Positions 1 to 48,101 of a stretch of 48,101 bases of DNA are shown here, piece by piece. Origin of the DNA: Alcaligenaceae bacterium (GTDB lineage: Bacteria; Pseudomonadota; Gammaproteobacteria; Burkholderiales; Burkholderiaceae_B); contig CANCMG010000002.1 of NCBI GenBank assembly GCA_947378965.1, forward strand, positions 69,938-118,038. The letters are read 5' to 3'. Under the pieces are notes generated by a model, which saw only the letters and a program-made list of their open reading frames with translations, was not told where the DNA came from and searched no databases. Numbering within the stretch: the first letter of the stretch is position 1; every line of letters begins with the position of its first letter. The position numbers and the translations under genes were made by a program.

Positions 1-1691
1 GGCACAAGTTTTTGACAGGCCTGCGAAACAGCCCCGCCCGACATCACCAGCGAACGCGAGGCATACGTGCCACTTGAATACGGAGTCTGCCCCGTATCAC
101 CGTGCATCACGCGCATTTTAGAAAGATCAATCCCCAAGACCTCGTGCGCGATCTGCGCAAAGGTGGTTTCCATTCCTTGGCCATGCGAATGTACACCCAC
201 CCTGATTTCAAGACCGCCATCAGGAGTCATGCGCACCATCGCTTGATCAAAGCCGGGCACAATGGGCATCCCCCACGCCGCAAACACCGAAGTACCATGC
301 GCCGATTGCTCGGTATACGTTGCTAAACCAACACCAATCAAACGCCCATCGGCTTCGCCCTGCTGTTGGCGCGCGCGCACGGCTTTGACATTGATCATCT
401 CAAGCGCACGCCGCACACTGGCCGGATAATCACCGCTATCAAAGTGTTTATTTGCAACATTCACATAGGGCATCTGCTCGGGTTGCACAAGATTTTCAAG
501 ACGAATCTCCCAAGGCTCGCGACCTACCTCAAGCGCCAGAGCGTTCAGCGTGAGTTCCATGGCAAAACACACGCCCGTGCGCGCAACGCCTCGATACGGT
601 ACAAAACCAGGCTTGTTGGTGGCGACACACTGCGTGACGCAGCGATAACCATCAAAAGCGTAAGGACCGGGCAGATTACCGATCGCCTGACCCGGCTCAA
701 TCCCAATCGTAAAGGGCCAGACCGAATAGGCGCCACCGTCAATCGTAATCTTTGCATCAAGCGCCAATAAGCGTCCGCGACGATCGGCGTAGGCAGTCAT
801 CTCATAATGATGTTCGCGGGTATTGGCACCCGCGATCAGATGTTCGCGGCGGTCTTCAAGATAGCGAAACGGCTTACGATACGTTTTGGCAAGCCAGGCC
901 ACGCACAATTCTTCTTGCTGCAGCACACACTTGTAGCCAAACGCCCCGCCCACATCAGGCGAAATCACCCGCACCTGCCCCTGATCCATCTGTAAATATT
1001 GAGCAATTGCCGTACGGATTAAATGCGGAACCTGGGTGGCGCTAACCACCACCAGCTGATTAGCCTGATGATCCCAATACGCAAGTACGGCCTTGCCCTC
1101 AAGCGGCACCATGCACTGACGCGACAGGCTCATCTTTCGGTGAACCACGACGTCGGCCTTTGCAGCAAGCGCATCAAAATTTTTATCGATCGACAAGGTC
1201 ACGAAGGCGTTGTCTTTCCAGTGCTCATGCACAAGATGTTCAGTAGCTTGCATGGCGCTTAATACGTCAGCGTACGCTGGCAGCTCTTCGTATTGGACTT
1301 GCACCGTTTCAAGCAAGTCTTCAGCTTCAGCACGCGTGGGCGCAAACCCCATCACAACCGGCTCACCCACAAAGCGGACTTTGTCTCGCGCCAAGGGCGG
1401 GTGTGCCGACAACTGATACGTTGGTAAAGACGAGTCAGCGGCAATATCCAGCACATCGCTCAAGTGCGCACGAGTGAACACCGCGTGTTGGCCTGCGGGT
1501 GCAATCTCAATTGCCGTCAAACGGGCGTGCGCCAGCGGACTGCGCATAAAAGCCACTTCAGACAACCCAGGCATCACCATATCTGCAACAAAATTCGCTT
1601 TGCCGTGCAGATGACGATCATCTTCTTTGCGCAATACCCTTGCCCCGATGCCTTGGGGCTTGATACTCGCGGTGCTACCTGGGTGTCCCAT
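1..1691 (-). CDS. Molybdenum hydroxylase large subunit, xanthine dehydrogenase/CoxL family (3' end cut by window)
   Basis: Translating the minus strand from the ATG at 1691 gives 563 uninterrupted residues up to the window edge; the family is usually near 770-800, so about 200 C-terminal residues, including the catalytic Glu region, lie outside. Visible marks are an N-terminal 'GARVLRKEDDRHLHGKA' type start, 'VGGAFGYK' (family GGxFG molybdopterin loop), 'PYRGVAR' and 'GQGMETTFAQIAHEVLG'. The active-site loop lacks the Cys of true form I CO dehydrogenase (AYRCSFR), so this is a CoxL-like hydroxylase of an aromatic, aldehyde or N-heterocyclic substrate, not a CO dehydrogenase. There is no Tat signal, unlike the two other large subunits in this window, so it is probably cytoplasmic. 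No medium (FAD) or small (2Fe-2S) subunit is visible nearby; they may lie beyond the left edge. Only a weak ribosome site (GAAG) precedes the ATG. The family is sure, the substrate is not. Confidence 0.85.
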   Translation of the reverse strand, partial: MGHPGSTASIKPQGIGARVLRKEDDRHLHGKANFVADMVMPGLSEVAFMRSPLAHARLTAIEIAPAGQHAVFTRAHLSDVLDIAADSSLPTYQLSAHPPLARDKVRFVGEPVVMGFAPTRAEAEDLLETVQVQYEELPAYADVLSAMQATEHLVHEHWKDNAFVTLSIDKNFDALAAKADVVVHRKMSLSRQCMVPLEGKAVLAYWDHQANQLVVVSATQVPHLIRTAIAQYLQMDQGQVRVISPDVGGAFGYKCVLQQEELCVAWLAKTYRKPFRYLEDRREHLIAGANTREHHYEMTAYADRRGRLLALDAKITIDGGAYSVWPFTIGIEPGQAIGNLPGPYAFDGYRCVTQCVATNKPGFVPYRGVARTGVCFAMELTLNALALEVGREPWEIRLENLVQPEQMPYVNVANKHFDSGDYPASVRRALEMINVKAVRARQQQGEADGRLIGVGLATYTEQSAHGTSVFAAWGMPIVPGFDQAMVRMTPDGGLEIRVGVHSHGQGMETTFAQIAHEVLGIDLSKMRVMHGDTGQTPYSSGTYASRSLVMSGGAVSQACQKLV

Positions 1692-1718
1692 GCTTCACAC
1701 TCTATTCAGACAAGGTTT

Positions 1719-1921
1719 AAAGCATAACCACCGATGACTAAATGTTCAAAACATCATCACTGATGGCTAAATGTTGAAAGCATAACCACCGATGACTCAA
1801 TCTTCAAAACATCATCACTGATGGCTAAATGTTCAAAGCATAACCACTGATGACTCAATCTTTAAAACATCATCACCAATGGCTCAACCTTCAAAGCATC
1901 ATCAACGACGATTGACAGCTG
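1719..1921. repeat. Tandem array, seven units of 29 bp
   Basis: Seven head-to-tail 29-bp units start at 1719, 1748, 1777, 1806, 1835, 1864 and 1893. Odd units begin 'aaagcataaccac', even units begin 'aaaacatcatcac', so the true period may be a 58-bp dimer. The last unit is the most divergent and runs over the stop codon (1902-1904) of the TRAP receptor gene, which suggests the array grew from that gene's 3' end. It separates the TRAP gene from the downstream hydroxylase gene. The array has no spacers and no open reading frame of its own. Confidence 0.9.
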
Positions 1922-2996
1922 CGAAGGTGTAATTATCAAGCGTTGCCTCAGCCAAACGGAACCAACTGGCTTCGCTCTGCTGAAACTTCTGCCACTCGGG
2001 GAAAATCGCCGCGAAATCTGGATTCTTGGCTGAGAGCTCTTTCCAGAGATCTTGCGAGGCTTGATAGGTCGCGTCCATCACATCTTTAGAGAACAGATTC
2101 ACCTTGGCACCACCGCCAATCAGTTTGCGTAACGCCTCTGGATTTTTAGCGTCGTAATTTGCAAGCATCTTGAGCGTTTGCTCGTTACAGGCAACCTCGA
2201 AAGCCGCTTGATAGGAAGGTGGCAAAGCTGCAAAGGCTTTGTCGTTGACCATCGTCGTAATCGACGCGCTACCCTCAAACCAGCCGGGCGCATAGTAAAA
2301 CGGCGCCACTTTATTTAAACCTAGTTTTTCGTCATCGTAGGGGCCAATCCATTCAGCCGCGTCGATCGTCCCTTTTTCAAGAGACGAATAAATATCAGCG
2401 GGAGGGATCTGCTGCGGAACGGCCCCAAGTTTTGAGAGCACCATGCCACCGATACCACCGATACGAATCTTTAAACCTTGAAGGTCTGCTAAAGATTTAA
2501 TCTCTTTGCGATACCAGCCACCCATTTGCACACCCACGTTGCCACAGGTGAAGTTGATGATGTTGTACTTTTTGTAGACCTCGCGCACCAGCGCCATGCC
2601 GCCGCCATACAACAACCAAGCATTATGCTGACGCGCGTTTAAGCCATAACTCAGCCCCGTATCAAACGTCAGTGCAGTATTTTTGCCAATAAAGTAGGTG
2701 CTTAACGTGTGATTACACTCAACCGTGCCGTTACTGACGCCGTCCATACTTTGGGGCGCTGGCATGATTTCACCACCTGCAAACACGCGAATCTCGAACT
2801 TACCTTCGGTGAGTTGACTCACACGCTTAGCGAGCTCTTCAGCCGAGCCATAAATGGTATCGAGTCCTTTAGGCCAACTGGTCGACATGCGCCATTTGAC
2901 AGCAGGGCTTGCTTGCGCAAAAGCCGGTGCGCCGATTGCGGCTAAGCCAACGCCAGCGGCGGTGGCAGTTTTGGTAAGAAAACGACGTCGTTGCAT
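1902..2996 (-). CDS. TRAP transporter substrate-binding protein, DctP/TakP type
   Basis: This 364-residue periplasmic receptor opens with a twin-arginine leader ('MQRRRFLTKTATAAGVGLA', then an AFA cleavage site), so it is probably exported folded by Tat. The mature part has the DctP-family pattern: 'KWRMSTSWPKGLDTIYGSA', the 'LKIRIGGIGGMVLSKLGA' segment corresponding to the family's substrate-carboxylate arginine region, and 'DAAEWIGPYDDEKLGL'. Closest known logic is the TakP/2-oxo-acid subfamily, whose ligands are organic acids. The ATG at 2996 follows an AGGGGA ribosome site. It lies 76 bp after hyuB and probably belongs to the same transcript. No DctQ or DctM membrane subunit is in the window, so the receptor is an orphan here. 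Its ligand may be a carboxylated substrate of the neighbouring enzymes; that is inference. Confidence 0.9.
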   Translation of the reverse strand: MQRRRFLTKTATAAGVGLAAIGAPAFAQASPAVKWRMSTSWPKGLDTIYGSAEELAKRVSQLTEGKFEIRVFAGGEIMPAPQSMDGVSNGTVECNHTLSTYFIGKNTALTFDTGLSYGLNARQHNAWLLYGGGMALVREVYKKYNIINFTCGNVGVQMGGWYRKEIKSLADLQGLKIRIGGIGGMVLSKLGAVPQQIPPADIYSSLEKGTIDAAEWIGPYDDEKLGLNKVAPFYYAPGWFEGSASITTMVNDKAFAALPPSYQAAFEVACNEQTLKMLANYDAKNPEALRKLIGGGAKVNLFSKDVMDATYQASQDLWKELSAKNPDFAAIFPEWQKFQQSEASWFRLAEATLDNYTFAAVNRR

Positions 2997-3072
2997 GCGA
3001 ATCCCCTAGAGAGAAGTTAAGTGAGCATACTGATAGGTCAAAAAAATATCAACAACTGTACATTCTGCAGCG

Positions 3073-4617
3073 TCAGGGTTTGACGCCGTAACCACCACCG
3101 CCTGGCAAGCCTAGCTCGAGGATATCGCCCTCGACCATATCGACTACGCCTTTTGGATGTTCGACTGCCTGACCGTTGAGCAAGACATGACCAGTTCGCC
3201 CCGCCTGCCCGCCTTCAATACCCTTAGCGGGCACGCGTGTGCGCTCTGTTAATAAAGACACGCGCAGACGACCGGGCCAGCGCGACTGAAACGAGACTTT
3301 TTGCCCCATGCCGCCGCGATGAATCCCTTCGCCACCTGAACCTTCAATCAAACTCTTGCAACCAAACAGCACGGGCGAGAGCATCTCGGCGACTTCGATC
3401 GGTGTGTTTGAAATGTTGGCCGGAAACCCCGAAGTCGGTGGCCCATCGCGATCACGCATCGCCCCCATGCCGCCATTAAAAAAGAGAATGCTCGAAAACG
3501 AGGTACCAAGCGCAGGATTCACACCGCGCATCAACACCGACCAAAGCGGCGTGCCACTATCGGCCTGCACGCGTTCAGGCACCACCTTGGCCAGCGCCTC
3601 AAACACTGCGGCTTGCAGTTGATGTCCGATCAAATGTCTCGCCCCAACCGCGGCCGGCGGCTTTGCGTTCACGATCGTGCCCTCAGGAGCAATCACTTTG
3701 AATAAGCGAGTGAAACCATCGTTATTCGGGATGCCGGGTGACAAGAGGCATTTAAAAGGATAAATCGTATACGCGTAGGTATGATTAAAGGTCTCATTAA
3801 TTCCAAATCTGACCTGCGCCGTACTGCCGCTGTAATCCACCGTCACACCTTCATGACTGACGGTAATTTTGGCTTGGATTTTGATCCGTTCATCCCAGCC
3901 ATCGGACTCGACTGAGCCGTGATACACGCCAGGCGGAATTTTTCGCAGTTCGCGCAACGCGGCGTCTTCAGAGGCCTTGAAGATCGCCCCCGCAATCTCG
4001 TTGATATCGCTTAAACCGTACTCTTCTAGCAACTCTGTCAAGCGACGCTCGGCGACTCGCAAGGCTCCCACCTGCGCTTCGATATCGCCACGCACTTGCT
4101 GCGGCAAGCGCACGTTGGCCTCAAGCATCTGCATGACCCACGGGTTAAATACCCCAGCCTCGGCAAGCTTAATCACCGGAAAACGAATCCCTTCTTCATA
4201 CACTTCGCCAGCATCGGCAGACCATTGTCGACCACCTACATCAGACAAGTGTGCCACCGCCATCGCGAACGCCACTAAGCGGTCACCAAAAAAGATCGGT
4301 GCGACCATCGTGGCATCGGGGAGATGACCCGTACCGATCCAAGGGTCATTGGTAAACAGAATGTCGCCAGGCTTCAAAGACTCTTGAGGAAACACCTTCA
4401 AGATTCCTTTGAGCGACAAAGGCGCCGTACCGATAAAGCCAGGGATACTCAGGGCAGATTGTGCAACTAGCCGCGCTTCGGGATCAAGCAGCACACAGGC
4501 AAAATCATTTGACTCTCGCACCACTGTTGAGAACGAGGTACGTTTCAGCGTTGCCCCAGCCTCGTCGGTAATCGCGATCAGTCTGTTCCAGTAAATTTCT
4601 AGATCAATCGGGCTCAT
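3073..4617 (-). CDS. hyuB: Hydantoinase/5-oxoprolinase subunit B (HyuB-like)
   Basis: A 514-residue HyuB-family protein. With HyuA it forms ATP-dependent cyclic-amide hydrolases (N-methylhydantoinase, 5-oxoprolinase) or acetone-carboxylase-like enzymes. Family marks are the start 'MSPIDLEIYWNRLIAITDEA', 'SNDFACVLLDPEARLVAQS', 'GDILFTNDPWIGTGHLPD', the glycine-rich 'IEGSGGEGIHRGGMG' and the C-terminal 'GLPGGGGYG'. I chose the ATG at 4617 because AAAGGAG lies seven bases upstream and homologues start there; an open frame extends further to a TTG but looks like non-coding leader. HyuA is immediately upstream with a gap of 109 bp. The exact substrate cannot be read from the sequence; a ring amide is the natural guess given the PreA-like gene two positions upstream. 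Confidence 0.9.
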   Translation of the reverse strand: MSPIDLEIYWNRLIAITDEAGATLKRTSFSTVVRESNDFACVLLDPEARLVAQSALSIPGFIGTAPLSLKGILKVFPQESLKPGDILFTNDPWIGTGHLPDATMVAPIFFGDRLVAFAMAVAHLSDVGGRQWSADAGEVYEEGIRFPVIKLAEAGVFNPWVMQMLEANVRLPQQVRGDIEAQVGALRVAERRLTELLEEYGLSDINEIAGAIFKASEDAALRELRKIPPGVYHGSVESDGWDERIKIQAKITVSHEGVTVDYSGSTAQVRFGINETFNHTYAYTIYPFKCLLSPGIPNNDGFTRLFKVIAPEGTIVNAKPPAAVGARHLIGHQLQAAVFEALAKVVPERVQADSGTPLWSVLMRGVNPALGTSFSSILFFNGGMGAMRDRDGPPTSGFPANISNTPIEVAEMLSPVLFGCKSLIEGSGGEGIHRGGMGQKVSFQSRWPGRLRVSLLTERTRVPAKGIEGGQAGRTGHVLLNGQAVEHPKGVVDMVEGDILELGLPGGGGYGVKP

Positions 4618-4726
4618 GCCAGACTCCTTTGCTGATTCGTGCCACCACCGCAACCTGTCGCAGGCTGAGCATTTGTTGGTCTCATACAAGCCGCGTCAGG
4701 TAGGTCATGCTGGTTCTCAATTTGTG

Positions 4727-6853
4727 TCATGCTGCACGACCTTGGCGAGCGCCGAGTTTGATTCTTAGATTACCGTGCGCGTCTAGCGTAAAGACATCAC
4801 CAGGGCCAATCACCACAGTCGAGCCCGGCTGTTCAATCAAAGCCGGTCCCTCATAACGCTGCTCGGCGCGCAACTGTTCGAGCGACAGCACCGGTGTTTG
4901 AATAAACCCTTCGATATCCGGAAAAAATACCTGACGCGAACGCTCGGCCTGTGCGGGCTGGCCAGCGGGCGCTTGTGACGAACTGACTTCGGCACTGAGT
5001 GCAGCGCTCGCTGAGGCCTCGACTCGCCAATTCACAGCTTCAACCCGCTGTCCGACTAGTTTTCCGCCAAAGCGAGCCGCATAGGCCTGAGCAAAGGAGG
5101 CCTCGATGGTGCTCTGTTCAGACTGCACCAACTTCGCAGATAGTTCAGTCTCGACTTCAAAACCCTGACCAACATAGCGCATGTCTGCGCTGCGACGAAA
5201 CGTGATCCTCTCGCGCGCAACACCCGCTGACGCTAATTCTTTGCTCAAGGCGTCTTCCATCCCTTGCAGTAAGGCTTCAATCGCAGACCAGTCCATCTCG
5301 CTTAAGCGCGCATAACGCGTGCGAACCATATCCATTTTCATTGGCGCAACAAGCAACCCAAACGCTGAAAATACACCGGCGTTGGCGGGTACCAATAAAT
5401 CAGAGCCACCACAGCGGCGCGCGACTTCACGCGCGTGAATCGGGCCCGCGCCGCCGAAGGCGAGCAAGGTATAACGTCGAATATCACGGCCATTTTCGAC
5501 TGCATGAATTTTGGCGGCCACTGCCATGTGCTCGCAAACAATCCGATGAATCCCGTTGGCGGCTTCGACAATACTCAACCCCAAGGGGCGCGCAACATGC
5601 TCTTCGATCGCTTGCTCGGCCAAGTCGAGCCGTAAGCTGACAGCACCACTTAACGTACCCTGCGGATCAAGATAACCCAGCACCAAGGCCGCATCGGTCA
5701 CCGTGGGGCGTGTACCACCCAAGCCATAACACGCAGGCCCAGGGCTTGACCCTGCGCTCTGGGGTCCAACTTTCAGCAAACCCGTGGTGTCAACGTGCGC
5801 GATACTGCCACCGCCCGCACCAATCTCGATCAGATCAATGGTCGGCAAACGCACCGGCAGCCCACTGCCTTTTTTAAACCTTTGCTGACGCGCCGCCTCA
5901 AACTCGGTCGTAATCGAAGGGCGTCCGTTAGAAATTAAACAGGCTTTGGCCGTGGTGCCCCCCATATCAAAGGCCATCACGTTCGGTGTCTTTGACACGC
6001 GGGCAGAATGCGCCGCACCCAAAGCACCCGCTGCGGGCCCCGATTCAAGCATACGAATCGGCATGCGTTCGCCAAGTTCGCGAGAAATGACACCACCGTT
6101 GGATTGCATAATGTGCAGGGTCGCGTTCAGCCCAATGGCCCGCAAGCCATCTTCAATCGCCCCTAAGTAACTGCCAACCATGGGCATGACACACGCATTG
6201 AGCACCGTCGCAACGGTACGCTCGTATTCACGGATTTCACCTAATACTTCGGACGACAACGAAATCGACAGCTCGGGCGCGATCCGCTGTGCGATCGCTT
6301 TCACGCGCTGTTCGTGAGCAGGGTTGGTAAAGCTATGCAAAAAGCAGACGGCAATGGCACGCACGCCCGCCGTGCGTAATTGCTTCACGACTTGCTCAAC
6401 CTCTTGGTCTTGCATCTCGATCACGACTTGCCCTGCAGCATCGACACGTTCGCGAACTTCGGCCCGCAACGCGCGCGGCACGATCGCGTCAGGCCCTGGC
6501 GCAGTCAAGTCATACAGGTCGTAGCGCAACTCGCGTGCAATCTCGATCACGTCGCGAAACCCTTCAGTTGTGATCAAGCCTGTGACAGCGCCTTTGCGCT
6601 CAATCACAAGATTGGTCACCGCAGTGGTCGCCCCCACCACCACGTCGGTCACTTGAGCAAGAGTGAGTCCGTGTTCTTGAAGCAAGGCCAGTAAGCCCAA
6701 ACGAATGGGCATCACAACATCAGGCGCACCCGTCAGAACCTTTGAGGTGAAGATAGTGCCATCCGTACCGAGCAATACCAAGTCGGTAAAGGTGCCCCCG
6801 ATATCAAACGCAAAACGATATTGCTGGCTAGAAGCTAACGCCTGAGCAGTCAT
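4727..6853 (-). CDS. hyuA: Hydantoinase/5-oxoprolinase subunit A (HyuA-like)
   Basis: A 708-residue HyuA-family protein, the ATP-using subunit that partners HyuB. It shows the N-terminal ASKHA-like phosphate motif 'FAFDIGGTFTDLVLLG', the second phosphate motif 'VMAFDMGGTTAKACLI', 'IEIGAGGGSIAHVD', 'GPACYGLGGTRPTVTDA' and 'FGGAGPIHA'. Length is normal for a stand-alone A subunit. The ATG at 6853 lies only two bases after the stop of the PreA-like gene (TAA-GT-ATG), so the two are translationally linked. This order (PreA-like, HyuA, HyuB) suggests that a ring is reduced and then hydrolysed in an ATP-dependent step. Known members act on N-methylhydantoin, 5-oxoproline, caprolactam or, as carboxylases, on ketones; which applies is unknown. 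Confidence 0.92.
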   Translation of the reverse strand: MTAQALASSQQYRFAFDIGGTFTDLVLLGTDGTIFTSKVLTGAPDVVMPIRLGLLALLQEHGLTLAQVTDVVVGATTAVTNLVIERKGAVTGLITTEGFRDVIEIARELRYDLYDLTAPGPDAIVPRALRAEVRERVDAAGQVVIEMQDQEVEQVVKQLRTAGVRAIAVCFLHSFTNPAHEQRVKAIAQRIAPELSISLSSEVLGEIREYERTVATVLNACVMPMVGSYLGAIEDGLRAIGLNATLHIMQSNGGVISRELGERMPIRMLESGPAAGALGAAHSARVSKTPNVMAFDMGGTTAKACLISNGRPSITTEFEAARQQRFKKGSGLPVRLPTIDLIEIGAGGGSIAHVDTTGLLKVGPQSAGSSPGPACYGLGGTRPTVTDAALVLGYLDPQGTLSGAVSLRLDLAEQAIEEHVARPLGLSIVEAANGIHRIVCEHMAVAAKIHAVENGRDIRRYTLLAFGGAGPIHAREVARRCGGSDLLVPANAGVFSAFGLLVAPMKMDMVRTRYARLSEMDWSAIEALLQGMEDALSKELASAGVARERITFRRSADMRYVGQGFEVETELSAKLVQSEQSTIEASFAQAYAARFGGKLVGQRVEAVNWRVEASASAALSAEVSSSQAPAGQPAQAERSRQVFFPDIEGFIQTPVLSLEQLRAEQRYEGPALIEQPGSTVVIGPGDVFTLDAHGNLRIKLGARQGRAA

Positions 6854-6855
6854 AC

Positions 6856-8172
6856 TTAACCTTTAACTTTTGAAAGCTTGATGCCACGTTCAAAGCCGTT
6901 TTCGAATTTCTTAGACTCAAACACGTTGTCTTTAATCGAGAAAAACTCTTGTAGCGCGCGCTGTTCTTCAGTGGTCGTGTGCATGGTCGTGGCATCAAAC
7001 GGGCAGGTCTGCGTACACATTTCACAACCGATACAGTTGGCATGAATCGATTCGACCGAGCCATCACCCTGCGCCAAGGCATCATAAAAACAGGTTTGAA
7101 TACAAATCGTACAGGTTGGATTTTTACAGGCCTCAGAGGCAATTTCACTGTGCATGCGTGGCTTACGAAATTGCTCGCCATAGTCTTTCACTGCTGCGCG
7201 CGAGGCAATACCTGTCATCGAGGCGATATCTGGATAGCCATGGGTATCCATAAAATTATCAAGCCCTGTGATCATGCTGGGCAGGTACTTAATCCCCTTG
7301 AGCATCAACACGGATCCCACCTGCACTAGCGGCGCGCCCGTCATGATGAACTCAACGATATCTTTGTGATCGTAGATGCCGTTTGAACCCGTGATTGGCA
7401 TTCCAAGCTCGGTGTAGATACGATTCACCCAACGGAGTGATAAAGCTTTTGCCCACACCCCACCGATACCTGCGGGCCCGCCTAAGCGTGGCAAACCTGT
7501 TTCGATATCGACCGAAAACCCGGTGTAACGATTAGTGGCGGTGACACCCGCCGCGCCCGCCTCTTTTACAGCCCGCGCGACATCGAGTACACGCGATTGA
7601 TCAGGCGTAAGCTTAATCACGACCGGTATCTTGACGGCCTCACAGACGCGCGCCGTCACCTCACGTGCAATTTCAGGCTCTTGCCCAATCATCGAGCCAC
7701 CATGCACGCCAGGCATCATGGCCGGATGCGGGCAGCCAAAGTTAAGCTCAACCATCGGCAAGCCGCAATCTTCGATCGTGCGGCAAATATCGATCCAGCT
7801 TTGCATGGTTTTGCCACCTGCGCTACCGATCAAATGAGAACCCTGATCTTGCGCATACTTGTTTAAGTCTTTTAAGTGTGGAATCCATTCGCGCAGAGGC
7901 GTACTTGAGTACCCCGAACGGCTATAGAACACAAAATTTTTGTTGACCTTACCTTTAATCAATTCATTTTTTTCATTCAAGATGGCGTACTTTGAATTTT
8001 GCGTCAAACGCGCCATGTCCTCGATGTCAGTGAGGGTCTTGATGATCATGCCACCCGCACCCGCATCCACACATTCACGAATCACTTCCGGACTATTGGT
8101 GGTTTCAAGCGATGCAATCACCACCGGATTCTTAAATTTGACGCCACAAAAATCTAAAGAGAGATCAGCCAC
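6856..8172 (-). CDS. preA: PreA-like dihydropyrimidine dehydrogenase subunit with two 4Fe-4S clusters
   Basis: 438 residues. The N-terminal two thirds are an FMN-binding dihydroorotate-dehydrogenase-type barrel ('MADLSLDFCGVKFKNPVVIA', 'VELNFGCPHPAMMPGVHGGS', 'VIKLTPD', 'ITGSNGIYDHKD'). The C-terminal part has two ferredoxin-like cluster motifs: C349, C354, C357, C361 and C380, C383, C386, C390. This is the PreA arrangement of NAD-dependent dihydropyrimidine dehydrogenase. PreT, the FAD/NAD electron-input partner, is not in the window, so either it is elsewhere or another reductase serves. The start is GTG at 8172, supported by AGGGG seven bases upstream. The gene ends two bases before hyuA, so ring reduction followed by HyuAB ring opening is a sensible guess. 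The substrate need not be uracil or thymine, as no dihydropyrimidinase of the amidohydrolase type is seen. Confidence 0.85.
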   Translation of the reverse strand: MADLSLDFCGVKFKNPVVIASLETTNSPEVIRECVDAGAGGMIIKTLTDIEDMARLTQNSKYAILNEKNELIKGKVNKNFVFYSRSGYSSTPLREWIPHLKDLNKYAQDQGSHLIGSAGGKTMQSWIDICRTIEDCGLPMVELNFGCPHPAMMPGVHGGSMIGQEPEIAREVTARVCEAVKIPVVIKLTPDQSRVLDVARAVKEAGAAGVTATNRYTGFSVDIETGLPRLGGPAGIGGVWAKALSLRWVNRIYTELGMPITGSNGIYDHKDIVEFIMTGAPLVQVGSVLMLKGIKYLPSMITGLDNFMDTHGYPDIASMTGIASRAAVKDYGEQFRKPRMHSEIASEACKNPTCTICIQTCFYDALAQGDGSVESIHANCIGCEMCTQTCPFDATTMHTTTEEQRALQEFFSIKDNVFESKKFENGFERGIKLSKVKG

Positions 8173-8232
8173 GCGTTACCCCTAAATTAAGCGAAATTAA
8201 ATAGATTAAATAAATGAAAGACGTCAGAGACC

Positions 8233-8847
8233 TCAGGGCTCACCCACCCGACGCCTGGGCGCCTTTAACGCTTCGCCGCCAGGCCGCAACGAGGTTCGGC
8301 CACTTTCGTTATTGCCCGCGACCAGTCGCCCCAGAAGCTCCATAAACACCTGTCGATCGGCAGGATTGAGTGGGCTCAGTAATTGTTGTTGCGACAACTG
8401 CATATCTTTTTGATAGCGTTGTACGAATTTTTTGCCATCGGGCGTGGCCAAACATAATTTACGCCGGCGGTTCTGCGGATCCACCACACGGGTGAGCAGA
8501 TTGCGGTCTTCAAGACGCCTAAGAATCTCTGCGACGTTGGCTGGATCGAGCCCAAGCTCAGCACCAAGGGTGGCCTGATCGATACCTGGCCGGCGGATCA
8601 AAATGCTCAGTAAGCCAAACTGCACAGGGGTCACTTGCCCATCAGCCACGCGCGCAGAAAACATGGCCACGTGAATTTGATGCAACCTGCGCACCAAGTA
8701 GCCGGGTCGATCCCAAATCGTGTGGTTGGCAGTTGAGGCGTTGGCGGTGACGTTGGACACCGTCGGCACAACCAATAAAGCGGGCTGCCTGCGCGCAGCA
8801 GGTTTGGCGCCTAACTTAGGTGGTACGACACGCACACTTTTACTCAC
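8233..8847 (-). CDS. MarR-family transcriptional regulator
   Basis: 204 residues. The first ~45 are a basic, low-complexity tail. The rest is a MarR winged helix: 'YLVRRLHQIHVAMFSARVA', 'VTPVQFGLLSILIRRPGIDQ' (first DNA-binding helices), 'LGLDPANVAEILRRLEDRNL' (recognition helix) and 'VVDPQNRRRKLCLATPDGKK' (wing). Such proteins usually repress nearby catabolic genes and release DNA when a phenolic or heterocyclic ligand binds. I chose the GTG at 8847 because GAGG lies six bases upstream; a longer frame starts at a TTG at 8859. It sits between soxF and the preA-hyuAB genes in the same orientation, with a repeated operator-like sequence just upstream, so it likely controls itself and possibly the preA-hyu block. 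Confidence 0.88.
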   Translation of the reverse strand: MSKSVRVVPPKLGAKPAARRQPALLVVPTVSNVTANASTANHTIWDRPGYLVRRLHQIHVAMFSARVADGQVTPVQFGLLSILIRRPGIDQATLGAELGLDPANVAEILRRLEDRNLLTRVVDPQNRRRKLCLATPDGKKFVQRYQKDMQLSQQQLLSPLNPADRQVFMELLGRLVAGNNESGRTSLRPGGEALKAPRRRVGEP

Positions 8848-8865
8848 GGCAAGCCTCAATCAACG

Positions 8866-8907
8866 GTTCGTATACTGATTGTTCGTATACTGACAGTTGA
8901 TTGTCAA
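8866..8907 (-). promoter_or_regulatory. Candidate promoter and operators upstream of the MarR gene
   Basis: Two exact copies of 'gttcgtatactga' lie at 8866-8878 and 8881-8893, spaced 15 bp apart, each carrying the palindrome gtatac. Next to them is TGACA-N6-TGTCA (8891-8906). On the minus strand TTGACA (8907-8902) forms a consensus -35 box; AACAAT (8883-8878), 18 bp on, is a possible -10. The repeated element therefore overlaps the presumed core promoter, as expected for an autorepressor. The repeats are seen directly; the promoter and regulator link are inferred. Confidence 0.6.
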
Positions 8908-8961
8908 ACCAAGCTAGCCGTGTTGTCAAGTAAAAATCAGGCAGGGTTTACGCGCATTCAG

Positions 8962-10236
8962 TTAAAGCAAACTATCCGCCCAAATATTGCGGGCCCAGCC
9001 CCAGGCATAGACGCCCTCTAGCTCGCTAGGCGCCAATGACACACCGCCCGAACCCGCGACAGTTTTATACGTCTTGTCTGGCGCGCTGTACTGATGAACA
9101 CTGGCCACATGCACGACTTTTGTCGCATCGACAAAGCTGTAGCAAGTGTTGGTTAACACTGGCTGAGGGTTAAGGGCAAACCCTTGCAACTCAGCCACAA
9201 TGGCGGCCGCAGCAACCTTGGCATGCTGATTTGCCATATGTGCCGACTTTGGCATAAAGGCCGCATTTTGTGTCGAATCCCCCAAAACATGAATATCTTT
9301 GGCTGCCGTTGATTCGAAGTTCAAAAAATTCACCTGCGCCCAGCGTTTATTTGAATTGGCCAAGCCCGCTTGCACAATTAACTCGGCCGCACGCATGCGT
9401 GGCAAAACATTTAACACGTCTGCCCGCACTGACTCTTGAATATCGAAGCGAAGCGTCTTGGTCGAGGCCTCAACTCTGACCAGATTATGCGATGCGCGAT
9501 ACTCAATCATGCCTGGGTATAAATCAGCCCAAGCCTTCTTAAATAACCCAGGCTTTGACACGACATCTTCGTTCGCATCCAAAATCAAGACCTTAGATTT
9601 GGGTTTATGCTTTTTAAAATAGGCGGCCACTTGGCAAGCTCGCTCGTACGGACCGGGCGGGCATCTAAAAGGCGCCTCTGGGATGCTCAGCGCAAATACG
9701 CCACCATCCGGCATATCTTGTAGTTGCTTTTGTAATGCAAGCGTTTCGGGCCCCGCCTTCCAGGCCTGGAGCGTCGCTCCCGCCTCGTTAGCCTGCACCA
9801 AGCCTTCGATACTGTCCATCATCAAGCCAATGCCTGGCGACAACACCAATTTATCGTAGCCAAGAGTCTTGCCAGATTTCAATTGAATAATTTTTTTAGT
9901 GGGATCAATGACCATCACCCAATCGCGCACCAGCGAGACGCCGTGCCGCTTTTGCAAAGCGTCGTAAGACACGCTCAGCTCAGCTAACGTACTTGACCCC
10001 CCAAGTACCAAGTTAGAAAGGGGGCACGACACAAACGACTGCTCGGGTTCGATCAGAGTGACATTCGCGGTGTGATCAGACAAGAGGCGAAGATATTTTG
10101 CCGCTGTGGCCCCGCCATAGCCGGCCCCTACCACCAGCACTTGAGCCGTTTTCAAGTTGGCACGAACAACCATGGGAAACGCCAGACCGGCGGCCATCAG
10201 TGTGCCAGTACGATTTAAAAACTGACGACGTTTCAT
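8962..10236 (-). CDS. soxF: FAD-dependent sulfide dehydrogenase flavoprotein (SoxF/FccB)
   Basis: 424 residues, matching the flavocytochrome c sulfide dehydrogenase flavoprotein. A Tat leader is clear ('MKRRQFLNRTGTLMAAGLAF'). The FAD dinucleotide fold follows at 36-50 ('VGAGYGGATAAKYLR'). Conserved cysteines are C71 in 'SFVSCPLSNL', C192 and C201 in 'RCPPGPYERAC', and C365 in 'TNTCYSFVD'; C192 and C365 fit the redox-active pair that attacks sulfide. The enzyme is periplasmic and oxidises sulfide or a persulfide, passing electrons to a cytochrome c. No soxE/fccA-type cytochrome gene is adjacent, so SoxXA or a soluble cytochrome may accept electrons. The ATG at 10236 has GAGGT seven bases upstream and lies 22 bp after soxA; an upstream in-frame GTG would overlap soxA and adds no recognisable sequence. 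Confidence 0.9.
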   Translation of the reverse strand: MKRRQFLNRTGTLMAAGLAFPMVVRANLKTAQVLVVGAGYGGATAAKYLRLLSDHTANVTLIEPEQSFVSCPLSNLVLGGSSTLAELSVSYDALQKRHGVSLVRDWVMVIDPTKKIIQLKSGKTLGYDKLVLSPGIGLMMDSIEGLVQANEAGATLQAWKAGPETLALQKQLQDMPDGGVFALSIPEAPFRCPPGPYERACQVAAYFKKHKPKSKVLILDANEDVVSKPGLFKKAWADLYPGMIEYRASHNLVRVEASTKTLRFDIQESVRADVLNVLPRMRAAELIVQAGLANSNKRWAQVNFLNFESTAAKDIHVLGDSTQNAAFMPKSAHMANQHAKVAAAAIVAELQGFALNPQPVLTNTCYSFVDATKVVHVASVHQYSAPDKTYKTVAGSGGVSLAPSELEGVYAWGWARNIWADSLL

Positions 10237-10258
10237 GGTATGACCTCGAGATAGTCTA

Positions 10259-11206
10259 TTAGGGACGAACGCCGGGGCTTTCAACCAGCATTGCACGTGC
10301 GCGCCAGGCTAAAAACAATTCAAGCTCAAGGAACTCGTTCGAGCCAAAGGCATAAGGCTCTGCACGCACGCCCACCATGCAATTACGCAAGCGCCGCTCA
10401 AGCGACCCCACTGCTTGCCATTCAAGCCGATAGATAGGATAAGCCGTTGGATGGGCCTGTGGGATAGGATTGCCCGCAAGCTTTTGCCCTGCACGCTCGG
10501 CGTGACATTGAGCGCAAGACAGGTTTAACTGGCCCATGCGCTGATTAAACAAGCGTTGGCCTGAAGCCAGTGCCTTTTCATTGGCAGGTGTGCGCTCAAC
10601 CGTAATCGGCATGCCCTTTGACTGCGTCGCAACATAAGCTGACAGCGCCAACAGCGGTTTACTTTCAAAAGCAAAAGGCGTGGCGGCTTGGTGCTCAGTG
10701 CGACAATGGTTGATACGCCCTTCAAGATTTAATAACTGACCCGTAGAATTAGCCTTGGGGAAACTTGCCGCGACACCTTTCATGGTTACCGTAGCATCAC
10801 CATGGCACGACGCACATGACTGATTTTTTTTACCAGCGAGCTCTCGCCATAAGACTTCACCATCTAATACAGCAAAGGTTGCTGGATTTAGACTTGGATC
10901 ATCTTGCATCGCCTTGGTGTCAGGCGACATCAATACGTAGCTGGATTGGCGCTCGGCGCCAACGGGGTCGACTTGAGACGACGCGTTAAAGGACAACAGC
11001 GTAGCGAGCGACAACAATACACTTAACAGATAAGACGAAGGAAATCGCTGCGCTCGAGGGGTCTCATCCCGTGGAGGCATCTCGTTATGCTGAAGCATCT
11101 CATCGCGCTGAAGCATCTCATCGCACTGAAGCATCTCGTTATGCTGAAGCATCTCATCGCACTGAAGCATCTCGTTACGCTGAAGCATCTCGTTGCGCTG
11201 AGGCAT
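10259..11206 (-). CDS. soxA: SoxA, dihaem cytochrome c subunit of the SoxAX complex
   Basis: 315 residues if translation starts at the ATG overlapping the soxZ stop (TGATG). Two haem c sites are visible, 'CASCHG' (C131, C134, H135) and 'CAQCH' (C231, C234, H235), plus C168 and C276. C276, in 'LRNCMVGVRAEPYAFGSNE', is the conserved cysteine that carries the persulfide and ligates the haem. SoxAX joins a sulfur substrate oxidatively to the SoxY cysteine in the periplasm. A signal peptide lies at about 52-78 ('SYLLSVLLSLATLLSFNASS'). The oddity is ahead of it: about 43 residues made of hexapeptide repeats (MLQxxE), encoded by an 18-bp tandem array. Each repeat carries an in-frame ATG, so the real start may be the last one at 11080, giving 273 residues and a normal leader. 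No clear ribosome site favours either choice. Confidence 0.9.
   Translation of the reverse strand: MPQRNEMLQRNEMLQCDEMLQHNEMLQCDEMLQRDEMLQHNEMPPRDETPRAQRFPSSYLLSVLLSLATLLSFNASSQVDPVGAERQSSYVLMSPDTKAMQDDPSLNPATFAVLDGEVLWRELAGKKNQSCASCHGDATVTMKGVAASFPKANSTGQLLNLEGRINHCRTEHQAATPFAFESKPLLALSAYVATQSKGMPITVERTPANEKALASGQRLFNQRMGQLNLSCAQCHAERAGQKLAGNPIPQAHPTAYPIYRLEWQAVGSLERRLRNCMVGVRAEPYAFGSNEFLELELFLAWRARAMLVESPGVRP
11073..11198. repeat. Tandem array, seven units of 18 bp, inside the 5' end of soxA
   Basis: Seven 18-bp units start at 11073, 11091, 11109, 11127, 11145, 11163 and 11181, and a partial copy reaches 11210. The unit reads 'tgaagcatctcatcgcac' with variants at a few positions (cat/gtt, gca/gcg/tgc/acg). 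The period is a multiple of three, so the soxA frame stays open through the array and encodes MLQ(R/C/H)(N/D)E repeats, with one ATG per unit. Copy-number change would alter the N-terminus, or the number of possible starts, without a frameshift. Confidence 0.92.
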
Positions 11207-11535
11207 CAAGTCACTGTGAGCGTACTGGTCGTACCCGAGGCGTAGCCGTTATCTCCGGACCATTTAAATTCTAAGGTACCGGTCTCAGTCGCAACGGTCG
11301 TAAACACAATCAACGGATTCGCGCCCATCGCAGGATGCAACTCGACACGAAAGACTTCGACGCCGTTATAGATGCACAGAAAATCACGAATAATGTCTCG
11401 CGGTACTCGCTGGCCGGTTTCGGTATGACGAAAGCCAGACTCCATATCGTGCTGCACAATGATGCGAATCTCAAGGATCTCGCCTTTTTTAGCCGTTGCC
11501 GGCATCGTGACAATCGTACGAGAGGTCTTACTCAC
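11206..11535 (-). CDS. soxZ: SoxZ, sulfur-carrier partner subunit
   Basis: 109 residues with the SoxZ immunoglobulin-like fold pattern: 'TMPATAKKGEILEIRIIVQH', 'MESGFRHTETGQRVPRDIIR', 'FRVELHPAMGANPLIVFTT' and 'TGTLEFKWSGDNGY'. SoxZ pairs with SoxY to form the periplasmic carrier on which sulfur intermediates are processed. The start is GTG at 11535, one base after the soxY stop, with GAGG at good distance inside the soxY end; an open frame extends to a TTG further upstream inside soxY but is unlikely to be used. The gene has no signal peptide, as usual, because SoxZ travels to the periplasm bound to the Tat-exported SoxY. Its stop overlaps the candidate soxA ATG. Confidence 0.92.
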   Translation of the reverse strand: MSKTSRTIVTMPATAKKGEILEIRIIVQHDMESGFRHTETGQRVPRDIIRDFLCIYNGVEVFRVELHPAMGANPLIVFTTVATETGTLEFKWSGDNGYASGTTSTLTVT

Positions 11536-11536
11536 A

Positions 11537-11980
11537 TTACACCTCGGTGCAGGCTGCAAGCGTCACTAAGGTCGCCGCGTCACCTTGCCAAAAAGACCCA
11601 TCATTCATTTGCGCGATTGCCCGCACGCGCTGCGAATCGCCTAAACGAATGCGAGTGGTAATTGCTGCACGCCCAGCACGAGGCGACAAGAAAAAACTCA
11701 CTACGTTCGGCAAGGGGTTACCCTCAGCCACGATATGAATCGCACGCACGTAATCCGTCTCGGTCATCGGGCTTTGCACTGCGACCTTCATGGTGACTAG
11801 ATTACCGTTCTCAACCAACGGTGGGATCTCGAGCGTGACGCGTCCAACCTTCGCTGCTTGACCACCCAAAATTTTATCAACGGCTTGCGTGGCGTCATCG
11901 ACGGTCGCAAAGGCGTTGAAGGAAGGCAACACACTAGCGGCTGCCGCACCCATTACAAAAGTTCTTCGAGTGATTGTCAC
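11537..11980 (-). CDS. soxY: SoxY, covalent sulfur-carrier protein with atypical C-terminus
   Basis: 147 residues. A Tat leader opens the protein ('MTITRRTFVMGAAAASVLPS', cleavage near AFA), followed by the SoxY domain ('VGRVTLEIPPLVENGNLVTM', 'VQSPMTETDYVRAIHIVAEG', 'NPLPNVVSFFLSPRAGRA', 'TRIRLGDSQRVRAIAQMNDG'). In characterised SoxY proteins the C-terminus is GGCGG, a flexible arm whose Cys binds the sulfur substrate. Here the protein ends VTLAACTEV: the Cys is kept, but the flanking glycines are Ala-Ala and Thr-Glu-Val. The arm may be stiffer or may carry other substrates. The start is GTG at 11980, overlapping the soxX stop by four bases (GTGA), showing tight coupling. The family is sure; the effect of the altered arm is inference. 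Confidence 0.92.
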   Translation of the reverse strand: MTITRRTFVMGAAAASVLPSFNAFATVDDATQAVDKILGGQAAKVGRVTLEIPPLVENGNLVTMKVAVQSPMTETDYVRAIHIVAEGNPLPNVVSFFLSPRAGRAAITTRIRLGDSQRVRAIAQMNDGSFWQGDAATLVTLAACTEV

Positions 11981-12417
11981 TGTTTTAAGCTCACTAAAAA
12001 AGCTACAACGTCTTCAATGTCTTGCGCAGTCAAGATCGACTTGCCTGCAAACTGCGGTGCAATCCGAGTCAAACCCTCGGCACGAAAATAAGAGGGCATG
12101 ATGGTATCCGGATTAAACCGGCTCGGATCGACGATTCGGGCGCGCAACTGCTCTGCCGACAAACCCGCCGAACTTGCTGCCAAATCAGGGGCGAGCGTGC
12201 CCTGAAAACGCTCTTCAGGAAACGGCCCGCTATGACACAAGATGCACAAGCCGCCTTGACGACTTAATACTAGAGCGCGCCCACGCACGACATCACCCGC
12301 TTGCCCCGACAGGGATGCGTTGATCCCATCACCGACAAAGACCTGCGCATGCAGGGGGTTGGTACAGGCAAGCCAGACACTGGCGACTAACGCCCACCCA
12401 ACACCCCGCTTTGTCAT
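11977..12417 (-). CDS. soxX: SoxX, monohaem cytochrome c subunit of the SoxAX complex
   Basis: 146 residues with a Sec signal peptide (about 1-24, ending LHA) and one haem c site, 'CILCH' (C58, C61, H62). The likely axial Met is M107 in 'PDTIMPSYFR', and 'LTAQDIEDVVAFLVSLKQ' is the typical SoxX C-terminal helix. With SoxA it forms the periplasmic complex that loads sulfur substrates onto SoxY. Its ATG at 12417 overlaps by four bases (ATGA) the stop of the molybdenum hydroxylase large subunit, so it is translated from the same messenger. That places a sulfur-oxidation gene directly in a hydroxylase operon. SoxX may also be a route for hydroxylase electrons to the respiratory chain; this is a guess from position only. 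Confidence 0.92.
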   Translation of the reverse strand: MTKRGVGWALVASVWLACTNPLHAQVFVGDGINASLSGQAGDVVRGRALVLSRQGGLCILCHSGPFPEERFQGTLAPDLAASSAGLSAEQLRARIVDPSRFNPDTIMPSYFRAEGLTRIAPQFAGKSILTAQDIEDVVAFLVSLKQ

Positions 12418-14603
12418 ACCAAGGTCATACCACTATTTTTCAAAGGCACATTACGCAAACGCTTACCCGTCGCGCGATAAATCGCGTTGAGCACGGCGGG
12501 CGCTGCGACACAAATTGTGGGTTCGCCAATACCGCCCCACTCTTTGCCACCGCCTTCAATAATAATGGTTTCAACTTTAGGCATCTGTGCAAGGCGGATC
12601 GACCCAAACGTATCAAAGTTTTTCTGTTCGATACGACCGTCTTTCACGGTGCACTCTTCTTCAAACAAAGCCGACAAACCGTACACAAACGAGCCAGACA
12701 CTTGACGCTGAATTTGCGCAGGGTTTACGGCATAACCGCAGTCGGTAGCTGCAACAATGCGATGAATCTTGACCTTGGTACCGTCAGTCACAGACAGTTC
12801 GCACGCAGCCGCCACATAGCTGCCAAACGCCGTCATCTGCGCGATACCTCGAAATACTCCGGGTGCAGCAGGTTTGTTCCAACCAATGCCTTCAGCGGCG
12901 GCGTTGAGCACCGCCAGATTACGCGGGAACTTACCCATAAATTTACGACGAAACTCAACGGGATCAACACCGGCCGTTTCAGCGAGTTCATCCATAAAGC
13001 ATTCGATGAATACCGCATTTTGGTTGACGTTCACGCCACGCCAAAAACCTGGCGGCACGTGCGTGTTGCGCATCGCGTGATCCATCAACTGATTCGGAAA
13101 CTCGTAACCGAAGCCATGCTCGCCACCGTCAAATACGCCTTGAAAGACCAAAGGATCACGGCCTTTCTGTTGTTCAACGACCGCAGGGCGCACCGCCGCC
13201 AAGATCGACTGACCCGACAAGCGCATATGCACGCCGGTCAAGTTTTTATCCTTGTCAAACGAACCGGTCAGCTTGCACATCATGACGGGATGATAACGAC
13301 CCTGCGTCATATCCTCTTCGCGTGTCCAGATCAGTTTGATCGGAGTACCTGGCATTTGCTTAGCGATATTGACAGCTTGGGTGGTGTAGTCTTGGAACGC
13401 GCCACGGCGACCGAAACCGCCGCCAAGATTGATTTTGTAAACCTCACACTTCTCAGCGACCAAGCCTGAGGCAGCAATGACAGCCGCCAATGAGGCCTCA
13501 CCGTCTTGGGTTGGCACCCAGGCTTCGCAACGCTCTGGTGTCCACTTCGCCGTAGCGTTCATGGGCTCCATCGGGGCGTGATTCAAGAACGGATAAAAGT
13601 AAGTTGCCTCGGTCTTGTTAACAGCGGCGGTAATCGCAGCTTTAGTATCACCACGCGTGTTGCCAACAAAAGCCTGCTCTGCAGTCAAACCCTCTACGAG
13701 CGTCTTGGCAATCGAAGCGCTTGACACGGTTGCATTTGGACCCTCGTCCCACACAATGGCAACTTGATCGAGCGCTGTCTTAGCAATCCAGAAAGTCTCG
13801 GCCACCACAGCAACAGCGGTTTCACCCACCTTCATGACCTTCTTCACGCCCTTCATGCCGGTGACTTTGCTGTCATCAAAGCTTTTGAGCTTGCCGCCAA
13901 AAACGGGGCACTCTTTGATGGTGGCGACCAACATGCCAGGCATCGTTAAATCCATACCGTAAACCTGCTTGCCGGTCACCTTGTCGGCAAAGGTGTCGAT
14001 GCGGTTCATCGACTTACCGATAATCTTCCACTGTTTCGGGTCTTTGAGCGTAATCTCTGTGGGGACAGCAATCTTTGATGCTGCCTCAGCCACTTTACCG
14101 AACGCCACTTTACGACCGCTTGGCGTGTGCGTGATGACGCTTTCGGCGGCCACACACTCTGCAACTGGTACTTTCCACTCGTCGGCAGCAGCTTGAACCA
14201 ACATCATGCGGGCAGCAGCGCCGCCTTTGCGAACATATTGTTCTGAGGTGCGGATACCGCGGCTACCACCGGTCGAAAAATCACCCCAAATACGCTTGCG
14301 CTTGAGGCTCTCGCCAGGCGTTGGATATTCAACCGTGACTTTGCTCCAGGCGCACTCAAGCTCTTCGGCAACCATCTGTGCCAAGCCCGTAATGGTGCCC
14401 TGACCCATCTCTGAGCGCACGACACGCACAATGACAGTGTCGTCGGGTTTGATCACCACCCAAGCACCGATTTCTGGGGTTGACTCTGCGGCAAGCGCTG
14501 AGCCCATAAAAGGAATATGTAAGCCAAGTGCCAGGCCACTACTGACGGCAGTGGTGCCAACAATAAACTGACGACGTGAAGGATTCGGGACGCGTGCATT
14601 CAT
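12414..14603 (-). CDS. Molybdenum hydroxylase large subunit, isoquinoline 1-oxidoreductase beta type (copy 2)
   Basis: 729 residues from the ATG at 14603, ten bases after the small-subunit stop. The open frame runs further upstream inside the small subunit, but that part has no family similarity. A Tat leader is clear ('SRRQFIVGTTAVSSGLALG', cleavage near ALA). Molybdopterin-binding marks are 'RSEMGQGTITGLAQMVAEEL', 'NLGGGFGRRGAFQDY', 'HAPMEPMNATA' and the C-terminal 'WGGIGEPTICVAAPAVLNAI', whose Glu in GEP is the catalytic base. This IorB/QorL-like class is periplasmic and hydroxylates aldehydes or N-heterocycles, usually passing electrons through its 2Fe-2S partner to a cytochrome c. Its stop overlaps the soxX start. 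It resembles the 748-residue large subunit further upstream (15331-17577) along its whole length, so the pairs arose by duplication. The substrate is unknown. Confidence 0.9.
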   Translation of the reverse strand: MNARVPNPSRRQFIVGTTAVSSGLALGLHIPFMGSALAAESTPEIGAWVVIKPDDTVIVRVVRSEMGQGTITGLAQMVAEELECAWSKVTVEYPTPGESLKRKRIWGDFSTGGSRGIRTSEQYVRKGGAAARMMLVQAAADEWKVPVAECVAAESVITHTPSGRKVAFGKVAEAASKIAVPTEITLKDPKQWKIIGKSMNRIDTFADKVTGKQVYGMDLTMPGMLVATIKECPVFGGKLKSFDDSKVTGMKGVKKVMKVGETAVAVVAETFWIAKTALDQVAIVWDEGPNATVSSASIAKTLVEGLTAEQAFVGNTRGDTKAAITAAVNKTEATYFYPFLNHAPMEPMNATAKWTPERCEAWVPTQDGEASLAAVIAASGLVAEKCEVYKINLGGGFGRRGAFQDYTTQAVNIAKQMPGTPIKLIWTREEDMTQGRYHPVMMCKLTGSFDKDKNLTGVHMRLSGQSILAAVRPAVVEQQKGRDPLVFQGVFDGGEHGFGYEFPNQLMDHAMRNTHVPPGFWRGVNVNQNAVFIECFMDELAETAGVDPVEFRRKFMGKFPRNLAVLNAAAEGIGWNKPAAPGVFRGIAQMTAFGSYVAAACELSVTDGTKVKIHRIVAATDCGYAVNPAQIQRQVSGSFVYGLSALFEEECTVKDGRIEQKNFDTFGSIRLAQMPKVETIIIEGGGKEWGGIGEPTICVAAPAVLNAIYRATGKRLRNVPLKNSGMTLV

Positions 14604-14613
14604 AGTTGACCCC

Positions 14614-15066
14614 TTAAGCTTTAGCGACTGAGTGAATCGCGGCGCGAACTTCTTGAAAGCTGCCGCAACGACAAATATTAGTGATCGCCGCATCAATATC
14701 GGCATCGGTAGGCTTAGGCGTTTTGGCCAGCAAATCAGTCGCCGCCATCAGCATGCCTGACTGACAAAAGCCGCACTGTGGGACTTGATGTTCAATCCAA
14801 GCTTGCTGCAACTGTGTTAGTTTGCCGTCTTTAGCCAAGCCTTCAATCGTTTGAATTTGCTTACCTACCGCTGCACTCACGGGCAGCACACACGAACGAA
14901 TCGCAGCACCGTCCATCATGATCGTACAGGCGCCACACTGAGCAATACCACAACCGTATTTGGTGCCGGTTAAGCCCACTTGCTCACGAATCACCCACAG
15001 CAAGGGGGTATTTGGATCGACATCGACGCTATGCGCTTTGCCGTTTACGGTTAACTGAATCGCCAT
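14614..15066 (-). CDS. Molybdenum hydroxylase small subunit, 2 x 2Fe-2S (copy 2)
   Basis: 150 residues. The plant-type ferredoxin cluster is held by C39, C44, C47 and C59 ('YGCGIAQCGACTIMMDG'), the second cluster by C98, C101, C132 and C134 ('CGFCQSGM' and 'ICRCGS'). It carries electrons from the molybdenum site of the large subunit that follows ten bases downstream. It has no signal peptide and presumably crosses the membrane with the Tat-exported large subunit. AGGAG lies upstream of the ATG at 15066. The 264-bp space before it, down from the other hydroxylase pair, is AT-rich near the start and may hold the promoter of the hydroxylase-sox operon, though I see no convincing -35/-10 pair. 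Confidence 0.92.
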   Translation of the reverse strand: MAIQLTVNGKAHSVDVDPNTPLLWVIREQVGLTGTKYGCGIAQCGACTIMMDGAAIRSCVLPVSAAVGKQIQTIEGLAKDGKLTQLQQAWIEHQVPQCGFCQSGMLMAATDLLAKTPKPTDADIDAAITNICRCGSFQEVRAAIHSVAKA

Positions 15067-15330
15067 CGAGAGACTCCTGAATGTTGACTAAAAAAATCGA
15101 TTAAATGTACGAAAAAAAGGACGACAACACGATCCTGTACCTACTCAATAAACGCGCTAGGGGACCGCATTGAAGGACCCGTTTTGCGCTCAACAAGCGA
15201 ACCCTACGAACCGGGCTCGTTTGCATTAAACAATTCTGGGCAAATACTTTCAGTGCGCACCCGTTGATCTGAGTTTATCTCTAAAAAATGACAAGAATAG
15301 ACTCAACTTTACGATATCGACTCTGCCACG

Positions 15331-17577
15331 CTAAATAAGCGTTAAGCCCTGCTTACGCAAGGGCAAATCCCTCGCGGGTTTACCCGTAGCAGCAAAGATT
15401 GCATTCAACACCGCGGGGCCTACGACACAGATGGTGGGTTCGCCCACACCACCCCAGAAATCATGGGTTGGCACCAATACGCACTCAACCTTTGGCGTAT
15501 CTTTAAGTTTGGCTAGGGGATACGAGTGATAGTTGTTTTCTTTCACTTGCCCGTTTTCAATCGTGATGTCTTCATTAAAAATTGCAGACAGTGCCATCAC
15601 AACCGAACCCTCAATCTGGGCTTTGACTTGCGAGGGGTTCACAAAGTGCCCCGAATTCAAGGCAAAAACCATGCGGTGCACTTTGACCTGACCACTTGGC
15701 GATACCGACACCTCAGCGGTAGCTGCCGAGTAGCTGCCATAGCCCATGAACTGCGCAATGCCGCGATGCTGTCCTGCAGGCAGCGGCTTACCCCAATCAC
15801 CTTTTTGAGCGACTGCATCTAAGACTGCGAGATGCTTTGGGTGTTTTGTCATCAAGTCACGACGAAACGCCAAGGAATCGCGACCCGCTGCACGCGCGCA
15901 CTCTTCAATGAAGCATTCCATGTAAATACCGTTTTGATTGGTATTGACACCACGCCAAGGGCCGACAGGCACAGGGCTGTTGCGCATGACATACTCAGTT
16001 AAAAGCGACGGGAAGGTGTAACCCAATTGGGCATCACCCGGCTCTTCGTAAAAACCTTGAAGTTGCCGAATGTCTTTATTATTTTTAATGGCTGACGGAT
16101 TTAAGTATGCATTGATTGACTGGCCCGAGACGCGAACATGAAATCCTGTCAAATTGCCCTTGTCATCTAGGCCTGCTGACATTTTTGCCATCGAAATCGG
16201 GCGATAGAAGTCGTGCATCATATCTTCTTCGCGACTCCAGACCATCTTAATCGGAACGTTGGGATAGAGCTTGGCAATCGCAACAGCGTGATGCATAAAA
16301 TCTTGTGTACCGCCACGCCGTCCAAGCCCACCGCCCAAGTCCATGGTCTGAATATCACAATTTGCCAGCGGCAGGCCAGACGCTTCAGAGAGCGCTGCGA
16401 TCGAGGCTTCGGCGTTTTGCGTGGGCACCCAGGCGTAAGCCCGGTCAGCACTTAGTTGCACCACGCAATTCATAGGCTCCATCGTGGCGTGGGCCAAAAA
16501 TTGGCTGCTGTACACAGCTTCGACTGTTTTGGCAGACGCTTTGATCGCGGCAAGTGCATCGCCTTCTTTACGCTGCCAGTAGTCGCCTTCGGCGCCCAGG
16601 CCTTCTTTTAATCCCGCTGCGATTGTCGTACTAGAGGCCTTGGCATTTGGACCTAAATCCCAATCGATCGGAAGGTTATCTAGGGCTGTTTTGGCACGCC
16701 ACCACGTGTCAGCCACGACAGCCACCGTTGAGTCATTGACTTTGACCACGCCCTTCACACCGCGCATGGCTTTGACCTTTGATTCGTCAAAACTCACGAG
16801 TTTGCCGCCAAACACCGGACAGCTTTTGACTGCCGCGCATAACATTCCCGGCAGACGCAAGTCGATACTGAAGACTTTGGCGCCGTTAACTTTGTCTGCG
16901 GTATCTAAGCGAGGGACCGCAGTCCCTGCGATTTTCCACTCTTGAGGCTTTTTCAGCACAATAGATTTTGCTTCGGGGGGTGTTAGCTTGGCCGCTGCAT
17001 CAGCGACTTTGCCGTAACTCACAGTGCGATTCGTCGGGGCATGCGTGATCACACCTTTACTCACCGTCAACTCAGACACTGGCACTTTGAACTGCTCAGC
17101 GGCCGCTTGCAAAAGCATCAGCCGGGCGGCAGCACCACCACGACGAACATAATCATGCGAGTCACGAATACCACGGCTACCGCCTGTCGCCATTGCACCC
17201 CAAGCACGCTTGCGGGCCAAATTTTGCCCTGCAGAAGGTGCTTCATAGGTGACTTTTTTCCAGTCGCAGTCGAGCTCTTCGGCGACCAACTGGGCTAAGC
17301 CCGTGCGTGTGCCCTGCCCCATCTCAGAGCGAACGATACGAATCACCACGGTATCGTCGGGTTTAATCACCACCCACAAGTTCACCTCGTCAGCGGTCAA
17401 GGTTGGCGCAGTGGCCTGTGCCAGAGCCGGGCGCGCCTGCATCAACCCAAGTGCCAGACCTGCACCAACGGAGGCCGTGCCGATCAAAAACTGCCGACGA
17501 GCAGGATGTAAAGGACTGTTGGATAGACGCTTAACATTACGTGTTGCGCCAGGAGCCTTACTGATATGGTTTGTCAT
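15331..17577 (-). CDS. Molybdenum hydroxylase large subunit, isoquinoline 1-oxidoreductase beta type (copy 1)
   Basis: 748 residues with a Tat leader ('ARRQFLIGTASVGAGLALGL', ALA site). Family marks are 'RSEMGQGTRTGLAQLVAEEL', 'DLGGGLGRRGGTQDFMHHA', 'HATMEPMNCVVQ' and the C-terminal 'WGGVGEPTICVVGPAVLNAI' with the catalytic Glu. In the molybdopterin loop GGGxG reads GGGLGRR here but GGGFGRR in copy 2, a difference next to the active site that could change substrate range. It follows its 2Fe-2S subunit after 11 bases. As with copy 2 it is expected in the periplasm with a cytochrome c acceptor. The two copies run collinearly with clear similarity throughout, so they are diverged duplicates, not a recent repeat. 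Confidence 0.9.
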   Translation of the reverse strand: MTNHISKAPGATRNVKRLSNSPLHPARRQFLIGTASVGAGLALGLMQARPALAQATAPTLTADEVNLWVVIKPDDTVVIRIVRSEMGQGTRTGLAQLVAEELDCDWKKVTYEAPSAGQNLARKRAWGAMATGGSRGIRDSHDYVRRGGAAARLMLLQAAAEQFKVPVSELTVSKGVITHAPTNRTVSYGKVADAAAKLTPPEAKSIVLKKPQEWKIAGTAVPRLDTADKVNGAKVFSIDLRLPGMLCAAVKSCPVFGGKLVSFDESKVKAMRGVKGVVKVNDSTVAVVADTWWRAKTALDNLPIDWDLGPNAKASSTTIAAGLKEGLGAEGDYWQRKEGDALAAIKASAKTVEAVYSSQFLAHATMEPMNCVVQLSADRAYAWVPTQNAEASIAALSEASGLPLANCDIQTMDLGGGLGRRGGTQDFMHHAVAIAKLYPNVPIKMVWSREEDMMHDFYRPISMAKMSAGLDDKGNLTGFHVRVSGQSINAYLNPSAIKNNKDIRQLQGFYEEPGDAQLGYTFPSLLTEYVMRNSPVPVGPWRGVNTNQNGIYMECFIEECARAAGRDSLAFRRDLMTKHPKHLAVLDAVAQKGDWGKPLPAGQHRGIAQFMGYGSYSAATAEVSVSPSGQVKVHRMVFALNSGHFVNPSQVKAQIEGSVVMALSAIFNEDITIENGQVKENNYHSYPLAKLKDTPKVECVLVPTHDFWGGVGEPTICVVGPAVLNAIFAATGKPARDLPLRKQGLTLI

Positions 17578-17588
17578 GTTCAGTCTTC

Positions 17589-18086
17589 TTATGCTTTAGT
17601 AACGCCAGCGGTTGCGTAATCGTTTAACACGTCGGCCAATTGCTTTTGACCCGCCGCGACATGAATACCGTCACGAATACGTTGATAGGTGCCGCAGCGG
17701 CAGATATTCGTCATCGCAGCGTCAATGTCAGCGTCGGTGGGCTTGGGCACGCGCTTAAGCAACGCCACCGCAGCCATCACCTGACCTGACTGGCAATAGC
17801 CACACTGTGGGATATCCAGTGCGATCCAAGCCTGTTGAATCGCGTGACTCGAGTCTTTAGACAACCCCTCAACGGTGGTGATCGCCTGACCAGCAGCACT
17901 GGCCACAGGGATCGAGCACGAGCGCACCAATTCACCGTTAAGTTGTACCGAACAGGCGCCACATTGGGCAACCCCACATCCATATTTAGTGCCCGTCAAA
18001 CCGAGCACTTCTCGCAACGCCCACAACAAAGGCATATCTGGTTCAACATCGATATTATGAACCGTGCCGTTTACTTTGAGTTCCAT
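17589..18086 (-). CDS. Molybdenum hydroxylase small subunit, 2 x 2Fe-2S (copy 1)
   Basis: 165 residues, an electron-transfer subunit like copy 2. First cluster: C37, C42, C45, C57 ('[18 protein letters not shown]'). Second cluster: C95, C98, C129, C131 ('CGYCQSGQ', 'ICRCGT'). A C-terminal extension of about 15 residues compared with copy 2 ends '[16 protein letters not shown]'. The ATG at 18086 has GAGGC seven bases upstream. It is the first gene of the hydroxylase run, 184 bp downstream of the oxygenase gene; that gap has no recognisable gene. Confidence 0.92.
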
Positions 18087-18270
18087 GAAAAGTGCCTCAA
18101 GTCAGAAGAATTACAGTGGACTATACCTGAGCGAATCACTCAAGTCAGCAAGGTTTTACAGGTTTAATTTTAAAAGCCCCTACTCAGGTCGCGGCTATAG
18201 ATCTCGACCGATGTGCCCTGCAAGCCTGCGTACATAGCGCTCTTAAATGACTTGTTGTCCAAGAGGACAT

Positions 18271-19287
18271 CTAAGACGCCAAGGCATTCTTAAAGTGTCG
18301 ATTGATTTTGGCGCTAATGTAATCACCCGCGTTTACTGGTTGGTATTTTTTGCCTTGGGTCGCGTCAACGCAAGTCGGGATGCAATCGATCAGGGCATCG
18401 GGGTTAGGTTGATGAAAAAACACCAACGACAAACGGCGACTGCTCAAGAGCTGCCCGGGATTTGGGTTGGCCACACGATGCACAGTCGACACCCAGCGGT
18501 CATTGGTCCATTGCGCCATCATGTCGCCAATATTCACCACAAAGGTGCCTGGTTCAACGCTTACGTCCTGCCAGTTCCCACTTTTTGTGCGAATCTGTAA
18601 CCCGCCCGGTGCTGCGGTGGGTGCAACAATGGTCAAAGTCCCGTAATCAGTATGTGGCCCTGCCCGTAACTGGCCAGGCAAGGCGGGCTCGGTTTGAGCT
18701 GGGTAATGATTCAGCGCTAGCGAAGCCATACTGTGATCCACTTTCGACTCAAACCAATTACGCTCTAAATTCAGAGCCAACGCGAACAGACCCAATAAGT
18801 CTTGTGCGAGTTGATTTGCTTGTTGATAGTAAGACTGCATCAGCGCCGCAAATTCAAGCGGTCGCTCTGGCCAGATGTTAGGAGCATAGGCAGTCTGGCC
18901 ATATTGCGCCAGCAGACTCGCCGAAAACTGGTCAACGGGTCCGATCCGATAGCGCTCAAACAGATCAGCGGGCGCTCGTCGGTCTTGCTTTAAATCGCTC
19001 GCGTCCATTGAGTACGACAGCCCAAGTTCTGCCAGACCGGTATAGCCTCGGTTTGCAAACTTAACGGCCTTGACTGCATTTTTCTCTGGTAACGACAAAT
19101 CAAAAAAGTCAAGAGCTGCACCCTGAACGCGCCTGACGAACTCTTGTGTGAGTGGAGTGCCTTTTACGCAAAGAAAGCCTATCTCACACAAGGCCTGATC
19201 AACTTGGCACAACAATTGCTTTACGTCTTGGGTCGAACCCGCAGCCTGATAGTAGGGCGAAAGGTCAAGCAAAGGAATCTGCTGCAT
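18271..19287 (-). CDS. Isopenicillin N synthase-like Fe(II)/2-oxoglutarate-dependent oxygenase
   Basis: 338 residues of the DIOX_N plus 2OG-FeII_Oxy architecture. The iron triad is H212 and D214 in 'GPHTDYGTLT' and H270 in 'VSTVHRVANP'; R285-x-S287 ('RRLSLVFFHQ') is the 2-oxoglutarate carboxylate clamp. The start 'MQQIPLLDLSPYY' is typical. Bacterial relatives oxidise small molecules, and some act on N-heterocycles or remove N-methyl groups. The gene is the most upstream member of the minus-strand run and is divergent from the ABC transporter that begins at 19460. The shared 172-bp gap must hold both promoters; a loose inverted repeat around 19415-19434 (TTAAaGCA...TGCTTAA) could be an operator. 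Family sure, substrate unknown. Confidence 0.9.
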   Translation of the reverse strand: MQQIPLLDLSPYYQAAGSTQDVKQLLCQVDQALCEIGFLCVKGTPLTQEFVRRVQGAALDFFDLSLPEKNAVKAVKFANRGYTGLAELGLSYSMDASDLKQDRRAPADLFERYRIGPVDQFSASLLAQYGQTAYAPNIWPERPLEFAALMQSYYQQANQLAQDLLGLFALALNLERNWFESKVDHSMASLALNHYPAQTEPALPGQLRAGPHTDYGTLTIVAPTAAPGGLQIRTKSGNWQDVSVEPGTFVVNIGDMMAQWTNDRWVSTVHRVANPNPGQLLSSRRLSLVFFHQPNPDALIDCIPTCVDATQGKKYQPVNAGDYISAKINRHFKNALAS

Positions 19288-19459
19288 ATTGGTGATACTC
19301 CTGTCGTGAAACGGGCCAACCCACAGTCGGGCTAGCCATCTATCTCAGTTACGCCGTCAATTGCGACTCGCTGAGCCTGACGCTGGAGCTAAGCAAATTT
19401 CGTGCCGACATCGCTTAAAGCAATTAGTGCTTAACCGCTGAATTTATAAGGATCTTGCT

Positions 19460-20626
19460 ATGAAACATTCACGACTGATTCGCCTTGGTGCAACGCTGTC
19501 CACCTTCGTAGCGCTTAGCTTGAGTCCAAGCGCTCAAGCCGCTGATCTGAAGATTGGTCTTGTCGCAGCACTCACTGGACAATCCGCCCAGTCAGGTGAG
19601 GCCATTACACGAGGCTTGACGATTGCAATCGACGAAATCAACGCAAAAGGTGGCGTGCTCGGTCAAAAACTTGTGTTGGTCAAACGCGACGATGAATCGA
19701 GCCCGCCCAAGGGCGTGACTGCCGCACGCGAACTGATCTCAAGTGAAAAAGTCGTCGCCTTGTTTGGCGGCATCGATACGCCGGTCTCATTGGCGATTGT
19801 GCCGATCGCCAATCAAAACAAGAAACCCTTTATGGGCGTTTGGGCAGCAGGCACCAACATTACAAAAAATGGGGCCTCGCCTAACTATGTGTTTCGTGTC
19901 TCAGCGCAAGACGACCTCGTTGACATCGCCTTGATTAAATATGCGATGAGCACATACAACGCGAAGAAGCCTGGTCTGGTTTTGGTAAATAACCCCTGGG
20001 GCGAGTCTAACGAAAAAGGTCTCAAAGCCGCCGCAGCCGCTGTCAATCTTCCAATCGCCGGGGTTGAGAAGATTGAGCAAACCGATATCGACATGACCCC
20101 TCAATTGAATCGCCTAAAAAGCGCGGGTGCCGACACCATCATTCTGGTCGCCAACGCTGGGCCTGGTGCTCAAATGATGAAATCGCGCGAACGCATGGGT
20201 TGGTCTGTGCCAGTCGTATCCCACTGGGGGATTTCGGGCGGGCGTTTTGACGAACTTGTAGGACCCACTGCTGGTGACGTTCACTTTATTCAGACTTACA
20301 GCTTCTTTTCACCACCAACGCCAGTCTCTGAAAAAATCATGGCTGAGTTATCGAAGCGCTATGGGGTGAAAACTGCAGCAGACATCATTGCCCCGGTCGG
20401 TACCGCAAATGCCTACGATGCGATGCACCTGTTGGCACTGGCCATTGAAAACGCAAAGAGCACAGACGGAGAGGCCATCCGTGTCGCACTCGAAAAAATT
20501 GAGTCTTATCCGGGGCTCATCAAAACCTACAACAAACCTTTCGCGAGCTCGGCCCATGAGGCACTTGCACCCGAAGACTATGTGATGGTGCGCTACAGCG
20601 CGGGCAAAATCGTACCCGTGAAATAG
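19460..20626 (+). CDS. ABC transporter substrate-binding protein, branched-chain amino acid (LivK) type
   Basis: 388 residues with a Sec signal peptide (about 1-27, cleavage after AQA) and the periplasmic binding fold typical of LivK-like receptors: 'ADLKIGLVAALTGQSAQSGE', 'IDEINAKGGVLGQKLVLVKR', 'VALFGGIDTPVSLAIVPIAN' and 'VNNPWGESNEKGLKAAAAAV'. In Burkholderiales this family binds many ligands besides leucine, such as urea, amides, aromatic acids and purine or pyrimidine derivatives. AAGGA precedes the ATG. It is the first gene of a transporter operon with the permease four bases downstream. Ligand unknown; the catabolic genes on the other side of the shared promoter hint at an N-containing compound. 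Confidence 0.92.
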   Translation: MKHSRLIRLGATLSTFVALSLSPSAQAADLKIGLVAALTGQSAQSGEAITRGLTIAIDEINAKGGVLGQKLVLVKRDDESSPPKGVTAARELISSEKVVALFGGIDTPVSLAIVPIANQNKKPFMGVWAAGTNITKNGASPNYVFRVSAQDDLVDIALIKYAMSTYNAKKPGLVLVNNPWGESNEKGLKAAAAAVNLPIAGVEKIEQTDIDMTPQLNRLKSAGADTIILVANAGPGAQMMKSRERMGWSVPVVSHWGISGGRFDELVGPTAGDVHFIQTYSFFSPPTPVSEKIMAELSKRYGVKTAADIIAPVGTANAYDAMHLLALAIENAKSTDGEAIRVALEKIESYPGLIKTYNKPFASSAHEALAPEDYVMVRYSAGKIVPVK

Positions 20627-20630
20627 CGTA

Positions 20631-21512
20631 ATGGGCTTGCAAGAATATCTTTCTGCGCTGATCACAGGCGCAGGCATCGGCAGCATGTATGGCCTGGTCG
20701 CACTAGGCTATTACACAACGTATGCCGTGTCGCGCACCGTAAATTTTGCACAAGGTGCGTCGTTGATGCTGGGCGCAGTTGTCACCTTTACGCTCAGTAC
20801 ACAATGGCACTGGCCCACTTGGCTGGCGGTGTTGGTTGCACTGAGCTGTTGTGGCCTCTGGAGCTATTTCGTCGAGGTGATCGCTGTGCGCCCCTTCGTG
20901 AAAAGGGGTTCAGATGCCTGGCTCATGGCAACTGTGGCCTTAGGTCTGATTCTCGAGAATGTCGTGCTCTTTAGCTTTGGCAAAGATCCCCGAGGTCAGA
21001 GCTCGTCTCTGCTGCAACAGGGTTTTGATTTGGGTGGACTGCGTCTGAATACCCTGCAAGTGTTAATTCCTTTAATAGGCTTTGGACTCGCCCTGCTGCT
21101 GACGCTCGCGATGCGCCTCACCGCCACCGGTAAATCCCTGCTAGCTATCGCGCAAAATCGAAGTGCGGCGGGGCTGATGGGAATCGATTCAGAAAAAATG
21201 ATTGGTTTAGCTTTCGCACTGGCCGGCGTATTTGCTGGGGTTGCCGGCATCTTGATTGCACCACTCTATACGGTCTCGGCTGGGATGGGCACAGTGTTTG
21301 GGATTAAAGCTTTTGCTGCAGCAATCTTGGGCGGCATCGAAAGTGCAGCAGGCGTCATGGTTGGTGGGTTGATCTTGGGCATTCTTGAAGCCTTACTCGT
21401 CACAGCTGTTGGCTCAACCTACGCACAGATGTTTTCGTTTGGTTTAACGATTGTGGTACTCGCTGTTCGGCCCGTGGGGTTATTTGGCAAACGCGGAATC
21501 AACAAAGTTTGA
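20631..21512 (+). CDS. ABC transporter permease, LivH type
   Basis: 293 residues, nearly all hydrophobic, with about eight membrane spans and the LivH signatures 'YGLVALGYYTTYAVSRTVNF' near the start, 'GLILENVVLFSFGKDPRG', 'LLAIAQNRSAAGLMGIDSEK' (coupling region) and 'GIKAFAAAILGGIESAAGVM'. It forms the membrane channel together with the LivM part of the downstream fusion protein. It starts four bases after the receptor gene stop and ends 39 bp before the fusion gene, so the three genes form a single operon. Confidence 0.93.
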   Translation: MGLQEYLSALITGAGIGSMYGLVALGYYTTYAVSRTVNFAQGASLMLGAVVTFTLSTQWHWPTWLAVLVALSCCGLWSYFVEVIAVRPFVKRGSDAWLMATVALGLILENVVLFSFGKDPRGQSSSLLQQGFDLGGLRLNTLQVLIPLIGFGLALLLTLAMRLTATGKSLLAIAQNRSAAGLMGIDSEKMIGLAFALAGVFAGVAGILIAPLYTVSAGMGTVFGIKAFAAAILGGIESAAGVMVGGLILGILEALLVTAVGSTYAQMFSFGLTIVVLAVRPVGLFGKRGINKV

Positions 21513-21551
21513 CCTCGTCGGTCTGAACAAACGAGACTACACGGAACAACG

Positions 21552-24083
21552 ATGAACACTATACGCTCAGCGAATCTAGTCGGTTGTATTTGGCTCTGCA
21601 TTGGCTCGATTGCTGTTTTCTTTATCAACGATTATCAATCACTGGTACTGGGGACTGTTGCCATCACCGCAATCGTTGGCGTGGGCTTAAACATTTTGAT
21701 GGGCTTGGCCGGCCAGACCTCTCTCGGACATGCCGCGTTTTACTCGATTGGCGCCTATACGGGTACGCTTCTGACAATGAAGCTCGGTGTGCCCTATGCA
21801 GTCGCGATGGTTGGCTCGGCCCTCATGGCAGGCTTAGCCGGCGCCTTACTCGCGCTACCAGCCTTGCGCGTCAAAGGCCCGTATCTTGCAATGATCACCA
21901 TTGCCTTTGGCTACTTTGTTGAACAAGGGATTGCTGAATGGAAAGATCTCACTGGTGGCTGGAATGGCATCATGAACATTGCACGACCCCTGTTTGGTGG
22001 TGTAGAGATCACCGGCCTGCAACTCACTTGGTTCGCAGTACTTCTTAGCGCAGCCTTAATCCCCACCTATGCGTGGTTTGCTGATAGTCGCTGGGGGATT
22101 ATCATGCGAGCCACGCGCGACGCAGAAATTGCCGCAAGTGCCTTAGGTGCAAAGCTTTTAGTCGTCCGTGTCATTGCGTTTAGCCTGTCGGCAGCACTGG
22201 CCGGAATCGCTGGCTCGTTATTTGCCAGTATGAACGGCTTTATTAGCCCTGAGTCGTTTCCGTTTTTTCAGTCATTGATTTTTTTATTGATGCTGATGAT
22301 CGGAGGGGTGGGCTACGCTGCCGGCCCCTTGCTCGGTGCTCTCGTGGTGATCTTGCTACCTGAATCGCTGTCGATGTTGGCAGAATATCGTTTGATATTT
22401 TTTGGCGGTTTGCTTCTGGTGGTCTTGCTCATTGCCCCCAATGGCATGGCAGGTGCCGCGCTCAAACTGGGGCAAGCTCTCGAACGTCGCATTGCAAAGC
22501 GTCGCGCGCCCGTCACACAGGCTTCGACACACTCGGTCTCGCTACAGACGATCATGGACGCCCATAGCCGCCAGCACGCGGATCAGGCCGAACTCACACT
22601 CAAGGATCTTGGCGTTGTCTTTGGCGGCAATCACGCCCTAAAAGACGTGACCCTCAGCGCGCTGGGCGGACGCGTGACGAGCTTGATCGGCCCAAATGGT
22701 GCCGGCAAGACAACCTTGATCAATCTTGTGACAGGGTTTTACCAAGCAACGCATGGCACAGTCAACATGAACGGCCGGCAACTCAACGGGCTCAGCATGG
22801 CTGAGGTTGGCCGCAGCGGCTTGAGTCGCACGTATCAGACCTCGCAATTGTTTGGCTCGTTGAGTGTTGTAGACAACGTTTATGTTGGGCTGTTGCAAGG
22901 TAGGTTGTGGGGATCAATTCCTGTCACTTCGCACCACAATTTCTGCGAGCAACTTTTGCGCGCTGTCGGCTATCAGGGCTCATGCTCGACCCTCGCGGGG
23001 GCGCTTGCGCATGTCGATCGTCGCCTAGTCGAAATTGCGCGAGCCCTCGCCGCTCGCCCAGCCTTCGTTTTACTGGATGAACCTGCCGCTGGCCTAAGCG
23101 CCGACGAGAAAATTCAGCTTGCGGCAGTCTTAAAAAATATTGCTAACGTGGGGATCGGCGTCTTGGTCATCGAGCATGACATGACGTTGGTGATGAACAT
23201 TTCGGATCAGATACACGTCTTAGAATCGGGACGGTTGATTGCCTCGGGCACACCCTCTGAAATTCAACACAGTGCAGTTGTCAAAGCTGCCTACCTTGGC
23301 AATGGTGAATCAAAGTTTTTACAACAGGCCGTGACACAGATACAGACCATCTCGACGCTTGACGAACAACCTCGGGCGCAAGATATCTTGGTCATAGGCG
23401 GAGTATCAGCAGACTATGGAGCTGCAGATGTTTTGACCGAGGTGAGTTTTGCAGTGAGAAAAGGCGAAACCGTTGCCGTGCTGGGCGCAAACGGCGCCGG
23501 CAAATCAACCTTGATGCGAGTGCTGTCAGGGCTACATAGACAATTTTCTGGGGCAATCGGCTTTGATGGACGCGACATTAGCCACCTTGCCGCGCATCAG
23601 GTTGCACGTTTAGGCTTATTGATGGTACCAGAGGGTAGACAGGTTTTTGCAGAACTAAGCGTCGAAGACAATATTCGGATTGGCGCTCATGCTCGGGCAG
23701 GCATGACACCCGAAAAGCTACACGCGATTTACACGATGTTTCCTAAGCTAGAGATCCTAAAAGCACGTCGCGCGGGTTTGCTGTCAGGCGGCGAACAACA
23801 AATGCTGGCGCTTGCGCGTGGCCTAGCGGGTGAACCGCTGGTGCTTTTACTTGACGAGCCCTCGCTCGGCTTGGCCCCAGCCATTGTTGAAGACTTGTTT
23901 TTACGGCTCGCGGCGCTCAAAGCAAGTGGCTTAACGCTGCTGCTAGTTGACCAGCGCGCCGACATGGCCTTAGCCTTGGCTGATCATGCCAATTTGTTGA
24001 CCTCGGGTCGCATGATCTTCAGCGGAACCTCTGACGCCTTACAAGCCTCAGGAAAATTAACAGAAGCTTACCTTGGTGCTTAA
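21552..24083 (+). CDS. Fused ABC transporter: LivM permease + LivG ATPase + LivF ATPase
   Basis: One uninterrupted 843-residue frame carries what are normally three proteins. Residues 1-~320 are a LivM permease ('LMGLAGQTSLGHAAFYSIGA', 'GPYLAMITIAFGYFVEQ'). Residues ~345-585 are a LivG ATPase with Walker A at 380-388 (GPNGAGKTT), Walker B 'FVLLDEPAAGLS' and H-loop 'VIEHDM'. Residues ~610-843 are a LivF ATPase with Walker A at 645-653 (GANGAGKST), signature 'LLSGGEQQMLALARGL' and 'LLLDEPSLGLAP'. The LivG signature is degenerate: where the family has LxYGxQRRLEIARAL, this protein has 'LAHVDRRLVEIARAL', lacking the conserved Gly. LivF-LivG asymmetry would leave one composite ATP site weak. LivM-LivG fusions are known; a triple fusion is less common. 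Function is inner-membrane uptake with the two genes upstream. Confidence 0.93.
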   Translation: MNTIRSANLVGCIWLCIGSIAVFFINDYQSLVLGTVAITAIVGVGLNILMGLAGQTSLGHAAFYSIGAYTGTLLTMKLGVPYAVAMVGSALMAGLAGALLALPALRVKGPYLAMITIAFGYFVEQGIAEWKDLTGGWNGIMNIARPLFGGVEITGLQLTWFAVLLSAALIPTYAWFADSRWGIIMRATRDAEIAASALGAKLLVVRVIAFSLSAALAGIAGSLFASMNGFISPESFPFFQSLIFLLMLMIGGVGYAAGPLLGALVVILLPESLSMLAEYRLIFFGGLLLVVLLIAPNGMAGAALKLGQALERRIAKRRAPVTQASTHSVSLQTIMDAHSRQHADQAELTLKDLGVVFGGNHALKDVTLSALGGRVTSLIGPNGAGKTTLINLVTGFYQATHGTVNMNGRQLNGLSMAEVGRSGLSRTYQTSQLFGSLSVVDNVYVGLLQGRLWGSIPVTSHHNFCEQLLRAVGYQGSCSTLAGALAHVDRRLVEIARALAARPAFVLLDEPAAGLSADEKIQLAAVLKNIANVGIGVLVIEHDMTLVMNISDQIHVLESGRLIASGTPSEIQHSAVVKAAYLGNGESKFLQQAVTQIQTISTLDEQPRAQDILVIGGVSADYGAADVLTEVSFAVRKGETVAVLGANGAGKSTLMRVLSGLHRQFSGAIGFDGRDISHLAAHQVARLGLLMVPEGRQVFAELSVEDNIRIGAHARAGMTPEKLHAIYTMFPKLEILKARRAGLLSGGEQQMLALARGLAGEPLVLLLDEPSLGLAPAIVEDLFLRLAALKASGLTLLLVDQRADMALALADHANLLTSGRMIFSGTSDALQASGKLTEAYLGA

Positions 24084-24117
24084 GCGCCCAGACTCCTGGC
24101 AATCTTCGGGCAGCGCG

Positions 24118-24142
24118 ATGAGACCCACTAACTCATTTTTTA
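24118..24142 (+). terminator. Possible weak intrinsic terminator after the ABC operon
   Basis: A short stem ATGAG/CTCAT (24118-24122 and 24132-24136) runs directly into a T-stretch at 24136-24141. It lies 35 bp after the fusion gene stop. The stem is only five pairs, so this is tentative. Confidence 0.3.
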
Positions 24143-24230
24143 AATCTTTAAGCTCTCTCAACACCACCAAATAATCGACTCTCTTTTCATCGCTTAACTT
24201 CCTTAATCGCTTCCTCACCACGCTCACGCT

Positions 24231-25130
24231 ATGAATCCATCAAAAGCTACTGCTTCGCTACCCTCGCATGGGCGCTTCGCCTATCAAGCGATCACTCAGC
24301 GCCCTGACTACCACTGGCCCAACAATAGCCGACTGGCGGTCTATCTTGGCTTTAACGTTGAGCACTTTGCTTATGGTGCTGGACTGGGCGCAAACTTGGG
24401 GCCAGCAAGCCCGCAACCCGACGTCCTGAATTACAGTTGGCGCGAGTACGGTAACCGCGTTGGCGCTTGGCGCTGCTTATCGCTATTTGATGAGCTTGCA
24501 CTTCCTACGGGTGCGCTGATTAACACGGCCCTCTATGATCACTGTCCCGAACTGATCGCCGCCTTAGTCAAGCGCGGCGATGAACTCATCGGACATGGCC
24601 ATACCAATGCCGAACGTCAAGGGCAATTCAGCGAAGCGGATGAGCTGGCATTGCTGACAGATTGTCGGGCACGCATCTTGAACGAAAGCGGCATCGCACC
24701 TAGCGGCTGGCTCTCACCCTGGATTTCTGAAAGTACGCTCACACCAGACCTGCTTGCCGAAGCGGGCTATGGCTACACCTTAAACTGGTGTCATGACGAT
24801 CAACCCACTTTGATGCAAACACGAAGCGGTACCGGCTTGTGGTCAATCCCTTATCCACAAGAAATCAACGATATCCCAATGCTGATCGGTCGCCAAATGG
24901 ACATGGCACCGTTCGCGCAGATGATCATTGATCAATTCGATGAAATGCTCAAGCAATCTACCGATCAACCCCTGGTCATGGGGATTGCCTTGCATCCTTA
25001 CCTGGTGGGCCAGCCTTACCGGTTGTTGCACCTGCGCCGTGCCTTGCAACACATTGCCGCAGCACGCGATCGTGGTGATATTTGGTTCACCACCCCAGGC
25101 GATATTCATCGCCATGTGCAGAGCCTATAA
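24231..25130 (+). CDS. Polysaccharide deacetylase/PuuE-allantoinase family protein
   Basis: 299 residues of the NodB-like fold, in the PuuE subgroup that includes metal-independent allantoinase and related deformylases or amidases. Marks are 'VYLGFNVEHFAYGAG' (in place of the metal-binding Asp-Asp of classical deacetylases), 'YSWREYGNRVGAWR' (characteristic of the PuuE group), 'ELIGHGHTNAE' and 'GWLSPWISESTLTPDLLAEA'. It is cytoplasmic, with no signal peptide, so cell-wall sugar deacetylation is unlikely; hydrolysis of a cyclic ureide or amide fits better. It follows the ABC transporter operon on the same strand after 147 bp. There is no obvious ribosome site before the ATG at 24231. Together with the RidA remnant just downstream this looks like a former or current ureide/pyrimidine-type pathway. 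Exact reaction unknown. Confidence 0.85.
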   Translation: MNPSKATASLPSHGRFAYQAITQRPDYHWPNNSRLAVYLGFNVEHFAYGAGLGANLGPASPQPDVLNYSWREYGNRVGAWRCLSLFDELALPTGALINTALYDHCPELIAALVKRGDELIGHGHTNAERQGQFSEADELALLTDCRARILNESGIAPSGWLSPWISESTLTPDLLAEAGYGYTLNWCHDDQPTLMQTRSGTGLWSIPYPQEINDIPMLIGRQMDMAPFAQMIIDQFDEMLKQSTDQPLVMGIALHPYLVGQPYRLLHLRRALQHIAAARDRGDIWFTTPGDIHRHVQSL

Positions 25131-25176
25131 AATAGGTTTCTATCGCGACTCAACATCTCAAAAAAGATATCGCACC

Positions 25177-25385
25177 ATGGGCCCACTTCCATTTCACATG
25201 ATTGCCGGAGCACCTGATCCGGTCGCCCCGTTAAGCCACGCGGTTGAGGCCGACGGCTAGGTGTTTGTGACCGGTCAAATGCCTGTTGTTGACACCTCAA
25301 TCGACACGCCCTCACCTGTATCGGCGTCACTGGGCTGGCAAAGGGTGCGCGGGTTGAAATCGACATGATCGCCAAGCGGTTTTGA
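25177..25385 (+). pseudogene. RidA (YjgF) family pseudogene, internally deleted
   Basis: From the ATG at 25177 a RidA-like N-terminus is readable ('AGAPDPVAPLSHAVEADG'), then an in-frame TAG at 25258-25260, after which the same frame continues as 'VFVTGQMPVVDT', still RidA-like. From about 25320 a different frame (shifted by two bases) gives the RidA C-terminus 'IGVTGLAKGARVEIDMIAKR' ending in TGA at 25383-25385. The full family protein is near 130 residues; here only about 209 bp remain, so the middle is deleted, the frame is shifted and there is a premature stop. RidA proteins remove reactive enamine/imine intermediates, and pyrimidine pathways carry a relative (RutC). The remnant lies 46 bp after the PuuE-like gene and was probably its operon partner. 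It is surely non-functional as a full RidA. Confidence 0.8.
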
Positions 25386-25412
25386 ATGTTGAACCGCGTA
25401 TCATCACAAAAT

Positions 25413-25468
25413 GATTTTGGTTGCCATTGATGAAAATATTTGTGGTTGCAACCAAAATCGCTAGCGAT
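25413..25468. promoter_or_regulatory. Inverted repeats upstream of the CurA-like gene
   Basis: A perfect 12-bp inverted repeat, gattttggttgc (25413-25424) and gcaaccaaaatc (25448-25459), is separated by 23 bp. A second perfect palindrome, atcgctagcgat (25457-25468), abuts it. They lie 100-157 bp before the oxidoreductase start. The symmetry suggests a regulator site or a transcript hairpin; no T-run follows on the plus strand, so a plus-strand terminator is unlikely. The rest of the gap to 25569 shows nothing recognisable. Confidence 0.5.
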
Positions 25469-25569
25469 CGCATTACACTTCAGCCATCTGGCTAACCTGG
25501 CTGCCGCAAGCGATAGGTCTTAGCCTGCAACATTCACGATCAAACAAGACACAACTCGAGACAGCAAAC

Positions 25570-26562
25570 ATGAAAAATCAACACGTCATTTTGGTCAGCC
25601 GCCCAACGGGTTGGGTCACCCCTGAAAACTTCAAGCTCGTTGATGCAGACATGCCTGTACCAACCAATAACCAGGTCTTGATTCGTAACCAATGGTTATC
25701 GCTTGACCCTTACATGCGCGGCCGCATTTCTGATGCAAAGTCCTATGCACAGGGCGTCAATCCAGGCGAGGTCATGGTGGGTGGCGCGATCGGTGAAGTG
25801 ATTGAGTCAAACTCGCCAGATTTCAAGGTGGGTGAAACTGTTTTGGCCGCGACTGGGTGGCGCCTCTATGCCGCCATCAACGCCAAAGGCGTCACCAAAA
25901 TTGATACCAGCAAAGTCAGCCCAACTGCCTATTTGGGCATTCTTGGCATGCCTGGCATCACCGCCTGGACCGGCCTGATCGATATCTGCCAACCAAAAGC
26001 CGGCGAAACAGTCGTGGTCGACGCCGCTTCGGGCGCTGTGGGTAGTGTGGTGGGGCAACTTGCCAAGCACGTTGGCTGCCGGGTTGTCGGGATTGCGGGT
26101 GGCGCTAAAAAGTGTCAGTACGTTGTGGATGAACTAGGCTTTGATGCTTGCATTGATCACCGCGCCAGTGACTTTGCCGAACAGCTTGCGGCAGCCCTGC
26201 CTAAAGGTATCGACTGCCTGTTCGAAAACGTTGGTGGCGAAATTTTTGAACGCTTGCTCACCCACATGAATACCTTTGGTCGTATCGCGCTGTGCGGCAT
26301 GGTGTCTGAGTTCAATCGCGATCCTCACGCCTACCATACACTGCGCGCCATTTTGGTCAGTCGCTTACGTGTACAAGGTTTTATCGTGTCAGACAAACTC
26401 GACACCTGGCCCGCCATTCGTTCACAACTCTACGACCTGGTGGTCGCAGGCAAACTGAAGTTTCGCGAATCGGTTGCGGTCGGCCTTGGTAGCGCACCTG
26501 AGGCTCTTGTCGGCATGCTCAAGGGCGAAAATTTTGGTAAACAACTTGTGAAGTTGGTGTAA
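25570..26562 (+). CDS. NADP-dependent oxidoreductase, CurA/leukotriene B4 dehydrogenase-like (zinc-independent MDR)
   Basis: 330 residues of the medium-chain dehydrogenase/reductase superfamily without zinc ligands. The start region 'VDADMPVPTNNQVLIRNQWL' followed by 'SLDPYMRGRISDAKSYAQG' is diagnostic for the CurA group, which reduces conjugated C=C double bonds with NADPH. The nucleotide motif is 'DAASGAVGSVVGQLAKHVG', and 'CLFENVGGEIFERLLTHMN' and 'RIALCGMVSEFN' follow. It is cytoplasmic and typical in length. The gene stands on its own after the RidA remnant with an inverted-repeat region upstream; the Bug receptor gene starts four bases after its stop, but the two need not share a function. 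Natural substrate unknown. Confidence 0.92.
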   Translation: MKNQHVILVSRPTGWVTPENFKLVDADMPVPTNNQVLIRNQWLSLDPYMRGRISDAKSYAQGVNPGEVMVGGAIGEVIESNSPDFKVGETVLAATGWRLYAAINAKGVTKIDTSKVSPTAYLGILGMPGITAWTGLIDICQPKAGETVVVDAASGAVGSVVGQLAKHVGCRVVGIAGGAKKCQYVVDELGFDACIDHRASDFAEQLAAALPKGIDCLFENVGGEIFERLLTHMNTFGRIALCGMVSEFNRDPHAYHTLRAILVSRLRVQGFIVSDKLDTWPAIRSQLYDLVVAGKLKFRESVAVGLGSAPEALVGMLKGENFGKQLVKLV

Positions 26563-26566
26563 CGCG

Positions 26567-27667
26567 ATGCCTAAGACTGCGAGGTTGGCATCGTGTCACT
26601 TCGCCTTTGAAGGTCAACGCGCCTTTGGAGGACAGCGTGCTCGCACGCCCCTCTCTGGCGTGACGCAATGCCTCTTGATTCTAAGGGTTCGTGCGATTGC
26701 GAGCCTACTTCTAACAGCTTTGTTTAGTGTTGCTGCAATCGCGCAAAGCACCACACAAAAACCAACTGGCACCTACCCCGACCGCCCGATTCGCTTTGTG
26801 GTTCCCTTCGCAGCAGGTGGCGCAACCGACGTAGTTGCACGACTCATTGCACCAGGCTTGTCGGCAGCACTCGGGCAAACTGTCGTCGTTGAAAATCGCC
26901 CCGGGGCTGCAACGGTGATTGGTACTGCGCTTGTTGCACAATCTGCACCAGACGGCTACACCATCCTACAAGGCTCTGCGAGCCTGGCCATCACCGCAAG
27001 TACCATGGCCAAACTGCCCTATAACGTCACCCGCGACTTAAAACCAGTCATACAGACCTCCTCCCAATCTTATTTAGTACTTGTGCGTCAGTCCTCGTCC
27101 ATCAAATCGCTTCAAGAACTACTCTCTTACGCACAACAACATCCTAAAAAAATAAGCTATGGCACTCCGGGCCACGGCAGTAGCGGCCATCTTTCTATAG
27201 AACAATTTTGTCTTGAGGCCGGTATCCAAATGACACATGTCGCGTACAAGGGCGATAACCCCGCGCTGACAGATTTACTGGGTGGTCACATTGATTTGGT
27301 GTTTGCGACGATTTCGGCAGCCTACCCTCATTTGCGCTCTGGTCAACTACGCGCACTTGCCATCACGGCGCCGCAACGCTCGATACGATTTCCTGAGTTA
27401 CCCACAGTCTCTGAGTCAGGTGTACCCGGATACGAGGCCAGCTCTTGGAATGGAGTCTTGGTGCCAGCCGGTACACCGCAAGCTATCGTTGACCGCCTCG
27501 AGGGCGAACTTGCAAAAGTCTTAAAGTCGCCCGAACTGGTGCAATGGTACACGGACAATGGTGCTGACCCAGGTGCACAAACCTCATCGCAATTCAAAGA
27601 GGTCATTCGCATACACCTCGAAAAATGGGCGCGACTAGTGAAAACGATCGGCCTCACACCTGAATAG
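26567..27667 (+). CDS. Bug/TctC-family tripartite tricarboxylate transporter receptor
   Basis: 366 residues as an open frame. The mature part is a Bug periplasmic receptor: 'YPDRPIRFVVPFAAGGATDV', 'LGQTVVVENRPGAATVIGTA', 'HVAYKGDNPALTDLLGGHID' and 'RSIRFPELPTVSESGVPGYE'. The first ~45 residues before the hydrophobic signal core ('AIASLLLTALFSVAAIAQS') are unusually long and arginine-rich ('FEGQRAFGGQRAR'), so the true start may be downstream, for example the GTG at 26660. No tctA or tctB genes are near; such orphan Bug receptors are very numerous in Alcaligenaceae. It converges with another Bug gene, the stops being five bases apart. Ligands are usually carboxylates or small amides; this one is unknown. 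Confidence 0.88.
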   Translation: MPKTARLASCHFAFEGQRAFGGQRARTPLSGVTQCLLILRVRAIASLLLTALFSVAAIAQSTTQKPTGTYPDRPIRFVVPFAAGGATDVVARLIAPGLSAALGQTVVVENRPGAATVIGTALVAQSAPDGYTILQGSASLAITASTMAKLPYNVTRDLKPVIQTSSQSYLVLVRQSSSIKSLQELLSYAQQHPKKISYGTPGHGSSGHLSIEQFCLEAGIQMTHVAYKGDNPALTDLLGGHIDLVFATISAAYPHLRSGQLRALAITAPQRSIRFPELPTVSESGVPGYEASSWNGVLVPAGTPQAIVDRLEGELAKVLKSPELVQWYTDNGADPGAQTSSQFKEVIRIHLEKWARLVKTIGLTPE

Positions 27668-27672
27668 CCCAG

Positions 27673-28638
27673 CTAAAGTTTGATACTAGCGGACTTCACG
27701 ATCGCTTTGCCTTTTTCAATCTCTTGCTGAATAAATTGTGCAAACTGCTCTGGGCGGTCTGCAACAATATTGGCCCCCAAAGCAGCCATTGTTTTTTGAA
27801 CCGCTGCGGTCGCCAACGCTTCGCGTATTCCAGCATTCAAGCGCTCAATCACCTCTGAAGCCGTTCGTGCGGGTGCCAAGATTCCTGTCCAGGCACTGAA
27901 GTCAAAAGGCTGCTTCACAATCTCTTGCATGGTCGGCAGCTCTGGCATCAAACTCGAGCGCTCTGCAGTGGTCACTGCAATCGCTCGTAACTTACCAGCC
28001 TGCACCAAAGAAGCAACAGCAATAATATTGGCAAACATCAGATCAAGATGCCCACCCAGCAAGTCGCGAACCGCCGGACCCGTGCCTTTATAAGGAATGT
28101 GCGTCATCGAAATACCGGCTAAATAGCTCACCATTTCGCCTGAAAAATGATCATTCGTTCCGTTGCCAGACGAACCATAAGTTAGTTTTTTAAGCTTGGC
28201 CTGCGTAATTAAATCTTGGTAGTTTTGAATGGGTGATTCAGGCAACACCGTCAACACAAAAGGTGACTTGGCTGCCAAACAGATCGGAGCAAAATCTTTG
28301 ATTGTGTCAAAGGGCATAGGTGAAATGAGCGACGGATTACTGGCGTGAGGTGCACTCGTTGCCAGTAGCGTATAGCCGTCTGGCATTGCTTTGGCCACAA
28401 ACTCTGAACCAATCAGTGCACCAGCACCCGCTTTGTTTTCAACCACAACCGGTTGACCTAAATTTTGACTGAGCGGAACAGCTAACGCTCTGGCTAAAGC
28501 GTCAGTTCCGCCTCCGGGAGCAAACGCGACCACCAACGAAACCGGCTTCACCGGATAGCGTGTGGCACTAAGCACCGGCCAACCAGACAGCACGGCACCT
28601 GCCCCCACCGACGCGCTCATAAATCTTCTGCGATCCAT
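27673..28638 (-). CDS. Bug/TctC-family receptor, Tat-type leader
   Basis: 321 residues. The leader 'MDRRRFMSASVGAGAVLSGW' has a twin-arginine motif. The Bug fold is shown by 'KPVSLVVAFAPGGGTDALAR', 'LGQPVVVENKAGAGALIGSE', 'HIPYKGTGPAVRDLLGGHLD' and 'LMPELPTMQEI'. GGAGA precedes the ATG at 28638. It is convergent with the other Bug gene at 26567-27667 but only distantly similar to it, so the pair is not a recent duplication. As an orphan receptor it may serve a TctAB channel elsewhere. Confidence 0.92.
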   Translation of the reverse strand: MDRRRFMSASVGAGAVLSGWPVLSATRYPVKPVSLVVAFAPGGGTDALARALAVPLSQNLGQPVVVENKAGAGALIGSEFVAKAMPDGYTLLATSAPHASNPSLISPMPFDTIKDFAPICLAAKSPFVLTVLPESPIQNYQDLITQAKLKKLTYGSSGNGTNDHFSGEMVSYLAGISMTHIPYKGTGPAVRDLLGGHLDLMFANIIAVASLVQAGKLRAIAVTTAERSSLMPELPTMQEIVKQPFDFSAWTGILAPARTASEVIERLNAGIREALATAAVQKTMAALGANIVADRPEQFAQFIQQEIEKGKAIVKSASIKL

Positions 28639-28703
28639 TTGACAGTCTCCACCATTCTTTTAAGAACGAGTTCTATCTTTTGACATAAAGGGCACCACTC
28701 AGA

Positions 28704-29273
28704 TCAAAACATACCACCCACATTAAACAGTGCCATCAACCCCAGTATCACAAACAGCCCTGCCGCGATCAGATGCACGGTGCGCATCGGGACGATACGC
28801 GTGATGCGCTCGCCTAAGAGTACGGCTGGGGCGTTAGCCAGCATCATGCCAAAGGTTGTACCAAGTACGACCGCGGTTAAAGACGAATACTGAGCGGCCA
28901 ACGCCACCGTCGCAAACTGGGTTTTATCACCCATCTCGGCCAAAAAGAAGGCAATCAAGGTCGTGAGAAAGACACCGCCCTTTTTGACTGCTTGCGTATC
29001 ATCGAGTTTGTCAGGGATCAGGATCCAACCCGCCATCGCCAAAAACGAGACACCTAAGATCCAGCGCATCACCTGCGGCCCGACCCAGTGCATCAGCCAG
29101 GCACCTAAGGCACCGGCCACGCCATGATTCAGTAGCGTTGCCACTAGGATACCCAAGATAATCGGCACAGGCTTACGAAAGCGTGCGGCTAACACCAAGG
29201 CCAGCAACTGTGTTTTGTCGCCCATCTCGGCAAGCGCCACAATACCGGTCGACATTAAAAAAGCTTCAATCAT
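28704..29273 (-). CDS. TMEM165/GDT1 (UPF0016) family cation exporter
   Basis: 189 residues, six or seven hydrophobic spans, with the family's duplicated signature EMGDKTQ at residues 16-22 and 113-119. Members export Mn2+ (MneA in bacteria) or exchange Ca2+/H+ across the inner membrane; the acidic residues of the two motifs form the cation site. The length matches two fused repeats. I looked for a yybP-ykoY manganese riboswitch upstream and did not see one; instead a 25-bp tandem repeat array occupies that space. Start ATG at 29273 lacks a strong ribosome site. Confidence 0.9.
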   Translation of the reverse strand: MIEAFLMSTGIVALAEMGDKTQLLALVLAARFRKPVPIILGILVATLLNHGVAGALGAWLMHWVGPQVMRWILGVSFLAMAGWILIPDKLDDTQAVKKGGVFLTTLIAFFLAEMGDKTQFATVALAAQYSSLTAVVLGTTFGMMLANAPAVLLGERITRIVPMRTVHLIAAGLFVILGLMALFNVGGMF

Positions 29274-29294
29274 TTTTTACCCAGATGGCGACTT

Positions 29295-29419
29295 GAGTCG
29301 CAATACTTGTTGAACACTTGAGTCGAAATACTCGTTGAGCACTTGATTCGAAATACTCGTTGAACACTTGATTCGCAATACTTGTTGAACACTTGAGTCG
29401 CAATACTCGTTGAACAAAT
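29295..29419. repeat. Tandem array, five units of 25 bp
   Basis: Five 25-bp units start at 29295, 29320, 29345, 29370 and 29395. They read 'ga(g/t)tcg(c/a)aatact' followed by '(t/c)gttga(a/g)cactt' with few substitutions; the last unit ends in aaat and a decayed sixth copy follows. The array lies between the DUF1854 gene stop and the start of the TMEM165-like gene, so it forms part of that gene's 5' leader if the two are co-transcribed. No coding potential of note. Confidence 0.9.
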
Positions 29420-29447
29420 GAGACGTCGATCAGCAGATACACTTGCT

Positions 29448-29912
29448 TTATAAAAAACGATCTAGGATACGACGGCTATTTTTATCAAGCGCTTGCATGT
29501 CGGGCAAAATAAACCGCAGGCCATGACTGTCAGTAATAATCAGCGTCGCACCCGTTAAACGTCGGATGTCTTCTTCGCCCTTGAGGATCAACTTTGTTGC
29601 ACCTCGGTCAGTGACGATATCCCACGTGCTGGGCGTTGAAAGGGTTGACACACTGACAATCCGTTGAATCGTCGGCATCATCTCGCGCAAAGCGATCTCT
29701 TCGGTGATCAAGTCGCGCATGTCTTGGGGTAAGGCACTTAGCTCATCTACCCAGGCAATTTCTTTGCCTTCTGTACTCATGAACGCCACAAACTGCTCGG
29801 GTGCCTGTAACGGAAACGCGCGCACCGGCACCACCCCTTCGAAGACACGTCCGTCTTGAAACGTCACCAACAGGCGACCCGCTTGATTACGCGTTAACAA
29901 AAAATCAGACAT
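29448..29912 (-). CDS. DUF1854 protein associated with cyanophycin metabolism
   Basis: 154 residues, soluble, matching the DUF1854 family ('VVPVRAFPLQAPEQFVAFMS', 'EGKEIAWVDELSALPQDMRD', 'EEIALREMMPTIQRI', 'WDIVTDRGATKLILKGEEDI', 'LIITDSHGLRFILPDMQALD'). This family commonly lies next to an ABC exporter-like protein and cyanophycin synthetases; its biochemical role is not known to me. AGGGG sits before the ATG at 29912, and the first eight bases overlap the end of the ABC gene upstream, so the two are co-translated. A role in controlling or placing the polymer is a guess. Confidence 0.88.
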   Translation of the reverse strand: MSDFLLTRNQAGRLLVTFQDGRVFEGVVPVRAFPLQAPEQFVAFMSTEGKEIAWVDELSALPQDMRDLITEEIALREMMPTIQRIVSVSTLSTPSTWDIVTDRGATKLILKGEEDIRRLTGATLIITDSHGLRFILPDMQALDKNSRRILDRFL

Positions 29913-32268
29913 CGGTCGCCCCTTGTCGATTGTCGGGCGTCACAACTGGCGAAGCAACAGGTTTGGCGTCGGCGACAACTTTGCTCGCTGTGGCTTCGAG
30001 CGAGCCCGGGATCACGGTGTCCTCAACGCCAGTCAGACGCGACTGCGCTTGATACAAATCATGATAGGCACCACCACGGGCAAGTAAGTCATCGTGATTG
30101 CCGATCTCGACGATCTCGCCACGGTCAAGCACGACCAGCCGATCGGCCTTTCGCAAGGTACTCAAGCGATGCGCAATCGCAATTGTGGTGCGGCCTTGAA
30201 TCAGGTTATCGAGGGCTTCTTGAATCTCCATTTCGGTAGTGGTGTCAACCGATGAGGTTGCCTCATCCAAAATAAGAATGCGCGGATCAATCAATAAGGC
30301 ACGCGCAATCGAGATACGCTGACGTTCGCCACCCGACAGGGCTTGTCCACGTTCGCCAACCAGCGAATCGTACCCCTGCGGCAAACGCAAAATGAACTCA
30401 TGCGCACGCGCAGCGCGCGCTGCCGCCACAATCTCTGAACGCGTGGCTTCAGGTTTGCCATAGGCAATATTTTCAGCGATCGTGCCAAAGAATAAGAAAG
30501 GCTCTTGCAGCACAAGACCAATATTGCGCCTGAACGAAGCTAACGAATACGAGCGGATATCAACGCCGTCCACTTTGATCCCACCTTCGGTGACATCATA
30601 AAAACGGCAAATCATGTTCACCAGCGAGCTTTTGCCCGAACCGCTATGACCGACCAAACCAATCATCTCGCCCGCGCCGATACTTAAATTGACATTGCGC
30701 AATACCGTTCTGCTGCCATAGCGAAAGCCAACATTGCTCAACTCAATACGCCCTTCTACACGCTCAAGCGGCACGGGGCGCTGCGCATCAGGCACGCTCG
30801 AGACATGATCCAAAATATCAAAGATACGCTTGGCGCCTGCCGCCGCTTGCTGCGTGTGCGACACAATGCGACTCATTGAATCTAGTCGCGTGTAAAACCG
30901 GCCGATATAGGCCAAAAAGGCTGCCAGTACGCCCACCGTTATGGTGCTGCTTGCCACCTGAGAGATGCCAAAAATCCAGACCACCAGCAGGCCGATTTCA
31001 GTTAAGAAGGTCACTGAAGGCGCAAAGAGCGCCCACACTTTATTGATACGATCGTTAACCGCCAGATAACGGTCATTGGCTTCGCGAAACCGCGCGACTT
31101 CGCGTTGCTCTTGCGCAAACGCCTTGACCACCCGAATGCCCGGAATCGTGTCGGCCAGGACGTTGGTCAGCTCGCTCCAGGAGCGATCCACCTTTTCAAA
31201 ACCAAACCGTAAACGGTGGCGCACCAAATGAATCATCCAGATGATCACCGGCAACGGGATTAAAGTGGTGAGGGCCAACCACGGATCAATCGAGATCAAA
31301 ATACAAGCCGTCATTACGATCATCAGTACGTCGTTGGCAAAGTCAAGCAGATGCAACGACAAAAAGATATTAATGCGATCGGTTTCACTGCCGATGCGCG
31401 CCATTAAGTCACCGGTACGCTTACCGCCAAAGTATTGCAGCGACAGTGTTTGCAGGTGACTGAAGGTAGCGGTGCGCAGATCAGCGCCGATTCGTTCGCT
31501 CACCCAAGCAAGCAAGTAGGTACGCGCCCACCCAAGCAGCCAAGCCAACAAACCCGCAACCACCAGCCCAGTTAAGTACAACGCCACCAAGTCGTAATTA
31601 ATCGGCTTGCCATTTTGAAACGGAATCAAAATGTCATCCATTAACGGCATCGTCAGATAGGGCGGTACCAGCGTTGCAGAGGTCGACAGCAAGGTCAGGA
31701 TGAAGCCGACAATCAGAGGCAATTTGTAGGGCTGGGCAAACCGCGCTAAACGCAACAGCGCCCACGTGTCACTTGGCCCAGCCTTGTCAGTGTCACAAAC
31801 GGCACACTCATCTTGATCGAGGGCGAAGGGTGTACCGCAGGTTGGACAGGCGGCCGCACTACCCTGTGGTGCATGCAGAGGGTCTGCTAGTTTTTGCTGA
31901 AGTTGAGTAAAGAGCTCGCTTAGGCGACCCACCGCAGGCGCCATGCCAAGCGTGTGGCGCCAGACACTTAACCGCCGCGCCCCGTCAAAGAGCTCGATGG
32001 TACCAACCCCCGCGTGGTCGCGATGCTGCAACAGTTGCGCGGTGGTAATGGGAAAAATAGTCCAGTCATGCGCCATCGACTCGCGCGACACCAACCGGGT
32101 GGGCGTCAAAAACAAGATACCCGCCGCGAAAAACAAATTCGAGTCGAGATCGGGCTCGAGCCAGGCTAAGACTTTTTCGCCGGGTGCTAGCAAAGACTTG
32201 ATCTCGACGGCCCAAGCCGTCGGCAGCGTTGACTCAAACGCAGGGTCGGCGGTTGGAAGGGGTGTCAT
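29905..32268 (-). CDS. ABC exporter-like protein of the cyanophycin locus
   Basis: 787 residues in three parts. Residues 1-~165 are a soluble domain ending in a zinc-ribbon-like motif with C141, C144, C155 and C158 ('CPTCGTPF', 'CAVC'). Residues ~170-470 are a six-span type I exporter membrane domain ('YLTMPLMDDILIPFQNGKP', 'LQYFGGKRTGDLMARIGSET'). Residues ~505-745 are the ATPase with Walker A at 540-548 (GHSGSGKSS), 'ALSGGERQRISIARALL' and 'ILILDEATSSVD'. A tail of about 45 residues follows. One polypeptide with one membrane and one ATPase domain must form a homodimer. It is divergent from the cyanophycin synthetase pair and overlaps the DUF1854 gene. The family association with cyanophycin is known from gene neighbourhoods; the transported substrate is not known to me. 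Confidence 0.9.
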   Translation of the reverse strand: MTPLPTADPAFESTLPTAWAVEIKSLLAPGEKVLAWLEPDLDSNLFFAAGILFLTPTRLVSRESMAHDWTIFPITTAQLLQHRDHAGVGTIELFDGARRLSVWRHTLGMAPAVGRLSELFTQLQQKLADPLHAPQGSAAACPTCGTPFALDQDECAVCDTDKAGPSDTWALLRLARFAQPYKLPLIVGFILTLLSTSATLVPPYLTMPLMDDILIPFQNGKPINYDLVALYLTGLVVAGLLAWLLGWARTYLLAWVSERIGADLRTATFSHLQTLSLQYFGGKRTGDLMARIGSETDRINIFLSLHLLDFANDVLMIVMTACILISIDPWLALTTLIPLPVIIWMIHLVRHRLRFGFEKVDRSWSELTNVLADTIPGIRVVKAFAQEQREVARFREANDRYLAVNDRINKVWALFAPSVTFLTEIGLLVVWIFGISQVASSTITVGVLAAFLAYIGRFYTRLDSMSRIVSHTQQAAAGAKRIFDILDHVSSVPDAQRPVPLERVEGRIELSNVGFRYGSRTVLRNVNLSIGAGEMIGLVGHSGSGKSSLVNMICRFYDVTEGGIKVDGVDIRSYSLASFRRNIGLVLQEPFLFFGTIAENIAYGKPEATRSEIVAAARAARAHEFILRLPQGYDSLVGERGQALSGGERQRISIARALLIDPRILILDEATSSVDTTTEMEIQEALDNLIQGRTTIAIAHRLSTLRKADRLVVLDRGEIVEIGNHDDLLARGGAYHDLYQAQSRLTGVEDTVIPGSLEATASKVVADAKPVASPVVTPDNRQGATDV

Positions 32269-32341
32269 CTAGGCGGCACGCGTTGCCCATCAGTCGGTAC
32301 GAACAACTGCAGCGGGAAGCGCTTCATTAGGGGCCAACAAG

Positions 32342-32453
32342 TTCGATTGAAAATTTCGATTGAAGTGAATCCCGCAAGTATAACGACCAACGCCCACCGA
32401 AACTACTCTTAGCCTCGTAAGTTGCTCTTGTTTAGCGATTTTGCTGCGATAAT
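32342..32453 (+). promoter_or_regulatory. Divergent promoter region of the cyanophycin locus
   Basis: Between the ABC gene and the first synthetase lie two direct copies of ttcgattgaa (32342-32351 and 32355-32364), 13 bp apart, possible regulator half-sites. GATAAT at 32448-32453 is a fair -10 box; with it transcription would begin near 32460, which supports the ATG at 32494 as the synthetase start. No good -35 is visible. Confidence 0.3.
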
Positions 32454-32493
32454 GACGGATTCAAGGCATTGTTGCACCGCAACAAATGATGTG

Positions 32494-34668
32494 ATGACAA
32501 CCCAAAGTAAGATCGTACTCAAGCAAATCGTGAATTTGCTTGGACCAAACAGCTGGACCTATCGCCCGGTGCTCGAGGCCTGGGTAGATTTTGCCGCAAT
32601 TGAAAACAGCCCACAAACGGATATGACCGCAGCCCTAGCACGCCTGTTGGTCTGGGTGCCCGAGCTTGCACAGTCGCATCTAAACCCCGAAGCCTCGCTC
32701 GGAACGCAAAACATTTGGGCAACCGGGCGCTGGTCGCCTCAGATACTCGAGCATCTGACCCTCACCTTGCAGTCGCTGGCTGATATGCCGGGTGGTTTTG
32801 GCGATACGCATCAAACCTCCGAACCAACTTTGTATAAAGTCGTCGTACGCGCGTGGCACCCAAGCGTGACCACCTTCGCGCTGCACGCCGCTCGCGATCT
32901 GCTTGAAGCCGCCTTTAACGATACACAGATCGACATCAACGACACGATCGCAGGCTTGCAAGACCTGCGCCACAAGCATTGCCTGGGCCCTAGCACGGCG
33001 TGCATTGTCGACGCCGCCGATGACCGCGACATCCCCGCCATCAGACTCAACACGGGCAACCTGCTACAGCTCGGCTATGGCATCAATCAACGACGCATCT
33101 GGACAGCTGAAACCGATCGCACCGGAGCCATTGCCGAAACCATCTCGCGTGATAAAGACCTCACGAAATCTTTGCTACGAGCCTGCGGCGTCCCTGTCCC
33201 CACGGGGCAGGCTGTCGACTCGGCCGCCGAGGCTTGGGATGCCGCGCAAGATCTAGGTGTACCGGTTGTCGTCAAGCCGAGCGACGGCAATCATGGTCGC
33301 GGGGTCTTTACCAATCTCAGTACACAACAAGAAATCGAACAAGCCTACAGCGTTGCCGTGCAAGAAGGCTCAGGTGTATTGGTTGAACGCTTTATTTTGG
33401 GACAAGAGCATCGCTTACTGATAGTGGGTGGCAAGCTGATTGCCGCAGCCAAAGGTGAATACGCGCAAGTCACAGGGGATGGCGTCAGTTCGATCGAAAC
33501 TCTGATTGACACCCAACTCAACGCCGATCCGCGTCGTGGCCACGAAGAAGATCAGCCCTTAAATTATGTGCGACTCGACTCGGCGGCTCGACTAGAAATC
33601 GCCCGACAAGGCTATACACCGCAAACGATTTTGCCGTCTGGTCAACAGGCTGTCATTCAACGCAACGGCAACGTTGCGGTTGACTGCACCGAGCTCGTCC
33701 ATCCCGATGTGGCAGCGCTGGCTTGTACGGCCGCACGCGTCGTGGGATTAGACATTGCGGGGATCGATCTCGTCGCACTCGATATTTCGAAGCCTTTACA
33801 ACAACAAGGTGGTGCAATTGTTGAAGTCAATGCGGGCCCTGGTTTGCTGATGCACTTAAAGCCCGCCGCTGGCACGCCACGCCAAGTGGGGCGCGATATC
33901 GTCGCACACAGTTTTGCGCTTGGTGACATGGCGCGCGTGCCAGTCATCGGCATTACCGGCTCGCAGGGCAAAACCATGACCGGCAAGCTATTGTTTCGTC
34001 TGTTGACGCTAAACGGTTGGCGCTGCGGACTAGCAAGCAGTGCTGGGCTGTTTGTAGACAAGCGTCTCTTGCATCGCGGTGATTGCGCCAATTTTGAAAA
34101 TGCGCGACGCGTACTCATGAATCGCGAAGTTCAAACCGCAATTATTGAAAACGGTGCGCACCAGTTACTCAGCGAAGGCTTAGCCTACGAGCGCTGCGAA
34201 GTTGGCATCATCACCCAGATTGACTGGGCAGAAGATCTAGCCGCCCACAAAGTTCACAGTCACGCCGAACGCCTGAAGGTGTATCGCACACAAATGGATG
34301 TCATTCTGCCTAAAGGCATGGCGGTACTCAACGCTGACGATCCACACATCGTTGAGCTTGCGCGCCATTGCGACGGTCAAATCACTTGGCTCTGCTTGGC
34401 GAGCAACACTCCACTGATTCACACGCACCTTGAGCAAGGCAGGCGTGTCGTGTCGCTGATCGACGGTAAGCTGGCCCTACTTGAGGGTGCGCAGCGGCAT
34501 TTACTTTGCTCAATCGAGGCGCTCAGTATCACCAACCTTGGCACCGACACCACCCAAACCTATAACGTGCTGGCCGCCGCGGCAGCGGCCTGGGCGCTAG
34601 GCCTAACGCCCGACTTAATTCAAGCTGGCTTACTCAGCTTTGATCCGAATACTGCAGTGCCTCAATAA
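32494..34668 (+). CDS. Cyanophycin synthetase paralogue CphA' lacking the ligase C-terminal lobe
   Basis: 724 residues from the ATG at 32494; an open frame reaches upstream to a TTG at 32422, but the conserved start 'LKQIVNLLGPNSWTYRPVLE' fits the shorter form. N-domain and ATP-grasp domain are present ('GPSTACIVDAADDRDIPAIR', 'KSLLRACGVPVPTGQAVDSA', 'VVVKPSDGNHGRGVF', 'IVEVNAGPGLLMHLKP'). The Mur-ligase-like part has a P-loop at 489-496 (GSQGKTMT, in place of GTNGKTTT) but ends at 'SFDPNTAVPQ', about 110 residues before the end of the full enzyme, so the C-terminal Mur lobe is missing. It sits 15 bp before cphA. It may work with full-length CphA on arginine or aspartate addition, or in priming. 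No frameshift is visible at its end. Confidence 0.88.
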   Translation: MTTQSKIVLKQIVNLLGPNSWTYRPVLEAWVDFAAIENSPQTDMTAALARLLVWVPELAQSHLNPEASLGTQNIWATGRWSPQILEHLTLTLQSLADMPGGFGDTHQTSEPTLYKVVVRAWHPSVTTFALHAARDLLEAAFNDTQIDINDTIAGLQDLRHKHCLGPSTACIVDAADDRDIPAIRLNTGNLLQLGYGINQRRIWTAETDRTGAIAETISRDKDLTKSLLRACGVPVPTGQAVDSAAEAWDAAQDLGVPVVVKPSDGNHGRGVFTNLSTQQEIEQAYSVAVQEGSGVLVERFILGQEHRLLIVGGKLIAAAKGEYAQVTGDGVSSIETLIDTQLNADPRRGHEEDQPLNYVRLDSAARLEIARQGYTPQTILPSGQQAVIQRNGNVAVDCTELVHPDVAALACTAARVVGLDIAGIDLVALDISKPLQQQGGAIVEVNAGPGLLMHLKPAAGTPRQVGRDIVAHSFALGDMARVPVIGITGSQGKTMTGKLLFRLLTLNGWRCGLASSAGLFVDKRLLHRGDCANFENARRVLMNREVQTAIIENGAHQLLSEGLAYERCEVGIITQIDWAEDLAAHKVHSHAERLKVYRTQMDVILPKGMAVLNADDPHIVELARHCDGQITWLCLASNTPLIHTHLEQGRRVVSLIDGKLALLEGAQRHLLCSIEALSITNLGTDTTQTYNVLAAAAAAWALGLTPDLIQAGLLSFDPNTAVPQ

Positions 34669-34683
34669 TCACAGGAAATTGTT

Positions 34684-37257
34684 ATGGAAGTCTCTCGTAT
34701 TCGTGCCCTCCGAGGCCCAAATTTATGGACTCGCTTAACCGCCATCGAAGCGGTCGTGACATGCACCGATCACGAAGCCGATCTAGACCAGTTGCCAGGC
34801 TTTTTAACGCAACTGCGCGCGCGTTTTCCAGACGTCAAACCTTTACGCCCCTTCGGCCACAAAGACCCCATCACGATGGCGCATGCGCTTGAGGCGGTCA
34901 GTTTAGGTCTGCAAGCCGCTGCAGGCTGCCCCGTCGCCTTTGGCCAAACGCTGTCTACGCCCGAGCACGGCGTCTTTCAAATTGTCTTTCAGTACACCGA
35001 AGAACCCGTGGGCAGACTGGCACTGGATCTGGCCCAGGCGTTATGCGTGGCGGCATTGAACAACGAGCCGTTTGACATTACTCAGTCACTATCGCGTTTG
35101 CGCGAACTCGATGAAGACGTTCGCCTCGGACCCAGCACAGGGTCAATCGTCAACGCTGCCACCGCACGCGGGATTCCGTATCGTCGGCTCACCGAGGGCA
35201 GTTTGGTGCAGTTTGGTTGGGGCAGTAAACAACTGCGTATTCAAGCCGCAGAAACTGGCAACACAAGCGCCATCGCTGAAGCGATTGCACAAGATAAAGA
35301 CCTGACCAAAATGTTGCTTGAGGCGGCTGGCGTGCCGGTACCACGAGGCTTTGTTGTCGAAGACGAAAATGAGGGCTGGGACATCGCCAATAAAATTGGC
35401 TTACCTGTGGTGGTCAAGCCACGCGACGGCAACCAGGGCAAAGGGGTCGCCGTCAATATCGAGACTCGCGAGCAATTAAACGCAGCGTTCAAAGTCGCCT
35501 CAGAGATCAGCCGTGATGTGATTGTTGAACAGTACATTCCGGGTCACGATTTCAGGATGTTGGTGATTGGCAATCAACTGGTTGCTGCGGCACGACGCGA
35601 CCCGCCAACCGTCATTGGTGATGGCAAACACACGGTGGCGCAACTCGTTGACCAGGTCAACGCAGACCCATTGCGCGGAGACGGCCACGCCACGGCCTTA
35701 ACTAAAATCCGTTTTGATGAAATTGCCTTGGCCACACTCACCACGCAAGGGCTCAACGCTCAATCAATCCCTGAAAAAGGCAAGCGCGTCTTGCTACGAA
35801 ACAATGCCAACTTAAGCACTGGCGGCACCGCGACCGATGTCACCGATGAAGTGCATCCCGAACTCGCGGCTCGCATGGTCACCGCTGCCCAAATGGTCGG
35901 CTTAGATATCGCGGGTGTCGACCTCGTTGCCGAAACCATTTTAAAACCAATGGAAGAACAGCGCGCCGGCATTGTCGAAATCAACGCGGCACCAGGCTTA
36001 CGTATGCATTTAAGCCCCTCGTTTGGCAAACCTCGACAAGTGGGCGAAGCCATTATTTCAAGCATGTTTGCCGCAGGCGATAACGCACGCATACCGGTTG
36101 TCGCGGTCTCTGGCACCAATGGCAAAACAACTACCGTCCGTCTGACTGCACACTTGCTGGGTACGAGTGGAAAACGGGTGGGCATGACCAATTCAGATGG
36201 CGTGTACATCGAACAACGCTGCATCGACACCGGCGACTGTAGTGGGCCGCGCAGTGCGCGCAACGTCCTGCTACACCCTGATGTGGATGCGGCTGTGTTT
36301 GAAACAGCACGAGGCGGTATTTTGCGCGAAGGCTTAGCCTTTGACCGCTGCGATGTCGCGATCGTCACCAACATCGGTGTGGGCGACCACCTCGGCATGA
36401 ACTTTATTACTACTGCGGATTCGCTGGCCTTAGTCAAGCGAGTGATCGTGCAAAATGTGGCGCCTCACGGCACAGCGGTGCTCAACGCCGCCGATCCAAT
36501 GGTTGCAAAAATGGCAGAGGCCTGCCCAGGCAAAGTCATCTTTTTTAGCCTTGACCGCCACCACCCAGTTTTGAACACTCATCGTGCGCAAGGTAAACCT
36601 GTGGTGTTCTGTGAAAACGGACAACTTGTTTGCAGCGAAGCGGGGCAAGACCATCCAATTGCCTTAAGTGCCGTACCCCTGACACGTAACGGCACGATCA
36701 GCTTTCAGATCGAAAACGCGATGGCTTCAGTCGCCGCAGCCTGGGCCTTAGGGTTGAACTGGAAAACCATCGAAGCTGGTCTGGCAACCTTCGTCAATGA
36801 TGCTCAGACCGCCCCCGGACGTTTTAACGTGTTTGACTATCGTGGCGGTACGATCATCGCTGACTATGGCCATAATCCGGACGCGGTTCAAGCACTTGTG
36901 CAGGCGATTGAAAGCATGCCCGCCACCAAACGTACGGTCGTCATTAGTGGCGCGGGTGATCGCCGTGACGAAGACATTTCTCGCCAGACCGAGATTTTAG
37001 GCGAAGTTTTTGACGAAGCGATTTTGTATCAAGATCAGTGCCAGCGAGGGCGTGAAGATGGCGAAGTCTTGGCGCTACTGCAACTTGGCTTAAAAAATGT
37101 GTCGCGCACCAAAGAGATACAAGAGATTCGTGGCGAGTTTCTTGCCATCGACACAGCGCTCGCCAAACTTAAGCCGGGTCAGCTTTGCCTGATTTTGATT
37201 GATCAGGTGCAAGAAGCGCTTGATCACATCGCTAAAAGAATTGCTGAAGAGAAATGA
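34684..37257 (+). CDS. cphA: Cyanophycin synthetase CphA
   Basis: 857 residues, full length for CphA, which polymerises aspartate and arginine from ATP into cyanophycin granules in the cytoplasm. The order is the N-terminal domain (1-~160), an ATP-grasp domain (~220-470: 'KMLLEAAGVPVPRGFVVEDE', 'VVVKPRDGNQGKGVAV', 'AGIVEINAAPGLRMHLSPS'), which adds aspartate, and a Mur-ligase-like domain (~472-857) with P-loop GTNGKTTT at 477-484, 'VFETARGGILREGLAFDRCD', 'TNIGVGDHLG' and the C-lobe 'IIADYGHNPDAVQALVQAIE', which adds arginine. AGGAAA lies upstream of the ATG. It follows the truncated paralogue in one operon. No cyanophycinase or isoaspartyl dipeptidase is in the window. Confidence 0.95.
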   Translation: MEVSRIRALRGPNLWTRLTAIEAVVTCTDHEADLDQLPGFLTQLRARFPDVKPLRPFGHKDPITMAHALEAVSLGLQAAAGCPVAFGQTLSTPEHGVFQIVFQYTEEPVGRLALDLAQALCVAALNNEPFDITQSLSRLRELDEDVRLGPSTGSIVNAATARGIPYRRLTEGSLVQFGWGSKQLRIQAAETGNTSAIAEAIAQDKDLTKMLLEAAGVPVPRGFVVEDENEGWDIANKIGLPVVVKPRDGNQGKGVAVNIETREQLNAAFKVASEISRDVIVEQYIPGHDFRMLVIGNQLVAAARRDPPTVIGDGKHTVAQLVDQVNADPLRGDGHATALTKIRFDEIALATLTTQGLNAQSIPEKGKRVLLRNNANLSTGGTATDVTDEVHPELAARMVTAAQMVGLDIAGVDLVAETILKPMEEQRAGIVEINAAPGLRMHLSPSFGKPRQVGEAIISSMFAAGDNARIPVVAVSGTNGKTTTVRLTAHLLGTSGKRVGMTNSDGVYIEQRCIDTGDCSGPRSARNVLLHPDVDAAVFETARGGILREGLAFDRCDVAIVTNIGVGDHLGMNFITTADSLALVKRVIVQNVAPHGTAVLNAADPMVAKMAEACPGKVIFFSLDRHHPVLNTHRAQGKPVVFCENGQLVCSEAGQDHPIALSAVPLTRNGTISFQIENAMASVAAAWALGLNWKTIEAGLATFVNDAQTAPGRFNVFDYRGGTIIADYGHNPDAVQALVQAIESMPATKRTVVISGAGDRRDEDISRQTEILGEVFDEAILYQDQCQRGREDGEVLALLQLGLKNVSRTKEIQEIRGEFLAIDTALAKLKPGQLCLILIDQVQEALDHIAKRIAEEK

Positions 37258-37363
37258 CAACGGCCCAGGTCAAAATTACACAATAGAAATCAACAGTCGC
37301 TTAGTAAAAAGGTAAATGTCCGAAGGGACAACGGCCTTGCTAAACGTAAAGTCGAGCGCTAGT

Positions 37364-37401
37364 AAAAAGCCAGGCAACCTTCTTTTGGAAGATTGCCTGG
37401 C
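37364..37401 (-). terminator. Intrinsic terminator for the pha transcript
   Basis: Arms gccaggcaaccttc (37369-37382) and gaagattgcctggc (37388-37401) pair over 14 positions with one mismatch around a five-base loop. On the minus strand the stem is followed directly by TTTTT (37368-37364). It lies about 165 bases beyond the phaR stop codon. Confidence 0.8.
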
Positions 37402-37484
37402 GAGCTTACCCAAGCGAAGGTGGAACACAAAAAACAACGACCACCAAGTATCACGAAATAATATAGCTACAAAGATGAGCTACT

Positions 37485-37513
37485 GAGAATCGCTAGAGCC
37501 GTGAGCGATTCTC
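37485..37513. other. Perfect hairpin in the phaR 3' region
   Basis: gagaatcgct (37485-37494) and agcgattctc (37504-37513) form a perfect ten-pair stem with a nine-base loop. There is no T-run on either side, so it is more likely an RNA-stability element or part of a 3'-UTR RNA than a terminator. Confidence 0.6.
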
Positions 37514-37566
37514 GGTTATGCGTAGACTCGCTTGCTTGTCAAGTTTGCGCGCTGAAAAACAGTTTT

Positions 37567-38136
37567 TCAAGATTTCGCTTTTTCGCTGGCAGCACTGGCA
37601 GCAAACGGAAACGCTGGAAACATTGCACGAGCCTGTTCTTGCAATTTGTCTTGCATCTGCCCAAACAAATCCTTGCTTTGCTCAACGTATGAATTCATCA
37701 TGTTTTGCATGACAGGTGTTTGACCACTCATAAATTGCGTCCAGCCTTCGGGCGACATTTGGGTGTTACCAAATAAACCTTTCGATTGATCCGCAAGGCG
37801 ATCTTGCACCTCCATAAAGGTCTGGATGTTTTTTTCGAGGTAAGTGCCCATCATCCCTTGCATGGCATGGCCATAAAACCGAATCACCTGTGCCAGCATG
37901 ACCGACGAAAACATCGGCATACCGCCGCTCTCTTCTTCGAGGATAATTTGCAGCAAAATACTACGCGTGAGATCTTCGGCAGACTTTGCGTCTACCACTT
38001 TAAAAATCTCATTTTTAAGCACTAACTGCTTAACATCTGCCAACGTGATGTAAGTGCTAGTTTGCGTGTCATAAAGACGTCGATTAGGATATTTTTTTAT
38101 CAGACGTACGGATGCGTCTGTTGCCGCTTCGGTCAT
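37567..38136 (-). CDS. phaR: PhaR, polyhydroxyalkanoate synthesis repressor
   Basis: 189 residues. The N-terminal PHB/PHA accumulation regulator domain is clear ('RLIKKYPNRRLYDTQTSTYI', 'LADVKQLVLKNEIFKVVDAK', 'DLTRSILLQIILEEESGG'). It is followed by the PHB_acc repeat region rich in Met and Gln ('MLAQVIRFYGHAMQGMMGTY', 'NIQTFMEVQDRLADQSKGLF'). PhaR binds both PHA granules and DNA and represses phasin genes and itself until polymer forms. I chose the ATG at 38136, six bases after GGAGG; an ATG at 38154 in frame would place the ribosome site inside the gene. It ends the phaC-phaB-phaR series. Confidence 0.93.
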   Translation of the reverse strand: MTEAATDASVRLIKKYPNRRLYDTQTSTYITLADVKQLVLKNEIFKVVDAKSAEDLTRSILLQIILEEESGGMPMFSSVMLAQVIRFYGHAMQGMMGTYLEKNIQTFMEVQDRLADQSKGLFGNTQMSPEGWTQFMSGQTPVMQNMMNSYVEQSKDLFGQMQDKLQEQARAMFPAFPFAASAASEKAKS

Positions 38137-38170
38137 GCATGCCTCCAAAAACACTGTGTAATAACAAACG

Positions 38171-38199
38171 GTAGGTTGTTAGCAACGCCAACAACCTAC
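38171..38199 (-). terminator. Hairpin between phaB and phaR
   Basis: gtaggttgtt (38171-38180) and aacaacctac (38190-38199) form a perfect ten-pair stem with a nine-base loop, starting five bases after the phaB stop. On the minus strand it is followed by CGTTTGTTATT, only loosely T-rich, so termination is probably partial and phaR may be transcribed at a lower level than phaCB. Confidence 0.5.
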
Positions 38200-38203
38200 G
38201 ACT

Positions 38204-38941
38204 TCAACCCATGTGCAAACCACCATTCAACGAAAAATCAGCACCGGTTGAAAACCCTGACTCTTCAGACGCAATCCAAGCCACAATCGAGGCAATTTCT
38301 TCAGGGCGCCCCAGTCGCTTCACCGGAATTGTTGCTACGATTTTTTCAAGCACCTCGGGGCGGATCGCGCGCACCATGTCAGTCCCAATATAGCCAGGCG
38401 ACACCGTGTTGACCGTCACGCCTTTACTCGCAACCTCTTGCGCGAGCGACATCGAAAAACCATGAATCGCAGCTTTCGCTGTGGCGTAGTTCGACTGGCC
38501 AAACTGACCTTTTTGCCCGTTGACAGAACTGATATTAATGATGCGACCAAAGCCGCGATCGACCATCGCCTCGATCACCTGTTTCGTGACGTTAAACAAA
38601 CTATTCAGGTTGGTGTCCATCACGGCGCGCCAATCATCAGCCGACATTTTACGAAACACGCCATCACGCGTGATCCCAGCATTATTCACCAAAATATCGA
38701 CTGGGCCGTGCTCAGCAACTACGGCTTTAAACGCGGCTTCGCATGAAGTCCAGTCTGAAACATTACCCACCGAGGCATAAAATTTATAGCCAAGTGCTGC
38801 TTGCTCGGCCAACCATTGTCCATAGTCGCGGCTTGGGCCACAACCCGCCACCACCGTCATCCCCTCTTTTGCCAAACGCTGGCAAATAGCAGTCCCGATC
38901 CCACCCATTCCACCGGTTACATACGCTAGCTTTGCACTCAT
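38204..38941 (-). CDS. phaB: Acetoacetyl-CoA reductase PhaB
   Basis: 245 residues, a short-chain dehydrogenase that reduces acetoacetyl-CoA to (R)-3-hydroxybutyryl-CoA with NADPH, the monomer for PHB. Visible are the cofactor motif 'AYVTGGMGGIGTAICQRLA', 'ILVNNAGITRDGVFRKM' with catalytic Asn region, 'INISSVNGQKGQFGQSNYAT' with Ser and Tyr, Lys in 'ATAKAAIHGF', and the end 'FSTGADFSLNGGLHMG', which is typical of PhaB. The ATG at 38941 lies six bases after AAGGAG; an earlier in-frame ATG at 38947 directly abuts that site. Length equals that of the Cupriavidus enzyme within one residue. phaC is 41 bp upstream. Confidence 0.95.
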   Translation of the reverse strand: MSAKLAYVTGGMGGIGTAICQRLAKEGMTVVAGCGPSRDYGQWLAEQAALGYKFYASVGNVSDWTSCEAAFKAVVAEHGPVDILVNNAGITRDGVFRKMSADDWRAVMDTNLNSLFNVTKQVIEAMVDRGFGRIINISSVNGQKGQFGQSNYATAKAAIHGFSMSLAQEVASKGVTVNTVSPGYIGTDMVRAIRPEVLEKIVATIPVKRLGRPEEIASIVAWIASEESGFSTGADFSLNGGLHMG

Positions 38942-38982
38942 CCTCATCTCCTTTTGCCGGCTTGACACGGCATTGACCAACG

Positions 38983-40605
38983 CTAGACTGCTCGAACCTT
39001 GACGTAAGACCCCGGCGCAGCTTCAAGCACGGGATATGTTTTGTTACCAAATGTTTTTGAAGCTTTCACGCGCTTGCCGCTATGAGAAGCTAACCAGTCG
39101 CCCCAATCACGCCACCAGCTACCAGGATATTCAGTCGCTTGCGCAAACCATTTTTCAGCAGCTTGACCCTTGACAGGTTTGTCGGCCACCCAATAGTTAC
39201 GCTTGTTTTTTGCTGGCGGATTAATCACCCCGGCGATATGCCCCGAGGCCCCCAACACAAAGCGATTTGGACCAGGAAAAATTGCCGTCGAAGCAAACGC
39301 CGAGTGCCACGGCACAATATGATCTTCGCGCGAGCCGTAGAGGTACGTCGGGACGTTGACTGTACGCAAATCGATTGGCACACCGCAACTTGTGAGCGCG
39401 TTGGGTTGGCTTAATTTATTTTCGAGATAGGTGTTTCTAAAGTACCAAGTGAAAAACGGCCCAGGCAAGTTTGTGCTGTCACCGTTCCAGAATAATAAAT
39501 CGAAGGCAACTGGCGACTCGCCCTTTAAATAATTTGAGACGACGTAATTCCAGACCAGCTCGTTGGGTCGCAAAAATGAAAACGTGGTGCCAAGCTCGCG
39601 TGCCGACATCAAACCACCGTGTCCGATTTGTTGCTCGCGCAGGGTGGCGTGCTGTTCATCAACGAACACCCCAAGCGGACCCGTATCTTTAAAGTCAACC
39701 ATTGAGGTCAATAGCGTTAAAGACGCCACTGGACTTTGCCCCTTGGCCGCAGCGACGGCCAAGCCTGCTGCAAGCATGGTGCCACCCACGCAAAATCCCA
39801 GAGCATTGATCTTGCTTTGCCCAGAAATCTCTTGCGTCACGGTGAGCGCGGTCAGAATCCCCTCTTGAAGGTAATCATCCCACGTCGCCTTTTCGATGCC
39901 ATCCGTGTCTTCTGCAAGCGGATTGCGCCACGACATCAAGTACACGGTAAAGCCTTGTGCGACCGCATCACGCACAAACGAATTTTCGGGCTGCAGATCG
40001 AGAATGTAAAACTTATTGATGCAGGGCGGCACCAATAAAATCGGACGCTGATACACCGTCGGTGTCGTGGGCGCATATTGTATTAACTGAAAAAACTTAT
40101 TTTGAAAAACGACCGACCCAGCAGACGTGGCAACGTTTTCACCTACGACAAATTTACTTTCGTCACTTTGTGAAATACGCCCTTTTTGAATGTCACCGAT
40201 TAGATTCGAGACGCCCGCAACGAGAGTTTCTCCGCCCGAGTCGAGCAGCGCGGCTTGTGCATCAGGATTAGTCGCCAAAAAATTAGCCGGCGACATCGCG
40301 TCGATCCACTGCATCACTGAAAAATGCAGGCGGTCTTTGAGTTCTGGCGCGGCATCTGAAACATCGACCAGCTTTTGCATGGCATTTGCCGACAAAAGAT
40401 ATAAATGGGCCATGAGTAAATGAGGTGGGCTCGAGGCCCACGCTGGCGCGGCAAACCGACGGTCTTTAATCGCGGGCAAATGCCCTTGCGTCGCCTCTTG
40501 GGATAAGCGTTGCCATGCCTGCATGAAGTCGTGCTGGACCGACGCGAGCGCCTCTTTGGAAATCCCGGGCGGTGGCGCCAACCCCTTTGGAAACGAAAAA
40601 TTCAC
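38983..40605 (-). CDS. phaC: Class I poly(3-hydroxyalkanoate) synthase PhaC
   Basis: 540 residues. The enzyme links (R)-3-hydroxyacyl-CoA into polyester at the granule surface. The active site is complete: C272 in the lipase-like box 'GFCVGGTM', D428 in 'GSREDHIVPWHSA' and H456 in 'GASGHIAGVINPP'. Other class I marks are 'PILLVPPCINKFYILDL', 'YLMSWRNPL' and 'WYFRNTYLENKL'. It is somewhat shorter than the 589-residue Cupriavidus enzyme, mainly at the N-terminus, which is variable in this family. The start is GTG at 40605 with AGGT six bases upstream; the product begins 'MNFSFPKGLAPPPG'. No phaA (thiolase) gene is in the cluster. Confidence 0.95.
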   Translation of the reverse strand: MNFSFPKGLAPPPGISKEALASVQHDFMQAWQRLSQEATQGHLPAIKDRRFAAPAWASSPPHLLMAHLYLLSANAMQKLVDVSDAAPELKDRLHFSVMQWIDAMSPANFLATNPDAQAALLDSGGETLVAGVSNLIGDIQKGRISQSDESKFVVGENVATSAGSVVFQNKFFQLIQYAPTTPTVYQRPILLVPPCINKFYILDLQPENSFVRDAVAQGFTVYLMSWRNPLAEDTDGIEKATWDDYLQEGILTALTVTQEISGQSKINALGFCVGGTMLAAGLAVAAAKGQSPVASLTLLTSMVDFKDTGPLGVFVDEQHATLREQQIGHGGLMSARELGTTFSFLRPNELVWNYVVSNYLKGESPVAFDLLFWNGDSTNLPGPFFTWYFRNTYLENKLSQPNALTSCGVPIDLRTVNVPTYLYGSREDHIVPWHSAFASTAIFPGPNRFVLGASGHIAGVINPPAKNKRNYWVADKPVKGQAAEKWFAQATEYPGSWWRDWGDWLASHSGKRVKASKTFGNKTYPVLEAAPGSYVKVRAV

Positions 40606-40636
40606 ATTCAGACCTATTTATCTTGTTGGCGGTGTC

Positions 40637-40665
40637 ATCGTGCGCTGCCAGATCCGGATTGTCAA
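40637..40665 (-). promoter_or_regulatory. Candidate phaC promoter
   Basis: In the 97-bp gap before phaC, the minus strand has a consensus TTGACA (40665-40660) with CACGAT (40642-40637) 17 bp further on as a weak -10 box, about 32 bp ahead of the GTG start. Confidence 0.4.
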
Positions 40666-40702
40666 CCCCCAAAAATACGCTTGACCAGGCATCCAAAATC
40701 AG

Positions 40703-41488
40703 TCAAGTGCCGCCTAACCACGCAAGCGTTGCCATTCGTCCCGTCTGGCGATCGCGTCGATACGAAAAAAACTGCCGCTGCGGATCATTTACCGTACACA
40801 AGCCGCTATTTTCAACCCGTGTCACGCCCATTTGCGCAAGACGCCAGCACGCCAGGCCGGCTAAATCTGCACGCCACTTACCTGATTCAAGGGGGTCTGG
40901 CAAAAAATAACCTGCCTGCTCAGCGCCCTTGCCCTGAAAAGCCACTCTGACCTCTTCACCCACCTGAAAGGCTTGCGCGCCGATACCGGGGCCAACCCAA
41001 GCACGCCAACCTGAGGCCAACGGGCGCTTGGCTTGCATCAATAGCAAGGTCGCCTCTAACACGCCGGCGGCAAGGCCTTTCCAGCCGGCATGGGCCACCC
41101 CAACCACGGTGCCCGCCTGATCCGCCAGCACCACCGACAGGCAATCTGCCGTCAACACTGCCAACACGCGCCCAGGCGTGCTGCTGACCGAGGCATCGGC
41201 AGCAGGAGGTTCGTGGTTTAACTCAAATAGTTGGGGGTCGTCTGCGTCAACCACACGAACGCCGTGCACTTGCTTGAGCCAGGCAGGTTCGTTAGGCAGC
41301 ACTTGCCGCAGGCGACTGCGATTTTCGTGAACAATGCCAGGGTTGTCTTGGGCGCCAAGACCCAAATTGAACGTATCGTAGGGCGGCTCGCCCACCCCGC
41401 CCTGGCGGGTGGTACAAAATAGCTGGACTCCTTGCCAGGCTTGCTTTGGCCGGATCAATGTGAGAGCGGACTGAGTGGGTGGCGGCAT
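40703..41488 (-). CDS. pgeF: Peptidoglycan editing factor / YfiH-family copper oxidoreductase-like protein
   Basis: 261 residues of the YfiH/YlmD (DUF152, formerly laccase-like) family. Characteristic segments are 'QLFCTTRQGGVGEPPYDTFN', 'LKQVHGVRVVDADD', 'VLTADCLSVVLADQAG', 'VGVAHAGWKGLAAGVLE' and 'VGPGIGAQAFQVGEEV'. E. coli PgeF prevents L-Ser from replacing L-Ala in muropeptides, and relatives also show purine nucleoside phosphorylase activity; the conserved His and Cys shown above form the metal site. I used the ATG at 41488; a GTG three codons earlier is equally possible because neither has a clear ribosome site. It follows rluD in the same direction, an order common in proteobacteria. 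Confidence 0.93.
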   Translation of the reverse strand: MPPPTQSALTLIRPKQAWQGVQLFCTTRQGGVGEPPYDTFNLGLGAQDNPGIVHENRSRLRQVLPNEPAWLKQVHGVRVVDADDPQLFELNHEPPAADASVSSTPGRVLAVLTADCLSVVLADQAGTVVGVAHAGWKGLAAGVLEATLLLMQAKRPLASGWRAWVGPGIGAQAFQVGEEVRVAFQGKGAEQAGYFLPDPLESGKWRADLAGLACWRLAQMGVTRVENSGLCTVNDPQRQFFSYRRDRQTGRMATLAWLGGT

Positions 41489-41521
41489 GATAGGCACTGA
41501 AAAAGTGGCTGCAGCGTGGCG

Positions 41522-42481
41522 CTAAGACTTCCAGCGGATATGCTCGATAACGTTAAGCATATCAGCTGCAGGCGCGGCCGTAAATTCGACCATCCCTGCC
41601 CCGCTCGGATCCTCAAACCTCAATTGATGGGCGTGCAACATCTGCCTGGCCGCCCCTTCAATCGCTCGCCCACCGTACAACGTATCGCCTAACAAAGGAT
41701 GCCCCAAACTCGCTAAATGGGCCCGAATCTGGTGCGTTCTTCCAGTTTCTAGCCGACACGTCACTTCAGAAATATTTGAGCCACCATATTCGCCGACCCT
41801 GACAAGCTGGTAATGGGTCACTGCCGCTTTAGGTGCACTCAGGCTCTCGACCGACATCCTCACTGGCACTTTAGGGTCTCGTCCGATGGGGCGATCAACC
41901 GTACCCTGCTCAAGCATCCGCCCGTGCGCCAAGGCTAAGTACTGGCGACCCATGGTACGAGCCTGCAACTGACGCACTAAATGGGTTTGCGAGACTTCGT
42001 TTCGGGCAATCACCAGCAGCCCTGAGGTGTCTTTATCCAGACGATGGACAATCCCTGCACGAGCCACGTGAGTGAGCTCGGGGTAGCGGTGCAACAGCCC
42101 ATTGAGCAAGGTGCCTGACCAATTACCTGCCCCAGGATGTGTCACAAGCCCAACCGGCTTATTGACAACAATCCAATCGCTTGTTTCGCCTAGTACATCA
42201 AAATCAACGGGTTGCGGCACAAAAGCATGATCTTCTGGGGCCGGTTGTTCGTAGACGGTAATGACATCGTCTTCGCGTAAGGTTTGCCTCAGTTTGGCGA
42301 CTTTGCCATTCACCAAGACGTGTCCCCCCTGAATCCAGGTCTGCAACCGGCTTCGAGAATGCTGTGGCACAAGCTGGGCCAAGACCTTATCAAGCCGTTC
42401 GAGCGGCATTTCATCGGTGACGAGAAAAACTTGAGGTTCGTCTTCGGGTGCAATATCTTCAGAAATTGGGGTGTCGGTCAT
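41522..42481 (-). CDS. rluD: 23S rRNA pseudouridine synthase RluD
   Basis: 319 residues. An N-terminal S4 RNA-binding domain ('ERLDKVLAQLVPQHSRSRLQ', 'GHVLVNGKVAKLRQTL') is followed by the RluA-type catalytic domain: 'IVVNKPVGLVTHPG', 'GIVHRLDKDTSGLLVIA' with catalytic D149, 'AKVPVRMS'-like substrate loop region and 'CRLETGRTHQIRAHLASLGH'. RluD makes pseudouridines in helix 69 of 23S rRNA and is important for ribosome assembly. The ATG at 42481 was chosen to match the usual acidic leader 'MTDTPISEDIAPEDEP'. It is divergent from bamD with 50 bp between, as in many beta- and gammaproteobacteria. Confidence 0.95.
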   Translation of the reverse strand: MTDTPISEDIAPEDEPQVFLVTDEMPLERLDKVLAQLVPQHSRSRLQTWIQGGHVLVNGKVAKLRQTLREDDVITVYEQPAPEDHAFVPQPVDFDVLGETSDWIVVNKPVGLVTHPGAGNWSGTLLNGLLHRYPELTHVARAGIVHRLDKDTSGLLVIARNEVSQTHLVRQLQARTMGRQYLALAHGRMLEQGTVDRPIGRDPKVPVRMSVESLSAPKAAVTHYQLVRVGEYGGSNISEVTCRLETGRTHQIRAHLASLGHPLLGDTLYGGRAIEGAARQMLHAHQLRFEDPSGAGMVEFTAAPAADMLNVIEHIRWKS

Positions 42482-42493
42482 TGGGACTCGTCT

Positions 42494-42499
42494 TATAAT
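42494..42499 (+). promoter_or_regulatory. Consensus -10 box upstream of bamD
   Basis: A perfect TATAAT lies in the short rluD/bamD divergent gap, 33 bp before the bamD start. No good -35 element is found at the proper distance, so it is only a candidate. Confidence 0.35.
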
Positions 42500-42531
42500 C
42501 AGCACAGAATGCTAACACCAAGGATCATTTC

Positions 42532-43380
42532 GTGATGGGTCGCAACACTATTTCTTTGTTTCAGTCGCGCACTGCAACCACCTGGGCCAGAAGGCTCATG
42601 GTTTTATTTGCCGCTTTACTGATCGCCGGTTGCGGCACCAAAGGGCCCGAATACGATCCCACCGCCAGCTGGAACGTCGAGCGCCTGTTTGAAGACGGCA
42701 AAGCCGAAATGAACTCGGGTAACTGGCGCTTGGCCAAAGAGCGCTTTATGGCCGTTGAAACGCGCTTTCCGTTTGGTGTCTACGCGCAACAATCGATGTT
42801 GAACTTAGCCTATGTGCAATGGAAAGACAAAGAACCTGAACAGGGTTTGGCCACGCTCGGTCGCTTTCAGCAGCAATACCCAAGCAATCCGGCAGCAGAC
42901 TATGCTTTGTACCTTCGCGGCATCATCAACTTTACGCCCCCAAGCGCGGTCTTTTCCTCCCTAACTGGGCAAAATCCTGGCGAGCGCGACCCTAAGGCCT
43001 TGCGCCAATCTTACGCAGCCTTCAACGAACTTGTCGAGCGCTTTCCTGAAAGCCGCTACACGCCCGACGCGCGCAAGCGTCTCGAATGGCTGATCAATAC
43101 GATGGCCGAAAACGAGATGCTCATTGCGCGTTATTACTACGAAAGATTTGCCTATGTTGCGGCAATCAATCGGGCGCAAGTGGTCATCACTGAGTTTCAA
43201 GGTGTGCCCTCTTCCGAGCAGGCGCTTTATATCATGATGATGTCATACGAAAAACTTAAGCTCACCGATTTGCGCAACGACGCTGAGCGCGTGTTGCTGG
43301 CAAACTTTCCAAACACGACCTTAATTACCCAGGGCTTTCCGGGTAAATACAGTGCCTGGAACCCCTTACGGTTGTTCTAA
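42532..43380 (+). CDS. bamD: Outer-membrane assembly lipoprotein BamD (ComL)
   Basis: 282 residues. The signal peptide ends in the lipobox LIAGC with lipidated C34, so the protein is anchored in the outer membrane facing the periplasm. Five TPR-like repeats follow ('VERLFEDGKAEMNSGNWRLA', 'VETRFPFGVYAQQSMLNLAY', 'FPESRYTPDARKRLEWLINT', 'IARYYYERFAYVAAINRAQV'). BamD is the essential partner of BamA in inserting beta-barrel proteins. AAGGA lies seven bases before the GTG at 42532 and ten before the ATG at 42535, so either may be used. Its stop overlaps the convergent helicase gene by four bases. Confidence 0.95.
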   Translation: MMGRNTISLFQSRTATTWARRLMVLFAALLIAGCGTKGPEYDPTASWNVERLFEDGKAEMNSGNWRLAKERFMAVETRFPFGVYAQQSMLNLAYVQWKDKEPEQGLATLGRFQQQYPSNPAADYALYLRGIINFTPPSAVFSSLTGQNPGERDPKALRQSYAAFNELVERFPESRYTPDARKRLEWLINTMAENEMLIARYYYERFAYVAAINRAQVVITEFQGVPSSEQALYIMMMSYEKLKLTDLRNDAERVLLANFPNTTLITQGFPGKYSAWNPLRLF

Positions 43381-45362
43381 GCACCTTGCTCGGCGTGGCG
43401 TGTGTAAAACGCCACGGCCTCATCCAGTGAACGTGTGCGCGCAAACGGTGGCAAGCCACGCCACAGTTGCTTGCCGTAAGGCTTATCAACAAGCCGTGTA
43501 TCGCCCACCATCAACACGCCCCAGTCGGTTTCGCTGCGAATCAAGCGGCCTGCGCCCTGTTTCAGGGCAATTGCCGCTTCTGGCAGTTGGTACTCCATAA
43601 AGGGATTGCCACCGCGGCTACGGCAGGCCCGCAGGCGCGCCTCGAGCACAGGGTCATCCGGTGGCGCGAAGGGCAGTTTATCAATCGCCACCAAGGTCAA
43701 ACGGTCACCCTGAACATCAATGCCCTCCCAGAAACTGGCGCTTCCGACCAACACCGCGTGATCCAGGGTACGAAACCGTTCGAGTAAATCGCGGCGCGTG
43801 CCGTTACCTTGCCGCATGAGCGGCCACGTGATACCGAGACGATCATACGCATCACCAATCAAACCGGCCACGCGTTCGACCGCGCGCAGTGTGGTGCACA
43901 ACACCAGTGCCCCGCCCTGACTCGCTTGGATTAAGGGTATTAGCGTGTCGACAAAGGCAGGTAAAAAATCAGCGGATTGGGGTGGCGGCAATTGTTGCGG
44001 CACGTAAAGTAGCGCCTGAGTTGGATAATCAAACGGCGACTCAAGCCGCAGGGTTTGCGCATCGTCTAAGCCTAAACGCGAAGTGAAATGTGAAAAATCA
44101 CGATGCACGGACAATGTGGCTGACGTAAAGATCCAAGCTTGCCCGCCTTGCCGATAACGCGAAAACGCCTCAGCCACTGAGAGCGGGGCCGCGTGTAACC
44201 GCACGTGATGTAAACCGCATTCAACCCAACGAACCACCTGCTGCAGATCATCGATGGGTGCGCGCGACTCGCGGCTGGGTTGCCCCCACTTTGCTAAACG
44301 TTCGGCCAGCTCTTGGCAGGTGCGTGCCGCCGCAGCGAGGTCGGGATGTTTTTCTTCGACGCTTGCGAGCATTTTGCCGATTTCGTCGAGTGCGAGCTGC
44401 AGGGCTGTACGCGCAGCATCAAAGACCTCGGGTTCAGGAAAGGCCTCAAAGGTCACGCGCTTAGAGGGCATCTGCTCAAGCCCGGCGCAGGCTAAACGCA
44501 ACTCACGAGCGTTGTGTTCAACGCGGCGCGCTTGTTCAGACCAGTTTGTGAGCTCTCGGGCATGCGCCAAGCCAGCGATCTCAATCAGCTTAGCCAGATC
44601 CAGCAACTGGTGGGTTGACAGGCTATTGCCCAAGAACCGCGTCGCAGTGTCAGGCAATTGATGCGCTTCGTCAAACACCACGGTGTCAGCGGCGGGTAAC
44701 AAATCAGTGATGCCCTCGTCACGCAACATCAAATCGGCCATAAACAAGGCATGATTGATCACGACTACGTCGGCCTCTTGCGCTTGCCGACGCGCTTTCA
44801 ACACGAAGCAATCACGAACATTGGGGCAGTCTTGACCCAAGCAATTTTCGCGGGTTGAGGTCACACGTTGCCAGATTTCGGCTTCTTCTGGCACCGAAGG
44901 CAAATCGGCACGGTCACCCGTGCTGGACTGCTGTGTAAAGGTTTGGATATGGCGAAGTTGCTGAACTTCAGCCCGCGACTTTAAGCCACGATCTTCGGTT
45001 TGAAACTTTTCAAGGTGATAGTGACAGACATAATTGCCGCGCCCTTTGAGTAAGGCAATTGAGGCAGGCACGCTGAGGGCATCACGCACACGCGGCAAAT
45101 CGCGTGCAAACAACTGATCTTGCAGGGTACGGGTGCCGGTCGAGACCAACACTTTGCCTCCCCCAAGCAATGCGGGCACTAAATAAGCCCACGTTTTACC
45201 GGTGCCCGTGCCGGCCTCTGCAACAAGTGTTGAGCGTTCGGCGATCGTGCGCTCAACCATCTGAGCCAACTCGATTTGCGAAGGCCGTACACGAAAGCCA
45301 GGCGCAATCGCCGCGAGGGGCCCTTCGAGCGAAAAAAACTGAGACATCGACTGATCTGACAT
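43377..45362 (-). CDS. yoaA: DinG/YoaA-family ATP-dependent DNA helicase with 4Fe-4S cluster
   Basis: 661 residues from the ATG at 45362; an open frame runs upstream to a TTG inside the tex leader, but similarity begins here ('FSLEGPLAAIAPGFRVRPSQ'). Walker A is in 'EAGTGTGKTWAY' (residues 49-60), the DEAH box in 'VVFDEAHQLPDTA', and the iron-sulfur cluster ligands are C113, C174, C179 and C185 ('NCLGQDCPNVRDCFVLKAR'). Later motifs are 'WIFTSATLS', 'SFWEGIDVQGDRLTLVAIDK' and 'KQGAGRLIRSETDWGVL'. It resembles E. coli YoaA more than DinG, including the 'STGTRTLQDQLFARDLPRV' segment. Such XPD-like 5'-3' helicases help repair stalled forks. It is divergent from tex and convergent with bamD. Confidence 0.93.
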   Translation of the reverse strand: MSDQSMSQFFSLEGPLAAIAPGFRVRPSQIELAQMVERTIAERSTLVAEAGTGTGKTWAYLVPALLGGGKVLVSTGTRTLQDQLFARDLPRVRDALSVPASIALLKGRGNYVCHYHLEKFQTEDRGLKSRAEVQQLRHIQTFTQQSSTGDRADLPSVPEEAEIWQRVTSTRENCLGQDCPNVRDCFVLKARRQAQEADVVVINHALFMADLMLRDEGITDLLPAADTVVFDEAHQLPDTATRFLGNSLSTHQLLDLAKLIEIAGLAHARELTNWSEQARRVEHNARELRLACAGLEQMPSKRVTFEAFPEPEVFDAARTALQLALDEIGKMLASVEEKHPDLAAAARTCQELAERLAKWGQPSRESRAPIDDLQQVVRWVECGLHHVRLHAAPLSVAEAFSRYRQGGQAWIFTSATLSVHRDFSHFTSRLGLDDAQTLRLESPFDYPTQALLYVPQQLPPPQSADFLPAFVDTLIPLIQASQGGALVLCTTLRAVERVAGLIGDAYDRLGITWPLMRQGNGTRRDLLERFRTLDHAVLVGSASFWEGIDVQGDRLTLVAIDKLPFAPPDDPVLEARLRACRSRGGNPFMEYQLPEAAIALKQGAGRLIRSETDWGVLMVGDTRLVDKPYGKQLWRGLPPFARTRSLDEAVAFYTRHAEQGA

Positions 45363-45466
45363 ATATGACACCAAGAATCTAGGGGGATCATACCGCCTCG
45401 GCTGAGCAAGAATCCTGAGTGTGGCAAAATCGTCCGTTTGCCTTAGTTGAAAAGCACAAATTTCCA

Positions 45467-47905
45467 ATGACTGAATCGATTTCTACCAAAATTGCCACCC
45501 AAGCCACTGTAACAACCACTTTTAGCGCTCCCGTTACCTCACAAGAGGCCGAGGTACGGATCGTGGCGCAGTTAGCGCAAGAGCTTGGTATCCGTGCTGC
45601 GCAGGTGCTTGCCGTAATAGAACTACTCAATGACGGCTCGACTGTGCCTTTCATCGCACGCTATCGCAAAGAAGCCACCGGCGGTTTAGATGACACCGTA
45701 TTGCGTAATTTAGATACGCGTCTGTTGTATTTGCGCGACCTCGAAGAGCGTCGTGCAGCGATCTTGGCCTCGATCACAGAACAAAACAAACTTACGCCCG
45801 CGCTTGAAAAGTCGATCCAACAAGCTGACACCAAACAGCGTCTTGAAGATCTCTATGCTCCGTTCAAGGTCAAACGCCGTACCCGCGCGCAGATTGCTCG
45901 TGAAGCGGGGTTAGAGCCCCTGGCAGATGGCATTTTGGCTGACCTGCACTGCGACCCCGCTGCGCTGGCTGCACAGTACTTCAACGCCGAAGCCAATATC
46001 AACGATGTCAAAGCCGCGCTTGATGGCGCACGCGACATTTTGGCCGAGCGTTACGCTGAGAACGCAGATCTGTTAAGCGATATGCGTACACACTTGTGGT
46101 CGCACGGGTATCTGTATTCAAAAGTCGCCGATGGCAAAGAGGCCGACGGTGCAAACTTCAGAGACTGGTTTGATTTCAACGAACCTCTGCGCACCCTACC
46201 CTCACATCGTATCTTGGCAATGTTGCGTGGCCGTCAACAAGGCGCGCTCGAACTGCGCATTGGCCTTGAGGCTAGCCAAGACGTTCTGATCCCGCACCCT
46301 TGCATCGAACGTGTCGCTAATTTTCTAAAGCTTGGCAAAGACTTATTCGCTGCCGCACCCACGGCACGCGCTAAATGGCTAGCCGATGTTGCACGCTGGA
46401 CTTGGCGCGTCAAGTTGTTAACCATGTTCGAATCTGAAATGGTCACGCGTCTACGCGAAAGCGCCGAAACCGAGGCGATTCGCGTGTTTGCTGCCAACTT
46501 AAAAGATCTGCTTCTCGCCGCGCCTGCGGGCCCGAAGGCTGTTTTAGGTTTGGATCCGGGCATTCGCACCGGCGTCAAAGTGGCTGCGATTGATCACACC
46601 GGAAAAGTGGTTGAAACCGCAACCGTGTACCCGTTTGAGCCGCGCCGGGATCGCGCCGGTACGCTCGCAGTGTTGGCGACCCTTGCACGCCGACACAAAA
46701 TCGAACTCGTTGCAATCGGCAACGGCACAGCCTCGCGCGAAACTGAAAAACTCGTCGTTGATTTAATGGCGGCCCAGCCTGATCTTAAATTGACGCGCGT
46801 CGTCGTGTCTGAAGCGGGTGCCTCAGTGTATTCAGCCTCTGAGCTCGCTGCGCTTGAGTTTCCGGATCTTGACGTGACCTTGCGTGGTGCGGCGTCAATC
46901 GCGCGTCGCTTGCAAGACCCGCTGGCCGAGCTCGTCAAGATCGAACCCAAAGCCATTGGCGTGGGCCAATATCAACACGACTTAAATCAGCGCGAACTGG
47001 CGCGTTCGCTTGACGCCGTGGTAGAAGACTGCGTGAACGCCGTTGGTGTAGATGTCAATACCGCTTCGGCGGCATTGCTCGCCAGAGTCTCGGGGCTCAA
47101 TACCACCTTAGCCAAAAACATCGTTAGCTATCGCGATGAAAACGGCGCGTTTGCCAACCGCAAGGCGCTCAAAGAGGTTTCGCGTTTTGGCGAAAAGGCC
47201 TTTGAACAAGCGGCCGGTTTTTTACGCGTCCAAAACGGTGACAACCCTCTTGATCGCTCATCCGTTCACCCCGAAGCGTACCCAGTGGTTGAGCGCATTT
47301 TGAAAAAAATTGCCAGCGAAATGAAAGATGTGATTGGCAATCGCGACAAACTAAAAGGTTTATCGCCGGCCGAGTTTGTAGATGAAAAATTTGGCGTCCC
47401 CACGGTACGGGATATTTTGCTCGAACTCGAAAAACCCGGCCGCGACCCACGGCCAGAGTTTAAAACTGCAACCTTTAAAGAAGGCGTTGAAACGCTAAAC
47501 GACTTGCTGCCAGGCATGGTCCTTGAAGGCGTGGTGACCAACGTGGCAAACTTTGGCGCCTTTGTCGATATCGGTGTGCATCAGGATGGCTTGGTACATA
47601 TCTCGGCGCTCGCTGAAAAATTTGTGAGCGATCCGCGCGATGTCGTACGCGTTGGGCAAACCGTGCAGGTGCGTGTGCAAGAGGTTGATATTGCGCGCAA
47701 GCGCATTGCCTTAACGATGCGGCTCAATGACGATGCACCACCGGCGAGGTCTATGGCTGCGGGCGGTGGCTCAGGTGGCGGCAACGGTAGTGGTTCAGGC
47801 GGTCACAACAATCGGGGCGCGCGCAAACCTAACGCTAGCAGTGCAACCGAGCCAAGCCCAGGCGGTGCGATGGCGGCGGCGTTTGCCAAATTAAAACAGA
47901 ACTAA
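45467..47905 (+). CDS. tex: Tex, RNA-binding transcription accessory protein
   Basis: 812 residues from the ATG at 45467; a GTG at 45419 in frame is less likely. Tex homology starts near residue 25 ('VAQLAQELGIRAAQVLAVIE') and contains 'NDGSTVPFIARYRKEATGGL', the YqgF-like domain ('AVLGLDPGIRTGVKVAAIDH'), helix-hairpin-helix motifs ('GVDVNTASAALLARVSGLNT') and a C-terminal S1 RNA-binding domain at 683-752 ('GVVTNVANFGAFVDIGVHQD'). A flexible Gly/Ser/Asn-rich tail follows ('AAGGGSGGGNGSGSGGHNN'). Tex binds nucleic acid and affects transcription and virulence gene expression in Bordetella and other bacteria. It is divergent from the helicase gene. The 158 bp after it hold a small hairpin, GTGGTG/CACCAC (47939-47954), without a T-run. 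Confidence 0.95.
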   Translation: MTESISTKIATQATVTTTFSAPVTSQEAEVRIVAQLAQELGIRAAQVLAVIELLNDGSTVPFIARYRKEATGGLDDTVLRNLDTRLLYLRDLEERRAAILASITEQNKLTPALEKSIQQADTKQRLEDLYAPFKVKRRTRAQIAREAGLEPLADGILADLHCDPAALAAQYFNAEANINDVKAALDGARDILAERYAENADLLSDMRTHLWSHGYLYSKVADGKEADGANFRDWFDFNEPLRTLPSHRILAMLRGRQQGALELRIGLEASQDVLIPHPCIERVANFLKLGKDLFAAAPTARAKWLADVARWTWRVKLLTMFESEMVTRLRESAETEAIRVFAANLKDLLLAAPAGPKAVLGLDPGIRTGVKVAAIDHTGKVVETATVYPFEPRRDRAGTLAVLATLARRHKIELVAIGNGTASRETEKLVVDLMAAQPDLKLTRVVVSEAGASVYSASELAALEFPDLDVTLRGAASIARRLQDPLAELVKIEPKAIGVGQYQHDLNQRELARSLDAVVEDCVNAVGVDVNTASAALLARVSGLNTTLAKNIVSYRDENGAFANRKALKEVSRFGEKAFEQAAGFLRVQNGDNPLDRSSVHPEAYPVVERILKKIASEMKDVIGNRDKLKGLSPAEFVDEKFGVPTVRDILLELEKPGRDPRPEFKTATFKEGVETLNDLLPGMVLEGVVTNVANFGAFVDIGVHQDGLVHISALAEKFVSDPRDVVRVGQTVQVRVQEVDIARKRIALTMRLNDDAPPARSMAAGGGSGGGNGSGSGGHNNRGARKPNASSATEPSPGGAMAAAFAKLKQN

Positions 47906-48063
47906 GCTTTCAATTGCGACCTCAGAAAACGACGAGGCGTGGTGAGCGCACCACTCCCGATCGTTGGCCAAAGTAGAGACGATGGTACATTTACCGAACA
48001 GCTAATCACTGTGCTTGCGCGATCACCTATGTCTGAATTGATTTATTTTAAAAGGAGGTCACT

Positions 48064-48101
48064 GTGCCTATTGTCTACGAAAAACGCGATGGTGTTGCCT
48101 A
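48064..48101 (+). CDS. Start of an enoyl-CoA hydratase/isomerase-like gene (cut by window)
   Basis: A very strong ribosome site (AAAAGGAGG, 48050-48058) sits five bases before a GTG at 48064. The first twelve residues, MPIVYEKRDGVA, match the usual opening of crotonase-family enoyl-CoA hydratases ('PIxYEKRDxVAxxTLNRP'). Only 38 bases are inside the window, so the assignment rests on this short stretch and the ribosome site. Confidence 0.6.
   Translation, partial: MPIVYEKRDGVA

Follow-up and report, generated by a model that had tools for sequence, protein, structure and literature searches.

A molybdenum hydroxylase paired with a non-standard Sox gene set: a candidate periplasmic oxidation module apart from thiosulfate oxidation

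Sox genes commonly serve as markers of thiosulfate oxidation. In the DNA analyzed here (the window, a stretch of 48,101 nucleotides from an Alcaligenaceae bacterium), five of them follow the two genes of a molybdenum hydroxylase in tandem, all on the minus strand, in the order iorA-iorB-soxX-soxY-soxZ-soxA-soxF (Table 1), which raises the question of what this set does and whether the hydroxylase truly belongs to it. Direct reading of the sequence bore out the genes and all the junctions described in the original prediction: the iorB stop and the soxX ATG overlap by four bases (ATGA), as do soxX and soxY (GTGA), one base separates the soxY stop from the soxZ GTG, the soxZ stop and the soxA ATG share one base (TGATG), and soxF starts 22 bases after the end of soxA. 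The cross-locus gap statistics, by comparison, took the start codon closest to the upstream stop and are therefore biased toward short gaps. Promoter and terminator scans gave counts no different from the range of shuffles. A second iorAB pair (15331-18086), lying outside the stretch first described, adjoins the cluster.

Table 1. Features of the hydroxylase–sox cluster and the adjoining hydroxylase pair (window coordinates)
Feature	Coordinates	Strand	Remarks
soxF	8962..10236	-	424 aa; flavocytochrome c sulfide dehydrogenase (FCSD) type flavoprotein
soxA	10259..11206	-	diheme, two CxxCH; active-site Cys within LRNCMVGVRAE
soxZ	11206..11535	-	GTG start
soxY paralogue	11537..11980	-	C-terminal arm LAACTEV instead of GGCGG
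soxX	11977..12417	-	monoheme cytochrome c, CILCH
iorB-like molybdenum hydroxylase large subunit (IorB1)	12414..14603	-	729 aa from ATG 14603
iorA-like small subunit	14614..15066	-	150 aa; two [2Fe-2S] domains; PF00111, PF01799
second iorB-like large subunit (IorB2)	15331..17577	-	same hydroxylase clade as IorB1
second iorA-like [2Fe-2S] subunit	17589..18086	-	

The window cluster thus holds homologues of SoxXA and SoxYZ, as in canonical Sox, together with SoxF, and both the cysteine of the SoxY C-terminal arm and the active cysteine of SoxA are shared with the canonical proteins. SoxA passed TIGR04484 (215 bits, cut-off 110) and SoxX passed TIGR04485 (74 bits, cut-off 61); SoxZ was over the cut-off of Pfam PF08770 and slightly under that of TIGR04490 (69 bits vs 76), while SoxF exceeded the cut-offs of both Pfam FCSD models. 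The SoxY protein, whose N-terminus looks twin-arginine-like by eye, fell below the true SoxY model TIGR04488 (91 bits, cut-off 125) and belongs by score to TIGR04487, ‘SoxY_para_1, AACIE arm’ (188.4 bits, cut-off 172). The model for the quinoprotein carrier, TIGR04557, gave only 61.5 and 31.7 bits for SoxY and SoxZ against a cut-off of 140, and no PQQ enzyme was found among the scanned window proteins. IorB1 passed PF20256 and PF02738 and reached no NCBIfam equivalog cut-off; its MoCoBD domains, GxGEP loop, separate 2Fe-2S subunit and Tat motif (SRRQFI) place it in the AldG/IorB branch of the XDH family. No export signal was seen, by eye, in the iorA-like small subunit. An 18-bp tandem repeat occurs at the 5' end of soxA.

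Neither chance nor a peculiarity of one strain accounts for the pairing. Both hydroxylase subunits were encoded on the same strand in 68 of 74 well-flanked relatives of the window SoxY, a count that leaves out 24 of 98 loci with too little flank and in which loci are not independent: some genomes may be listed twice with different ids, and there is an excess of Microvirga, Polynucleobacter and genus g242. Of the six remaining loci, two had iorAB beside soxXYZA on the opposite strand (L050, L051), two had soxXYZA with no hydroxylase nearby (L041, L073), one was a soxB locus with a GGCGG arm (L052), and one held only SoxF and SoxYZ (L054). Canonical sox regions showed the hydroxylase pairing in 0/20 cases; 19 of these controls carried soxB, the 9.9-kb L138 being a soxCDYZAX locus without it, and in two (L144, L145) soxB was present and soxY went undetected. 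A reverse search from the hydroxylase through 398 Pseudomonadota genomes found it Sox-linked in 20 of the 23 genomes with a match. It is because of this control and this reverse search that we regard chance as excluded, and the recurrence across classes removes the concern that the arrangement might occur in this strain only. Strict one-to-one linkage was also considered and rejected, as Sox-free members occur within the hydroxylase clade. The gene content of the set varies: SoxF was present in 39/74 loci, SoxYZ was kept beside the hydroxylase with SoxX and SoxA not adjacent in 11/74, and one genome (G562) retained SoxXA with SoxY absent from the genome.

The original prediction had described the set as lacking soxB and soxCD. 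This holds for the cluster itself, and indeed none of the 74 flanked clusters had soxC or soxD closer than 7 kb; it fails for the genome, since another contig (G000:C5) carries a soxCDYZAXB locus with a GGCGG-armed soxY, and the source strain therefore had to be dropped as an example of a SoxB-lacking organism. Elsewhere, in genome searches for which 29 of 57 named loci were submitted, SoxB was not found in 23/67 genomes carrying this SoxY type, and SoxA was found in 66/67, non-adjacent cases included. In 15 genomes the only SoxY was of this type and no SoxB was found, while most Burkholderiales carriers also have SoxB. The genome comparison that had been proposed at the outset came out in favor of a recurrent linkage, partly in genomes in which no soxB was found. 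Because the pairing is conserved and occurs in genomes without detected soxB, we consider it a real variant apart from canonical Sox, as had been predicted; it is conserved in Burkholderiales and Alphaproteobacteria and lies deep in the hydroxylase tree.

The carrier and its loading partner also differ from those of the thiosulfate set. The linked SoxY has an AAC.E-like arm, whereas the canonical arm is GGCGG, and the arm cysteine is kept in 98/98 sequences. Linked SoxA is diheme with the active cysteine in 84/84 cases; in canonical operons, those of the carrier genomes included, it is monoheme (18/18). In a tree of 95 SoxY rows (reduced from 120 by removing rows >88% identical), linked-set and soxB-set sequences split on one branch with support 97, obtained without bootstrap, and long branches meet among the canonical rows. 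A further difference is the usual partner of the linked set, an XDH-family hydroxylase. According to one report, thiosulfate oxidation by Bradyrhizobium diazoefficiens requires soxY1 and not soxY2 (PMC5748708); soxY2 is likely the carrier described here.

On the hydroxylase side, a quick tree search without bootstrap recovered a clade of 62 rows (support 100), 52 of them Sox-linked, with Sox-linked rows on either side of its first internal split; near-identical rows had been removed (>90% in one tree and >84% in the other, later one, from which the artefact row L048_11838 was also taken out). Six outgroup IorB sequences (at most 41% identical) had no Sox genes within 1.5 kb. The IorB2 sub-clade is not foreign to the linkage, one of its members adjoining soxXYZA in two genomes (G140, G046). 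Around the active-site loops the clade has residues other than those of the six outgroup sequences, the clade-specific ones being R102, W192, R512 and a tryptophan before GGxGEP (in IorB1, W689 immediately ahead of the GGIGEP loop). By sequence and by fold alike, the best match of IorB1 was 8gy3_C, the large subunit of a Gluconobacter aldehyde dehydrogenase (228 bits, next 84; TM 0.83, next 0.61; 26% identity in the fold alignment). This membrane-bound enzyme of acetic acid bacteria, of the AldG type, shares with the window hydroxylase a Tat-type large subunit and a separate 2Fe-2S subunit, as does isoquinoline 1-oxidoreductase IorB. The window enzyme differs from both in its clade-specific residues and in its neighbors, the sole same-strand CxxCH frames within 3 kb of iorB1 being SoxX and SoxA. 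Several Sox-free hydroxylases share the active-site signature of the clade, so that their chemistry is seemingly independent of an adjacent SoxYZ.

Our best reading of the gene set, its conservation, the separate branches, the kept cysteines and haems and the genomes without detectable SoxB is that the AldG/IorB-type hydroxylase, SoxXA and SoxYZ share one organic substrate, probably a sulfur-containing one. That they form a conserved periplasmic oxidation module (IorAB, diheme SoxXA, SoxYZ, with or without SoxF), distinct from thiosulfate Sox and working as follows, is a proposal we favor, if tentatively. SoxXA would attach an organic sulfur compound oxidatively, through its thiol, to the arm cysteine of SoxY. 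In that same compound IorAB would oxidize a C-H that is aldehyde-like or activated in some other way, either while the compound sits on the carrier or shortly before it is loaded. From both steps electrons might leave through c-type haem, in SoxXA or, where present, in a small cytochrome beside SoxF; SoxB and SoxCD would be dispensable, and the SoxF flavoprotein would take part in about half of the loci. The loci that keep SoxYZ without adjacent SoxXA lean toward such a carrier role. Against it we counted the Sox-free hydroxylases of the same signature, the genome without SoxY, the patchy presence of SoxF and the co-occurrence of SoxB in most Burkholderiales carriers. We also counted against it that no widely conserved neighbor names a substrate: locus-gene clustering (in which antisense frames of GC-rich DNA made up many of the frequent ‘clusters’) and Pfam assignment of the window genes gave no conserved catabolic neighbor of that kind beyond close relatives. 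The more specific idea is an organic-sulfur Sox pathway that runs without SoxB, SoxXA loading the thiol and the SoxY arm presenting it to the hydroxylase; for many soil alphaproteobacteria this would be the chief Sox system or the only one. The idea is possible, and we hold it with a little more reserve. Of the two roles originally suggested for the pairing, an organosulfur or S-heterocyclic substrate for the hydroxylase and SoxAX as its electron acceptor, both are possible.

The second of these roles amounts to a different explanation, in which IorAB oxidizes a free aldehyde or N-heterocycle, SoxXA (plus the small cytochrome where present) merely accepts the electrons, and SoxYZ is a side partner. 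In the Gluconobacter aldehyde dehydrogenase, electrons pass to a c-type cytochrome subunit, AldF acting as the acceptor of AldG, so the closeness of IorB1 to that enzyme speaks for this model, as does the identity of the only CxxCH frames near iorB1. Among nine Sox-free relatives, five had a same-strand CxxCH frame within 3 kb (L221, L224, L225, L227, L228; three of the frames with Pfam support), encoding plain or multihaem cytochrome c, and these genes, together with the genome that keeps SoxXA without SoxY, lean toward the acceptor idea. However, no cytochrome was nearby in the other four (L216, L222, L223 and L173, the last with a flank of only 1.5 kb), SoxYZ persists in loci without adjacent SoxX and SoxA, and the invariance of the SoxA and SoxY cysteines would be unexpected for a bare electron relay; we consider the model possible, on the unlikely side. 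Rather doubtful is a third scheme, in which the SoxY thiol and an aldehyde form a thiohemiacetal that IorAB converts to a thioester, SoxXA reoxidizing or protecting the arm and no sulfur compound being oxidized. It would suit the aldehyde dehydrogenase match, and it has a precedent in the fused SoxYZ-like carrier that one paper places beside aldehyde-making PQQ alcohol dehydrogenases (PMC12997753). Yet the window SoxY belongs to the separate SoxY_para_1 family and not to the fused quinoprotein type, and the retention of an active SoxXA would be left unexplained.

We think it very improbable that IorAB simply substitutes for SoxCD and that the set is in all other respects a normal pathway for thiosulfate or sulfide. 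The absence of soxC and soxD around every flanked cluster and the many genomes in which SoxB was not found would fit, but the XDH family carries out C-H hydroxylation and SoxCD belongs to a different Mo family; moreover, without SoxB thiosulfate Sox has no sulfate release, most Burkholderiales with the cluster have SoxB anyway, and B. diazoefficiens oxidizes thiosulfate without needing soxY2 (PMC5748708), which is probably this carrier. As for a fortuitous or strain-specific neighborhood, or functionless hitch-hiking, the hydroxylase did lack Sox genes nearby in 4 of 20 regions and SoxXYZA lacked a hydroxylase in 2 of 74 loci, but the cross-class conservation, the coupled junctions, the separate branches and the empty control contradict it, and its probability is negligible.

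Irrespective of the exact mechanism, many soil and freshwater bacteria have a second, non-standard Sox set locked to a molybdenum enzyme of the aldehyde-oxidizing type, an arrangement suggesting recruitment of the Sox carrier beyond thiosulfate oxidation. Given the carrier arm, the diheme SoxA, the molybdenum partner and the occurrence without soxB, the widespread linked soxXYZA set probably does something other than oxidize thiosulfate, and genome surveys may misassign it when they count soxA, soxX, soxY or soxZ toward thiosulfate oxidation. Should the carrier indeed present an organic substrate to the hydroxylase, the SoxYZ swinging arm would have a new use, and SoxY paralogues hitherto unexplained would become testable; if the substrate is organic sulfur, the sulfur-carrier principle would be serving carbon chemistry.

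Several sox loci in B. japonicum were reportedly described in a 2010 paper. A search of the open-access PMC literature, whose scope leaves out most subscription papers, returned no paper on the hydroxylase–Sox pairing; a soxXAYZ cluster apart from soxYZAXB is reported in PMC8402940. A related system is the quinoprotein-dehydrogenase-associated SoxYZ-like carrier with SoxH (TIGR04557), which likewise stands beside an organic-substrate dehydrogenase and not SoxB; there, however, SoxYZ is fused and the enzyme uses PQQ, whereas SoxY and SoxZ are separate genes in the window. SoxY of the present type is already named by NCBI, as ‘SoxY-related AACIE arm protein’, a family (TIGR04487) that covers the one protein, the linked hydroxylase and the function not being described in the sources we found. 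A Methylobacterium plasmid carries the order iorA-iorB-cytochrome-soxF-soxX-soxY-soxZ-soxA, and its SoxY was deposited under that same TIGR04487 name.

Genes of the window cluster
Gene	Product	Position	Strand	Remark
second iorAB pair		18086-15331	minus	directly upstream of first iorA
iorA	[2Fe-2S] subunit	15066-14614	minus	
iorB	Tat-type molybdenum hydroxylase large subunit	14603-12414	minus	
soxX		12417-11977	minus	
soxY		11980-11537	minus	
soxZ		11535-11206	minus	
soxA		11206-10259	minus	
soxF		10236-8962	minus	

The gaps computed by script at the five junctions from iorB onward to soxF (-4, -4, +1, -1 and +22) agree exactly with the junctions of the original prediction. Judging from its sequence, the window encodes a coupled unit made up of a Tat-type hydroxylase near AldG (the large-subunit type of the acetic-acid-bacteria aldehyde dehydrogenase, 8gy3), SoxXA with its catalytic cysteine and haems, and a thiol-armed SoxYZ; a flavocytochrome c sulfide dehydrogenase-type SoxF belongs to the same unit. 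An 18-bp tandem repeat of about eight copies (11062-11207) lies in frame at the extreme start of soxA and encodes repeats MLQ.[ND]E; it precedes the likely signal peptide and may serve as a translated spacer or vary in length. Downstream of soxF and in the same direction (3073-8859) are genes for hydantoinase A and B, a PreA-like protein (dihydroorotate-dehydrogenase fold with 4Fe-4S) and a MarR regulator, a block found in part in close relatives (L076-L079 and L087).

The arrangement is not confined to this strain. A SoxY scan of named genomes yielded 57 loci, from freshwater Burkholderiales (Alcaligenaceae, Comamonadaceae, Polynucleobacter) and from Alphaproteobacteria (Bradyrhizobium sp. 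LHD-71, Neorhizobium, Rhizobium terrae, Microvirga, Skermanella, Arenibaculum). With 40 further regions and the window this made 98 loci, 74 of them with sufficient flank, and in 68 of these 74, spanning both groups, the genes of both hydroxylase subunits lay no more than 7 kb away on the same strand. SoxX and SoxA were found together in 60 flanked loci, SoxF in 39, soxB in one, and soxC or soxD within 7 kb in none. As a control, 20 canonical sox regions of genomes carrying the hydroxylase-linked SoxY (19 with soxB) contained no hydroxylase of the IorAB kind. When the hydroxylase itself was used as query against 398 Pseudomonadota genomes (E 1e-190), 23 matched. Five belonged to the window's order, their main copies being known as Sox-linked from the SoxY survey; among the other 18, SoxX, SoxY, SoxZ and SoxA were all present in 15, SoxX and SoxA only in one, and no Sox in two. 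Additional hydroxylase paralogues in G225 and G343 (L222, L223) were without Sox. Two metagenome bins titled Bordetella parapertussis (L077, L097) have a cluster resembling those of freshwater Burkholderiales, and their label looks doubtful.

The Sox proteins of the cluster are, by sequence, paralogues of a distinct type. The window SoxY ends in LAACTEV and scores over the cut-off of NCBIfam SoxY_para_1 ("SoxY-related AACIE arm protein"), passed by 25 of 399 genomes within the window's order, and under that of the true-SoxY model. The arm cysteine was present at all 98 Mo-linked loci (in L065, where it lies further from the end as in L017-type relatives, it was scored by eye) and GGCGG at none, seven ending in CG after another residue (e.g., TACGG or SGCGL). 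All 84 Mo-linked SoxA proteins had two CxxCH motifs, and all 84 kept the active-site cysteine (L053 scored by eye), whereas canonical SoxA from sox operons of carrier genomes had one CxxCH (18/18). In a SoxY tree of 95 rows, one branch (support 97) split 79 Mo-linked from 16 canonical sequences, with a program warning of long branches among the latter.

The IorB relatives of the window protein form a clade of 62 rows (support 100), 52 of them Sox-linked. Its first split separates nine rows (all Sox-linked) from 53 (43 Sox-linked), and because linked rows fall on both sides, linkage looks ancestral. The ten rows without linkage are scattered; two of them are L050 and L051, in which soxXYZA lies beside iorAB on the other strand. 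IorB proteins at least 49% identical, where loci were given, had a sox gene within 1.5 kb, the exceptions being L173 and two IorB2 copies in tandem (L174, L175); six paralogues in carrier genomes (L176-L181), 37-41% identical to window IorB, had none within that distance. A tryptophan directly precedes the GGxGEP loop in all 83 aligned clade rows, against proline in six outgroup rows. Another loop has the sequence RGVN.N in the main branch, as against RAV or RTV in the deepest one. The AlphaFold model of IorB (pLDDT 80) best matched 8gy3_C, the large subunit of Gluconobacter membrane-bound aldehyde dehydrogenase (TM 0.83; next, 4-hydroxybenzoyl-CoA reductase, 0.61), as did the sequence search (228 bits; next best, 84).

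The original prediction described the operon as lacking soxB and soxCD. Contig 5 of the window's genome (4.5 Mb, 189 contigs) bears a canonical operon (soxC, soxD, soxY ending in GGCGG, soxZ, soxA, soxX, soxB), with a cytochrome and a second soxF several kilobases away; the statement therefore holds for the cluster, not for the organism. At 19460-24083 the window encodes an ABC transporter of the branched-chain-amino-acid type that includes an 843-aa permease-ATPase-ATPase fusion, and one alike in layout and fusion length lies near the canonical operon (L034:317-5162). SoxB was found in 44 of 67 carrier genomes and in 12 of the 18 genomes of the hydroxylase-started set; among 16 alphaproteobacterial genomes searched (of named loci L099 to L128), all but one lacked it. 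In 15 genomes the Mo-linked gene was the single SoxY-family member (E 1e-6) and SoxB was absent (G140, G210, G407, G412, G414, G415, G416, G419, G421, G422, G425, G501, G637, G717, G728; the last four listed as 100% complete). Going by gene content, the coupled unit persists in genomes without SoxB. SoxA was found in 66 of 67 carrier genomes, including those having iorAB-soxYZ without adjacent soxXA; the exception is G210, whose contig stops just past soxZ. For the 11 loci with SoxYZ and no adjacent SoxXA, a family search placed every SoxA of the genomes concerned on other contigs. In family f46 (G131, G169, G263, G349; L045) the system may be split between iorAB-soxYZ and a soxY plus soxA on another contig, where absence of iorAB refers to the 2.3 kb upstream inspected in L045 alone.

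As for mechanism, SoxXA would load an organic thiol onto SoxY, and the hydroxylase would oxidize that same compound, with cytochrome c receiving the electrons. Nearly as likely, SoxXA would act only as electron acceptor of the hydroxylase. Other observations tell against a strictly kept module. Members of the same hydroxylase clade occur without Sox on Sinorhizobium meliloti and Rhizobium plasmids (L224, L227, L228), in all three just downstream of a cytochrome c reading frame, and on Methylosinus trichosporium OB3b plasmid pOB3b1 (L225) together with a multihaem cytochrome that contains TPR repeats, an arylsulfatase, XdhC and a nucleotidyltransferase. Sox-free L221 also has a cytochrome c; no CxxCH frame was found within 3 kb of the hydroxylase at L173, L216, L222 or L223. 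No SoxY was found in G562, a genome listed as complete that contains iorAB-soxX-soxA. On balance, the Sox-free relatives and G562 point to a c-type cytochrome as a common electron acceptor of the hydroxylase, which SoxXA may supply.

NCBI already names SoxY_para_1, and the name is used in a deposited annotation beside a like gene order, so the parts of the system were not unknown. In the open-access literature searched, we found no paper that connects this family of carriers and diheme SoxXA with a single hydroxylase clade, or on SoxB independence of the Mo-linked set. B. diazoefficiens is stated (PMC5748708) to have two soxY genes, soxY1 alone being essential for thiosulfate oxidation, a direct hint that the Mo-linked system does not serve thiosulfate. 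In genus g242, taken as Bradyrhizobium, seven of nine genomes have exactly three homologues: a soxY linked to soxB, a Mo-linked soxY and a long one that is probably fused. The remaining two genomes have one more; soxY2 is therefore probably the Mo-linked soxY.
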